Shown in pieces: positions 1 to 64,000 of a DNA stretch of 64,000 nucleotides (positions are counted from its first letter, which is position 1; each line of letters opens with the position of its first letter). The position numbers were made by a program, and so were the translations under genes. Under the pieces are notes generated by a model that searched no databases, was not told the DNA's origin, and was given only the letters and a program-made list of their open reading frames with translations. Source of the stretch: Annona cherimola (taxonomy: Eukaryota; Streptophyta; Magnoliopsida; Magnoliales; Annonaceae); contig CM059971.1 in NCBI GenBank assembly GCA_030490835.1, positions 45,990,012 to 46,054,011 of the forward strand. The letters are read 5' to 3'.

Positions 1-1001
1 CGAATTAATTCCGACCGTTGCGACCCAAGTCGCAGGTGGAGTCGACTTCGGATGCGACTTCGCCCAAGTCGCAGATGGAGTCGACTTCGGGTGCGACTTC
101 GCTTCTCCGTCGCAACTTCAAGTTCCAGTCAGGGTCGACTTGGGTTCACGACTTGACCCAAGTCGCAGGTGGAGTCGACTTCGTGTGCGACTTCACCTCG
201 TCAGTTGATTTTCTGAACTCCGGAACTTTGGAAATCTTTCTCTTTTGTTTAGTCTTCTTCATGCCTTTAGTTCTTTTGTATTACTTTCTGAATCCTTGTG
301 CCTTGATTGTATTAGCTCCATGATTTGCAATCCTTAGAAGCTTGACTTTGCTTCTTCTTGGTTTTGCTTGATACTGTGAATCATTGGAGAACTTGCTTGC
401 TTTGGAGACTTGAATGTTTGAAGCAAGCTTATGTCTTTTGCCTTTGATTTGATGGATTTGTTCTTCATTTTGAGTCCTTGGACTTGATAGGCTTGACTTG
501 ATCTTGATCATGCTTGAAGCTTTTGAGCCTAGAGTGAAGAAGTCCTTTGAATGATTTGAAACTGCAGCTCTGATCTTTGACAAACTCAAGTCGCGCTTGG
601 GGTCGACTTCGTCCCCGACTTCACCTAAGTCGCACATGGAGTCGACTTGGCCTGCGACTTGGCAGCTCCGTGTCCCAACTTTCAGCTCTGGACAAATTTG
701 CACTTCTGAAGTCGATAGCGAGGTCGACTTCGTCTGCGACTTGGCTACCCAAGTCGCATGTGGAGTCGACTTGACCTGCGACTTCACTTGCTCTTTCTCC
801 CATTTCAACTCTGGACGTCTTAGGCATATTGAAGTCGATCTTGGAGTCGACTTGGGGAACGACTTGGCCTTCCAACTTGATTTTCTTCAAATGTATATTC
901 CTTAAGACATTTCACAAACTTGTTAGTAGCCAAGACTTTCTCAAATTGATTTGTTAATCATCAAAACATAGATTTAGCTAGTTTTCCTCATGTTTCCAAC
1001 A
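1..1001 (-). mobile_element. Sirevirus-type copia LTR fragment inserted in gypsy-1
   Basis: The segment ends in TTTCCAACA, the reverse complement of a copia TGTTGG start. It matches the organisation of the LTR at 61913-63599: GTCGAC repeat clusters at about 18-200 and 585-870, then the same AT-rich tail. Immediately after it, gypsy protease sequence resumes at 1002. The same gypsy stretch is uninterrupted near 49230, which shows this is an insertion. The predicted TSD is GTAGA (1002-1006); its partner lies left of the window. The long open frames on both strands here come from the 39-bp repeat unit, whose length is divisible by three, and are not genes. Confidence 0.85.
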
Positions 1002-1252
1002 GTAGAATCCCCAGTAAATAGGTTGGCAAGTAAAAATGAAATCTGTAAGGCATGTCCTATCAGGATAAGAACAAAAATATTGGAAACTGATCTCATCCTA
1101 TTACTAATGACAGAGTTTGATGTCATACTAGGAATGGATTGGCTAAGTCAATGGGGTGCGACAATTGATTACAAAAATAAAAAGGTGTAATTTGAAACAC
1201 CAAAAGATGAAATAGAGATCAGTAAAATAAGACAGCTAGAAACACAATAAGA
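1002..1252 (+). pseudogene. gypsy-1 aspartic protease, C-terminal remnant
   Basis: The frame reads into the protease C-terminal motif DVILGMDWL near 1116-1143, followed by a stop at about 1188. The N-terminal half with the catalytic D-S/T-G was removed from view by the insertion ending at 1001. The equivalent region of gypsy-2 (49070-49485) keeps FDSGATHSF. In Ty3/gypsy elements this enzyme cleaves the Gag-Pol precursor. This copy cannot be functional. Confidence 0.8.
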
Positions 1253-2176
1253 ATGGTATCATCTATGAAAGTAGCTAAGCTGATACGCCAACAATGTACA
1301 ACTTATCTGGTCTCTATCAACACAATAAAAAGAGATGGGGTACCTATGGAACAAATTCCAATGGTAAAGGAATTTCCAGATATTTTCTCAAATGAGCTAT
1401 GTAATTTACCAACAGAAAGGGAGATAGATATGGAAATAGAAATTATTCCAAGGATAACCCCAATATCTAAGGCCCCATATAGGATGTCACCAGCCGAATT
1501 GGCTGAGTTGAAAGTACAGATCCAAGATTTATTAGATAAAGGGTTTATTAAACCCCGAACTTCAGTACTATTTGTAAGGAAAAAAGATGGAAGTTTGAGA
1601 CTCTGTATTGATTACAGAGAATTGAATAAAGTAACAGTAAAAAATAAATACCCACTCCCAAGAATAGATGATCTTTTTTATCAGCTAAAAGGAGCCTCTA
1701 CATTTTCAAAAATAGATTTACAATTAGGTTACCACCAGTTAAGGATATGTCCAAAGGACATCCATAAAACAGCATTCAGAACAAGATATAAGCATTATGA
1801 ATTCTTAGTCATGCCATTTGGACTAACGAATGCCCCAGCTATATTTATGGATATGATGAATAGGATTTTTCGAGAATTTTTGGATCAATTTGTGGTGGTA
1901 TTCATTGATGATATATTGATTTATTCAAAAAAAGAAGGAGAGCATAAGAAACATTTGAGGATAGTATTGGAAATTCTCCGAAGGGAGAAATTATATGTTA
2001 AATTCAAAAAATGTGAATTTTGGTTTTAACAAGTAGCCTTTCTCGGCCACATTATATCCGAGAAAGGAGTACAAGTAGACCCTCAAAAGATTAAGGAAAT
2101 AACAAAGTGGCCACAACCAACAAATATCACAAAAATAAGAAGTTTTCTAGGGCTAGCTGATTACTACAGGAGATTT
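1253..2176 (+). pseudogene. gypsy-1 reverse transcriptase (broken)
   Basis: Recognised from Ty3/gypsy RT landmarks in order: [10 protein letters not shown] near 1600, [11 protein letters not shown] near 1708, FGLTNAPA near 1819, and the catalytic box [10 protein letters not shown] at about 1900-1929, with both aspartates present. A TAA at 2027-2029 interrupts EFWF/QVAFLGH; gypsy-2 has lysine there. The frame then continues through the connection region to RNase H at 2177. Compared with gypsy-2, the residues SASPWGAP before VLFV are missing. RT copies the element RNA into cDNA in cytoplasmic particles. This copy is dead, although the catalytic core is readable. Confidence 0.93.
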
Positions 2177-2740
2177 GTGGAAGGATTCTCACAATTGTCA
2201 GCTCCATTCACAAAGCTAACAAGGAAACCAGTTAAATATGAATGGACACAGGAATGTGAGAATAACTTCCAAGAGTTAAAGAAAAGACTGTTAAAAGCAC
2301 CAATTCTAACACTACCTACGGAGAAGGAAGGATTTGTCATCTATAGTGATGCCTCAAAGAAAGGATTAGGATGTGTACTAATGCAAAATAGAAAATTTAT
2401 CTCGTATGCATCCCTGCAACTCAAGCCAAAATAAGGTAAACTATCCAACCCATGACTTAGAATTGGCAGCAGTACTCTTTGCCTTAAAATTTTGGAGACA
2501 TTATTTATATAGAGTTAAATGTGAGGTCTATACTGATCACAAAAGCCTCAAGTACATTTTTTCTCAAAAGGAGTTAAACATGAGGCAAAGAAGATGGCTC
2601 GAGTTACTTAAGGATTATGACCTCAACATTCTATATCACCCAGGCAAAGCTAATGTAGTAGCCGATGCGCTAAGCAGAAATATTAGCCTAGCACATCTCA
2701 TCACAAACGAAAAAGAGCTACTACAAGAATTGAGGCAACT
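2177..2740 (+). pseudogene. gypsy-1 RNase H (frameshifted)
   Basis: The RNase H start is visible as [15 protein letters not shown] near 2340-2380, with the first catalytic Asp. A one-base insertion at about 2430 (a run of A in CCAAAATAAGG) moves the rest into another frame, where [11 protein letters not shown] and [14 protein letters not shown] (to about 2683) follow. Gypsy-2 has the uninterrupted reading PNEVNYP at the same place. RNase H degrades the RNA strand of the RNA:DNA hybrid during reverse transcription. Confidence 0.88.
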
Positions 2741-3742
2741 AGAATTAATTGTAAGCCCACCTGGGGTACAAGTTAGATTGTCTCAATTACAAATCCATTC
2801 TAATCTATTTGAGCAAATTAAAATGGCTCAACAAGAAAATAGGAATTTAAAGAATTATGTGGAGAAAATGATCAAGAAAAATCCCAGTGAATATAGACAA
2901 GATGAACATGGAATGTACAAATATAAGGGTCGCCTATGTATACCTAATCAAGAAGAAATAAAGGAACAAATATTGAAAGAAGCACATTTCTCTCCATTCT
3001 CGATACATCCAGGTAGTACCAAGATGTATCAAGACATCAAAAGGATGTGTTGGTGGAATAATATAAAAGAGAAATTGCTGAATATGTGGCAAGTGCCTAA
3101 CATGTCAAAGGGTTAAGGCTGATCACCAAAGAACCCCTGGAAAATTACAGTTGCTAGAAATCCCAGAATAGAAATGGAATAACATTACTATGGATTTTAT
3201 TGAAGGGTTGTCAAGAACCCAGAATGGAAATGATGCTATATGGGTAATAGTTGATAGATTATCAAAGGAAGCTCATTTCCTAGCCATCAAGAAAAATTTT
3301 ACTACTGAGCGACTGACTAAGATTTATTATAAGGAGATAGTGAGACTGCATGGTGTACTTAAGTCAATAGTTTTCGATCAAGATTCCAGTTTTACGTCTC
3401 GATTTTGGAAAAGTTTACATCAAACCTTAGGTGCACAGCTGAAATTCAGTACAACATTTCATCCTCAAACTGATGGGTAGACAGAAAGGGTAAATCAAAT
3501 AGTTGAGGATATGCTGAGGATGTGCACAGTAGAATTTGGAGGATCATAGGATGAATATTTGGCTGTGGCATAATTTGCTTATCACAACAGTTATCAAGCA
3601 AGTATTCAAATGGCCCCATTTGAGGACTCCTCTAAATTGGGATAAAGTAGGAGAAAGAAAGTTGGCTCCAGACCTCTCAAAAAGAATGGCAGAAAAAGTC
3701 CAAGTGATTCGCCAGTGTATACTCACGGCCCAGAGCAGGTAA
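2741..3742 (+). pseudogene. gypsy-1 integrase zinc-binding and catalytic core (broken)
   Basis: The spacer and zinc-binding helix ([17 protein letters not shown] near 2980-3025) are readable. A one-base loss near 3083 destroys the CLTCQ cysteine pair that gypsy-2 keeps. The catalytic core resumes at 3190 (MDFIEGL) and contains the second Asp in FDQDSSF near 3377. A stop at 3478-3480 falls in HPQTDG/TERVNQ, and TAG at 3547-3549 follows. A deletion after IQMAPFE removes the ALYGQKCR segment present in gypsy-2 (63885-63915), so the frame is lost again. Integrase inserts the cDNA into the host genome. Confidence 0.88.
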
Positions 3743-4160
3743 AAGAGTTACACTGATTGCAAAAGAAGGGATTTAAATATCCAAGTTGGGGATCACGTAT
3801 TTGTTAAAGTAACGTCATTCAAGGGAGTTACCCAGTTTGGAAAGAAGGGAAAATTAAACTGAAGATATGTCGGGTCTTTTGAAGTTTTGGAAAAGATAGG
3901 CAATCTAGCCTATAGAATAGCCCTACCACCAGCCCTCAGTGCCATCCACAATGTATTTCACATCTCCATGCTCAGGAAATATGTTTCCGATCCTATCCAT
4001 GTATTGATAGCAGAGAATTTTCCATTCCAAGAATATTTGAACTATGAGGAAAGACCAATCAAAATATTGGATTCCAAGATCAAGAAGCTTCGGAATAGAG
4101 AGATCGAGTATGTAAAGGTACAATGGAATCGATATTCAAGTTTCGGGACGAAACCTATTG
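3743..4160 (+). pseudogene. gypsy-1 integrase C-terminus and truncated chromodomain
   Basis: After frameshifted sequence, the reading VGDHVFVKV...GSFEVLEKIG (about 3785-3900) is the integrase C-terminal beta-domain. VFHISMLRKYVSDPIHVL and RPIKILDSK...LRNREIEYVKVQW follow, to about 4132. This matches the front half of the chromodomain of plant Tekay/Del-type chromoviruses. The usual second half (ATWE...M) is absent: the frame jumps to SFGTKPIV and stops at 4180. Chromodomains are thought to steer integration to methylated heterochromatin. Confidence 0.8.
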
Positions 4161-4175
4161 TAAGGGAGGGAGGAT
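4161..4175 (+). other. polypurine tract of gypsy-1
   Basis: A purine run (GTAAGGGAGGGAGGAT) directly abuts the LTR start TGTGAAAC at 4176. This is the expected plus-strand primer for reverse transcription. Confidence 0.85.
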
Positions 4176-5004
4176 TGTGAAACTCCGACCGTATACGCAT
4201 CATTTCGAGATTTGTAACCCTAAATTCTTTTGTAATTATTTTTATGATAAATGAAAATTCATGAATTATGTTGATGGATATGTGTATTGGAGGTTAAAAT
4301 AATTTGACCCACGTTAATAGTACACGTGAATAGTAATCGGGGATTAAGACACGTGATTAAGAGTTAATCACTTGGATTAACCTAATCAAAAAAAGACAAA
4401 ATGGAGATTTAATCACTACAGGATGAAATAGCAATTCTTTTTGTTACTTTAATCCAACTTTGGATTTTAGTGGGAAATTTTAAAAAAATTCATAAGTTGC
4501 AATCCGGGCATCGGAATTCGATGAAATTTTTTATGGATGGTTAAAAATTCAGGATAAACATGATGAATGGGTTAAGATATGATGAAAATTATAAATGAAG
4601 GGTCAAAATGACACGTCAAATGAAGATAAAAAAGTAACTTAACTTTACATTAATTAACTTTTGACTTTTTATTTAAAATAAATAATTAAAAAAATTAAAA
4701 AAATTAAATGAAAGGCAGCTGCAGCAGGGGCATGGAAGGATAGGGCGGCTGGAAAATTTGACCAAATCAATGGCCCATGATCATCATCATCATCAACCAA
4801 CGGCTAGGATTTATTTAGCCTAAATTAATTAATTTTAAAAATCAAAAAATCAAGGAAAATAGGGCTGCATAGGGTGGGTTGGAGCAGGCCTAGGGTGGCA
4901 GCTCTTGGCTTAATGCTTTTTCAGAAATTATAAAAAAATATATTTTTATAATTAAATACCTCAAGCTAAGGGGGTAAAATCTAATTTTTTGAAAGATCAA
5001 GCCC

Positions 5005-5012
5005 TATAAATA
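5005..5012 (+). promoter_or_regulatory. TATA box of gypsy-1 LTR
   Basis: CTATAAATAG stands in the same context (followed by GGGCAGCA) as the one at 44946 in gypsy-2. Transcription would start about 30 bp downstream. Confidence 0.75.
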
Positions 5013-5838
5013 GGGCAGCAGGGGGGGCGTCCAAGGCATCAAAATCTCAGCTCCATTTGAGAATTTCCAGCTCCCAAAACCCTCCCACACATCCAAGGAA
5101 GAAGAGGAGAAAGTGTGAGAAAAAGTGAGATATCTCCACTTCGGTAAGTGATTTATACTAAAATTTCTTTTGAATGTCAAGTAGGATAAAATCATTCTTA
5201 GATAATTCCTAAGCATGAGAAAATAAGTATAGTAATAATGCTTAATTAGAATTATGCCAAAACATCAAAAATTTGGATCAAAGATAGAGCATTAGGGAAG
5301 ATAGCATATGATATGTGGAAATAATGCTCCAAAATTTATAAATGATGATTTGAGATATATGAATATGATAAATATGATGTTAGAATGATGATATATTAAT
5401 TTTCTGATTTTTGAAATTAAGGATTCTGCTTAAGTAAATTAATGTTGATTTTTAGTATATGGAGAAAATGATTTATTTAGCCAAGTAAATGTTGATAAAT
5501 TCAAAATGTATGAAATTTTCCATGATATAATAAGCATAAGCTATGTCATGGTATTTTTTATTTTTGGAAAAAATGTCAATTTTTGGAACCCATGAATAGT
5601 AACCCACGTTACTGTGAACAGTGACCTCAAGTGAATAGTGATTTGCTACAGTAATCCGCTACAGTAAACAACGTGATTTTGGAGAAATTTTGATATTAAT
5701 ATTTAAATATAATGATGAAATTTTTGAGGAACCTATGGATAAAAATATCCATATAAAGAAATAATGCCTAAATATTATAGAGCATGTATGGGAAGCAGCT
5801 TGATTAGAAGAAATGAAATATCCTTTTCCCTTGAATAG

Positions 5839-5877
5839 GAAAAGGAAAAGAAAAGGTCGAGGACACTCACTGAGGAG
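5839..5877 (+). other. predicted LTR leader microexon (39 nt)
   Basis: A pyrimidine tract ending TTGAATAG precedes a purine-rich 39-nt block (GAAAAGGAAAAG...GAGGAG), which is followed by donor GTAAGCAAG at 5878. An upstream donor TCG|GTAAGTG is at 5144. The same exon length and sites occur at 45803-45841. The matching 3' acceptor (CAACAACAG) is at 37079, beyond the nested insertions. Confidence 0.55.
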
Positions 5878-6171
5878 GTAAGCAAGTTATATGCTTTGCA
5901 AATTATTTCCAAAATGCTTGAAATTGTTTGCAAATTACTTTATGAAATTTATTTAAGGTTGGCCATAGCTATAACTGCTTTACATGAACTGAAGTACGTT
6001 TGTTAAATTATTTATTAAATGTTTTTTTATGAAATTGTTTATGGTATACAAATATCATGTCGGCATGTGTATGTAAATGAGCATGTACACGAGGAATAGG
6101 CCATAGTTGAGGCAGTAAGCGGACCAAATGTCCCCCTCACTATTGCCTCACTTATATATGCCCAGGCCGGC

Positions 6172-6176
6172 GGTAA
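6172..6176. repeat. left TSD of the 6177-10172 solo LTR (GGTAA)
   Basis: The right partner is GGCGA, reconstructed as GGC (10173-10175) plus GA, or directly at 36894-36898. Gypsy-2 keeps GGCGA at this site. The two differences turn CG into TA, as expected from deamination of a methylated CpG on both strands. Confidence 0.7.
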
Positions 6177-7260
6177 TGTGGCGCCCCAAACCCGAGCGTC
6201 ACACTTGAGGCTTACCTTAGGATCGTATTGATTGGTAAATCTGATTAGGATTGTTGCCCTGTCACATGACGAGTTTTAACGGATGTTTATCCAATTTATT
6301 ATTTCCTCATAAGAGTTTGATTTCTCGTATTTCCATCTCAACATATCTAAATTATTTCCAACTCATGCATAACTAAACCATTTCAATCCATTCAACACAT
6401 ATACACAACATGATGTTCAAGCAACATTTCAGCATTTGCCTAAATCAGATGTCACTGCATGTATTATTCATAGCCATCAACATAAAACATTTGAATAATT
6501 ACAGTCATTCAATATGAATTATTTCATAACATAGATGTACTAAAGTTTTTCCATGACTTTCTCAAGCTGGAACTTGCTCCGTCTCCATTTCCTGTCTTTC
6601 ACCTGTCTTTGGGTTTGGAAAACAAAATCGTGAGTCGAAGCTCAATAAGCAAGCTATTTGCATTTTACAGGCAAATCATTTTAGGCGACATTTTTGCATT
6701 TAAAATCATCTTGGAAAGCAACTTATACCTTATCAAAAGGTATATCTTGAAAATATAAATCCTGTACCCATCACGAGTACGATATGCATAATGTCATGAA
6801 AAACCATGAACATCTTTATCGTATCTCCCTTAGGATGGAAGCTAGCCAGGCGACCATCCGTCCACGTTAACTCCCATTTCAGAGAGGGCGCCACCGGCCT
6901 TGAGCCCGTTTTAAGCGACTTGGCCACACCAAGGGGGGACAATCGGTTCGCTTATACCCTTCAAGTGGAACTAATACCTTGTGCACATGAATTTTTTCAT
7001 AAATCCATCTTTGACATGCTAGCATGATTTTCAATCATAAACTTGGAATCACAATGTTTTTCACAGTATTTATCAAAGGAAATTTCGTAAAGTCACATTG
7101 AAGTAAAAGCATCATTTCAACACAATTTTAACTAAGGAATGACCATCCTTAAATACCTCTAAAACATTTTAAATATTTACATCAAACAGTTAGTACAAAA
7201 TCACATTTAATCAAAGCAACTTAGAAAGGAAAAAATCATTTAGAATATTTGCTTGCTTAC

Positions 7261-7303
7261 CTGTGTCCCTTAGATTTCCGTCTCCATTTTTCTTTGCCTT
7301 TGC
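7261..7303 (-). other. predicted LTR leader microexon (43 nt), acceptor mutated
   Basis: On the minus strand, GCAAAGGCAAAG... leads to ...GACACAG followed by donor GTAAGCAAGC. The acceptor dinucleotide reads AT instead of AG (plus strand 7304-7305), so this solo copy would not splice normally. Exon-1 donor CCAA|GTAAGTA is at 8657. Confidence 0.45.
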
Positions 7304-8842
7304 ATACATGAGAAGAATATACTTTTTCATATATTTCTTTTCTTCATATCTCATTTAGTTTTCCAACCTATTTCATTCACATATACCATTCATTTGACTT
7401 TTCAAGTCATTATGCACATATATAGCATATATTGCACATATTAGCACATTCAATGGTTTTATGCACAACATATATAACCCCATAATTAGGGTAATCATTC
7501 CACCATATAAAATTCATTCAATAATTATCATTTATAGGTTCATTGGTCTCAATTTTCCATTTATCAATCCTTTTTTTTCAAAATACACACATTGGTGCTC
7601 CACTTATGCACACATCATCACTTCATGCTTCATAAATAAATTTCAAAATTTGAAATAAATCATTATATACTCTAAAAAGATGTATAATCATGAAATATAT
7701 CATATTTTCATGCATTTTTGTATAAAATCACTTTTCACAAGTCATTCATCACTTATACACATTTATCCATTCACATATGCCCATTTGGCAATACATACAT
7801 AATGTATTTCATAAAATTTTCTAAATCAGAAAATTAATCCATATTTCAGCATGTTAATTATCCTTAATTATCACTGCATTTAGGGTATTTTTATGGGATT
7901 TAAATCCACTCACTAGAGGTTTCCAAAACAGCAAGTTTGGAGCCCGTTTTTCACCCATTTAACGTGTCTTTTGACATATAACCCTAAGCAGTTTAATAAA
8001 TCCGAATTTTCAGCAAATAATTCCATTTTTACTAATCCAAATTTATGAAATTAACATATTTTTAACATTCATAAATTAAAACCTCTCAAAACAGCAAGTT
8101 ACTTACCCGTTTCGGGTCCCGTTTTCACTCCATTTATACATCGTTTCATAAATCCATAAAAATCAGATTTTGAGCTTATTTTCCCAAATCCTTTTGGGCA
8201 TCAATAATAAATTAACCCTAGGGTATTTTACCCTAAAAATCATTCACAAATCATGCAAACCTATTTCCATAGCATTTTTAACCTGAAAATGAAGAAATCG
8301 GGTCATATACGTCACTTTGGATTCCCTTCTTTCTAAAATTCATATCTTAAGCTTAAATCAACATATATATTTCATTAAAACATGATTCATAACCTACACA
8401 TGATATTAATCCAAAACAGAAACTTGTTATGTAAATTTTAGAGTTTATCAACTTGAGTTTTCAACTCATATATCATTCAAAACTTCATTTTCACCATCTA
8501 AATCATGAGAATTCATGCATATAACCTAACACCAATTCCATATTCAATCAAAAGCATGTTAAATAATCATTTTAAAGACTCTTAAGCATCCATTTCATAT
8601 TCAATTTTGACAGTTTAAAATCCAAGTTAAACAACTCAAAACAACACATATACTTACTTGGTTAGTACTAACAGCAACTCTAATCTCTTGGAGATGATTT
8701 CCTCCACAAATTCCCTTCTTTTCCCTTGCTTTTCCTCTTCTTTTGCTGGCCAAGAATGGACGTGAGAGCTGCTGATCTTTGGGGGAGAAAAAATTCTAGC
8801 ACGTAGGAAATTTCCAAGCCTCTCTCATGTGGACGTGCATGC

Positions 8843-8850
8843 CTTTTATA
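8843..8850 (-). promoter_or_regulatory. TATA box of the 6177-10172 LTR
   Basis: TATAAAAG on the minus strand, about 190 bp before the predicted exon-1 donor. This spacing is like that in the other LTRs. Confidence 0.6.
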
Positions 8851-10170
8851 AGCTGGACTTTCCAGCTGTGGGCCCCACTTGATGCTAATTTTCCACAGCC
8901 CTTTAAATATGTATCTATACCTTAGATGTTCTGGTTCAATGACAGCCATAGAAATTATTTTTTAATCATTTTTTTAAAAGCCAAATTCTGCTTAAGATCA
9001 CGACCATACAACTGTCCACCAAATCACGTCCTTGCTGTCCATTTTGTTAGCAATTTTTCCATTTTTTTCACCCTAATTTTAAGGTGTAAATTATACACCT
9101 AATTAACCTTTAATTTATCCATAAATTTAGCATAAAAAATTAAAAAAAACAGCAGTAGCACATCAATCTATTGCACGTCATTGCATGCAAACAAGCTGTC
9201 CACTTTTTCACCTTTCATGGCGAGCTGCAATTCACGATTTTTCTTGGATTTTTTTCACATAATTAAATCATTTATGTATTCCAACATGTCATCTATATGT
9301 GTGCATTATTTATAAAAAAAATTGAAAAAATCCAGCAATAGCATCACTTGGACGTCCCTTCTTGCCACCTTACCTATGCTTAGGTTGCTCACTTTGTAGC
9401 TTCATCATGGTGGACATTTAATGGCTAGATAATTCTTTCATTTTTGCATTTCATATTAATACATAAAATACCCTAGCAATGGGCTTCATTTGACACCTCA
9501 ACTCCATTAAAATCATGTAATTATTCATTATACTCTAGCATTAAATGGAGAGTACTTTTGTAGGTGCATTTCAACATGCTCACCTTTTTCAATGCAGGTA
9601 TTTTCACAAAATTTCAAGCATAATCTAAGTCTCCAAAATTTGCATCTCATAATTTCATTCAACCCTTTCAAATTTCATCTCAATCCGTTTTTCCTAGCTC
9701 CTGTTATAGCCGTTTAAAGTTAACGGTTGAAATTGAGATATGATCAATAAATCATAACACTCATTTCATCAAGAATTTTCACAACCTAATAATTCCATAA
9801 TACCAAGCCCAACATCATTACTTTCCATTTCAAATTTCACTTGAATCTTCCTTACAGGCGTTGAGTTATGAATTTTCTAGTGTTTTTCCACTTAACTTAA
9901 CACTTATTACACCAATGCTCATAATTCATATTAAATGAATTAAAATGATTTTCTATGATGTATTTGCACATTTAAATCAACAACAATTTATTCTAATCCC
10001 ATTGTCCCATATCAGCTTACACTGATACTCGAATCATCATTGCTAATCCTTAGCCCTGATTGCCATAATTTAACTAATCGCGTAAACATCCAAAACTCCA
10101 TTTAATCATATATAAGTCACATGTACATGTTCAATGCACACATTGAATCCTCCTTCGGGTTGGGGTTTCA

Positions 10171-10175
10171 CAGGC
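10171..10175. repeat. left TSD of the LARD-like element (CAGGC)
   Basis: An exact match to CAGGC at 36892-36896. The first two bases are the terminal CA of the older solo LTR, so the later element landed across that LTR's edge. Confidence 0.9.
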
Positions 10176-10744
10176 TGTAATGCCTCAAACCGAGACGTCA
10201 CTTCCTTACCTCAAGATCTTATCGATTGGTAAATGTGAATTAGGATTGTTGCCCTGATCACGCGGCGGGATTTTAATTGGAACTCGTCCAAATTTTTTTT
10301 TCGTTTCTTCATTCATCATCATTTCATTTATAACATAAGCAATGGTACACTTGTACATATCCTTTAAATCATTTCAATATGCTGTTATACATCATAGGCC
10401 CTCTTGACCTGATCATGACATTTTCATTGCATACATACATCTATTCAATCATTAGTTCACCTAGAACTTAGAACTTCAAATAAATTCATATACATTAGTA
10501 TACCTGAATACCTTCATTCATATCATTCCACTCACTATGGCTAATCCTTTTAGCCCACATGGTACTATCTCGTACCTTTTCTCCATTTCTTAGGTCCTCG
10601 ACCACTTGAGTCTCCCAGTACCTGTCTGAAGTTTGGAAAACAAAACGTGAGTGATAACTCAGTAAGCAAGCATTTTGGGGCAAGACTTTCCTTCAAAATC
10701 ATTTCCTAAAATATTTTTCTCATAAATCATTTTGGCCAGGGGAC

Positions 10745-11120
10745 ATTTTATGTCCCAAAACATCTTGACATATACCATATTTCGCAATGGACATTTTCAT
10801 GTCCACGAAAAGATGTTTTTCCACATAAATCATTTTGGCATTGGACGTTCATATGTCCTAAAATATTTATCCACGTAAACCTTGTTGGAAACAGATGTTT
10901 ATACGTCCTAAAATATTTTTCACATAAACACTTTGATAATGGACATTTTCATGTCCAAAATACATTTTCCGTAAGCTTTTTTTGGCAATGGACATTCATA
11001 TGTCCATAAACACCTTTATCTCTTAAACTCTTTTAGAAATGAACATTTTTATATCCACACATGTCCCAACATAAATCCCTTTAGAAAATGGACATTCTCA
11101 TGTCCAACTATTTTTTCCAC
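10745..11120. repeat. GGACAT...ATGTCC hairpin array in LTR 1
   Basis: About eight to ten degenerate units of roughly 45-50 bp, each containing a short inverted repeat such as GGACATTTTATGTCC, GGACATTTTCATGTCC or GGACATTCATATGTCC. The spacer CCACATAAA..TTT recurs between units. The array lies inside predicted intron 2. Confidence 0.85.
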
Positions 11121-11386
11121 ATAAACCTTTTTTCATAATCCCTATTTTGAGGCTTGTTTGTAGCAAACTAGTCATAAATCCTTTTCATGAAAACTTTTGC
11201 ATAAAAACCATTTTTTTTATTCTTAATATTTACACATTTTGTGTAAAACACCCTACTTTTAGGGTAACTTATGCATAATGGCTCATAAAAATCTAATTTA
11301 GGATAACTTTTTGTATAAATGCTTTTATATTTCAATCTTTGAGCTTTTGAGAAGCTAAATGTATGCAAACACATTTCTCCCCATCC

Positions 11387-11391
11387 AGTGG
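11387..11391. repeat. left TSD of solo LTR 11392-15932 (AGTGG)
   Basis: A perfect match to AGTGG at 15933-15937. Joining across the insertion restores CCAGTGGTGACAC, which resembles the uninterrupted GGCAGGTGACAC near 57750. Confidence 0.9.
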
Positions 11392-12779
11392 TGTGGAACC
11401 CCAAATTTTAGGACCATGTATGAAACCCTAAGGTCATGAACCCTAGGTTATTGATTTTTTTTAAATATATAATTTTGTAATATATGAAGTTGAAGGACCG
11501 AATAATTAATTTAATCAATAGTAAACATGAATAGTAATCATGTGATTAAGATAAAGTGATAAGCTAATCACTTTGGATTAACTTAATCACGAAAAGACCA
11601 AATTACAATTTTACAAAAGTGAGATTAAATTATAAATTTAGAAAAGATGATTGATTGGTAATTTTGACAAGAGTGGAGGCACGAAGTGCACTTAGTGGAA
11701 ATTTACAAAGGTTATATTTGGAATTTAAAAGAAAATGGAGGGTAATTTATGATCCTACTAAGATTAGTTATAAAAATGAATTTTTACAAATATTTTGGAA
11801 AGGAATTTCAAAATTCCGAATTATACAAATTGAAACTGTTTAAATTCACGGACCTTATGGAAAAATAAAAATAAATGAAAAATTTTGGGCTAATTAGGGG
11901 CTCTAATTAAGGGCCTATATTCATCCTTACTGTTTTGATTAGATCTAAACATGTATAACTCGGAATCACATAAAAATTTAATAGAAAGTACTAAATTATG
12001 TGCTCTCTAATCTAGACGGATCAGATTATGAAAAATAGTTGACTAAATTGTCAAACTTAAATATATTAAAAAGCGTGCCAAAGGTAATAAATTACACCTC
12101 CATGCACCGCCATGCATGTACACGTTGATATTTAAATTTTTTTATTTTTTTATTTAGTTAATTAATATCTTGATATATATAAGGCTGTTTTAGACGAAAC
12201 TTTTGGAGCAAGCCTATTTTAATATACCCTACATAATGAATGGATTAAATTTTGCAAAATATGTCTACAAATTTTTAAAATGAAATTTTATGCCAAAAGA
12301 TGATTTTAATTAAATTAAAATACGTACTTAGCTCCAATTGAGGTGAAATTTTATGGGTAATCCTATTTTAACATGCTCAATTTAATGAAGGAATGAAATT
12401 TTGGAAATCATGTCTCCAAAATTTTAAAATGAGACTTTTTATCCGAATATGAATTAGTTAATTAAAATAAAATAAAACATTTTTTAAAAATTCCGAAAGG
12501 TACATTTTGTGAGAAATTGTATATATATTAATAAGAAAAATTTTCATAATATAGAAGTGTGTATGTAGGCAGTTATGATTTAATTTGTTAATGGTGGAAT
12601 TTATTATTAAAAAAGAAAAAAGAAAAAATACGCTGGGCAGCAAACGGACAGCACATGCAATTACGTGGACAAGCAAATAATTGCCGAATTTTTTAGAAAC
12701 TCAACACCTGTAATGAAGTAAGCGGTGACTTATGTTGGGTTAAAATTAAACTATGGTAATACCGCAATTGAGAGATACA

Positions 12780-12787
12780 TATAAAGG
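12780..12787 (+). promoter_or_regulatory. TATA box of the 11392-15932 LTR
   Basis: TATAAAGG, 72 bp before the predicted exon-1 donor, followed by a purine-rich leader. Confidence 0.6.
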
Positions 12788-14156
12788 ATCTGGATTGAAA
12801 AAAAAAGGAGACGTTTAGAGAAGAGGGCAGCAGCACCAGGCGTAGACATCCAAATCAGGTATGGTTATAATATTTGATTCTATTTCAATGATTTGGATAA
12901 CCCATGAAATGCTGGGTATAAGTGATGTTAAAACATAAATGGACGTTTGAATGATAGAGTTTATGCACTAATTATTTTGATTTTGAAATTCATAAGCTAA
13001 AAGTTAAACAACCTGCTGACGTTGATATGATTCATGTATATACTATTTTGATTTTAATTCATAACCTATCAAACGTTAATCTGCGAAATCATTCCTCTGA
13101 ACAGGTTTATATATATATACCACATTCGGTATTGAATTTCATAAAATCAAAAATTTTATAGTCTGAACGTTAACTTAATTCAGTTTTGATTTCATAATTT
13201 TAGAACTTCTATCATCCTAAACAATTATGATTTAATAACTGTTTAAAATGATACAATTTGAATTACCCTCAAAATAATAGGTTAATCTTGAATTATTGTT
13301 TTAAATCTGAAGGTTATGTGATGTGAGAAACCAAAATAAGAATGAGATGGTAAACGAAGGAGTTTAGCTTGAAAATTTGTGTACAATCTCATTATATTAT
13401 CATTAAGGAACTACCAGATTTTTAGCTTAAAATATTAAGCTGGTTGAAAATTAAAAATCCGAGAATATTAATTTAAACAGGGTAAAACGGGTGACAGGAT
13501 CAGCTGTAGTAAATGATTTTTAATAATTTTTTGAGATGGAATTTTACTCTGAAATTTTGATATGATGTACAAGATATTATGGTTATCACACGAAAAATAT
13601 TAAATATTATTTTTGGATTACATAAGTATGGTTTAAAAATAACGTGATTAGGGCTGTTCCTAATTTTACAACACTGTCCAGCACAGTGAAAATGTCAAAA
13701 TAAATATATAATGTTAATATTTATTGATGAAATTTTTATGAGTATTAAATCATGTAGTTATTGATGTATGACAGAAATTTCAGAGTTAAATACCTTTATT
13801 TGATTATAAATCAAGATTTAGAGAAATTAGTACACCTGATTTCAGCAAATGTGAACAGTAATTAGGAACATGATCATGAACAATAATCATGAATAGTAAA
13901 CAGAGTGATTTGGGCAGAAATAAGATTGATATTTATAAGGATGTATGAATGGAATTTTTGAAGATTTTTGGGATAAAAATCCATATGTGAAAATAGAGAC
14001 TAAATTAACCTCTATGAGAGTTATGAAGGAAAATAAAGTGATTATGACATATGCATGGGTTAGAAACCCTAAGATGAATTCAAATTTAATAGTAGAAATG
14101 TACAAGCATGGAATATTATGTCTATATGAGAAAAATGGTTCTTTTCATTTGCATAG

Positions 14157-14200
14157 GAAAGGAAATGGGTACAAGTGAAAGATACAAGTTGACTACGCAG
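14157..14200 (+). other. predicted LTR leader microexon (44 nt)
   Basis: Upstream tract TTCTTTTCATTTGCATAG, then GAAAGGAAATGGG...TACGCAG, then donor GTAAGCAAGCAAAC. Position and composition match the microexons in the other LTRs, although the surrounding introns are diverged. Confidence 0.58.
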
Positions 14201-16179
14201 GTAAGCAAGCAAACCTTTTGAAAATACAATTTTATACGACCTTATTCTGCAATCTTAAATTGTCTTGGAAATTGCTTCGTTAAAAGCAAATCCTTTTAAT
14301 CTTGAAAAATATTGAAATGCAAATGCTGAAAAGGTTGTGTTGAAAGGAAAATGATATTTGAAATAAATGTTTTAGAATAATTTTATTACAAGGTTTTGAA
14401 GTATTTTAATGATATGTTTTAAAGGATCTCTAAATATTGGATTATTTTGGAGTTTCCAAAATCTATTATTTCAAGAAGGATTTAAGGAAGGCCGAACGAT
14501 AAATTAATTTCAAAAATGATTTGAGTAATGGTCAAATGATTATACAAGACTATCCCATATAGAAAGGAATGATAAGACAGGTGAACAAAAGTATATGATA
14601 TTAGATGAAAGTTTCAAATATTTTTAAAGACGTTTTGTCATTAAAAAATTATTTACAAAAAAAAACGGTTAGAAAATATTGTTATTTTAAATGTTTTCCT
14701 TGAATACTTCAAATGATTTATGAAATATAAATGTTTTAAAGTTGGCCATCCTTACAAAACGTTTTGAGTATATAACTCGTTAACATGGGTTAAGCCCAGT
14801 TTTCAAGATTTGAAAGAAATACAGATTGAGGTCTGTAGTATTTTATAAAAGCATGATAGCATCAAGCTTTTAGAAAAGGAACACAGACTGTGGTCTGTGG
14901 TTTTTATAAAATCATGCTAGCATGTGAATGTGAAGGAAAAATGTGCACAAGGATTATGTACTAGGTCTACTGTAAAGGATACGCAAGCCGGACGCGGTTG
15001 CAAATTGGGCCCCCTTTGCATAGGCTGAGTCGCTTGAATAAGGCTAAATGCCGGCGGCGCCCTCCCTGCAATGGGAGATGGACACGGATAGCCGCCTGGC
15101 TCGTGGGCTATCACCTGGAAGGGTTTCTCTCCTAAGGAAGGATGATCACTTGATAAGTGTCACCTGCCAGATGGACAGAGACGTATTGCATGTTGCATAT
15201 GCTTAAAAAGGGTTTTATGAAAAGTATTTTAGGACATGAGAATGTCCTATGAGAAAAGGAGCTTCAATGAAAAATGTTTTAGAACATAAATATGTCTATG
15301 GAAAAAGAATTTATATGTCAAGCTTTACAAGCATATGTTTGTCATGAATTGGGATTATGAAATGTTTGTGAAAGGTACTTATGAAAAGGTTTCCTCCAAT
15401 TGCTAGTCGAACGCTCGTTAAGCGTCTACTACTGAAAGGTGAGAAATGCATTTAAAATGAAAAATGCTTGCTTATTGAGTTTCGACTCATGTTTTGTTTT
15501 CCCCAACCATAGATAGGTACCAAACAGGCCATGCAGGAAAGGAAAAGAGTATGAAGAAAACTTTTCAACAAACTAGTCTGTATATGGTATGAATGATTAT
15601 GTGGAATCTTCAAAATATGTATGTATGAAATGTTTAGATTGAAAGAACTTGTGATGTAGATAAGTCAATTATTATGATATGAATAATATATATGAAATTG
15701 ATGTCAAGGATATGTTCATATATGATGACATGATGTTATGTGATGAGATATTACGAGTATCATGTGTAAAATTGATGACGAGTGTTTGTTATATGATGAA
15801 AGAAAAAAAAATTTGGACGAGATCCAAATAAAAATCCCGCCGTGTGATCAGGGCAACAATCCTGAGTCACGTTTACCAATCAATAAAGATCCTGGAGTAA
15901 GGCTTCTAGGCACCCTGGGTCGGGGCGTCACAAGTGGTGACACTTAGCAAGTGATCATGCTACCTTTTGGAAGAGAATCTATAACAGCACGCTAGGCAGG
16001 CGGCTGTTTATTTATCCTGCTCCCATCTCAGGGAGGGCACCACTGACACTCCTGTCATCCCTTAGCGACTTGGCCTTATGTAGAGTGGGCCCCGGTCATC
16101 CCAACCACGCTCTATAACCTGCCTGTTCCTTTTACTAGTGCACCGTACATTATTATGACGGACCGCAGCCCGTTTGGTT

Positions 16180-16330
16180 TGAAGAACCACAGACCGTAGC
16201 CTATGTCCTTTTAAACTGGGATCACAAACCTCTGTCTGCATCCATAACACATAAAAATCTTAGACCGAAGTCTATATCTTTAAAAATCATTTTCAAAAAC
16301 ACATCACAGACCGCAATCTGTGTTAACTTG
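16180..16330. repeat. CAGACC / GGTCTG hairpin cluster
   Basis: Successive short inverted repeats built on ACAGACCG...TCTGTG (for example CACAGACCGCAATCTGTG near 16305). They sit between the GC-rich core and the GCTT hairpins. Counterparts occur near 14821-14900, 33080-33180 and 58015-58105. Confidence 0.7.
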
Positions 16331-17039
16331 TAAAGCGAGCGCACACACTTTAAACAAGTTGTCATTTGAAATCTAATTTTAGGATGACCTTCCTTAAGTT
16401 CTTTTAGAAACATTTTGAGTAAAATATTTTGATAAACATTTGAAATGTTTGAAAAATAATACATCTTAAAATCCTTATAAGAGAATTTCAAAACCTTTGA
16501 ATTTTTAAAATTAAACTATATATTTTCTAACATTTTCTTAGTTTCCATTTCGGGGCCTTTCGCCCACAAAAGTTATGCAATTATGCTAACCCCTTCTTAA
16601 CCACCTTAAAATTAATTTCTTGTCCACAAATCAATGTTGTCATTTTTACAAAAGAGCTTGTATAATCTTTTGTATACCATTTAGCAACCCGAAATCAAAC
16701 CATTTCATGAAATCAACATAGGAGGTTGGTCATCCTTAAATCCCTTTCAACAAATCCGTATAAACATTTTTCAAGATATTTCAACATAGATTTCCTTATC
16801 TAATGGAAATCAAAACTTTTCGAATATCATTTCAAAATATATGGACTATGTCCAAATCATCATTTATTATTTAATTATCATGACCTAACAAAATAAATCT
16901 TTTTCATAAATCAAATCCCTATTTTTATAACATGATTATTAATCATTAAACATCATAAGAGAAATTCAAAACTTATTTATGTTTGTTGCTTTGTGAAAAA
17001 GGGAAAAATTCCTCTTTCTTATAAAATATTTTTGAAACA

Positions 17040-17345
17040 ACATCATAAAGAACTTGTTTACTTAAAAGCAAATTCTTAAAAAAAACTATCGACATAAAAA
17101 GTGAAATCCTTTGAAAATATTATTGTGGAGAACTTGCTTACTCATAAGCAAATTTCTCAATCCATTAACATAAAGCATTGCCAATCTTTGACAACACTGA
17201 TGATAAAATCCTTATCTTAAAACATATTGCTTGCTTCCCATGAAGCAAACGTTGAGGCTTTTCCTTAAAGCCATTCTTTTTCCAAAACTTACGACTTTTC
17301 ATTAAAGTCGTCATTTTTCAAAACTTGTGGCTTTGCATTAAAGTC
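17040..17345. repeat. array of variable-arm short hairpins in LTR 1
   Basis: Hairpins with 4-5-nt loops, spaced about 25-80 bp: TTGCTTA/TAAGCAA (17134-17151), TTGCTTC/GAAGCAA (17231-17248), GGCTTT/AAAGCC (17256-17272), ACGACTTT/AAAGTCGT (17291-17311), plus weaker ones at 17053 and 17179. Arm sequences differ between units, yet each unit stays self-complementary. LTR 2 repeats the series at 33890-34195. Confidence 0.8.
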
Positions 17346-17455
17346 ATTATTTTCAAAACTTGTGCTTGCCCATTCATAAAAACATAAATATAAACATTTC
17401 AATCAAATCAATCACATAGAAAGAAAACAACATTTTAGAAAGTTTGCTTGCTTAC

Positions 17456-17502
17456 CTGAGATCACCATAATCCTTTTCTTTCATACTCGTCTTTGCCTTT
17501 GC
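17456..17502 (-). other. predicted LTR leader microexon (47 nt)
   Basis: Minus strand: CATTTATTTAG then GCAAAGGCAAAGACG...ATCTCAG then GTAAGCAAGC. It is duplicated exactly in length in LTR 2 (34300-34346) and in the plus LTR at 37521-37567. Confidence 0.58.
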
Positions 17503-19199
17503 CTAAATAAATGAAAATAACATTTCATTTATTTGCATCATCTTCAAATACTTATACTCCTTAGGTTTTCCAACCTACGTAAATCTATTTGGACTTATAT
17601 TACACTAACTTAGCCCACTTGTCTTTCAAGTCGGGTGTTCATACGTATCTCTTCATATACGTCCATTTCTCAACACATAAATCATGTGTTTCTTAAAACT
17701 TTTCAACACAGAAACTTGTCTCTAATTCCAGCATGATTAAAACCCTTAATTAACCTATAATTTAGGATTTAATTATGGATTTATAATCCATTCATCATAG
17801 GGTTCAAAAACAGCAACATTAGAACCCGTTTTTCACCATTACAACGCCTATTTTGACACTTAATTCAAAACAGATTTCTAATCCATAAATTCCATAAATT
17901 AATCATGTTTTTCTTAACCCAAATTTAGGGTATTAAAACATGTTTAAAATTCATATATTAACTCCTCTCAAAACAGCAACTTATTTCCCTATTGTGGGTA
18001 CCGTTTTCACCCCATTTGGACACCTATTCATAAAATTCATAAAATCAGATTTGAGGCTTATCTTCCCAAATCCTCTTGGGCATCCAAAGTATCATAATAC
18101 TAGGGTATTTTAACCTAAATACTTCCATAAATCATTTAATCTCATTTCCATACCATTTTTAACATAAAAATGGAAAAATTGAGTCATATATGCAACCCTA
18201 GGTTCCATACCTTATAAAATCAGCAACCTATTCATAAATCATCATATGACTGATATTAAATCATGATTTATATCCCATTTTAAGTCAAATTCCATCACAA
18301 AAACCTGGAATTTAACATTTATCTTGATTTATTCCTTAAGTTGTCCATAATGCTAAATTCAGGCACACTGAATTCTTAAAATCTTGAATTAATATCAAAT
18401 CTAGTAGTTTTGTTCTGAAATGTCTCTAAGAATTAACAAAAATAAATATTTATAACATGAAATATTTAGTATTTCTATTTATTTTGAAATTTTTACTCTG
18501 CTGGACAGCAGCACTCCTTTTCAGATAGCCATAATCACGTAAATTATTGGGTATATTTATACCCACAAAAACCTGATTTTTATTTTAGTTGTGTGATCCT
18601 CAATATTTCCTATAAAATTTTTAGCCCAAAATTCCTTGTATAAAAATTATTAAAAATCTTTTGGTGCAGCTGATCTTGACACCTGTGCAACCCTGTTCTG
18701 GTTGATTTTCTCGGATTTTTAATTTGCAACGTACTTATCCTTTTAAGCTGAAAATTGAGTTGTTCCTTAATCCCAACATTATGAGTCTTTCGAAATATTT
18801 TCATGCTACAAATAATTTATTAAATATTTCTTCCATATTTTATATTTCTGCCTCATTTCTTCTAAGTTTTGCTCCCATATTTGCATCTCTTTTCAATACA
18901 TATGCAAAACTCTCAATCAATTCTTAATTACAGCATGTTGTTAATCTTTCTTTAGAGATTTATTATGATTCAAAACCATGATTCCAATATCAAGAAGAAA
19001 ACTTGGAAATTGGAAGGCTTAAACTTAACGGGTACTTACTCGATTTCGTTGATTCTTTGCCCCGAGCTTCCCGAGCTACTACCAAGCCTTGCCTTCCTCT
19101 TTTCCTTCTCCTTTTCTTCCTCTTTTCCTCTCCTCCTTTCTGGATTTGGACGTGCTTGCTGCTGGTCCTTGGAGAAAATCTCTATTTTTCTCCCTTTTC

Positions 19200-19204
19200 C
19201 CTCT

Positions 19205-19248
<44 letters not shown>

Positions 19249-19262
19249 TCTCTCTCTTCTTC
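19200..19262. repeat. (CT)n microsatellite in LTR 1
   Basis: A nearly pure CT run. On the transcribed (minus) strand it is a GA run about 65-125 nt downstream of the TATA box, in the 5' leader. LTR 2 has the same tract at 36073-36125 with different repeat number. The open frames overlapping it are low-complexity and not genes. Confidence 0.95.
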
Positions 19263-19325
19263 TCTCTCTCCTTCTCCCCCCTTGCTGGAACGTGCAGCAG
19301 CCCTTGCCCTTCCTTTTTATTTTTC

Positions 19326-19333
19326 TTTTTATA
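19326..19333 (-). promoter_or_regulatory. TATA box of LARD-like LTR 1
   Basis: TATAAAAA on the minus strand, conserved at 36177-36184 in LTR 2. Confidence 0.6.
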
Positions 19334-20046
19334 AGCTACTTTTCTTGGTGCCCAAGTAACCCCATAGGTAAATTCCATTTTCACTTTCCACAATTGCCCT
19401 TCTTTACTTAGCTCTTAAGAAACTTGTTACTTGCTCTCCAAGAAACCAAATTTCTATGATAATTAGCATAATCCATTCCATTCATCTCGTAGATTTCATA
19501 ATTTTATTCCATCATTTCAAATTTCATCTCAATCCGACGTTTCTACATCAAGTTATGACCACTTGAATTTATCTTTTGGATTTGGGATAAAAATAATTAA
19601 TTATCACCCTAATCCCATCATGATTCCCTTAATCCAATCCATTCATAAGATTGGGCCCGCCGTCATGAGCTTACCTTTCAAATTTCATCAAAATCTGCCT
19701 TGTAGGCGTCAAGTTATGAATTTTCTATTATTTTTCATCTTAATTCCATAATTACACTTTAATCTCCATAAATTAAATCATGATTATTAACATGATTATT
19801 CATGACACCTTATCACCTTTAAATCCTCATTAAGCCCCTCGAGTCGTACCGACCACTTTGGGCTCCGGTGATTACATTTTTAATCCCCATTCTTAATTAA
19901 ACCCTAATTGCAAAATATCATTAAATCATAAAATCACCTATAAATCATTCAAAATTTATTTAAATCACATATACATCAAATATATATGTTCAATGCATAC
20001 TATTGAGTCCCACATAGGTTGAGGTTTCACAATTCTCCCCCCTAAT

Positions 20047-20071
20047 AATAGGTTTTGTCCCAAAACCTATT
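20047..20071. other. perfect hairpin next to the polypurine tract
   Basis: AATAGGTTTTG and CAAAACCTATT are separated by TCC: 11-bp arms with a 3-nt loop, 5 bases from the C-run that is the reversed polypurine tract. Confidence 0.9.
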
Positions 20072-20914
20072 ACATTTCAAATATTAGGGGTAGAGCTCAT
20101 ATAAATTTGCTAATTCATCATCTTCCTCTAATATTTCAATGGTTCCCTACGCTTCCACTGCGCTACTCTGTCTTAGTGGCATTTTTAGCCTTAATCCAAT
20201 AGACTTATCATTTGTCTCTATTGTTTCCTATTTCCTGTTCCCTGTTCCCATATGGGTTTCTCATTATAATTGTCCTTTTCTGTATGCCATCCATGTTTTA
20301 CCCTTATGACAGGCATACTATTTTTCTTATATATAGAGAAATTATAAAGTTACTCTTCTTATCATAGGGTAAGATCTAGGCTACCAATTCGTTCATAAAA
20401 ATCTATAGCAATCATTTCATATAACATAACACATTTATTTTATAGCATCTCTCACATAAAATTTCATGCATGTCTTAGCAAAAAACACTTTTGCTAAGCT
20501 ATCCATTCCTTCCATCTCATAATGTCTACAACTAGATTATACTAGCGTAGACTACCTAATAGGAGTACTGGAAATAAACCAATTTAAAATATTTTCTTCC
20601 TTATCATTCGTTCTAATCTCATTTCTTATGAATATCATAGAGAAATTATCTCTCTCATACCTCCTTCTTCATTTCATCTGGTCTCATTATCATCCTTCCT
20701 TCGTATACCATATATATTATGAAACATAGCAAATCAACTTCATTTCCTTAAATCATAGCATCATAATTGCATGTTATACATGTCCTATGATTCCTATCTA
20801 TCTCTTTCATCATTTCTTTTTCATCTCATCTTCTATATCTATCTATCAATCCTTGCTGAAATATCATCTTTGTTATATCAAATCTTTTCTTACCACGCCG
20901 ATTTACTAATCTAT

Positions 20915-20926
20915 GCTCTAATACCA
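20915..20926 (-). other. primer-binding site of the LARD-like element
   Basis: The minus strand reads TGGTATTAGAGC, one base from the TGGTATCAGAGC of gypsy-2 and complementary to the 3' end of initiator tRNA-Met. It lies 5 bp inside the LTR end, the same spacing as in gypsy-2. Confidence 0.85.
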
Positions 20927-20931
20927 TTAAT

Positions 20932-22033
20932 TGTATCGTCTCAAACCGAGACGTCACTTCCTTACCTCAAGATCTTATTGATTGGTAAATGTGAATCAGA
21001 ATTGTTGCCATGATCACACGGCGGGATTTTAATTGGAACTCGTCCAAAAATTTTTTGTTTCTTTATTCATCATCATTTCATTTATAACATAAGCAATGGT
21101 ATACTCGTACATATCCTTTAAACCATTTCAATATGCTGTTATACATCATAGGCCCTCTTGACCTGATCATGACATTTCCATTGCATACATACATCTATTC
21201 AATCATTAGTTCACCTAGAACTTAGAACTTCAAATAAATTCATATATATTAGTATACCTGAATACCTTCATTCATATCATTCCACTCACCATGGCTAATC
21301 CTTTTAGCCCATATGGTACTATCTCTTACCTTTTCTCCATTTCTTAGGTCCTCGGCCGCTTGAGTCTCCCAGTACCTGTTTGAGGTTTGGAAAACAAAAC
21401 GTGAATGATAACTCAGTAAGCAAGCATTTTCGGGTAAGACTTTCCTTGAAAATCGTTTCCTAAAACAATCTCATAAATCATTTTGGTCAGGGGACATTTT
21501 ATGTCCCAAAACATCTTGACATATACCATATTTGGCAATGGACATTCTTATGTCCACGAAAAGATATTTTTCCATATAAATCATTTTGTCATTGGACGTT
21601 CATACGTCCTAAAACATTTATCCACTTAAACTTTGTTGGAAATGGACGTTTATACGTCCTAAAACATTTTTCCAAGTAAACCTTGTTGGAATCGGACGTT
21701 TATACGTCCTAAAATGTTTTTCCTATAAACACTTTGATAATGGACATTTTTATATCCAAAATACATTTTTCGTAAGCTTTTTTTGGCAATGGACATTCAT
21801 ATGTCCATAAATACCATTATCCCTTAAACTCGTTTAAAAATGGACATTTTATGTTCACACATGTCCTAACATAAATCCCTTTAGGAAATGGACATTCTCA
21901 TGTCCAACCATTTTTCCCACATAAATATTTTGGAAATGGACATTCTTATGTCCAAAATATTTTCCAACATAAATCCCTTTAGGAAATGGACATTCTCATG
22001 TCCAACCATTTTTCCCACATAAACCTTTTTTCA
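20932..22033 (-). repeat. LARD-like element, 5' LTR (LTR 2), first part
   Basis: Starts TGTATCGTCTC and follows LTR 1 10176-11137 closely, including the acceptor region before ACCTGT near 21374 (acceptor AG changed to AA here). It stops at TTTTTTCAT, where truncated Sirevirus-1 begins. About 514 bp of LTR sequence present in LTR 1 (11138-11391 and 15938-16197) is missing at this junction. Confidence 0.9.
21495..22020. repeat. GGACAT/GGACGT hairpin array in LTR 2
   Basis: A longer version of the 10745-11120 array. Units include GGACATTCTCATGTCC, GGACATTCATATGTCC and GGACGTTTATACGTCC. In the last, both arms changed (CAT/ATG to CGT/ACG) and pairing is kept. Units at 21885-22020 look freshly duplicated. 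Confidence 0.88.
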
Positions 22034-22082
22034 TAGCTACTAATGTGTTTTGTGAATTGTTTAATCATATAAAAGTGAAAAA

Positions 22083-22500
22083 TACAAAACAGAACAGGTC
22101 AAGTCGCAACTCACGTCGACTTAGACATCGACTTGGGCCTAGTCGATTTCTCAAGTCGACTCCATCTTCGACTTCAAAAGACGTCCTCTGTCTAGCGTTC
22201 AAATTAGGAGCAAGAATTCTCGAAGTCGCAGACGAAGTCGACTCCACTTGCGACTTGGGCGAAGTCGTAGACCAAGTCGACTCCAGTATCGACTTCAAGT
22301 GACACTTTCCTTCCAGAGTTGAAATTGGATGGCAAAGCTGCCGAAGTCGCACATGAGGTCGACTCCACTTGTGACTTGGGTGAAGTCGCAGGCCAAGTCG
22401 ACTCCAGCATCGACTTCAGGTTCACAGTGCGGATTTTCAAAAATCAAGTCGAAGAATAAGTCGACTTCAAGATACACTTGAGTCAAGTTGAAGACCAAGT
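22083..22500. repeat. 39-bp GTCGAC-centred dyad repeats, distal cluster
   Basis: Degenerate units with outer arms AAGTCGCA...TTGCGACTT around a central AAGTCGACT. A second cluster lies at 22780-22945, ending about 75 bp upstream of the TATA box. The 3' LTR (31378-31835) has one extra unit between 31500 and 31615. Confidence 0.9.
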
Positions 22501-23021
22501 CAACTTAAATATTCGACTTGGAGCATATGAAGATTAATCCAAGACCAAAGCAAGCAAGATACATAAATTCAACCAATCTAATCAATATATATATATTGAT
22601 CTTGTTCATGCATACAAAGATTCAAGCTTTCTAGACATAAAGCTAAAGAAATTTTGTACAAATGAACTCCAAGTATTGAAAATCAAAAGAAGAACACTCA
22701 TGAAGAAGAAGTTAAGCAAGCAAGAGACATCTCAAGAAGGATTAAGCAGACTTGGCAAGAGAGAGAAGCCAAGTCATACCCGAAGTCGACTCCAAGATCG
22801 ACTTGGGGCCAAGTCTCAGACCAAGTCGACCCAGAAGACAGACTTGGAAACTGAAGCATAGCCGAAGTCGCACCCGAAGTCGACTCCAGATGCGACTTGG
22901 GCGAAGTCGCACACTAAGTCGACTCCACCTGCGACTTGGAGAAATAACGTTCGAATTTTTGAACGTTGGAACATTTATTACACGCCAACCACCTCTATAA
23001 CGTTCAAAATTCTCCCTCCTC

Positions 23022-23031
23022 TATATATAAA
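23022..23031 (+). promoter_or_regulatory. TATA box of Sirevirus-1 5' LTR
   Basis: TATATATAAA after CTCCCTCC; the equivalent TATATATAG is at 32339-32347 in the 3' LTR. Confidence 0.75.
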
Positions 23032-23733
23032 CACTCAAGAAAATGTGGAAACACACAAGTAAGAGCTGAAAAAGAGGAAAGAAGTGCTACTAAGAGTTTC
23101 AATCTACTTTTCTCTACAATTGAGTGATCTATACACTTTCAAAGGAAGAACAAGCTTCAAAGTTGCTGTTTGCTTCAACACTGAATGATTCGTCACTTCT
23201 ACGATTTCTTCCTCGAGCTAAAAATGCCTACACAAATCTGTAAAGTGTAGATTTCTTCTATTCATCTTGTTATTTGATTTTGGTGCTTGGTTTGAGTTCG
23301 TGTTTCAAACCAAGATATAGCAAGTAGGGTTGTGATTGGAGTGTAACTCATCACCTACTTCTGTTGCTTGTTGTACACGCCCCGTAGAGCTAGAATCTAG
23401 AAGAGAACGGAGGTGCTGGTTGTATATGCCCCCTAAAGCTAGAATCTAGAAGAGAGTGGAGACTCTAGTTGTATTCCCGGAATACATAGTGGAACCCAAG
23501 TCACAAGGGAGTGTGAGCTTGGAAGAGTGGAGTAGGGAAAGGTTGCCCGAACCACTATAAATCTTGTCTACTATTTTTCATTTCCGCTTTCATCATCTTA
23601 TTGCTTTCTATTTGTTTCATTAAAGGGGTTTAAACTAAATCAGGGTAAAATCTCTAATTAAAGTTTTAAATTTTTAAATACCCAATTCACCCCTCCCCTC
23701 TTGGGTAATTATCATCAACTCGGGACCAACAAG

Positions 23734-23745
23734 TGGTATCAAAGC
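23734..23745 (+). other. primer-binding site of Sirevirus-1
   Basis: TGGTATCAAAGC (one change from TGGTATCAGAGC), two bases after the LTR end, complementary to initiator tRNA-Met. Confidence 0.88.
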
Positions 23746-23778
23746 AGGTTTTTGAGTTTTACCAAAGAGATCTTTTGT

Positions 23779-25602
23779 ATGGCATCCCAATCAACTTCCG
23801 TTCCTACATTTGCCGAAGGCCAATCCTTTATTAGGCCACCATTGTTTGATGGGAACAATTTTGGATATTGGAAGCTACATATGAAACAACTCATCATGGC
23901 TACAGATATGGACTCTTGGATTGCAATCCAAGACGGTGTGACTTTGCCTATTGATGAAAGAGCTTCCAAATGGACTGATGAGGAAGTGAAAATTGTAAAG
24001 AGCAACGCCAAGGCTATGAATTCATTATTTTGTGCTCTTACGTCTTCCGAATATGATAGACTATCCTCTTATTTAACTGCCAAAGAGATATGAGATACAC
24101 TAACATCTATCTATAAAGGAACTTCTCAAGTCCAAGGGACAAGGAGAAATATTTTGATTGGAGAATTGGAAAACTTTAGAATATTAGAAACAGAAAATAT
24201 TTCTGAAATGTTTGCTAGATTTTCCAAGATTACTAACGCCTTGAAAGGGCTAGGAAAAGCAATTTCTGAATCTGAGCAGGTCATGAAGATTCTGAGGGCA
24301 CTACCCGAATCATGGACTCCAAAAATCACGGCAATAGAAGAAGCCAAGGACCTAAACACGTTGAAATTGGAAGACCTTATTAGCTCATTAATGTCACATG
24401 AGCTAATCAAGAAAAGAAACGAGGATCACCACAAAGGCAAAAGAGTCATCGCCTTGAAAGCTGCACAAGACTCGGATGACACCACCTCATCATCTCAAAA
24501 CGACGATGAAATTGCCTTACTTACAAAACGGTTCAAAAAATTTGTAAGGAAAGGTAGAAATTTCAGAAACTTTAAAGAAAGAAATTCTAAAGAGAAAAAG
24601 AAAGAATCAACAAAATGTTACCGGTGTGGTGGTTCGGGGCACATGCAAGCCCAATGTCCAACGCCCGAAGAAAATAAAGCAAAGGAGCAAAGAAAAGATC
24701 GATGCGACAACAGAAAATTTCAAAGAAATAAAGGAAGAGGCATGTACGTAAATGAAGAGGAATCTACAACATGTAGCTCTTCAAGTGAAGAATGTGAAGC
24801 AGATTGCGCAAGAATTTGTTACATAGAAAATTCTGACATATATTTTGCAGCCACGGAAATCTTGGAGGATCAAGCTACTTCAACGTACTGCACAACTAGT
24901 CAAGAGGTAACCTCCAAACAAAAATCTTTTTCAATTTTCTCTTCTACAAATGAATGCCTCAAATGTACTGAATTGGAAGAACTTCAACAAGCCTATGATT
25001 CATTATATGAAGAAATAAACAAATTAGGAAACAAATTTACAATAAAGAAAAGACAATGTGATGTAGTAATAATTGTGAATGGTAAACTTGCTGAAAAGAT
25101 AGATAAATTAAAAAGTGAAAAGAATACCTTGGAAATTGAGTTAGAGAAACTCAAAAGGGAAAATGAATCATTAAATGAATCACTTGTCAAGTTTTCTAAT
25201 CCAGGAGAAAATCTGAAAATGTTCTTGAAAATGACAACCCAAACTTGTAAGAAAGGACTTGGGTATAATACATTTGAGGAAGAGAAATCTAATGCTCCAA
25301 GAAACAACGCCAAACCCATTTATACTAAACCTAAGATAAATCAAGTAGTTTGGACCAAAAGACCAGCCGAGGAACAAATTACCAAATGGCTTCCTGTTTC
25401 TAGACTTCCGGGAGCTTGTAATTTTTGCAACAAGTTAGGACACAAGGTTTATCAATGCAAATTGAGAAAATTGCGAAACCTTGGTGCAAAATTGGTTTGG
25501 ATGCCGAAAAGCATTGGATTTATGGCTTCAAAGGTAGACCAACATAGACTTCAAAGGATAACTAACCCAAATGGACCCATAAAATGGGTACCAAAAGGAT
25601 GA
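23779..25602 (+). pseudogene. Sirevirus-1 gag (one nonsense codon)
   Basis: ATG at 23779 opens MASQSTSVPTF. The frame runs about 608 codons, with one interruption: TGA at 24091-24093 where related gags have Trp (KEI-W-DTL). The Sirevirus capsid region GELENFRILETENISEMF...LRALPESW and LNTLKLEDLISSLMSHE is clear. A CCHC zinc knuckle CYRCGGSGHMQAQC is at about 24619-24660, and a second CCHC-like motif CNFCNKLGHKVYQC at about 25419-25460. A charged coiled-coil-like stretch lies between, at about 24960-25190. The frame ends WVPKG-stop, as in Sirevirus-2. Gag forms the particle that packages the RNA. Confidence 0.93.
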
Positions 25603-25618
25603 GCTCCACTTGACTTAA

Positions 25619-25855
25619 TTTTTACAGGTTTGTCTTAGAGCTAAGGCCAATAACATGTGGTTTATGGATAGTGGCTCCTCAAGACATATGACAGGAGAAA
25701 AATGACTGTTCCATAAGATCAACCCATGCAATGAAGGAACAGTAGCGTTTGGAAATAATGAAAAAGGTAAAATAAAAGGTAAAGAAAATGTTTATGGTAT
25801 TTCAAATGCATGTATTGAAGATGTACTATTTGTTGAAGGACTCAAACACAACCTA
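25619..25855 (+). pseudogene. Sirevirus-1 protease
   Basis: This is in a different frame from gag and opens only after a stop at 25616. It reads FLQVCLRAKANNMWFMDSGSSRHMTG; D-S-G is the aspartic protease active site, near 25670. A TGA at about 25703 follows (Sirevirus-2 has Arg there). An AG preceded by a T-rich tract (TTAATTTTTACAG, to 25627) sits at the start of this frame in both Sirevirus copies. Confidence 0.88.
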
Positions 25856-26964
25856 ATGAGTATTAGTCAACTATGTGATAACGGATATAAAGTTGTATTT
25901 GAATCCTCTATATGCAATGTTTTTGATGATAAACACATAGTGTTTAGTGGCAAAAGACATGGAAATGTATATTTAGTTTGCCTTGATGAACTAGAGGGAA
26001 AATGTCTAATAGCCATAGGAAATGATCCATGGATATGACATACAAGGCTTGGACATATAAATATGTCAAATATTAAAACATTGTGGAAAAAGAATCTAGT
26101 ACAAGGGTTACCAAAGCTCAAATATGACAAGGTAAGATTTGTAAAGCTTGTCAACTATCTAAACAACTCAAAATGTCATTTTCCACCAAAAAGAAAATTT
26201 CAACAACTAGACCACTTGAGTTGTTACATATGGATCTTTATGGGCCATCAGACATTTTAACTCTTGTTGGGAAAAAGTACGTGTATGTAATTGTTGATGA
26301 TTTTTTAAGATTTACTTGGATTATACTCTTAGCTAGCAAAGATGAAGCATTTTCTATGTTTGTCACGTTTTCAAATTTGGTGCAAAATGAAAAACAAAGT
26401 TCAATAATTTCCATTAGAAGTGATCATAGTGGTGAATTTGAAAATAATCGATTCATAGAATTTTGCAATGAAAAAGGAATTCACCATACATTTTCTGCAC
26501 CAAGAACTCCTCAACAAAATGGAGTTGTTGAAAGGAAAAACAGAACAATACAAGAAATGGCTAGAACCATGCTGAATGAGAGTAAATTGTCCAAAAGATT
26601 TTGGGGTGAAGCTGTAAGTACAGCTTGTCATGTATTAAACCGAGTTACCATTAGAGCAATATTGAAAAAGACCCCATATGAACTTTGGAAAGGCAAAAAA
26701 CCGAACATATCATATTTTCATACTTTTGGATGTACTTGTTATGTGTTAAATAATGGAAAAATAAATTTGGAAAAATTAGATGTCAAAAGTGATGCTATTT
26801 TCTTAGGTTATTCATCAAATAGCAAAGCATATAGGATTTTCAACAAAAGAAATCAAATAGTAGAAGAATCAATACATGTTGTTTTTGATGAATTTAACCA
26901 AACTCCGAGAAAGGAGGATGAACTAAGTGATGCAGATGATACAAAAGCAAAACAACAAGAATAA
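25856..26964 (+). pseudogene. Sirevirus-1 integrase (broken)
   Basis: The GAG-pre-integrase segment and HHCC zinc region are present, but broken by TGA at about 26036 (Trp in WHTRLGH) and a frameshift near 26130. The core reads LELLHMDLYGP (first Asp), IRSDHSGEFEN (second Asp), and RTPQQNGVVERKNRTIQE (Glu) at about 26215-26560, so the D,D,E triad is readable. The C-terminal part extends to a TAA at 26962-26964. Copia integrases catalyse strand transfer of the cDNA. Confidence 0.92.
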
Positions 26965-28168
26965 CAAAAGGAAACCGAGCTCAAGCCAGAAAATCCCATG
27001 GAGGAAGAGATAAGTGAAGGTAATGACTCCTACAAACCTTCAATTGATTTGAAATTTAAAAATATCTATCCAATTGAGCAAGTCATTGGAAATATTTATG
27101 AAGGAGTAAAAACTAGGAGATCAAAAAAAAATATTTGTGGACAATATGCATTTGTGTCAAAAATTGAACCAACCACTATTGAACAAGCTCTTAATGATGA
27201 AAAATGGGTTATTGCAATGCAAGAAGAGCTAAATCAATTTGAAAGAAATAATGTATGACATTTAGTTCCTAGACCAAATGATTATACCATTATTGGTACC
27301 AAATGGGTATTTAGGAACAAATTGGACGAAGTGGACTTGTAATAAGAAATAAAGCTAGACTAGTAGCCAAAGGGTATTCTCAGGAAGAAGGGATTGATTT
27401 TGAAGAATCATATGCACCCGTGGCTAGATTAGAAGCCATACGCATTTTACTAGCATTTGCTTCTCACATGAATTTCAAATTGTTTCAAATGGATGTGAAA
27501 AGCGCATTTTTGAATGGGTACTTGAATGAAGAAGTATATGTTGAACAACCCCCTGAATTTGAAGAAAAGGATCAATCAAAATATGTTTATAAGCTAACGA
27601 AAGCATTATATGGACTAAAACAAGCCCCACGAGCTTGGTATGAAAGGTTAAATAAATTTTTGATTGATCATGACTTTCAAAGAGGAAAAGTTGATACTAC
27701 TTTATTCATCAAGTATAAAAGTAAAAATATTTTAATTATGAAAATTTATGTAGATAATATAATATTTGGTACTACTGATGAAACTCTGTGCCAAGAATTT
27801 TTCAAGATTATGCAGAACGAATTTGAAATGAGCATGATGAGAGAATTAAATTTCTTCCTTGGACTGCAAATCAAGCAACAAGCCGAAGGAATATTCATAA
27901 ATCAGTCCAAGTACATCAAAGAAATGCTAAAAAAATTTAGAATGCAAACTAGCAAAGGAGCAAATATTCCAATGAGTTCAACAATCAAGATCGACACGGA
28001 CGAAAATGGTAAATGTATCGATCAAAAGCTTTATAGAAGTATGATAGGATCATTGTTGTATTTAATTGCTTCTAGACCGGATATTCTTTTCAGTGTATGT
28101 ATGTGTTCTAGATTCCAAGCATGTCCTAAAGAATCACATCTATTGGCTGTAAAAAAAAATTTAAATAT
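26965..28168 (+). pseudogene. Sirevirus-1 reverse transcriptase (catalytic Asp lost)
   Basis: Copia RT landmarks: [41 protein letters not shown] (about 27490-27560), [14 protein letters not shown] (about 27600-27640), and [12 protein letters not shown] at 27256-27258 replaces Trp before HLVPRP. One base is missing near 27329. The active-site box reads YVDN (27747-27758) instead of YVDD; this single G-to-A change would abolish polymerase activity. Confidence 0.93.
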
Positions 28169-28696
28169 TTGATAAATAACACTAATCTTGGATTATGGTA
28201 TCCAAAAGAGTCAAGTTTTGATTTAATCGGCTACTCGGATGCGGATTTTTTCAGTTACAAAGTAGACCGAAAAAGTACTAGTGGAACATGTCAATTCCTT
28301 GAAAACATGTTGGTTTCATGGTATTCAAGGAAACAAACTAGTGTTGCTCTATCTACGGTGGAAGCTGAATATATAGCCGCCGGGAGCTGTTGTGCCCAAC
28401 TATTTTGGATGAAACAACAATTAAAAGATTCTGGGATTGATTATTATAATATTCCAATTAAATGTAATAATACGAGTGCAATATGTTTAACTAAAAATCC
28501 AGTATTATACTCTAGAACCAAACATGTAAATGTAAGACATCATTTCATCCGTGAACATGTTGAAAATCATGATGTTTATTTGGAATATGTGAAAACTAAG
28601 GATCAAATTGCTGATATATTCACCAAACCTTTAGCAAAGGAATCATTTTATAAAATTAGAAATGAGATGGGGATGATTGAGTTTAGGAACAATTAG
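28169..28696 (+). pseudogene. Sirevirus-1 RNase H
   Basis: An open frame of 175 codons: GYSDADFFSYKVDRKSTSGTCQFL (first catalytic Asp), ALSTVEAEYIAAG (Glu), KHVNVRHHFIREHV, and DQIADIFTKPL near the C-terminus, ending TAG at 28694. It is separated from RT by a frame change in an A-run near 28155. The stop is not followed by an obvious readthrough context, and the frame closes about 30 codons later. Confidence 0.92.
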
Positions 28697-28723
28697 ATAG
28701 GAAAAGTGGACTTAGAAAAGTCC

Positions 28724-28860
28724 AAGTCGATAAGTCAAGTCGACACCGGGGCCACCAAGTCGACTCCAGTGAAGTCGACTAGGGCATGGTGAAGTCGACT
28801 CCGCCTCTGGGCAAAGTCGACTACGCTGGAGTGAAGTCGACTCCGTGCGCGACCGTCGGA
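28724..28860. repeat. GTCGACT motif cluster in the pol-ORF3 spacer
   Basis: At least seven AGTCGACTCC-type motifs in about 130 bp, outside the LTRs but like their repeat. Sirevirus-2 has no such block after its RNase H. Confidence 0.85.
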
Positions 28861-29125
28861 CTTCTCTTCCTTTTTTCCTTTCTCTTCTTCTTCTTTCTTC
28901 CTTCTCTTTTTCTTCCTCCCGCGACAGATTGTTTTTTTCTCTGATTTCGGCACCAATTTTCTTTCTCTCTCGCCACTGCTTCTCTCTCTCAATCTCTCTC
29001 TCTCTCTCTTGCTCTTTCTCTCTAGCCACTGCTTCTCTCTCTCAGTCTCTCTCTCTCTCTCTATCTCGCCCACTGCCTCTCTCACTCTCTCACTTTCTCT
29101 CCCACTCGTTTCTCTCCCTATTGCT
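28860..29125. repeat. pyrimidine-rich / (CT)n leader of ORF3
   Basis: CT-rich low-complexity sequence with CTCTCT runs around a twice-repeated GCCACTGCTTCTCTCTCTCA block. It covers the gap up to the ORF3 ATG at 29168. The frames on both strands here are low-complexity artefacts. Confidence 0.85.
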
Positions 29126-29167
29126 CATATCTTTCTCAAATTCATCCCACTTCATACATCCGATCAA

Positions 29168-30744
29168 ATGGCACCTAAAATTCAAAAGATAGTCGTGTTT
29201 AAACCATCCTGCAAACCAGTTCCTAGACAGTCCGGCTCTCAAGCCGAAGAGGAAGTGCCCAGGAGGCAACAGACCCCCTCAAAGCGAGCCCGGGAAGAAC
29301 CATCCACTTCCACAGGCCGCAGAGTCCGTTTTCAAGCTGCGACTCCATCCACTACTGCAGCCTGGGAAGAACATCCACAAACATCTAAAAGTACGCAATC
29401 CGGGGCTAGAAAGAAGGGAGCCACGGCAGCTAAGGCACAAGTCCTGAAGATGCCAACCACTTACTTCAGGATAGAAATCCAGCATAGTCGGTTCTACAAG
29501 TCGTTCTATGAACGCAATGTATTCATTCCTAAAATCATCGATTTCAAATTTTTGAGGGATTATGAGTCTGACATTGAGGAGCTATTGGATTTCTAAGGGT
29601 GTACTAGCCTACTAAAAGCGGATGAAAGAGTATACCCCAATTTGACTCGCATTTTCTATTACCTATGGGATGACGAGTACTTCGGTACATTTGTCAAAGG
29701 AGTTGACATTTTTTTTGGAATCGGTGTAACCCCAAGGTTAGAGGAAGCAACCATGAATGTGGGGCAAATCTTAGAGGTACCTTATGAGGATGAGCCATTG
29801 CCTGAGAATCTGACCCTATCAGATATCTATAATCAGCTCACCAGGAGCAATAAGTATCATCCTGGGATCAAGTTTCTACATTACATGGACTTATCCCCGA
29901 GGCTCAGGGACCTCAGACTATTGGTTGCACATTGCATCTACCCCACAGGTGGGGGTAGAAATCAGCTCAATCCACAGGAGGCCGACATACTATGGAAACT
30001 GGTAAATCGGGTCAAAATTAGCCTCCCTCGGTTGTTCATAGAAGCTCTAGGAAAGACAACCCACTAGGGGTTCTGCCTTATGGAACTTGGTTCATGAAGA
30101 TCCTAGAGCATTTCGGAGTTGATATCGATGGAGAGCTGTTCGAGGTGTTAAAGCCTACGAACGCAATCAATAAAGCATTGATCCAAAGAATGAAGATCAA
30201 TGTAAGTCAACTCCGGGCTGAAGCAGAAGAAGGTGCACCGGCTCCACAGGAAGCTGGGGATGCAGAAGTTGAGGGGGAGCAGCCCCCGCCATCACCAGCA
30301 GCATAACCTACTCCACCACAGGATGCACCCGAGGAGCCTGCATCGCTGTTGTCACATGGGTCGTGCTCTCCTAGAGGATCCAAGATTCTAGACCCGGCTC
30401 CACACCCACCTTCTCGGGATACCTCCATTCATGATATTCGAGAGCATCTAAAGTAGCTAGAGGACCGGATGACTAGTCAGATCGCCGAGATCCTACATGC
30501 CATCACAGATATGCATTCTCGACAGGATCGCATGGATAGGGAGCTCCGGACCATCCATTATCACTTAGCATCCGGAAGCCATCGTCATCGATCTATCCCC
30601 GAGCTTGATCCTTTTGACACTGAGTCAGTTCATCGAGATCCCACACCTGCTCCAGTCTCATCTTTTTACTCCTCGGCCCACATTCGACCCGTTCGCCCGA
30701 CTCCATATCCTATCTCTGCATTCCAGTTCACCAAAGCTCTTTGA
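29168..30744 (+). pseudogene. Sirevirus-1 ORF3 in the env-like position
   Basis: ATG at 29168 (MAPKIQKIVVF) opens a basic, Ser/Thr/Pro-rich N-terminus. A globular region follows, with YPNLTRIFYYLW, VKGVDIFFGIG, LSPRLRDLRLLVAHCIYP, and, after a one-base frame change near 30060, LPYGTW and ILEHFGVDIDGE. This layout is like the plant family annotated as putative plant transposon protein (I believe Pfam PF20167). The tail is proline-rich with a heptad-like stretch (RMTSQIAEILHAITDMHSRQ), suggesting a coiled coil. Stops occur at 29594, 30065, 30304 and 30454. Sireviruses often carry an env-like ORF here. I see no clear transmembrane segment, so a membrane role is not supported. Confidence 0.7.
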
Positions 30745-31216
30745 GTCGACCCCTATTTGCTCGATTGACAAAAAGGGAGAGAAGTTTGGAGTTTTGAGTT
30801 TAGATTTTTAGGATTTTTGGTTGGGTAGCTTGTATATAGGTTTTATTTGCATTTGAAACTTGTATGAAACTTTTTGATCATATATATGAAAAGGTTACTC
30901 ATGAAAAAGTTTGTTTGTATTCTGATTATTTTTGCAAAGTTTATTATCACTTGAATTATGCTCTGATTACAAATGCTCTATTTTATGCTCTGATTTATTA
31001 TGTTTGCTCTAATCATTAATGTTCTATTTTGAAATGGTTGAATGATTGTTTAAATAAAATTTAACTTGTAATTATTTGAAACAACATATGCAAATGATGA
31101 AAATGAAATATATATGACAATTTCAACAAGTTCAAAAGGTAAATGACTTATGATGTCAAAACAGGATAAAATGATATATTGGAAGGTATAAACTCAAATT
31201 GGTTTTGTCAATCATC
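30745..31216 (+). other. non-coding 3' untranslated region of Sirevirus-1
   Basis: AT-rich, with GCTCTGATTA-type repeats near 30960-31010. It contains no coding frame. GAAGTTTGGAGTTTTGAG begins a T-rich tail leading to the polypurine tract. Confidence 0.7.
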
Positions 31217-31230
31217 AAAAAGGGGGAGAT
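31217..31230 (+). other. polypurine tract of Sirevirus-1
   Basis: AAAAAGGGGGAGAT immediately precedes TGTTGG at 31231. Confidence 0.92.
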
Positions 31231-33054
31231 TGTTGGAAACAATTGTTGAAATCAAATGCAAAATATCCAAAGCATGTGTTTTGATGATTAACAACACAAT
31301 TTGAGTAAGTATTAGCTACTAATGTGTTTTGTGCATTGTTTAAGGATATAAAAGTGAAAAATACAAAACAGAACAGGTCAAGTCGCAACTCACGTCGACT
31401 CAGACATCGACTTAGGCCAAGTCAATTTTTCAAGTCGACTCCATCTTCGACTTCAAAAGACGTCCTCTGTCTAGCGTTGAAATTAGGAGGAAGAATTCTT
31501 GAAGTCGCAGATGAAGTCGACTCCACTTGCGACTTGGGTGAAGTCGCAGACCAAGTCGACTCCACTTGCGACTTGGGTGAAGTCGCAGACCAAGTCGACT
31601 CCAGTATCGACTTCAAGTGACACTTTCCTTCCAGAGTTGAAATTGGATGGCAAAGCTGCCGAAGTCGCACATGAGGTCGACTCCACTTGTGACTTGGGTG
31701 AAGTCACAGGCCAAGTCGACTCCAGCATCGACTTCAGGTTCACAGTGCGGATTTTCAAAAATCAAGTCGAAGAATAAGTCGACTTCAAGATACACTTGAG
31801 TCAAGTTGAAGACCAAGTCAACTTAAATATTCGACTTGGAGCATATGAAGATTAATCCAAGACCAAAGCAAGAAAGATACATAAATTCAACCAATCTAAT
31901 CAATATATATATATTGATCTTGTTCATGCATACAAAGATTCAAGCTTTCTAGACATAAGCTAAAGAACTTTTATACAAATGAACTCCAAGTATTAAAAAT
32001 CAAAAGAAGAACACTCATGAAGAAGAAGTTAAGCAAGCAAGAGACATCTCAAGAAGGATTAAGCAGACTTGGCAAGAGAGAGAAGCCAATTCGTACCCGA
32101 AGTCGACTCCAAGATCAACTTGGGGCCAAGTCTCAGACCAAGTCGACCCAGAAGACAAACTTGGAAACTGAAGCATAGCCGAAGTCGCACCCGAAGTCGA
32201 CTCCAGAATGCGACTTGGGCGAAGTCGCACACGAAGTCGACTCCACCTGCGACTTGGAGAAATAACGTTCGAATTTTTGAACATTGAAACATTTATTACG
32301 CGCCAACCACGTCTATAACGTTCAGAATTTTCCCTCCTCTATATATAGACACTCAAGCAAACGTGGAAACACACAAGTAAGAGCTGAAAAAGAGGAAAGA
32401 AGTGCTACTAAGAGTTTCAATCCACTTTTCTCTACAATGGAGTGATCTATACACTTTCAAAGGAAGAACAAGCTTCAAAGTTGTTGTTTGCTTCAACACT
32501 GAACGATTCGTCGCTTCTACGATTTCTTCGTCGAGCTAAAACTGCCTACACAAATCTGTAAAGTGTAGATTTCTTCTATTTCATCTTGTTATTTGATTTT
32601 GGTGCTTGGTTTGAGTTAGTGTTTCAAACCAAGATATAGCAAGTAGGGTTATGATTGGAGTGTAACTCATCACCTACTTCTGTTGCTTGTTGTACACGCC
32701 CCCTAGAGCTAGAATCTAGAAGAGAGCGAAGGCGCTGGTTGTATATGCCCCCTAGAGTTAGAATCTAGAAGAGAGTGGAGACTCTAGTTGTATTCGCGGA
32801 ATACATAGTGGAACCTAAGTCACAAGGGAGTGTGAGCTTGGAAGAGTGGAGTAGGGAAAGGTTGCCCGTACCACTATAAATCTTGTCTACTGTTTGTCAT
32901 TTCCGCTTTCATCATCTTATTGCTTTCTATTTGTTTCATTAAAGGGGTTTAAACTAAACCGCGGTAAAATCTCTAATTAAATTTTTTAATTTTTAAATAC
33001 CCAATTCACCCCTCCCTCCCCTCTTGGGTAATTCCCATCAACTCGAGACCAATA
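31231..33054 (+). repeat. Sirevirus-1 3' LTR (full length, 1824 bp)
   Basis: TGTTGGAAAC...GAGACCAATA; the terminal CA has decayed to TA. GTCGAC repeat clusters are at 31378-31835 and 32095-32265, and the TATA box at 32339. It is nearly colinear with the 5' LTR, apart from the 82-bp 5' truncation there and one extra repeat unit here. Confidence 0.95.
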
Positions 33055-36000
33055 AGCCTATGTCCTTTTAAACTGGGATCACAGACCTCTGTCTGCATCC
33101 ATAACACACAAAAATCTTAGACCGAAGTCTATATCTTTAAAAATCATTTTCAAAAACACATCACTGTCTGCAGTCCGTGTTAACTTGTAAAGCGAGCGCA
33201 CACACTTTAAATAAGTTGTCATTTGAAATCTAATTTTAGGATGACCTTCCTTAAATTCTTTTAGAAACATTTTGATAAACATTTGAAATATTTGAAAAAT
33301 AATACATCTTAAAATCCTTATAAGAGAATTTCAAGACTTTTGAATTTTTTAAATTAAACTATATATTTTCTAACATTTTCTTAGTTTCAATTTTTGGGTC
33401 TTTTGCTCACAAAAGTTATGCAATTATGCTAACTCCTTCTCAACCACCTTAAAATAAATTTCTTTTCCACAAATCAATTTTGTCATTTTCACATAAAGGG
33501 CTTGCATAATCTTTTGCATACCATTTAGCAACCCGAAATCAAATTATTTTATGAAATCAACATAGGAGGTTGGTCATCCTTAAATCCCTTTCAACACATC
33601 CGTATAAATATTTTTTAAGATATTTTCAACATAGATTTTCTTATCTAAAAAAAATCAAAACTTTTCGAATATCATTTCAAAACATATGGACTATGTCCAA
33701 ATCATCATTTATTATTTAATTATCATGACCTAGCAAAACAAATCTTTTTCATAAATCAAATCCTTTTTTTATAACATGATTATTTATCATTAAACATCAT
33801 AAGAGAAATTCAAAAATTATTTACGTTTGTTGCTTTGTGAAAAAAGGAAAAATTCTATTTTTCTCATAAAATACTTTTGAAACAACATCATAAAGAACTT
33901 TTTTACTTAAAACAAAATTCTTAAAAAAAACCATCGACTTAAAACGTGAAATCCTTTGAAAACATTATCGTGTTGAACTTGCTTACTCATAAGCAAATTA
34001 TTCAATCCATTAACTTAAAGCATTGCCAATCTTTGGCAACACTGATGATAAAATCCTTTTCTTAAAATATATTGCTTGCTTCCCATGAAGCAAACCTTGA
34101 GGCTTTTTCTTAAAGCCATTTTTTTCCAAAACTTACGACTTTTCATTAAAGCCGTCATTTTCCAAAACTTGTGGCTTTGCATTAAAGTCATTATTTTCAA
34201 AACTTGTGCTTGCCCATTCGTCATAAAATAAACACAAAAATTTCAATTACATCAATCACATAGAAAGAAAATAATATTTTAGAAAGTTTTCTTGCTTACC
34301 TGAGATCGCCATAATCCTTTGCTTTCATACTCATCTTTGCCTTTGCCTAGATAAATGAAAATAACATTTCATTTATTTGCATTATCTTCAAATACTTATA
34401 TTCCTTAAGTTTTTCAACCTACATAAATCTATTTGGACTTATATTACACTAACTTAGCCCACATGTCTTTCAAGTCGGGTGTTCATACGTATCTTTTCAT
34501 ATACGTCCATTTTTCAACACATAAATCATGTGTTTCTTAAAAAATTTCAACACAAAAACTTGTCTCTAATTCAAGCATGATTAAACCCCTTAATTAACCT
34601 ATAATTTAGGGTTTAATTTTTGATTTATAATTCATTCATCATAGGGTTCAAAAACAGTAACATTAGAACCCATTTTTCACCATTACAACGCCTGTTTTGA
34701 CACTTAATTCAAAACAAATTTCTAGTCCATAAATTCTAGAAATTAATCATGTTTTTCTTAACCCAAATTTAGGGTATTAAAAAATGTTTAAAATCCATAT
34801 ATTAACTCCTCTCAAAACAGCAACTTATTTCCCTATTGCAGGTACCGTTTTCACCCCATTTGGACACCTATTCATAAAATTCATAAAATCAGATTTGGGG
34901 CTTATCTTCCCAAATCCTATTGGGTGTCCAAAGTATCATAATACTAGGGTATTTTACCCTACATAACTTCCATAAATCATTCAATATCATTTCCATACCA
35001 TTTTTAACATAAAAATGGAAAAATTGAGTCATATATGCAACCCTAGGTTCCATACCTTATAAAATCAACAACCTATTCATAAATAATCATATGACTTATA
35101 TTAAATCATGATTTATATCCCATTATAAGTCAAATTTCATCACAAAAATCTGGAATTTAACATTTATCTTGATTTATTCCTTAAGTTGTCCATAATGCTG
35201 AATTCAGGCACACTGAATTCTCAAAATCTTGAATTAATATCAAATATAGTAGTTTTGATCTGAAATTTATATAATACCTTAATAAATATATCAATTAACC
35301 AAAATAAATATTTTCAACATGAAATATTTAGTATTTATATTTATTTTGGTATTGTTACTCTGCTGGACAGTAGCACTTCTTTTCAGACAGCCTTAATCAC
35401 GTAAAATTATTGGATATATTTATACCTATAAAAACCTAATTTTTATTTTAGTTGTGTGATCTTAAATATGTCCTATATATCCTATATAATTTTCAGCCCA
35501 AAATTCCTTGTATAAAAATTATTAAAAATCCTTTGTTGTAGCTGATCCTGCCACCCGAGCAACCCTGTTCAGGTTGATTTTCTCGAATTTGTAATTTGCA
35601 ACGTACTTATCCTTTTAAGCTGAAAATTGGGTCATTATTTAATCACCAGATCATGAGTATATTTATACATATTTTCATACTACAACTCGTTCATTAAATA
35701 TTTCTTCCATATTTTAGATTTCTGCCTCATTTCTTCTAGGTTTTGCTCTTATATTTGCATCTCTTTTCAATACATATTCAAAACTCTCAATCAATTCTTA
35801 ATTCCAGCATGTTGTTAATCTTTCTTTAGAGGTTTAATATGATTCAAAATCATGATTCCAATATCAAGAAGAAAATATGGAAATTGGAAGGCTTAAACTT
35901 AACGGGTACTTGCCCGATTTCGTCGATTCTTTGCCCCGAGCTACTACCAAGCCTTGCCTTCCTCTTTTCCTTCTCCTTTTCTTCCTATTTTCCTCTCCTC

Positions 36001-36073
36001 CTTTCTAGATTTGGACGTGCCTGCTGCTGGTCCTTGGAGAAAATCTCTATTTTTCTCCCTTTTTCCTCTCTTT

Positions 36074-36110
<37 letters not shown>

Positions 36111-36891
36111 CTTCTCTCTCTTCTTCTCCCCCTTGCTGGAACGTTCAGCAGCCCTTGCTCTTCCTTTTTATTTTTCTTTTTATAAGCTACTTTTCTTGTT
36201 GCCCAAGTAACCCCATAGGCATTTTAGTAAATTCCATTTTCACTTTCCACAATTGCCCTTCTTTACTTAGCTCTTAAGCAACTTGTTACTTGCTCTCCAA
36301 GAAACCAACCTTCCATGATAATTAGCTTAATCCATTACATTCATCTCATAGATTTCATAATTTTATTCCATTATTTCAAATTTCATCTTAATCCGATGTT
36401 TCTACATCAAGTTATGACCACTTGAATTTATCTTTTGGATTTGGGATAAAAATAATTAATTATCACCCTAATCCCATCATGATTCCCTTAATCCAATCCA
36501 TTCATAAGATTAGGCCCGCCGTCGTGAGCTTACCTTTCAAATTTCATCGAAATCCGCCTTGTAGGCGTCAAGTTATGAATTTTCTATCATTTTTCATCTT
36601 AATTCCATAAGTACCCTTTAATCTCCATAAATTAAATCATGATTATTAACATGATTATTCATGACACCTTGTCACCTTTAAATCCTCATTAAGCCCCTCG
36701 GGTCATACCGACTCACTTTGGGCTCCGACGATTACATTTTTAATCCCCATTATTAATTAAACTCTAATTGCAAAATATCATTAAATCATAAAATCACCCA
36801 TAAATTATTCAAAATTCAATGAAATCATATATAAATCAAATATATATGTTCAATGCATACCTTTGAGTCTCACATAGGTTGGGGTTTCACA
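33055..36891 (-). repeat. LARD-like element, 5' LTR (LTR 2), second part
   Basis: Continues LTR 2 after Sirevirus-1 and is colinear with 16198-20031 of LTR 1. It contains CAGACC hairpins (33080-33180), variable-arm hairpins (33890-34195), a microexon (34300-34346), an exon-1 donor near 35911 (changed from ACTTAC to ACTTGC), a (CT)n tract (36073-36125) and a TATA box (36177-36184). It ends GGTTTCACA, followed by TSD CAGGC. Confidence 0.93.
34300..34346 (-). other. predicted LTR leader microexon (47 nt), LTR 2
   Basis: Minus strand: CATTTATCTAG, then GCAAAGGCAAAG...ATCTCAG, then GTAAGCAAG. Same length as in LTR 1. Confidence 0.55.
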
Positions 36892-36896
36892 CAGGC
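36892..36896. repeat. right TSD of the LARD-like element (CAGGC)
   Basis: An exact partner of 10171-10175. After it, gypsy-1 LTR sequence (GACCTCCTTGAGATGGGAG) continues. Confidence 0.9.
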
Positions 36897-37408
36897 GACC
36901 TCCTTGAGATGGGAGCATGTATGGGATGGGCGCCTAGCTAGTGTTGCATCTAAAGGAATGTCATGAATGCTATGAATGCATTGCATTTGCATTTTATGAA
37001 ATGCACGAAAATGATTAAAATTTTTTTGTATGTCTTGCTTACTGAGTATTATTACTCACCTATGCTTTTTCAACAACAGACAAGAAATGATGAAGGCAAC
37101 ATGCAAAATGATATGCAGTTTTTGATAGAAATGTTGTATATGTAAATTTGCATGTAAAGACAATGATGATAATTTTGAAATAGAAAAGAATATCTTTTCA
37201 AGGATGATGTTTTATGAACGGGGTGTGATTATCACTATGATATGTGAAATATATTTCATGTTGGATGAATGATGAAAATTTTTCATGTGTTGATGAAACA
37301 TAAAAAAAAATCCTGCCGTGTGATCAGGGCAACAATCCTGAATCACGTCTACCAATCAAAAATGATCCCGGAGTAAGGCATCTAGGCACCTTGGTTCGGG
37401 GCGCCACA
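36894..37408 (+). repeat. gypsy-1 3' LTR, second part
   Basis: Resumes at GGCGACCTCC, matching gypsy-2 from 46138, and ends GGGGCGCCACA. It includes the final predicted acceptor TTTTTCAACAACAG at 37079. The right-hand TSD of gypsy-1 should be GTTAA (37409-37413); its partner is outside the window. Confidence 0.92.
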
Positions 37409-37520
37409 GTTAAGCTAGTTGAGGTAAGTTGATGTGGATTCATATAGATTGGAAAACCCTAAGGAATGCAAGCATTTGAAATTTATGCATATAAATGAAA
37501 TATCATTTTTATTTATCTAG

Positions 37521-37567
37521 GCAAAGGCAACGAAAAGTATGAAAGAAGGGGATTAAGGCTATCTCAG
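37521..37567 (+). other. predicted LTR leader microexon (47 nt)
   Basis: ATTTTTATTTATCTAG, then GCAAAGGCAACG...ATCTCAG, then GTAAGCAAGCAAAC. Confidence 0.58.
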
Positions 37568-38302
37568 GTAAGCAAGCAAACTTTCCAAAATATTGATTTC
37601 CTCCTATGTGTTGAAATGATTAAAAATGTTTATGTCAATGATTTTATGAATTTCTTACAAGTGGGCAAACATAAGTTTTGAAAATGATGGCTTTAATGAA
37701 AGACCTCAAGGACTGCTTCATTTGAACCAAGCAACACTTTTTAAAATAATTATTTTATCACAAGTGTTGCAAAGATTATGAATGTTTTACGTTGATGGTT
37801 TTAAGAATTTGCTTACAAGTAAGCAAGTTCTTCATGATGCTATTTTAAAAGGATTTTATAAAGAAAAAGGGAGTTTGGACCTTTTCACAAAGAAATAGTT
37901 ACAAACAAGCTTTGAGTTTACTCCTATGAGATTTTGTGAAAAACAAGTATGTTTATGAAAGAAAAAGAAAAAGGGATTTGATTTATAGAAAAAGATTGGT
38001 TTCTCCATGCCATGACACTTAAACATAAACGATGATTTGGACATGGTCAATCTATTTGAAATGATATTAGAAAAGTCTTGATTTCATTTAAATATAAAAA
38101 TATTTTGAAAATGCCTTGAAAAATATTTATACAGATGTTGTTAAAAAGGGGTTTAAGGATGGTCAACCCGATAAGTTGATTTCATAAAATGAACTGATTT
38201 CAAGTTGCTAAATAGCATACGAAAGGCTATGCAAGCTCCTCTTTATGTAAAAATGACAAGAATGATGTGTAGACAAGGATATGATACTGGGCTGCGATCG
38301 TA

Positions 38303-38572
38303 TGCACCCGGGTGTACTACACCTATTTTTTAAAATTTTTTTAAAATTTTTTCATGAAGCTGTTAATCTAGGTGTATTTAACATATATATCAATTTTTAT
38401 CATTTTTGGATATTTTGAGAATTTTTTTTAGATTTTTAAAAATCTAAAAAAAATATCTAAAAGTCGCCAAAAAAGATAAACATTGATACATATGTTAAAT
38501 ACACTTAGATTAACCGTTTGGTAAAAAAATTTTGGAAAAAAATAAAAAAAATGGTTGTATCACCCAGGTGCA
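38303..38572. mobile_element. fold-back / MITE-like palindromic element
   Basis: A palindrome of about 270 bp centred near 38437 (GATTTTTAAAAATC). The ends TGCACCCGGGTG and CACCCAGGTGCA pair. Inner arms GTTAATCTAGGTGTATTTAACATAT... and their complement near 38500 pair with few mismatches. The block is absent from the homologous LTR positions (near 16660 and 33490). No clear TSD was found, and outer borders may extend by about 15 bp. Confidence 0.75.
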
Positions 38573-39115
38573 TTGAGGCTCAAGTAGATAAAAGGGAATG
38601 ATGCAATTGCATAACCTTTGTGGGTGGAAAGCCCCGAAATGGAAACAAAGAAAATGTTAGTGAAATACATTGTTTATTCTTAAAAATTTAAAATCTTTGA
38701 AGTTTCTTTATCATGATAATTTTAAGATTTATTACAAGCAAAATTTTTAGAAAAGATTGTTTTCTCAAACATTACAAATACTTATCAAAATGTTTTACTT
38801 AAAATATTTTTAAAAGTATTTAAGGGTGATCATCCTAAAATTAAATTTCAAATATGTTAAAGTGGGTGCACCTACTTTTTAAAGATGGTTTAAAAGGACA
38901 TGGATGCGATCTGTGATGTTTCATGAAATCATGCTAGCAAATGGATATCAATGATGATGTGTGGTGCACCAGAACAATGGATAGGTCAATTATAGAGATG
39001 GTCGGAGATGGACCCCCACTTTACATAGGCCAAGATGCTAAGGGATGGCAGGAGGCCAGTGGCACCCTCCCTGAGATGGGAGAAGCATTAAGGAATAGCC
39101 ACCTAGCTAGCGTAC

Positions 39116-40075
39116 TGATAACTCGTAAAAGTTTGAGTTATCATAGCCCATTTTATACTATTTTTGCGTGTTAGTCCAAGAGATTAGACATAGTTTGCAT
39201 CCACTTAGCTTAATTTTCACTCTCTTTGCATTTTATGAGCATTATTTATTTTTTTTTATGCATTTTTAGCATAAATTAGGCATTTTTAGTCCATTTTAGT
39301 TTATGTAATTTTTGCAGGAAGGACGGGCGAATTACAAGCAATGCGGGCGAAGCGGATGCAAATCAGAACCAAGTCACGAGGCAGGTGGATGGCGCCCAGG
39401 CGCCAACCTACATGCCCTTGCCAGAACTCCAACATAATTCAGTAACCAGTAGATTCCAGGGAGTTGGCGCCTAGGCGCCAGCTAGGGGCGCCAAGGAGCC
39501 AAGGCATGAAGTCCTAGGGTTTCTAAAAAGGTTTCCAAGTTACCCAGCACACAGTGAGTTGGCGCGCAGGCGCCAGCTAGGGGCGCCTAGGCCCCACGAC
39601 GCATCCGTACGCGTGCGGGTTTCTGCACATGTGCTGCGCAAGTTACCCATTATAAATAGAAACCTAGGGCTGCATGCAAGAGAGTTCTGGAGGCCATAGA
39701 GGAGAGACCAAAATAGGGAGTAGCTGTTGTGGAGAAAAGGAGGAAACCAAAGCTTCAAGGAAGGGGAGAAGAGCAAGTGGAGATCCAAGCCACCACTGCA
39801 AAATCCATTGAGTTTCATCTCCTCTTCTCATCTATCTCTACCTGTTTATTATTCTCCTTGCTTGGGATGATTGTAAACTCGATTTTAATAGGAATTGAAG
39901 TCATGTTTATGGGCTGAACCTTCCTATGGTGGGAGATATGTAGGATTTGAACTCATAGCTTATGATATTTGGTTTTCTTATGCTTGAATTGATAAAACTG
40001 TTGTGCCGTGACTTGTGTTACTTGAGATTACCCTTATATATTATGCTTAATGCGTTTATAAGCTTTGCAACCTTG
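39116..40075 (+). mobile_element. Tat/Ogre-like LTR insertion (right border uncertain)
   Basis: TGATAACTCG...GAGTTATCATAGCCC is a start style I associate with plant Tat/Athila-group LTRs. It contains GGCGCC palindromes in the presumed U3 and a TATA box (TATAAATA, 39651-39658) followed by a purine-rich leader. The sequence is absent from related LTRs here. Host LTR homology is certain again by about 40130. No TSD was recognised, so it may be a truncated solo LTR. Confidence 0.55.
39391..39595. repeat. GGCGCC palindrome cluster
   Basis: GGCGCCCAGGCGCC (39391-39404), the perfect palindrome GGCGCCTAGGCGCC (39466-39479), GGCGCC (39487), GGCGCGCAGGCGCC (39561-39574) and GGGCGCCTAGGCCCC (about 39581). 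All lie within 260 bp upstream of the TATA box at 39651. Confidence 0.85.
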
Positions 40076-41117
40076 TGGATTACATAAATGTTTTCTATGT
40101 AAATGCTTTCATGAAAAAAGATTATGTGTATATGTCTTATTTACTATAAACAAGCCTCAAAATGGGGATTACGAAAAAAGGTTTTTGTGGAAAAGTGTTT
40201 TAGGACATAAAAATGTCCGTTTCCAAAAAGGGTTTATATGGAAAAATGTTTTGGACATAAAAATGTCCATTGGCAAAAGAAGGGTTTATGTAAAATGTCT
40301 TGGAACATTAAAAATGTTCACACAAGAACAAAGAGAATTACCTAAAAAGGGTTATATGCATATGCATTGCCTTTGAAAAGTCTAGACATGGCATACAAAA
40401 GGTTTATATGAAAAGATGTTTATGAAAATGTTTTAAAGAAAAGTACTTGCCTAAAGATAAAATGATTGCTTACTGAGTTATCACTCACAATTTGTTTTTC
40501 CAAACCTTAGACAGGTACTGGGAAGCTCAAGAGATTGAAAACCTAAGCAATTGAGGAAATGTATGAGATTGTATTGTGCTATAATGATTAGCTATGATGT
40601 ATGGGATGGTATGATTGAAATTTTTAAAGTATGTTGATGTATGTGGACTTATTGAAAGTTCTAAGTTCTATGTGAACTGATGGTTGAATGTATGTATACA
40701 AGTATGGATGTTGAATAGTTGATAATGAGTGAATTTTATATGATTATGGCATGGCTAGGTTGATAAAGCCAATGATGTAAGAGAACAAGATAGAAGTTTA
40801 TAAATGATATGCGTAGTTGATGACAACTTCCAAGTTGTAAGATTATGAACAAGAATAAGGATGAAAGGGGAGCCAAATGGTATTTTTAAAATACTGAGTG
40901 CGACGATTCACAAATGTATCGTTGCTTATGATATGAATGAAGTGAAATGTAAAGAAATGAAATGATGAAGGAAAAGGAATGAAACAAAAAAAAATATAGA
41001 CAAGATCTAATTAAGAACCCGTCACGTGATCGGGGCAACAATACTGATTCACATTTACCAATCAATAAGATTTTCGAGTAAGGCTCAGGATGTGACGCCT
41101 CGGGTCGCGGGTGCCAC

Positions 41118-44109
41118 TATGATATCCATATCAAAATAGGAATCATACATGTACATTTAACTTGTAAATATGATTTATGTATTATTTAATTGATTTATGA
41201 ATTATTTCAATGATCTGATGATTAGGGCTAATGATTAAGAATGGTGATTAAATTAATCGCCATAGCCCCATTTGGGTCATTATAAATAAAGTGGCCTAAA
41301 GAGGATTGGAAAATGTCAATGTGCAATGAATAATTATTTCATTCATTATGATTTAATTAATGGGAATTATGATGATAATTATGGAATTAAGGTGATAAAT
41401 ATTAGAAAATTCATAACTTAACACCTATAAGGCGGAATAAGAGAAATTTGAAACGTAACCACATAATTTTGTATACAATCTTATCAATGGATTGGATTAT
41501 GAAAATTATGATGGTATTAGGGTGATAATTATTTATTTTCATCCTAAATCCAAAATTTAAACTCAAATAACCATAACTTAATATAGAAAGGTCATTTTGA
41601 GATGAAATTTGACATGAGCGGGTAAAACAATATGGCTGACATTACGGAAGGGATTAATTAAGCTAATTATCATGAGAAGATGCTTAATCACAAAAGGATG
41701 AGAGACTTTGACTTTTGTCACATAAAGTGACATGCCCATTTATGAAAAAGTAAGTGACTTAATGGGGTGTTTAATGGCATATGAGAGGTGTCCAAAGGAG
41801 GTGATTTTGGGCTCAATTTGTGATTTAATTTAAATCCTAAAATCCATGGGAATCCAGAAGATTAATGCATAGGATAAAGGCTAATGGGTGTAGGCTTGAG
41901 AGGCTTGGAAAGGTGGCTAGCAAGGGACGTCCAAAGGCCCCTTTTTATGGATTTTTTGATTTTTAAAAAATGAAAATATGCATCTAATTAGCCTAGATAG
42001 CTAAGGTAAGTAATGGGCATTAATTTGGGTTGAATTTTATGGCAAAAAAATGCCACAAAACCCATGACATGTGGACATCTAATAGTGGATAGCTATTTGG
42101 GCTAGATTGAGCTAAGATTTGATGATTTTTATATATGATAATTATGCATTTTTACTTGGGTAAAATGATTCCAACACACCAATGGATAAGTGGGCTATAA
42201 ATTAACCTAATGTGATGTGTCAAACTGGGCCCAAAAAATCAGAAATATAAGAAAGGGGGTGAGCACATGGGACATCCATTTGGGCAAGTGAAAGAGAGGA
42301 GAAAAAAATCCTCTAAGGGCAGCAACTAGGAACGTTCCCAAGCAGGCTAAGAAAGGAAGAAAGAAGGAAAAAGAAGGAAGAAAAGAAAGAAGGAAAAAGG
42401 GAAAACCAAATTAGGAAAGCTTGATCCAAAGGCTCCTAAATTCAAGTAAGTATGATTTAAATTTTAGATCATTTAATTCTAAGTTTCTTACCACTATTTA
42501 TGGGTCATGAATTTGATCCATAATGAACCCTTAAAGGATGATTTGTGATGTCCTTAATTAGGGTATTGAATGAGGATTGATTGGAAGGAATGAATTCAAG
42601 GGTTTAAAGAGGTTAAGTTGGATGCTAGGATTGATTATGGTCCATAAACCTAGCTGGAATTTTTCTAAATTCCCTAATTAAGTTGCTGTTATGATTATAT
42701 TTCATGGTTGAATTATGATTCATGATTATATGAATTATATATGTTGATTTGGGTATAAGATATGAACTCTAGAAAGGATGGAACTTTGGATTGTCAACAT
42801 GACCCGATTTTCACTCTTTTATGATATGTATGATGCATGAATTGAACCAATTAATCTATGGATGATTTAAAGGGTAAAGTACCCTAAATTAAGGGTACTT
42901 GGGGCGTCCAACAAGGGTTGGGAAGAATTGCCCAAAATCTGAATTTTTAGGGAACTTATGGTGGACAGCCAAAGGGGTGCCAAAAGGGTGCCCTAACATG
43001 CATGGAAAGTTACCGTTTTGGAGCAACAAATTTATGAACTTTAAATATGTGTTATTACCCTAAATTTAGGATAAGAAAATAATGATTAGTGGCTGGAATA
43101 TATGAGTCAAGAATCCGTTATGACATAAGTGTCAAGTTGGATGTGAAAGAAGGGTGCCAAAGTTGCTATTTTGGAACCCTATGATTAATGGATTAAAATT
43201 CCATAAATATACCCTAAATGATGTGCTAATTAAGTGGATTAATCATGCCAAATTATAGGGCAAGTTGCTATGTTGAAAGAGATTAAGAAACACATAGCAT
43301 ATGTGTAGTAAGAAGGGTGCACATAGAAAGGGTATGTATGGTTAAATGAAAAATGACTTATGTGATTTGCTAAAATGCAAAAGTGCATGAAAAGGTGATG
43401 AAATGCATGTAATAAATATTAATCTCAAAATTTGAGATTAATATATGAGGCCTAAGTTATCAACTATGTGCCTAAAATGAGCACCGATATATGAAATATG
43501 AAAAATATGGGAAAAACGATGAATGGGAGGCAATAAACCTCCATATAATGATTTAATGAAAGATTGTTATATGTGTGAAAATTTACCCTACATACGAGTA
43601 TTGAAAATGGTATGGAATGAATAGACGGTATGATTCACAAGTGTGTGCTATGTATACTTGACTTGAAAATTCAAGTGGGTCATGTATGTTAATGATATGT
43701 CGGTTGGAAAACTAAGTTGTATGCAAGCAAACGAGAATTATATGAATGCAATGTCATTCTTATGTGTATAGGCAAAGGTAAAGAAAGGGTTGATTTGAAA
43801 AGCTAAAACAAGTAGGTAAGCAAGCAATTTTCTAAAGAATTTTTGCTTTCTTAAAATTATGATAAAATGTTTGCTAATGATATTCTAAAATCTTTGAATT
43901 GTTTAGAAAATGATTGTTTGAATTGTTTAGAAAATGTTGTTTGAGGATGGCCATTTGTTATCTCAATATATTATTAAAATGTTATTCAAATATGCCAAAT
44001 GATTTATCAATGATTTATTAAGTGTGTTGAGCCAATTTATGGTTCATATGATGTTTATGAAAAATCATGCTAGTATGCTAAAGATCATGTTTATGATGAG
44101 GTCATGTGC
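41118..44109 (+). mobile_element. partial gypsy-type LTR interrupted by gypsy-2
   Basis: Begins directly at the end of the previous LTR. Its order matches the other LTRs in plus orientation: U3, TATA-like TATAAGAA (about 42246), exon-1 donor TCAA|GTAAGTATG (42446), acceptor TGTGTATAG (43771), microexon (43772-43815) and donor GTAAGCAAGC (43816). It stops at the gypsy-2 LTR (44110). The remaining 3' part should lie right of the window. The exact left border is uncertain because the terminal bases are decayed. Confidence 0.7.
43772..43815 (+). other. predicted LTR leader microexon (44 nt)
   Basis: GTCATTCTTATGTGTATAG, then GCAAAGGTAAAG...ACAAGTAG, then GTAAGCAAGC. Confidence 0.58.
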
Positions 44110-44945
44110 TGTGGAACTCCGACCGAATACGCATCATTTCGACATTGTAACCCTAGATTCTTTTTTAATTATTTTTATGATAAATGAAATTTCATGGATT
44201 ATATTGGCGGATATGTGTATTGGAGATTGAAATAATTCAATCGGGAACTTAACCCCGTGAATAGTAAACGTGAATAGTAAACGTGAATAGTAACTGGGGA
44301 TTAAGAATTAATCATTTGGATTAACTTAATCACAAAAAGACAAAATAGAGATTTAATCACTACAGGACAAAATAGAAATTTTTTTATATTTTAATTAAAT
44401 TTTGGATTTTAGTGGAAAAATAAAGAAAAATTCATAATTTGCAATCCGGGCGTCGGATTTCGATGAAATTTTTTATGGATGATTAAAAATTCATGATGAA
44501 CATGATGGATGGTTTAAGATGAGATGAAAATCATAAATAAAAGGTCAAGATGGAGCGTCAAATGGAGATTAAAAAAGTAATCTAACTTTTCATTAATTAT
44601 GCATTTGACTTTTATTTTAAATAAATAATTAAAAAAATAAAAAATTAAATGCAAAGCAGCTGCAATGGCAGGGACGTGCATGGGGGTGGGTGAGCTTTGA
44701 CCAAAAATCAAAGGCTTAAAATCATTATAATCATAAACCAATGGTTAGGATTGATTTAGCCTAATTTAATTAATTTTAAAAATAAAAAAATTAAGAAAAA
44801 TAGGGCTGCATAGGGGGGATGGAGCAGGCCTAGGGTGGCTGCTCTTGGCTCAAGGAATTTTTCAATAATTAAAAAGAAATACCAATTTATAATTAAATAC
44901 CTCAAAGTTGGGGGGTAAATTCCAAATTCTTGAACAATGCAACCC

Positions 44946-44953
44946 TATAAATA
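44946..44953 (+). promoter_or_regulatory. TATA box of gypsy-2 LTR
   Basis: TATAAATA within CCCTATAAATAGGGCAGCA, identical in context to gypsy-1 at 5005. Confidence 0.78.
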
Positions 44954-45802
44954 GGGCAGCAAGGGGGACGTCCAAGGCAAAGAAATCCCAGCTCCACTTG
45001 AGCCATTCCAAGCCCCAAACCATCCCACAATCCAAAGAAAGAAAGGAGCAAGTTAGAGTGAGAAAGTGTGAGAAAAAGAGGCGTATCTCCACTTCGGGTA
45101 AGTGATTTCTACCCAAATTTCTTTTGGATATTAATTAGGGTAAAAATATTCTTAGATAATTCCTAAGCATGAGAAAATAAGTATAGATATAATGCTTAAA
45201 TGGAATTATGCCAAAACATAAAAAATTTGGAGCGAAGATAAGGCATTCGAGAAGATAGCATATTATATGTGAAAATAATGCTCCAAAATTGATAAATGAT
45301 AATTTGGGATGTATGATTATGAAAAATATGATATCGGAGTGATGATATATTAATTTCATGATTTTTGAAATTAAGGATTATGCTTAAGTGAATTTATGTT
45401 GATTTTTATTATATGGAGAAAATGATTTTTTTGCTAAGTAAATAATGATAAATTCGAAATTTATGAAAATTCCCATGGTATACTAAGCATAAGCTATGTC
45501 ATGGTATTTTTTTATTTTTGGAAAAAATGTCAATTTTTGGAACCCATGAACAGTAACCACGTCTCTATGAACAGTAACCTCGGATGAACAGTAACTGCTA
45601 CGGTAATTTGCTACAGTGATTGATACAGTAAACAGTGTGATTTTGGAGAAAATTTGAGATTAATATTTAAATATAATGATGGAATTTTTGAGGAACCTAT
45701 GGATAAAAAAATTCATATAAAGAAATAATGCCAAAATATTATAAAGCATGCATGGGAAGCAGCTTGAATAGAAGAAATAAAATATCCTTTTTCCTTGAAT
45801 AG

Positions 45803-45841
45803 GAAAAGGAAAAGAAAAGGTCGAGGACACCCACTGAGAAG
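45803..45841 (+). other. predicted LTR leader microexon (39 nt)
   Basis: CTTTTTCCTTGAATAG, then GAAAAGGAAAAG...TGAGAAG, then GTAAGCAAG. Predicted intron 1 is 45098-45802 (705 nt) and intron 2 is 45842-46323 (482 nt). This is the one complete, uninterrupted example attached to an internal domain. Confidence 0.6.
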
Positions 45842-46663
45842 GTAAGCAAGTTATATCTTTTGCAAATTATTTCTAAAATGCTTGAAATTATTTGTAAATT
45901 GCTTTATGAAATTTATTTAAGGTTGGCCATACCTATAACTGCTTTACATGAACTGAAGTTCGTTTTGTTAAATTGTTTATTAAATGCTTTTTATGAAATT
46001 TTTTATGATTTGCAAATATCATGCTGGCATGTGTATGTAAATGAGCATGTGCACGAGGAATAGGCCTTAGTCGAGGTAGTAAGTGGAGCGAATGTCCCCC
46101 TCGCTATTGCCAAGTCGCTTATACAAGCCCAGGCCGGCGGCGACTTTCCTGGGATGGGAGCATGAGTGGGATGAGCGCCTAGCTAGCATCGCATCTAAAG
46201 GAATGTCATGAATGCTATGTATGCATTGCATTTGCATTTTATGAAATGCATGAAAATGATTGAAAAATTATGTATGGCTTGCTTACTGAGTATTATTACT
46301 TACCCATGCTTTTTCAACAACAGACAGAAAATGATGATGAAGGTAGCATGCCTAGTGTTATATAGTTTTTGATATAAATGTTGTATATGTAAATTTTATG
46401 TAAAGACAATGATGATAATTTTGAGATGAAAATGAATATTTTTATTCCAATGGAAATATTTATGGAACAGTTTTTTATCACAACTGTGATATGTGAAATA
46501 TATTTCATGTTGGATGAATAATGGAAATTTTCCATGTATTGATGTTATATATATATATAATCCTGCCGTGTGATCAGAGCAACAATCCTGAGTCAGGTTT
46601 ACCAATCAAAAATGATCTCGGAGTAAGGCTTCTAGGCAACTCGGTTCGGGGCGCCACAGAAGT

Positions 46664-46675
46664 TGGTATCAGAGC
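46664..46675 (+). other. primer-binding site of gypsy-2
   Basis: TGGTATCAGAGC, complementary to the initiator tRNA-Met 3' end, 5 bp after the LTR end. Confidence 0.95.
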
Positions 46676-46774
46676 ATGGATTGGTAAATAGGCAGAAAAG
46701 AAAAGAAATGATCAAGCTAGAATACATAAAATCATTATTATAATTGATTTATTTATCATTGATGATTTATAGAG

Positions 46775-47548
46775 ATGGCAGATAGAGGAAAGGCTCCACT
46801 AAGTGCACAGGAACTAGAAGAAGAGATGGAACGGGAACGGGCTCAGGAGAGAGTTAACAGGTGGTTAGCCTCTCAATAAGGTTTAACCCTAAGACTCCCA
46901 GCTCCCACTAGTTATCGGCCACTTCCACACATTAGGGGACCAGAAGCACATCGCCCAATAGTCCCCAGCCATCCACCAGGATATCCGGTATTATCTAGAA
47001 TCCACCAGGTAGAGTCCTCTAACCAGGCACTTGCACCCCCAGATTCTTAAGTCTATACCCCAGCCAACCCACTACCTAGACCGTCGGTCGTTACCGATTG
47101 GGTTACTGAGGAGGATTTACAAATATATTGGCAAAGGAGAGCTGCCCCAGTCCCACCTAACCCAGGTCTGTGGTTTAGGTTTGATGCAGGATATATTTAG
47201 TTCCGATACGGAACACCATGGGCACAAATTGACCGCTGGGAGAGGGAGGCTTCCCAGGAACGCCTGGAAGCTCTGGCTAGGGGAGAGGAAGTAATGGGGC
47301 AACCTGCTCCGAAACAACCTGGTGAGTTCATCCTACGGGTCATAGAGTTAGAGGTTATGCCCGAATCCCCACCTCGTGCCCCTCCAGCAAACGATGATGA
47401 GGACCCGATAGAATGGTTTGATAGCGAAGAGGAGGACGAGAACCCAGGACCCCAGGATTGGTCTGATACCAGTACGGTCACTGAAGAACCCACACGGGTA
47501 CCCTTTAGTCTCAGGAGGTTCCTGAGGTTAAGGAGAAGGGGACGCTAA
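46775..47548 (+). pseudogene. gypsy-2 ORF0 upstream of gag (unknown)
   Basis: ATG at 46775 (MADRGKAPLSAQELEEEMER) opens a frame of about 257 codons with three in-frame stops (46877, 47048, 47198). A Pro-rich middle is followed by a Trp-containing segment (TDWVTEEDLQIYWQ, PWAQIDRWERE), an acidic patch (DDEDPIEWFDSEEEDE) and a basic end (RRFLRLRRRGR). It has no zinc knuckle, protease or capsid motif. Gag starts 250 bp later in the same frame. It could be a displaced gag N-terminus or an accessory ORF. I do not recognise it. Confidence 0.5.
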
Positions 47549-47797
47549 ATGAGATAGGGACCAGGAAGACGCAGCCACCGCCACCGCCAAAACAGTTTAT
47601 GTTTCTTTTTTTATAAATATGTAAATATTGTTGGGAACAGGTACATAAGGCTAAGCTAGCCTATGTACAAAAGTTTGACTAATGTATGAATGGTTTGCTG
47701 ATAATTTATGATAATTATGTGATCATGTGATTATGTATTAAATTTATATCATGATGAATATCGATGTTATACTAATCAATGTTTCATGAAGTAGAAA
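47549..47797 (+). other. spacer between ORF0 and gag
   Basis: AT-rich and non-coding, beginning with a CCACCGCCACCGCC triplet run near 47574. Nothing further is recognised. Confidence 0.6.
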
Positions 47798-49069
47798 ATG
47801 TCGCTCACTAGAGCTAAAGCAAGAGCCAATAAAGGAAAGGCCCCAATGGAGGAATCTATTGATCAAGCAAGGGGCGAAGCCAGTAAAAGAACATATAGGG
47901 CAAAATCCGAGGAGCAATCCTTTAGAACCTGCCCACGGCGAGAGGAAAGCCCTAGACCTCAAGCAGAGGTCAATATAGAAGAAAGAATTGTTGTGGCCAT
48001 CGAAAAAGCTATACAGCAGTGGACAGTTCAAGCTGTTGGTTTATTATAAGAAAAGCGGAACCAGCAAGCCCCACCATCAAGAGGAGACGGGGAAAGATCA
48101 GGGCCCTTAGCCAACCCCCGCACGTCAAGGGGAGTGGAGGATAGTCTCCTTGAGGCCGACTGAAAGGCTATCGACGCCTTTCTTGCCCAGAGACCGCCCA
48201 AGTTTGCAGGGGAATTGGACCTCCTCATTGTAGAGCAATGGATTACAGAAATCAAGAAATTATTTAGAATATTGTCCTGCAATGATCAGCAGAAGGTGTT
48301 GTGCGCCACCCACATACTGATAAAGGATGTTTATGAATTGTGGGAAACGTTGATGGTCACTATGCCACATCCGGAGCAGGTTACGTGGCATGAATTTTTG
48401 GAAGAGTTTAATAAAGAATATCTCCCTATAGGGCTACAGAGCCAGAGGGTGATAGAGTTTGAAAAATTTTACCAAGGCAGGATGACAATCACAGAATATG
48501 CCACAAAGTTCAATGCCTTGGTACGATACGTGTCGTGGATCACTAATGTGCCAGAGAATAAGGCACAAAGGTTCTAGAGGGGTTTGAGACCCCAGTTAAG
48601 AGAGGGGTTAGCCCCATTATTAATGAAAGACTATGCATATAACATTAAAAGGGATAGGGCATTGGAGATGGAGTCAATGAGGACTCAGGAGCTTAGGCAA
48701 GCTCAAAAATAATTCTTTACAACCTCTAAGGAAGGTGAGGCTAATAAAGGAAAAAGGAGAATGATCGAGAGAAAGAAGATCGGCGACAAAACAAAAAGCG
48801 CCCCGACTTGCAGAACTTGCCACAAATGCCATTTAGGCGAATGTTTACAAGGAACGGAAAAATGCTACAAATGTGGCCAAGCGGGTAATGTGGCCCGGGA
48901 CTGCGGGACCGATGAAGCCAAAATAATAAAGTGCTTCAACTGCGGTCAAGTCGGATACATTTCGCCTAGAGCACCAGCTCGAGGGAGGCCGACCCAACAA
49001 AAAGTCCCCACCATTGCCAATCGACCTGGTATTGCTACCAACCCAGTGCGTGTCCAAGCCCTCACCTGA
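47798..49069 (+). pseudogene. gypsy-2 gag (multiple stops, one frame)
   Basis: ATG at 47798 (MSLTRAKARANKGKAPM). One frame runs to 49069 with stops at 48047, 48161, 48575 (Trp to TAG) and about 48710, so it is decayed by point mutations rather than indels. The retrotransposon gag domain is clear: PPKFAGELDLLIVEQWITEI, WHEFLEEFNKEYLP, FEKFYQGRMTITEYATKF. Two zinc knuckles lie at about 48860-48970, and both have lost key residues: CYKCGQAGNVARDC lacks the His, and CFNCGQVGYISPRA lacks the His and last Cys. Nucleic-acid packaging would fail. Confidence 0.9.
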
Positions 49070-49485
49070 ACGGAGTCACAAGAGATTGAGAAAAAAGTGA
49101 TTGCAGGTATGATTTACATTTTAGGAAATTTTGCAGTACCTTTCTTTGATTCTGGAGCTACGCATTCATTTATATCATACTAATTCGTAATCACACACAC
49201 AGTTCGGGTAGAACAAACCAGTAGTACTATACATGTAGAATCCTCAGTATATAGATTGACAAGTATAAATCAACTTTGCAAGGCATGTCCTATCAGGATA
49301 GGAATAAAAATATTGGTAGCTAATCTCATCCTATTACCAATGACAGAGTTTGATGTCATACTAGGGATGGATTGGCTAAGTCAATAGGGTGCAACAATAG
49401 ATTGTAGAAATAAAAAAGTGCAATTTGGAGCACCAAAGGATAAAAAGAGATCAGTAAAATAAGACAGCCAGAAAACACAATAAGG
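49070..49485 (+). pseudogene. gypsy-2 aspartic protease
   Basis: Continues in the gag frame: VIAGMIYILGNFAVPFFDSGATHSFIS with the D-S-G-A active site near 49148-49160, then MTEFDVILGMDWLSQ near 49345-49385. It is broken by stops at about 49180 and 49386. A small indel near 49440 separates it from the RT frame. Confidence 0.9.
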
Positions 49486-50457
49486 ATGGTATCAGCCATG
49501 AAAGCAGCTAAGCTGATACGCCAGCATTGTACAGCTTATCTGGTCTCTATAAATATATTAAAAAGAGATGGGGTACTTATGGAACAGATTCCAGTAGTAA
49601 AGAAATTTCTAGATATTTTTCCAAAGGAGTTATGTAATTTACCACCGGAAAGAGAAATGGATATGGAAATAGAAATTATTCCAGGAACAGCCCCAATATC
49701 TAAGGCTTCATATAGGATGACACCAGCCGAATTGGTTGAGTTGAAAGTACAGATACAAGATTTATTGGATAAAGGATTTATTAGACCCAGTGCATCACCT
49801 TGGGGAGCTCCAGTATTATTTGTGAAGAAAAAGGATGGGAGTTTGAGACTCTGTATTGATTACAGAGAATTGAATAAAGTAAAATAAGTACCCACTCCCA
49901 AGAATAGATGATCTCTTTGATCAGTTAAAAGGAGCTTGTACATTTTCAAAAATTGATTTACAGTTAGGTTACCACCAGTTAAGGATATGTCCAAAGGACA
50001 TTCATAAAACAACATTCAGAACAAGATATGACCATTATGAATTCTTAGTCATACCATTTGGACTAACAAATGGCCCAACTGTGTTTATGGATATGATGAA
50101 AATTTTTTTTGAGAATTTTTGGATCAATTTGTGGTGGTATTTATTGATGATATATTGATTTATTCAAAGACAAAAGAAGAGCATGAGAAACATTTAAGGA
50201 TAGTATTGGAAATTCTCCGAAGGGAGAAATTATATGCTAAATTCAAGAAATGTGAGTTTTGGTTAAAAAAAGTAGCCTTTCTAGGCCACATTATATCCGA
50301 GAAGGGAGTACAAGTAGATCCTCAAAAGATTGAGGCAATAACAAAGTGGCCACAACCAACAAATATCACGAAAATAAGAAGTTTCCTAGGGCTAGCTGGC
50401 TACTACAGGAGATTTGTGGAAGGATCTCACAATTGTCAGCTCCACTCACAAAGCTGA
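49486..50457 (+). pseudogene. gypsy-2 reverse transcriptase (frameshifted)
   Basis: [13 protein letters not shown]..., [38 protein letters not shown] (to 49880). A short deletion at about 49882 shifts the frame; then [15 protein letters not shown], and another shift near 50105. The catalytic [10 protein letters not shown] is at about 50140-50170, with both Asp intact. The connection [20 protein letters not shown] and [16 protein letters not shown] follow before a further shift near 50430. Confidence 0.92.
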
Positions 50458-51024
50458 TAAGGAAAGGAGTTAGATATGAATGGACACAGGAATGTGAGAA
50501 TAGCTTCCAAGAGTTAAAGAAAATACTGGTAAAAGCTCCAATTCTAACACTGCCTACAGAGAAGGAATAGTTTGTGATTTATAGTGATGCCTCAAAGAGA
50601 GGATGAGAATGTGCACTGATGCAAAATTAAAAAGTTATCTCGTATGCATCCAGGCAATTCAAGCCAAATGAGGTAAACTATCCAACCCATTATTAGAATT
50701 GGCAGCAGTAGTCTTTGCCTTGAAAATTTGGAGACATTATTTATATGGAGTTAAATGTGAGATCTATACTGATCATAAAGCTTCAAGTACATTTTTACTG
50801 AAAAGGAGTTAAACATGAGGCAAAGAAGATGGCTTGAGCTACTTAAGGATTATGACCTCAACATTTTATCATCTAGGCAAAGCCAATGTAGTAGCCGATG
50901 CGCTAAGTAGAAATATTAGCTTAGCACATCTCATCACAAAGGAAGAAGGGCTACTACAAGAATTGAGACAACTAGAATTAATTGTAAGCCCACCTGGGGT
51001 ACAAGTTAGATTGTCTCAATTATA
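50458..51024 (+). pseudogene. gypsy-2 RNase H (heavily broken)
   Basis: Fragments in several frames: ECENSFQELKK, IYSDASKRG (first catalytic Asp, about 50580), [34 protein letters not shown] and [13 protein letters not shown] (about 50877-50920). At least five stops or indels. Confidence 0.85.
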
Positions 51025-51580
51025 AATTCAGTCAAATTATTTGAGCAAATTAAAATAGCTCAACAAGAAAATGGGGATTTGAAAAGTTATGTGGAGAAAA
51101 TGATCAAGAAAAATCCCACTGAATATATACAAGATGAACATAGGATGTACAGATATAGGGGTCGCCTGTGTATACCCAACCAAGAGGAATTAAAGGAACA
51201 GATATTGAAAGAAGCACATTTCTCTCTATTTTCGATGCATCCAGGTTGCACCAAGATGTATCAAGACATCAAAAAGATATATTGGTGGAATAATATAAAG
51301 AGAGAAATTGCTAAATATGTGGTTAAGTGCCTAACATGTCAAAGGGTTAAGGCTGATCATCAAAGAACCCCTGGAAAATTACAGTCGCTTGAAGTCCTAA
51401 AATGGAAATAGGATAATATTACTATGGATTTTATTGAAGGGTTGCCAATAACCCAAAATGGAAATGATGTTATATGGATAATAGTTGATAGATTATCAAA
51501 GTTAGCTAATTTCCTAGTCATCAAGAAAAATTTTACTGCTGAGCGACTGACTAAGATTTATTATAAGGAGATAGTGAGAC
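51025..51580 (+). pseudogene. gypsy-2 integrase, first part
   Basis: The zinc-binding region is intact: EAHFSLFSMHPGCTKMYQDI...[15 protein letters not shown] at about 51210-51360. The core starts MDFIEGLPITQNGNDVIW (51425 onward). It is cut at ...YYKEIVRL by Sirevirus-2 at 51581 and resumes at 63605. Confidence 0.92.
51576..51580. repeat. left TSD of Sirevirus-2 (GAGAC)
   Basis: A perfect partner of GAGAC at 63600-63604. Removing the insertion restores the integrase reading frame context seen in gypsy-1 near 3341-3360. Confidence 0.95.
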
Positions 51581-53223
51581 TGTTGGTCCTGAGTTAAGGG
51601 CAATTACCCAAGAGGGGAGGGGTGAATTAGGTATTTAAAAATTTTCAACTTAAACAGAAATTTTACCCCGGATTAGTCTAGTCCCCTTTTATGAAGAAAC
51701 AAATGGAAAGCAATATAGTGCTGAGAGCAAAATAAAAATCAACAAGCAAGATTTTATAGTGGTTCGGGCAACCTTTCCTACTCCACACTTCCAAGCTCAC
51801 ATCTCTTGTGACTTGGGTTCCACTATGTATTTCACAAATACAATTAGAGTCACTGCTCTCTTCTAGATTCCAGCTCTAGGGGGCATCAATAATTCACAGC
51901 ACAAGTAGGTGACGAGTTCTACTCCAATCACACACTACTTTGCTTACACTTGATCTTAGTTACCCAAACTAAATCAAGTTCAATACAACAAGAAAAGAAA
52001 AAGAAAGTTTCTACATGTTACTGATGTGTAGAGGCAGATTTGGCGCAGAGAAGAACTTGTAGCGTAGGCTTAATGATTCAGCAAGCAACTCTTGGCAGTT
52101 TGAAAGCAAGGTTCTTCTTCTATATGTTGGCTTGATCACTTAATGCTCTTAGTGATGGGAGTTATGCTCAATCAATGAATTCTCAGCTACCCTCCACGTT
52201 CATATTGAATGCCTTATATAATTGTTGAGGGAATCCGAACGTTTGGAAGTAGGTGGCGCGCATTTAATGCGCCAACATTCGAAAAATTTCCGACCATTGC
52301 GACCTAAGTCGCAGGTGGAATCGACTTCGGGTGCGACTCCGCCCAAGTCGCAGATGGAGTCAACTTCGGGTGCGACTTCGCCCAAGTCGCAGATGGAGTC
52401 AACTTCGGGTGCGACTTCGGCTGTCCGCAACTTCTTCAAGTTCCAGTCTGGGTCGACTTAGTCCTCAACTTGACCCAAGTCGCAGGTGAAGTCGACTTCA
52501 GGTGCGACTTCACTTCTTCAGCTTGCTAGTTAAACTTGAAGTTCTTTAGAATGCCTTGCTTGCTTGAATTTCTTCATGTTTGGTTGTTCTTCCACCATTT
52601 TATTTTACTTAAGACTCTTTATGATTCTTCTATCTTGAAAGCATCTGATTCCATGTCTTGAGTCTTGAATCTTGGAATGCATAGAAGATGTTCGAGTATG
52701 TGTTTATGATCCAACATGATGGATTCATGCAACCCTGCTTGCTTTTGTCTTCATTTGATCTTCATTTGATCCATGTTGAGTGTTTGAGTTGACTTGACCT
52801 TCTTCTCCACTCAAATCTATCATTGAGTTAACTTGTTCGGCAATTTCCGCACTGAAGTCGAAGCTGGAGTCGACTTGGTCTGCGACTTCACCCACGTCGC
52901 ATGCAGAGTCGACTTGGGTGCGACTTCGGCAGCTCTCATCCTCAATTTCAACTCTGGATAGAAGGTTAAGTCTGAAGTCGATGCCGGAGTCGACTTGGTC
53001 TGAGACTTCACCCAAGTTGCATGCGGAGTCGACTTGTGGATCGACTTGGCCTAAGTCGATGCCTGAGTCGACTTGGAAATCGACTTGACCTGCCATGCTT
53101 CATTTTCTTCATTTTTATAACCTTTAATCATTACCACAAACATGTTAGTGACCAAAACTTACTCAAATTAATTTGTTAATCATCAAAACATAGACTTGAC
53201 TTATTTTCCACATGTTTCCAACA
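51581..53223 (-). repeat. Sirevirus-2 3' LTR (1643 bp)
   Basis: Plus-strand TGTTGGTCCT...TTTCCAACA. GTCGAC repeat clusters are at 52295-52510 (three near-identical 39-bp units) and 52850-53090. The minus-strand TATA box (TATATAAG) is at about 52212-52219, directly downstream of the first cluster in transcription sense. Confidence 0.95.
52295..52510. repeat. 39-bp GTCGAC dyad repeats, promoter-proximal cluster
   Basis: Units of the form AAGTCGCAGATGGAGTC + AACTTCGGGTGCGACTTCG, repeated. The right LTR (62625-62800) has one unit fewer and retains GTCGAC where this copy has GTCAAC. Confidence 0.9.
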
Positions 53224-53238
53224 ATCTACCCCTTTTTA
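53224..53238 (-). other. polypurine tract of Sirevirus-2
   Basis: The minus strand reads AAAAAGGGGTAGAT next to the LTR start TGTTGG. Confidence 0.88.
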
Positions 53239-53564
53239 TGATTAACAAAATCGATTTGAGTGTATACCTTTTAATGTCTTTAAAACATACTATTTGTGCA
53301 TTTTGAAATTTAACATTTTCATTTCCAATAAATCACAAGTTAAAAATATGAGTTTAACATACATATTTCACTTCCAATACATCACAATTTAAAATCATTC
53401 ATACAAACATCATTCATACAAACATTTAAGACCGAGACTCAAATCCCGATCTCTTCTCCCCCTTTTTGTCAATTGATCAAAAAATATAGATGGAGCAGGT
53501 TAATCCTTTGAGAATGGCAGGACTGCTCCCCCTGAACCTGTGCTCCCCCTCAGCTTGTGCTTTT
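53239..53564 (-). other. short 3' untranslated region of Sirevirus-2
   Basis: 326 bp between the RNase H stop and the polypurine tract. It contains GCTCCCCCTGA-type blocks near 53525-53550 (purine runs on the minus strand, possible extra polypurine tracts). It has no ORF3, GTCGAC spacer or CT tract, unlike Sirevirus-1. Confidence 0.75.
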
Positions 53565-54099
53565 CTAAGTTAATTTAAGCATTCCCATATCATTTCTAAT
53601 TTTATAAAATGGTTCTTTTACTAGAGGTTTGGTGAATATATCTGCCATTTGATGAACTGTTCTTACATATTCTAAACATATATCATGATTTTCTACATGT
53701 TTTCTAATAAAATGATGTCTAAGGTCTATGTGCTTGGTCCTAGAATGCAATACTGAATTTTTAGTTAAACATATTGCACTAGTATTATCACATTTGATAG
53801 GTATATTTTTAAAATTCATGCCCTAATCCCTAAGTTGTTGTTTCATCCAAAGCAATTGGGCACAATAGCTCCCGGCGGCAATATATTCGGCTTCCGCGTT
53901 GGATAGAGCAACACTAGTTTATTTTCTTGAAAACCATGAAACCAACATGTTCCCAAGAAACTGACATGTTCCACTACTGCTTTTTCTATCTACATTGTAA
54001 CCAGCAAAATCCGCATCCAAGTAGCCGATTAGATCAAAATTAGAGCCCTTTGGATACCAGAGTCCTATGTTGGTAGTATCTACTAAATATTTGAAAATT
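53565..54099 (-). pseudogene. Sirevirus-2 RNase H
   Basis: Minus-strand fragments: GYLDADFAGYNVDRKSSSGTCQFLGNMLVSWFSRK (near 53922-54030), a stop at about 53919, AEAEYIAAGSYCAQL near 53870, and a C-terminal frame (53565-53819) with CDNTSAICLTKN and HQMADIFTKPL. Broken by at least two stops. Confidence 0.9.
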
Positions 54100-55090
54100 C
54101 TTTTTACAACTACCAAGTGTGATTCTTTTGGAAAAGATTGAAATCTAGAGCACATGCAAACACTAAACAGTATATCGGGTCTAGAAGTAGTTAAATATAA
54201 TAAAGAGCCTATCATGCTTTTATATAATTTTAAATCAACTGGTTTGCCTTTCTCGTCTTTGTCAATTTTAATGGTTGAGCTCATAAGCGTGTTTGCCCCT
54301 TTGCTGTTTTCCATGCCAAATTTCTTCAACATTTCTTTGATATACTTGGACTGGTTTATAAAGATCCCTTCACTTAGTTGCTTAATTTGTAGTCCAAGGA
54401 AGCAGTTTAGCTCCCCCATTATACTCATTTCAAATTCTTTCTACATAAGCTCAGAAAATTCTTGATAAAGAATCTAATTAGCAACACAAAAAATAATGTC
54501 ATCTACATAAATTTGAATAATCAAAATGTCTCTTTCTTTATACTTGATAAACAAAGTGGTGTCTACCTTTTCCTTTTGAAAGTCATGAACAATCAAAAAT
54601 TTGCTTAATTTTCATACCAAGCCCTTGGAGCTTGTTTTAATCCATATAATGCCTTGGTTAATTTGTATACAAATTTAGATTGATCTTTCTCCTCAAATCC
54701 AGGTGGTCGTTCAACATACACCTCTTCATTTATATACCCATTCAAAAATGTACTTTTAACATCCATTTGAAACAACTTGAAGTTCATGTGAGATGCAAAA
54801 GCTAGTAAGATGGAATGACTTCTAATCTAGCAACCGAAGCATAGGATTCCTCAAAGTCTATTCCTTCTTCTTATGAGTATCCTTTTGCCACAAGTCTAGC
54901 TTTGTTTCTCACCACAAGTCCACTTTCATCTAATTTGTTCCTAAAGACCCATTTTGTGCCAATGACAATACAGTCTTTTGGTCTTGGAACAAGATGCCAA
55001 ACTTGGTTTCTTTCAAATTGATTTAATTCCTCTTGCATTGTTATGATCCAGTTTTCATTATCAAGAGCTTGGTCAATAGTGGATTGTTCA
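54100..55090 (-). pseudogene. Sirevirus-2 reverse transcriptase
   Basis: Minus strand: [30 protein letters not shown] (stop after, about 54871), [33 protein letters not shown], the catalytic box YVDD intact at 54498-54509, then a stop (VAN-stop) and FLGLQIKQ (about 54370-54400). Unlike Sirevirus-1, the active-site aspartates survive, but frameshifts near 54605 and 54870 disable the protein. Confidence 0.92.
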
Positions 55091-56250
55091 ATTTTGGATA
55101 TAAAGGCGTATTGTCCACAAATATTTTGTTTTGACCTTCTAGTATTTACACCTTCATAGACATTCCCTATAACTTTCTCAATTGGATGGTCATTTTTTAA
55201 CTTTAAATCAGTTGGAGGTTTATAGAAATTATTACCTTCACTTACCTTTTCCTCCGTGGATTCTTCTTGCTTTTCCACATGCAGTTTTTCAAGATTACTT
55301 GTGACATTATCTGCATCACTTAAATCATCTTTTCTTTTGGAGCATGGATTAAATTCATCAAAAACAACATGTATTGACTCTTCTACAACTTGGTTCCTTT
55401 TATTGAAGACTCTATATGCTTTGCTATTTGATGAGTAACCAAGGAATATTGCCTCATCACTCTTAGCATCTAGTTTTCCCAAGTTGGTTTTTCCATTGTT
55501 CAAAACATAACAAGTGCAACCAAAGGCATGAAAATATGAAATATTTGGTTTTCTACCTTTTCATAGCTCATATGGGGTCTTTTTCAAGATTGCTCTAATG
55601 GTAACTCAATTCAACACATGACAAGCTGTACTTACAGCTTCACCCCAAAATTTCTTGGATAATTTACTCTCATTTAGAATTGTTCTAGCCATCTCTTGTA
55701 TGGTTCTATTTTTCCTTTCAACCACTCCATTTTGTTGTGGAGTTCTTGGTGCAGAAAATGTGTGGTGAATTCCTTTTTCACTACATAATTCTATGAATCG
55801 TTTATTTTTAAACTCACCACCATGATCACTTCTAATAGTCATAATAGTACTTTGTTTTTCATTTTGCACCAAGTTTACAAAAGTTGCAAACATAGAGAAG
55901 GCTTCATCTTTGCTAGCTAAGAGAATTACCCATGTGAATCTTGAAAAGTCATCAACTATTACAAACACATACTTCTTTCCACCAATGGTTAAAATGTCGG
56001 ATGGCCCATATAGATCCATGTGTAGCAATTCGAGTGGGCTAGTGGTGGAAATCTCCTTTTTGGTAGAGAAGGGCATTTTAGGTTGTTTTGACGATTGACA
56101 TGCCATTAGACATTGACCATCTAGTTCATCAAGTGAAACCAAATATACATTTCCATGTCTTTTTCCACTAAACATGATATGTTCTCCATCAAATTCATTG
56201 CATATAGATGATTCAAACACAACCTTGTATCCTTTGTCACATAATTGGCT
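55091..56250 (-). pseudogene. Sirevirus-2 integrase lacking the HHCC zinc domain
   Basis: The minus-strand frame to 55606 reads LELLHMDLYGP, TIRSDHGGEFKN and RTPQQNGVVERKNRTIQE, so D,D,E is present. Between DELDGQCLMA and CQSSKQPKM (near 56100) about 40 codons are missing in frame. These are the residues that in Sirevirus-1 contain the WHTRLGH histidines and part of the cysteine pair. A stop at about 55606 is followed by the C-terminal part NNGKTNLGKLDAKSDEAIFLGY (55503 and below). Confidence 0.9.
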
Positions 56251-56502
56251 AATACTCATTAAATTGTGCTTGAGTCCTTCAACAAATAATACATCTTTCA
56301 TACATGCATTTGAAATACTATAAATATTTCCTTTACCTTTAATTTTACCTTTCTCATTATTTCCAATGGCAACAGTTCCATCGTTGCAAGGCTTGAGTTT
56401 GTGAAATAGACTTCTTTCTCCAGTCATATGCCTTGAGCAACCACTATCCATGAACCAAATGTTGCTTGCCTTTGCCTTGAAACATACCTGAAAAATAAGC
56501 AA
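56251..56502 (-). pseudogene. Sirevirus-2 protease
   Basis: Minus strand: FQVCFKAKASNIWFMDSGCSRHMTGERSLFHK, with the active site D-S-G near 56448. This frame differs from gag and begins just after a T-rich tract ending CAG (TTATTTTTCAG). The junction layout matches Sirevirus-1 at 25603-25630. This is part of the longest intact frame in the element (55606-56502). Confidence 0.9.
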
Positions 56503-56509
56503 ATAAATC

Positions 56510-57101
56510 TTATCTCTTTGGTACCCATTTTATGGGTCCATTTGGGTTAGTAAACTGATTTAATCTTTGTTGTTCAATTCTTGAAAACCCAAATCTTTTG
56601 TTTCTTGAAACCCAAACTAATTTTGCACCATGGTCATATAGTTTCTTAAAGTTGCATTTATAAATTTTATGACTCATCTTATTGCAAAAGTTGTAAGCCA
56701 TTGGTAATCTAGGAGTAGGCCTCCAAATATGTAGTGGTTCAAAAGTTTGCCTTTCAGTCTAAATAATATGTTTCCCTTTGGGTTTGTAAATAGGTGTAGT
56801 TTTAGCTTGATTTTTCCCAAGTTTTGGCACACTTAATTTGCTACTTTCTCCTTGCTCAAATGTGGAGTATCTAAGACCTCTTTTATTGTTTTAAGAGGTC
56901 ATGTTCAGAAACATCTTCACACTTACTCCTGGATTAGAGAACTTTGTTAATGATTCATTTAAGGATTCATTCTCCTTTTTCAATTTTTCTACTTCTTTCA
57001 ATAGTAGTTCATTTCCTTCTTTCAGTTTTGTTGTACTTTCAGCTAGTTTTCCATTTACAACAATGATGGAATTGCATTGTTGTCTTTTCAAAGATAACTT
57101 G
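56510..57101 (-). pseudogene. Sirevirus-2 gag, C-terminal part
   Basis: Minus strand: VVNGKLAES...EVEKLKKENESLNESLTKFSNPGVSVKMF (coiled-coil-like, 56891-57060), then a second CCHC-like motif CNFCNKMSHKIYKC (about 56690) and WVPKR-stop at 56510. The upstream part of gag lies beyond the nested solo LTR, from 60613. Confidence 0.9.
57097..57101. repeat. TSD of the 57102-60612 solo LTR (ACTTG / ACTTA)
   Basis: ACTTG here, ACTTA at 60613-60617; four of five bases match. Confidence 0.75.
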
Positions 57102-58795
57102 TGTGGCGCCCCAAACCGAGGCGTCACATTTGTCCTTACTCCAAGATTTTGTCGATTGGTAAGTGTGAATCAGGATTGTTGCCCTGATCACGCGGCGGGT
57201 ACTTAATTCGATCTCGTCAAAAAAAAAATTTCTTTTTTCTTTCATCACACAAAGACACATACTTATCATCAAATCTCAATTATCATTGATAACATTCATA
57301 CTTGTTTTTGTACAGTATAGGTTATTTAACCTGATCGTTTCGTACATATATAAATCAATCATATCATATACAGATCAACATATCATAAAATTTTCTTCAT
57401 ACCTTCTTTTTCCTTTTCTTCTTGGCCTGTGTTGTACCTGTCTATGGTTTGAAAAGAAAAACGTGAGTCGAAACTCAGTAAGCAAGTGTTTTTCATTTAA
57501 ATGCATTTCTCCTGTTCAATAGTAGACACTTATCAAGTGATCTACTATCAACCAGTGGAAACCTTTTCATAAAATCTTTCATAAAACATATGCTTGCAAA
57601 CTTAACATATAGACCTCTTTTTCATAATCATAAAAACGTTTTCATAAAACTTCCTTTTTCCAAGGACATTCTCATGTCCTTAAAATATTTTCCATAAAAT
57701 CTTTTCAAAACAAGCATATGCAACATACATGATGTTTTTGTCCGTCTGGCAGGTGACACTTACCAAGTGATCACTCTTTCCTACTTAGGAGAGAAACCAT
57801 TTCATTTGATAACTCGCGAGCTAAGCAGTTATCCGTGTTCATCTCCCATTTCAGGGAGGGCGTCACCGGCATTTCGCCTTTTGAAGCGACTTGGCCTATG
57901 TAGAGGGGGCCCATCTTGCAACCGCGTCCGGTCTGCATATCCTCTACAATAAACCTAGTACATAGCTCATGTGCACATTCTTCACGTTCATATGCTAGCA
58001 TGCTTTTTATAAAACCCCACAGACCTTAATCTGTGTCTTTTTCCTTTTCAAAATTTGATGCTAGCATAACCTTTCAAAATAGTACAGACCTCGGCCTGTA
58101 TTTCTATCTCTAAATTAATAACTCGGCATAGCTCAAGTTAACAAGTTAATAAAAATATTTTGTAAGGATGACCAACCTTAAATAATTTTAAAAACATTTA
58201 AATGGCACATTCTTAAAACATTTGAAATATTTGAGAAATAATAAATTTGAAACATTGCTAAAAAATGTTTATAAATCATTTTTGATCGGTAAAACAATTT
58301 TGAAAAACATTTTAATATTTGGAAACCAAAGACTTTGGAAACATTTTTCTTCTCGTTTCTAGATTTTTCATGAACAAAGGATGCATAATTCATTTTCTAT
58401 ATATATATATCATATTCTTTGTCCACATAACACTTAAGTTTCTTCTATACGAAGATATGCTTGTATGATCCTTTGGTCATTTAAAAGAAATCTTCATTTA
58501 AATCGGTTATTGATTGGCCTTCCTTAAATCCGTTTCAAAATATTTTAATAAATCATTTTAAATTCATTTGATAAAACAAAATACTATTTTGGAAATCAAA
58601 ACTTTTCCTTTTCCATTATAATGCAACCATTTCCATCTTTCTCTTCATTTATAAGGATTTGCTTATGATAAAGCAATTCCCACATACTTCAACATTTCTT
58701 CTTACTTCCATATGAATTTGCTTATAATAAAGCAAATTTGACATATTCCATAGTTGCACTATATAAAAATCATTTTCAAAAGTTTGCTTGCTTAC

Positions 58796-58843
58796 CTTTG
58801 CTTTGCTTTAAATCTGACTCCTTTATCCTTTCCTTTCCTTTTC
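58796..58843 (-). other. predicted LTR leader microexon (48 nt)
   Basis: Minus strand: TTTCACTTGTATAG, then GAAAAGGAAAGGAAAGG...GCAAAG, then GTAAGCAAGC. Very purine-rich, like exonic splicing enhancers. Confidence 0.58.
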
Positions 58844-59737
58844 CTATACAAGTGAAAAGGATATACATATCTTATCATACATGAGTCATATTCATTTATA
58901 ACCTTATTTTTCTCTATAATTTCTTATAAAGGTTAACCCTAAAAATACTTGACCATTATTTCCTTTCCTAATTCCATCCATATATCCTCATAAAATAAAA
59001 ATAATTCTCAATTTTTCCCAAAAGCACACTGTCTACTGTTCATAATTACTGTAGCAGATTACTGTTCATAATCACTGTAGCAAATCACTGTTCATCCGAA
59101 GTTACTGTTCACAGAAACGTGGTTACTGTTCATGGGTTCCAAAAATTGATATTTTTTCCAAAAATAAAAAATACCATGACATACCTTATGCCTAGTATAT
59201 CATTGGATATTTCATACATTTTGAATTTATCATCATTTACTTAGCCAAAAAAAATCATTTTCTCCATATACTAAAAATCAGCATAAATTCACTTAAGCAT
59301 AATCCTTAATTCCAAAAATCATGAAATAAATATATCATTATTAAAACATCATATTTATCATAATCATACATCCCAAATCATCATTTATCAATTTTGGAGC
59401 ATTATTTTCATATATCATATGCTATCTTCCCAAATACCCTATCTTCGCTCCAAATTTTTGATATTTTGGCATAATTCTACTTTGGCATTATAACCTTACT
59501 TATTTTCTCATGCTTGGGAATTATCTAAGCATGATTTTACCCTACTTAACATCCAAAACAAGTTTGGGAAGAATCCCCTTACCTGAAGTAGAAAAACTCC
59601 CCTTCTACTTGGCCCTTCTCTCTCAAATATTCTTTCCTTCTTTCTTTCAAGGCCAAAACGTGTTTTGGATGGCTTGGGAACTTGGAATGGCTCAAGTGGA
59701 GCTGGGATTGTGCCTTTCGACGTTCACCCCATGCTCC

Positions 59738-59745
59738 TATTTATA
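59738..59745 (-). promoter_or_regulatory. TATA box of the 57102-60612 LTR
   Basis: The minus strand reads TATAAATA, about 155 bp before the exon-1 donor. Confidence 0.65.
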
Positions 59746-60617
59746 CTTTTTTAATTTTTCATTAAATTGCAATTTACCCCCTTGCTTGAGGTGTAAATTT
59801 GCAAATGTGTTTTTTTCTAATTTCCAAAAGGTGCCTTGAGCTAAGAGCAGCCACCCTAGGCCTGATACAGCAGCCCTATTGCAGCCCTATTTTTATCCTA
59901 TTTTTTTAATTTTAAAATTAATTATTTTTAAGCAACTTAATCTCAACCCTTGATTAATGATAAAATTGATTTGTGACCATTGGATCATGACCCCAAAAGT
60001 CAGCAACCCCCTTGCACGTCCCTTCCATGCTGCATTTTCATTTAATTATATTTTTTTTAATTATTTACTTTATTAAAAAGTCAAAGTATATTTAATAAAA
60101 AGTTAAGTTACTTTTTCAACATCTATTTGACACTTCATCTTGGCCATTAATTTGTGAGTTTCATCACATCTTATACCATCCATCATGTTCATCATGTATT
60201 TTTAACCAACCATAAAAAATTTCATCGAATTCCGACGCCCGGATTGGAAATTATGAATTTTTTTCTATTTTTTCACTAAAATCCAAATTTGGATTAGAAT
60301 ATCCAAAAGAATTGCTATTTGTCTTGTAGTGATTAATTCTCCTTTTGACTTTTTGTGATGAGGTTAATCAAGTGATTAACTCTTAATCTCATATCTTAAT
60401 CCACAATTACTATGCATGTTTACTATTTACGTGCACTATTCACGTGCACTATTCACGTGCGTCACATTCTTAATTGCATTATTTTAACCTCTAGTACACA
60501 TTTGTAAAATATAACATATTTCATAAATTTTATTTATCATAAAATCAGTACAGGGATCTAGGGTTTACAACCCTAGGTTTACATGTGCTATTCTAGGATT
60601 GCGGGTTTCACAACTTA

Positions 60618-61864
60618 TTTCCTAGTTTTTTAATTTTCTCATATAATGAATCATATGCATGTTATAATTCCTCTGATTCAGCACATTTGAGACATTCTTG
60701 AATGGAAGAATAAGTAGATTGAGAATGACAAAATTTGGAAGTTACCTCTTCATTACTTGTGCATTTTGTTGAGGTGGTTTGCTCTTCCAAAACTTCTGTT
60801 GTATTCAAAGCTTCTTCATGTTCAATCCGAGCCATGCAACAAATTCTTGCACAATTTGCTGCTTCAAAATCATCGGTTGAGGAGCTACTTGTTGATGAAG
60901 TTTCTTCATTCACGTACATTCCTCTTCCCTTAGGCCTTTGAAATTTTCGGCTTTCATATCTTTCTTTCCTTTCTTGATGATCCTTTGATCTTTCTTCCGG
61001 TGTAGGATATTGATCTTGCATATGTCCCATACCGCCGCATCTATAACACTTTGTAGTCTCCTTCTTCTTCTCTTTTCGTGGTCTCTCTTTGAAATTTTTG
61101 AAGTTCTTTTCTTTTCTCACAAACTTTCGAAATTTGCATGTAAGTAGAGCAATGTCTTCATCATCGTTGTGAGATGAGGAGGTGGACTCATCCGAGTTAT
61201 GGGTGACTTTTAGTGCAATTGCTCTCTTTCCTTTGTAGCGATCTTCATTTCTTTTCTTGATTAGCTCATGTGACATTAATGAGCTAATAAGGTCTTCTAG
61301 CTTCAATGTGTTCAGGTCCTTTGCTTCTTCTATTGCAGTAATCTTTGGAGTCCACGATTTCGGTAGAGCTCTTAGGATCTTCATGACCTATTCAAATTCG
61401 GAGATTGCTTTTCCAAGACCTTTCAAAGCATTAGTAATTTTAGAGAATCTAGCAAACATTTCAGAAATATTTTCTGTTTCTAACATTCTAAAGCTTTCGA
61501 ACTCTCGAATCAAAATATTTCTCCTTGTCTCTAGGACTTGAGAAGTTCCTTCATAGATAGATGTTAATGTATCCCATATTTCTTTTGCAGTTAAAAAGAG
61601 GATACTCTATCATATTCGGAAGCTGTAAGAGCACAAAACAGTGAGTTCATAGCTTTAGCATTGCTCTTAACAGTTTTTACTTCCTCATCGGTCCATTTGG
61701 AAGCTCTTTCATCAATAGGCAAGGTTACACCGTTTTGGATTGCAATCCAAGAGTCCATATCTATAGCCATGATGAGTTGTTTCATACGTAGCTTCCAATA
61801 GTGGTGGCCTAGTAAAATATTGGCCTTCAGCAAATGCGGGAACGGAAGTTGATTGGGATGCCAT
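60618..61864 (-). pseudogene. Sirevirus-2 gag, N-terminal part
   Basis: The minus-strand ATG at 61862-61864 gives MASQSTSVPAF. A deletion relative to Sirevirus-1 (the FDGNNFGY region, near 61803) shifts the frame. LRMKQLIMAIDMDSW, KAMNSLFCALTASEYD, MKILRALPKSWTPKI and LNTLKLEDLISSLMSHE follow. The zinc knuckle reads CYRCGGMGHMQDQY (about 61010-61050), its last Cys changed to Tyr. A stop occurs at about 61386. It is cut at 60613 by the solo LTR. Confidence 0.92.
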
Positions 61865-61898
61865 ATCAAAAGATCTCTTTAGTAAAACTCAAAGACCT

Positions 61899-61910
61899 GC
61901 TCTGATACCA
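61899..61910 (-). other. primer-binding site of Sirevirus-2
   Basis: The minus strand reads TGGTATCAGAGC, two bases from the LTR end at 61913. Confidence 0.93.
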
Positions 61911-61912
61911 CT

Positions 61913-63599
61913 TGTTGGTCCCGAGTTAATGACAATTACCCAAGAGGGGAGGGGTGAATTGGGTATTTAAAAATTTTCAACTTAAACAAAATTTTTACCC
62001 CGGATTAATCTAGTCCCCTTTATGAAAAAACAAATGGAAAGCAATATAGTGCTGAGAGCATAAATAAAAATCAACAAGCAAGATTTTATAGTGGTTCAGG
62101 CAACCTTCCCTACTCCACTCTTCCAAGCTCACACCTCTTGTGACTTGGGTTCCACTATGAATTCACAAATACAATTAGAGTCACTGCTCTCTTCTAGATT
62201 CCAGCTCTAGATGGCATCAACAATTCACAGCATAAGTAGGTGATGAGTTCCATTCCAATCACACACTACCTTGCTTACACTTGATCTTAGTTACCCAAAC
62301 TAAATTAAGTTCAATACAACAAGTAAAATTAAAAGAAAGTTTCTACACGTTACTGATGTGTAGAGGCAGATTTGGCGCAGAGAAGAACTTGTAGCGTAGG
62401 CTTAATGATTCAGCAAGCAGCTCTTGGCAGTTTGAAAGCAAGGTTCTTCTTCTATATGTTGGCTTGATCACTTAATGCTCTTAGTGATGGGAGTTATGCT
62501 TAATCAATGAATTCTCAGCTACACTCCACGTTCATATTGAATGCCTTATATAATTGTTGAGGGAATCCGAACGTTTGGAAGTAGGTGGCGCGGATTTAAT
62601 GCGCCAACATTCGAAAAATTTCCAACCATTGCGACCCAAGTCGCAGGTGGAGTCGACTTCGGGTGCGACTTCGCCCAAGTCGCAGATGGAGTCGACTTCG
62701 GGTGCGACTTCGGCTGTCTGCAACTTCTTCAAGTTCCAGTCTGGGTTGACTTGGTCCTCGACTTGACCCAAGTCGAAGGTGAAGTCGACTTCGGGTGCGA
62801 CTTCACTTCTTCAGCTTGCTAGTTGAACTTGATGTTCTTTGGAATGCCTTGCTTGCTTGAATTTCTTCATGTTTGGTTGTTCTTCTACCATTTTATATTA
62901 CTTAAGACTCTTTATGATTCTTTTATCTTGAAAGTATTTGATTCCATGTCTTGAGTCTTGAATCTTGGAATGCATAGATGATGTTCGAGTATGTGTTTAT
63001 GATCCAACATGATGGATTCATGCAACCCTACTTGCTTTGGTCTTCATTTGATCTTCATTTGATCCATGTTGAGTGTTTTAGTTGACTTGACCTTCTTCTC
63101 CACTCAAATCTATCATTGAGTTAACTCGTTCGGCAATTTCCGCACTGAAGTCAAAGCTGGAGTCGACTTGGTCTGCGACTTCACCCAAGTCGTATGCGGA
63201 GTCGACTTGGGATGCGACTTCGGCAACTCTCGTCCCCGATTTCAACTCTGGACAGAAGGTTAAGTCTGAAGTCAATACCGGAGTCGACTTGGTCTGTGAC
63301 TTCCCCCAAGTCGCATGTAGAGTCGACTTGGGATGCGACTTCGACAGCTCTCATTCTCGATTTCAACTCTGGAAGGAAATGACATTTTGAAGTCGCTACT
63401 GGAGTCGACTTGGGGATCGACTTGGCCTAAGTCGATGCCTGAGTCGACTAGGAAATCGACTTGACCTGCCATGCTTCATTTTCTTCATTTTTATAACCTT
63501 TAATCATTTCCACTAACGTGTTAGTGACCAAAACTTACTCAAATTGATTTGTTAATCATCCAAACATAGACTTGGCTTATTTTCCACATATTTCCAATA
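61913..63599 (-). repeat. Sirevirus-2 5' LTR (1687 bp)
   Basis: TGTTGGTCCC...TTTCCAATA on the plus strand, colinear with 51581-53223 with scattered substitutions. GTCGAC clusters are at 62625-62800 and 63145-63465; the distal cluster is one unit longer than in the 3' LTR. The minus-strand TATATAAG is at about 62543-62550. Confidence 0.95.
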
Positions 63600-63604
63600 G
63601 AGAC
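63600..63604. repeat. right TSD of Sirevirus-2 (GAGAC)
   Basis: An exact partner of 51576-51580. Confidence 0.95.
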
Positions 63605-64000
63605 TACATAGAGTACCTAAGTCAATAGTCTCCGATCGAGATTCCAGTTTTACATCTCAATTTTAGAAAAGTTTACATCAAACCTTATGTACACAGCTGA
63701 AATTCAGCACATCATTTCATCCTCAAACTAATGGACAGACAGAAAGGGTAAATCAAATAGTTGAGGATATGCTGAGGATGTGCACAGTAGAATTTGGAGG
63801 ATCATGGGATGAATATTTTGCTATGGCAGAATTTGCTTATAACAACAGTTATCAAGCAAGTATTCAAATGACCCCATTTGAAGCTTTATATGGACAGAAA
63901 TGCAGAAATCCTCTAAACTGGGATGAAGTGGGAGAAAGGAAGTTGGCTCCAGACCTCTCAAAAAGAATGGCAGAAAAGGTCCAAGTAATTTTCCAGTGTA
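63605..64000 (+). pseudogene. gypsy-2 integrase, second part (runs off the window)
   Basis: Resumes as SIVSDRDSSFTSQF (catalytic Asp), then a stop near 63664, FHPQTNGQTERVNQIVEDMLRMCTVEFGGSWDEYFAMAEFAYNNSYQAS with the catalytic Glu, TPFEALYGQKCRNPLNWDEVG, and KRMAEKVQVIF. It is less decayed here than gypsy-1 and keeps the segment gypsy-1 has lost. The chromodomain and 3' LTR should lie to the right. Confidence 0.93.

Follow-up and report, generated by a model that had tools for sequence, protein, structure and literature searches.

How do plant LTR retrotransposons divide their RNA between translation and replication? The question is raised by a locus of Annona cherimola at which the LTRs of gypsy-type elements had been proposed to encode a functional, spliced leader with two introns and a microexon. 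Here we follow that proposal through the window, by which we mean the whole 64,000-nt stretch of DNA that was analysed, from the elements and their predicted splice signals to the ends of the second intron and the role that these might play.

The elements and a predicted leader in gypsy-2

In the window, plant LTR retrotransposons are nested within one another, and self-comparison together with reading of the junctions identified nine gypsy-type LTRs. These fall into about six families (A with B, C, W, E with F, V, and H with I, the last union being putative).

44110-46658, plus strand: LTR A, the 5' LTR of gypsy-2, with ends TGTGGAAC...GGCGCCACA
4176-6176, continued at 36893-37408, plus strand: LTR B, the 3' LTR of gypsy-1
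about 10172-6177, minus strand: LTR V, a solo LTR nested in LTR B
11392-15912, plus strand: LTR W, a solo LTR with TSD AGTGG
5' LTR of element Y, minus strand: LTR E, interrupted by a SIRE-type copia element
3' LTR of element Y, minus strand: LTR F, interrupted by solo LTR W
37409-41118, plus strand: LTR H, lacking its 5' part
41119-44109, plus strand: LTR I, lacking its 3' part
60612-57102, minus strand: LTR C, a solo LTR nested in a second copia element

Sequence reading found the features of plant Ty3/gypsy LTRs, that is TG...CA ends, a primer binding site (PBS), a purine tract (PPT, upstream of 4176 and of 20031) and TSDs; element Y has the TSD GCCTG and the PBS TGGTATTAGAGC. In Pfam, the RT piece at 1226-2026 matched RVT_1 (E 7.3e-34), as expected of a gypsy-type RT, a gag piece of gypsy-2 matched Retrotrans_gag (E 5.5e-09), and the integrase end of gypsy-1 matched SH3_Tf2-1 (1.2e-17), with no chromodomain match at 1e-3. 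The named proteins among the best 120 relatives were mostly from angiosperms, Tanacetum first, and some were labelled Ty3-gypsy; a few of the 120 bore bacterial names. Judging from LTR length and the look of the proteins, the host elements are most likely Tekay/Del-type chromoviruses of plant Ty3/gypsy. As described in parts of the paper on Bongo1-3, Tekay/Del elements of sugar beet, these share with the present elements full LTRs of about 2.5-3 kb, a 5-bp TSD and a gypsy-type pol, whereas LTR length here reaches about 5 kb in element Y (PMC3605345). The LTR copies in the window are damaged, and related families have further blocks in common in their upstream and 3' regions.

The predicted leader is laid out below for gypsy-2, in which the TATA motif, donor, acceptor, microexon and PBS proved, letter by letter, to lie exactly where they had been placed.

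44946..44951, plus strand: TATA box TATAAA, from sequence reading
44976..45097, plus strand: predicted exon 1, start assumed about 30 nt past the TATA motif, no ATG
45098, plus strand: G of donor 1, CGG/GTAAGTG, letter-by-letter check
45098..45802, plus strand: predicted intron 1, 705 nt with 32 ATGs
45802, plus strand: end of acceptor 1, TTGAATAG, letter-by-letter check
45803..45841, plus strand: microexon (exon 2), 39 nt, 5% T
45842, plus strand: donor 2, GTAAGCAAG, letter-by-letter check
45842..46323, plus strand: predicted intron 2, 482 nt with 27 ATGs
45842..45855, plus strand: 5' strand of the intron-2 terminal helix, GTAAGCAAGTTATA, 14 of 14 positions pairing
46094..46195, plus strand: GC-rich conserved island within intron 2, GCCAAGTCGC...GGGATGGGAG...CCTAGCTAGC
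46273..46286, plus strand: 3' strand of the intron-2 terminal helix, including the branch-point-like CTTAC
46287..46302, plus strand: small hairpin TGAGTA-TTAT-TACTTA, directly upstream of a T-rich tract
46323, plus strand: end of acceptor 2, CAACAACAG, letter-by-letter check
46324..46342, plus strand: possible exon 3, ending AAG/GTAGC, with 3 ATGs (weaker)
46343..46772, plus strand: possible intron 3, ending TTTATAG before AG-ATG, from sequence reading (weaker)
46664..46675, plus strand: primer binding site, TGGTATCAGAGC, just beyond the LTR and 340 nt 3' of acceptor 2
46775..46777, plus strand: putative gag start codon, in AGAG-ATG-GC

Three features were absent from the original prediction: the mutual complementarity of the two ends of intron 2, exon 3, which is short, and a third intron that may span the PBS.

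Microexons, exon composition and conservation

Microexons were located in the eight other LTRs as well.

5839..5877, plus strand: microexon of LTR B, by sequence check
7261..7303, minus strand: microexon of solo LTR V, acceptor AG lost
14157..14200, plus strand: microexon of solo LTR W, by sequence check
17456..17502, minus strand: microexon of LTR F, by sequence check
34300..34346, minus strand: microexon of LTR E, by sequence check
37521..37567, plus strand: microexon of LTR H, by sequence check
43772..43815, plus strand: microexon of LTR I, by sequence check
58796..58843, minus strand: microexon of solo LTR C, which lies inside the copia element

All nine microexons were thus recovered at the positions first given for them, with lengths of 39, 39, 43, 44, 44, 47, 47, 47 and 48 nt, and donor 2 (GTAAGCAAG) follows directly 3' in every case. 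The acceptor-1 AG is present in eight of the nine LTRs; the ninth is LTR V, where the decay originally noted was borne out, GTAT replacing the AG before 7303 (minus strand) and an alternative AG lying 6 nt inside the microexon. Exon 1 could be judged in eight of the nine LTRs (H lacks its 5' part), as could acceptor 2 (I lacks its 3' part). Acceptor 2 is a tandem site of two AGs 4-5 nt apart, the second present in 8/8 LTRs and the first lost in LTR E only (21380, minus strand). Donor 1 reads GTAAGTG, GTAAGG, GTATGG, GTAAGTA or GCAAGT, with GT in seven of eight LTRs and GC in LTR E. The claim that the same site sequences recur in every LTR therefore held for donor 2, was roughly right for acceptor 1 and failed for donor 1 with its five variants. 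With their GT...AG ends, T-rich introns and T-poor exons, the predicted units have the properties of plant spliceosomal GT-AG introns.

How specific is this arrangement? The donor-2 sequence GTAAGCAAG occurs 18 times on the two strands of the window: at the nine microexons, in three repeats in intron 2 of E, F and H, as the reverse complement in the acceptor-2 boxes of A, B, C, E and F, and once in a copia LTR (62270, minus strand). An AG 36-48 nt 5' of GTAAGCAAG was found at 21 AG starts, compared with a mean of 0.27 and a maximum of 3 in 100 first-order random sequences, and a tighter pattern, itself derived from the data, gave seven matches against none in 100 random sequences. We also scanned for exons defined as an AG, 30-60 nt at ≤20% T and G/GTAAG, with flanks T-richer by 12 points. 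On their sense strand, the nine LTRs (33.8 kb) gave nine matches, eight of them the proposed microexons (W was missed, and the match in LTR V uses the AG 6 nt inside the microexon) and the ninth being exon 3 of LTR E with its donor 3, while neither the antisense strand of the same 33.8 kb nor either strand of the remaining 30.2 kb of the window gave any. Since its thresholds were chosen after the microexons had been seen, the scan measures specificity and is not a discovery. All of these tests draw on nine related, partly damaged LTRs from one window, so that counts across LTRs are not independent; a figure with one LTR per family exists for the ATG test only. In viral_contigs, the microexon/donor pattern occurred in 101 stretches, none similar to the window or its RT and therefore taken as chance, and a search there with the RT yielded no confirmed relatives. 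The acceptor-2 box had no match in viral_contigs and one in genome_contigs, on a bacterial contig, which was likewise taken as chance.

Base composition changes at the predicted borders. T makes up 7-23% of exon 1 (eight LTRs), 5-18% of the microexon (nine) and 32-36% of the introns; in the first 50 nt of exon 3 it is variable (6-34%). Ranked against their flanks, the microexons are among the most T-depleted segments of their own LTRs (A 4/2390, B 17/2357, C 24/3340, W 154/4357, E 43/4771, F 18/4904, V 18/3836, H 46/3543, I 39/2827), that is within the top 0.2-1.4% in eight of nine and at 3.5% in W. The contrast is weaker for exon 1, from 8/2648 (I) to 627/3713 (V), and for the first 40 nt of exon 3, from 23/3348 (C) to 616/2389 (A). 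Microexon length stays at 39-48 nt while intron 1 varies from 695 to 1567 nt and intron 2 from 482 to 2049 nt (2943 in H, with inserts), the values for B, E and F being taken on joined strings.

Exon 1, taken from an assumed start 30 nt past the TATA motif to donor 1, is nearly devoid of ATG. The eight LTRs hold one ATG in 1,323 nt, against a mean of 8.3 in dinucleotide-keeping shuffles, none of 2,000 being as low; with one LTR per family there is one in 967 nt against 6.2, and nine of 2,000 shuffles were as low. The single ATG is in LTR I, and in the seven ATG-free LTRs the first ATG comes 2-71 nt 3' of donor 1. GTAAGT lies ≤300 nt from the start in five cases, with 0.48 expected. The TATA motifs and donor 1 were picked by eye, and the exon-1 ATG and GTAAGT numbers are favoured by that choice. 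The unspliced gypsy-2 leader contains 82 ATGs in the 1,799 nt upstream of the gag ATG. A leader that codes for protein was considered, as by eye the reading frame in E, F and W runs on without a stop past the microexon and through into exon 3; we rejected it because microexon lengths differ and the microexons of A, B, C and I have no ATG. In E, F, V, W and H the microexon has 1-3 ATGs, a point against the noncoding spliced leader.

Exon 3 and a third intron are the weakest part of the model. A purine-rich stretch of about 30-46 nt follows acceptor 2 in six LTRs (all but A and B), and a donor-3 GT, judged by eye, stands at the equivalent place in five of eight (A, C, E, F and H; missing in B, V and W). 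In gypsy-2, the single internal region on which intron 3 is based, TTATTTATCATTGATGATTTATAG is found immediately 5' of the AG-ATG-GC of gag, and an intron from 46343 to 46772 would cut out 20 of the last 23 upstream ATGs, and with them the PBS at 46664 and the end of the LTR.

Conservation between families was scored blind to the sites in 24-nt windows, LTRs A, C, F and V being compared with the other families alongside three shuffled runs. Windows above the best shuffled run numbered 200/2526 in A, 535/3485 in C, 354/5048 in F and 151/3976 in V. The top non-overlapping windows include donor 2 and the acceptor-2 box (each in C, F and V) and the microexon start (A, C and F); for gypsy-2 (A), donor 2 and the box are both absent from the 18 top windows listed. 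The GC-rich island of intron 2 outranks the splice sites in all four queries, and the LTR 3' end does so in three, coming fourth in V. When 16-nt windows were ranked with A, C, W, F and V in that order as queries, donor 2 fell in the top 10.06, 1.00, 0.31, 0.28 and 0.10%, the acceptor-2 box in the top 0.28, 0.66, 0.71, 0.24 and 0.93%, and the microexon start at 2.64, 4.70, 14.71, 4.63 and 7.93%. The acceptor-1 window was intermediate (34, 15, 16, 8 and 14%), acceptor 2 itself came at 85, 1.7, 3.8, 5.8 and 15%, and donor 1 (48-79%) and TATA (30-84%) were at background. The prediction that conservation centres on splice sites thus stands for donor 2, the acceptor-2 box and, in part, acceptor 1; it does not stand for donor 1, and the GC island and LTR 3' end are conserved places of higher rank that are no splice sites. 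Within families, A and B are 0.842 identical overall (acceptor 1 0.957, donor 2 0.941, box to acceptor 2 0.922, exon 1 0.704) and E and F 0.907 (acceptor 1 0.957, donor 2 0.941, box to acceptor 2 0.941, exon 1 0.971, donor 1 0.778 of nine bases), values that comprise too few bases to weigh.

Taken from sequence, then, the claim of a functional spliced leader in these LTRs is well supported as a prediction, because of the exon scan, the T contrast, the AUG-poor exon 1 and the conserved donor 2 and acceptor-2 box; the splicing itself we infer.

The two ends of intron 2

In all eight LTRs that can be judged, the box upstream of acceptor 2, which includes a branch-point-like CTTAY, is complementary to the 14 nt that open intron 2; of these 14 positions, the number that match is 14 in A, 13 in B, 9 in C, 11 in W, 10 in E, 11 in F, 12 in V and 10 in H. 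Positions +1 to +8 are paired in 8/8 LTRs (with G.U at +1 in W and V) and +9 in 7/8, H having a mismatch, and in gypsy-2 the pairing extends to +14. Among 468-979 other 60-nt LTR regions, none matches the donor-2 pairing in A, B, C, W, E or F, and ten do so in V (of 764) and ten in H (of 706). Conversely, of 1,500 other 14-mers, those pairing equally well with the acceptor-2 region numbered 0 in A, 5 in B, 6 in C, 0 in W, 10 in E, 0 in F, 5 in V and 12 in H. The ends of intron 1 have comparable pairing in none of seven LTRs, 8-82% of regions being equally good.

Six of the eight introns (those of A, B, C, W, F and V) were folded whole, B and F as strings joined across an insert. The pairing probability of +1 to +9 was 0.82-0.99 in A, 0.98-1.0 in B, 0.86-0.97 in V and 0.56-1.0 in F, and the helix was not predicted in C (about 0.15) or W (0); of the four unjoined introns, it was predicted in two. 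GTAAG and CTTAC are complementary by donor and branch-point consensus, so five pairs of the helix come free, and the informative part would be the pairs from +6 onward. U1 pairing largely does without these positions. Between families, +10 has a one-sided change (T.G, C-G) and +11 a two-sided one (T.G, A-T), and as the latter is the only two-sided change that preserves pairing, covariation in the helix is slight.

Directly after the box, a hairpin of the form TGAGT(A)-4 nt-(T)ACTCA was found by pattern in seven of eight LTRs (with a mismatch at the loop in V), and in LTR E it forms by wobble pairing (by eye). The hairpins of A and B have one additional pair, with a base on each side. Of 400 shuffles, those equalling the hairpin numbered 31 in C, 42 in W, 56 in F, 72 in V and 300-387 in A, B and H. 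The intron-2 GC island was rejected as a proven RNA structure: single folds were no better than shuffles (six z-scores, -1.50 to 1.24), RNAalifold gave 14 pairs, one of them with a two-sided change, and Rfam gave no match at gathering scores. It is kept as a conserved island only.

A proposed division of RNA by leader splicing and its alternatives

We put at roughly 0.6 the probability that a spliced leader makes the Gag mRNA and that unspliced RNA serves replication, a reading in which splicing, intron 3, the sorting of RNA and the role of the helix would all be deduced from DNA letters. Transcription would start at the LTR promoter and yield a noncoding leader in several exons, namely a nearly AUG-free exon 1, a purine-rich microexon of 39-48 nt and exon 3, which is short; the introns between them, large and T-rich, would lie within the LTR. 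Splicing would remove dozens of upstream AUGs and perhaps, via the third intron, the PBS as well, leaving an mRNA from which Gag could be translated and on which priming of reverse transcription would be impossible. RNA that stays unspliced would retain the PBS as well as intron 2 with its conserved GC-rich island, and would be the replication template. Plausibly, the balance depends on a helix between the first 9-14 nt of intron 2 and the acceptor-2 box; this helix would mask the branch-point-like CTTAY along with the 5' splice site and could so restrain splicing. Alternatively, the helix may draw together the ends of a long intron and help splicing. Present sequence data could fit either role; we prefer restraint because the GU itself is paired. 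The further step of seeing in the intron-2 ends a conserved RNA lock, in which a long-range helix beside the small hairpin would hide the 5' splice and branch sites and a single helix would decide between Gag mRNA and genome, is a tentative one, possible rather than probable. Such a lock would leave a share of transcripts unspliced, and only these would carry the intron-2 island and the PBS.

Several other explanations have to be weighed. The leader could be an ordinary 5' UTR that is spliced constitutively, with introns that only remove AUGs or raise expression and a helix that is a by-product of consensus. The complementarity of GTAAG and CTTAC by consensus, the weakness or absence of the helix when C and W were folded and an exon composition that is ordinary for plants all fit this, but the pairing runs past the consensus, through +9 in 7/8 LTRs and to +14 in gypsy-2, and copied spliced RNA should yield intron-less LTRs, whereas introns 1 and 2 are each present in 8/8 judgeable LTRs. 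We therefore regard constitutive splicing as unlikely. The presence of both introns is as expected if unspliced RNA alone is copied; it fits an absence of splicing equally well. The conserved blocks could instead belong to a structured domain of the genomic RNA, serving packaging, dimerisation or nuclear export and closed by the GTAAGCAAGC:GCTTGCTTAC helix, with GT and AG at its edges incidental and nothing spliced. The box, donor 2 and the GC-rich island are among the strongest conserved features, as such a domain would have it, and the helix appears in whole folds of four of six introns, two of them joined strings. Left unexplained are the contrast of T-poor exons and T-rich introns at the predicted borders, the ATG-free stretch ending near donor 1, the T-rich tract and AG past the box and the strand specificity of the scan, and we consider this explanation quite unlikely.

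Shared ancestry could also account for the recurring sites, if one ancestral LTR had passed on regulatory DNA, such as chromatin or transcription factor signals, or the remnants of a formerly spliced leader that has lost its importance. The damage to the copies and the other upstream and 3' blocks common to related families agree with this; nonetheless, donor 2 and the acceptor-2 box exceed the rest of the LTR in conservation between families, and a strand-specific exon signature is unexpected for DNA sites, so that we give such a relic only a small probability. Chance combined with pattern-picking on AT-rich DNA draws some strength from the choice of donor 1 and TATA by eye and from the weakness of exon 3 and intron 3. 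Against it stand the random and shuffle expectations (for the AG-GTAAGCAAG spacing, exon-1 ATG and GTAAGT) and the empty scan controls; as an account of the whole it is extremely improbable, and chance is very unlikely as the source of the microexon and donor 2.

Compared with known cases, as these are described in parts of the papers cited, leader splicing here would be a variation on known retrotransposon splicing, and what would be new is the position of introns in a noncoding LTR leader, and the microexon. In barley, the Ty1/copia element BARE1 keeps distinct RNA pools, uses two promoters and splices a 104-nt intron located where gag ends, and the same paper also lists splicing in Bagy2, Ogre and CRR (PMC3735527). 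Separate pools for translation and replication and a spliced Gag RNA are what we propose here from sequence alone; the BARE1 intron is at the gag end, whereas the introns and microexon here would belong to a noncoding leader in the LTR. A 2025 review names Ogre and EVADE as having functional introns, other plant LTR retrotransposons being generally intron-less (PMC12786077), and the Ogre intron is located between gag-prot and pol (PMC6317226). The likeness is that of introns, here predicted, in plant LTR retrotransposons; in Ogre and EVADE they are in the coding part, while introns 1 and 2 as proposed are in the LTR leader and lie neither within nor between gag and pol, unlike those of Ogre, BARE and EVADE. 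Descriptions of spliced plant elements are few, and in BARE, Ogre, EVADE and CRR the intron is in or between coding parts where the passages place it, and for the env splice of Bagy2 those passages do not state the site. In sunflower, expressed copies splice, and Tekay is missing from that expressed set in the part of the paper concerned (PMC7730604). The main text of the Bongo1-3 paper has 'splic' 0 times and 'intron' once, in another sense, by word count (PMC3605345). Titles and abstract starts of open-licence literature contained no spliced leader inside Tekay-type LTRs, a result that does not imply absence from print.

The HIV-1 leader offers a likeness in outline. It has two optional small noncoding exons, and its donor D1 is hidden in one RNA conformation (PMC7912102, in part); a leader donor hidden by structure, small noncoding exons and an unspliced genome are also the elements of the present proposal, which is not one of family membership. 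In HIV-1, unspliced RNA encodes Gag too, whereas here Gag would need splicing, and the pairing here joins both ends of one intron, unlike that in the HIV-1 leader.

For the biology of these elements, introns within the LTR leader would help to explain the great length of such gypsy LTRs, and a spliced leader would provide a sequence test for Gag-competent copies. Solo LTRs would be promoters with ready splice donors for neighbouring genes. The intron-2 helix would offer a direct test of splicing restraint, and the lock, if true, would give plant retrotransposons an equivalent of the retroviral leader switch, maintained in about six LTR families that otherwise align poorly.

Element Y and the solo LTRs

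36891-20931 (-) and 20031-10176 (-): element Y
about 10172-6177: solo LTR V, TSD GGCGA/GGTAA
11392-15912: solo LTR W, TSD AGTGG
60612-57102: solo LTR C, TSD (T/C)AAGT

Element Y contains only ~0.9 kb of internal sequence, in which we found no long open frame, flanked by LTRs of ~5 kb; it retains a PBS, a PPT and a TSD (GCCTG), and is apparently a large non-autonomous element. The whole predicted leader layout of exons and introns is kept in it. Among the three solo LTRs, the two TSD copies of V are two CpG-type transitions apart.

Additional features of gypsy-2, LTR H and a copia element

38302-38573: palindrome in LTR H, 272 nt, 82% self-complementary
39117-39160: candidate insert within LTR H that would begin close to the inverted repeat TGATAACTCGTAAAAGTTTGAGTTATCA
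46775-47600: open stretch separating the putative gag ATG from the gag core in gypsy-2

The palindrome resembles a fold-back MITE, and the second region of LTR H is possibly an additional insert. The gypsy-2 stretch is first proline-rich, then acidic, with some stops; one piece of it had no match in Pfam. Elsewhere, the LTR of a SIRE-type copia element carries ~121-nt tandem repeats (63089-63462).

Motifs within predicted intron 2

37819 (+, LTR H), 17133 (-, LTR F) and 33978 (-, LTR E): second GTAAGCAAG
46094-46195 (gypsy-2): GC-rich island, GGCCAAGTCGCT...CCCTCCCTGAGATGGGAG...CCTAGCTAGC

In LTR H and the two LTRs of element Y (E, F), the second GTAAGCAAG lies 250-315 nt downstream of donor 2, the predicted 5' splice site opening intron 2, and may be an alternative donor; in H it sits in a small palindrome, GCTTACAAGTAAGCAAG. 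The GC-rich island, found at the equivalent position in B (the gypsy-1 3' LTR), C, W, F, V and H, is among the best conserved parts of these gypsy-type LTRs. Our guess is that it could serve as a packaging or dimerisation signal.
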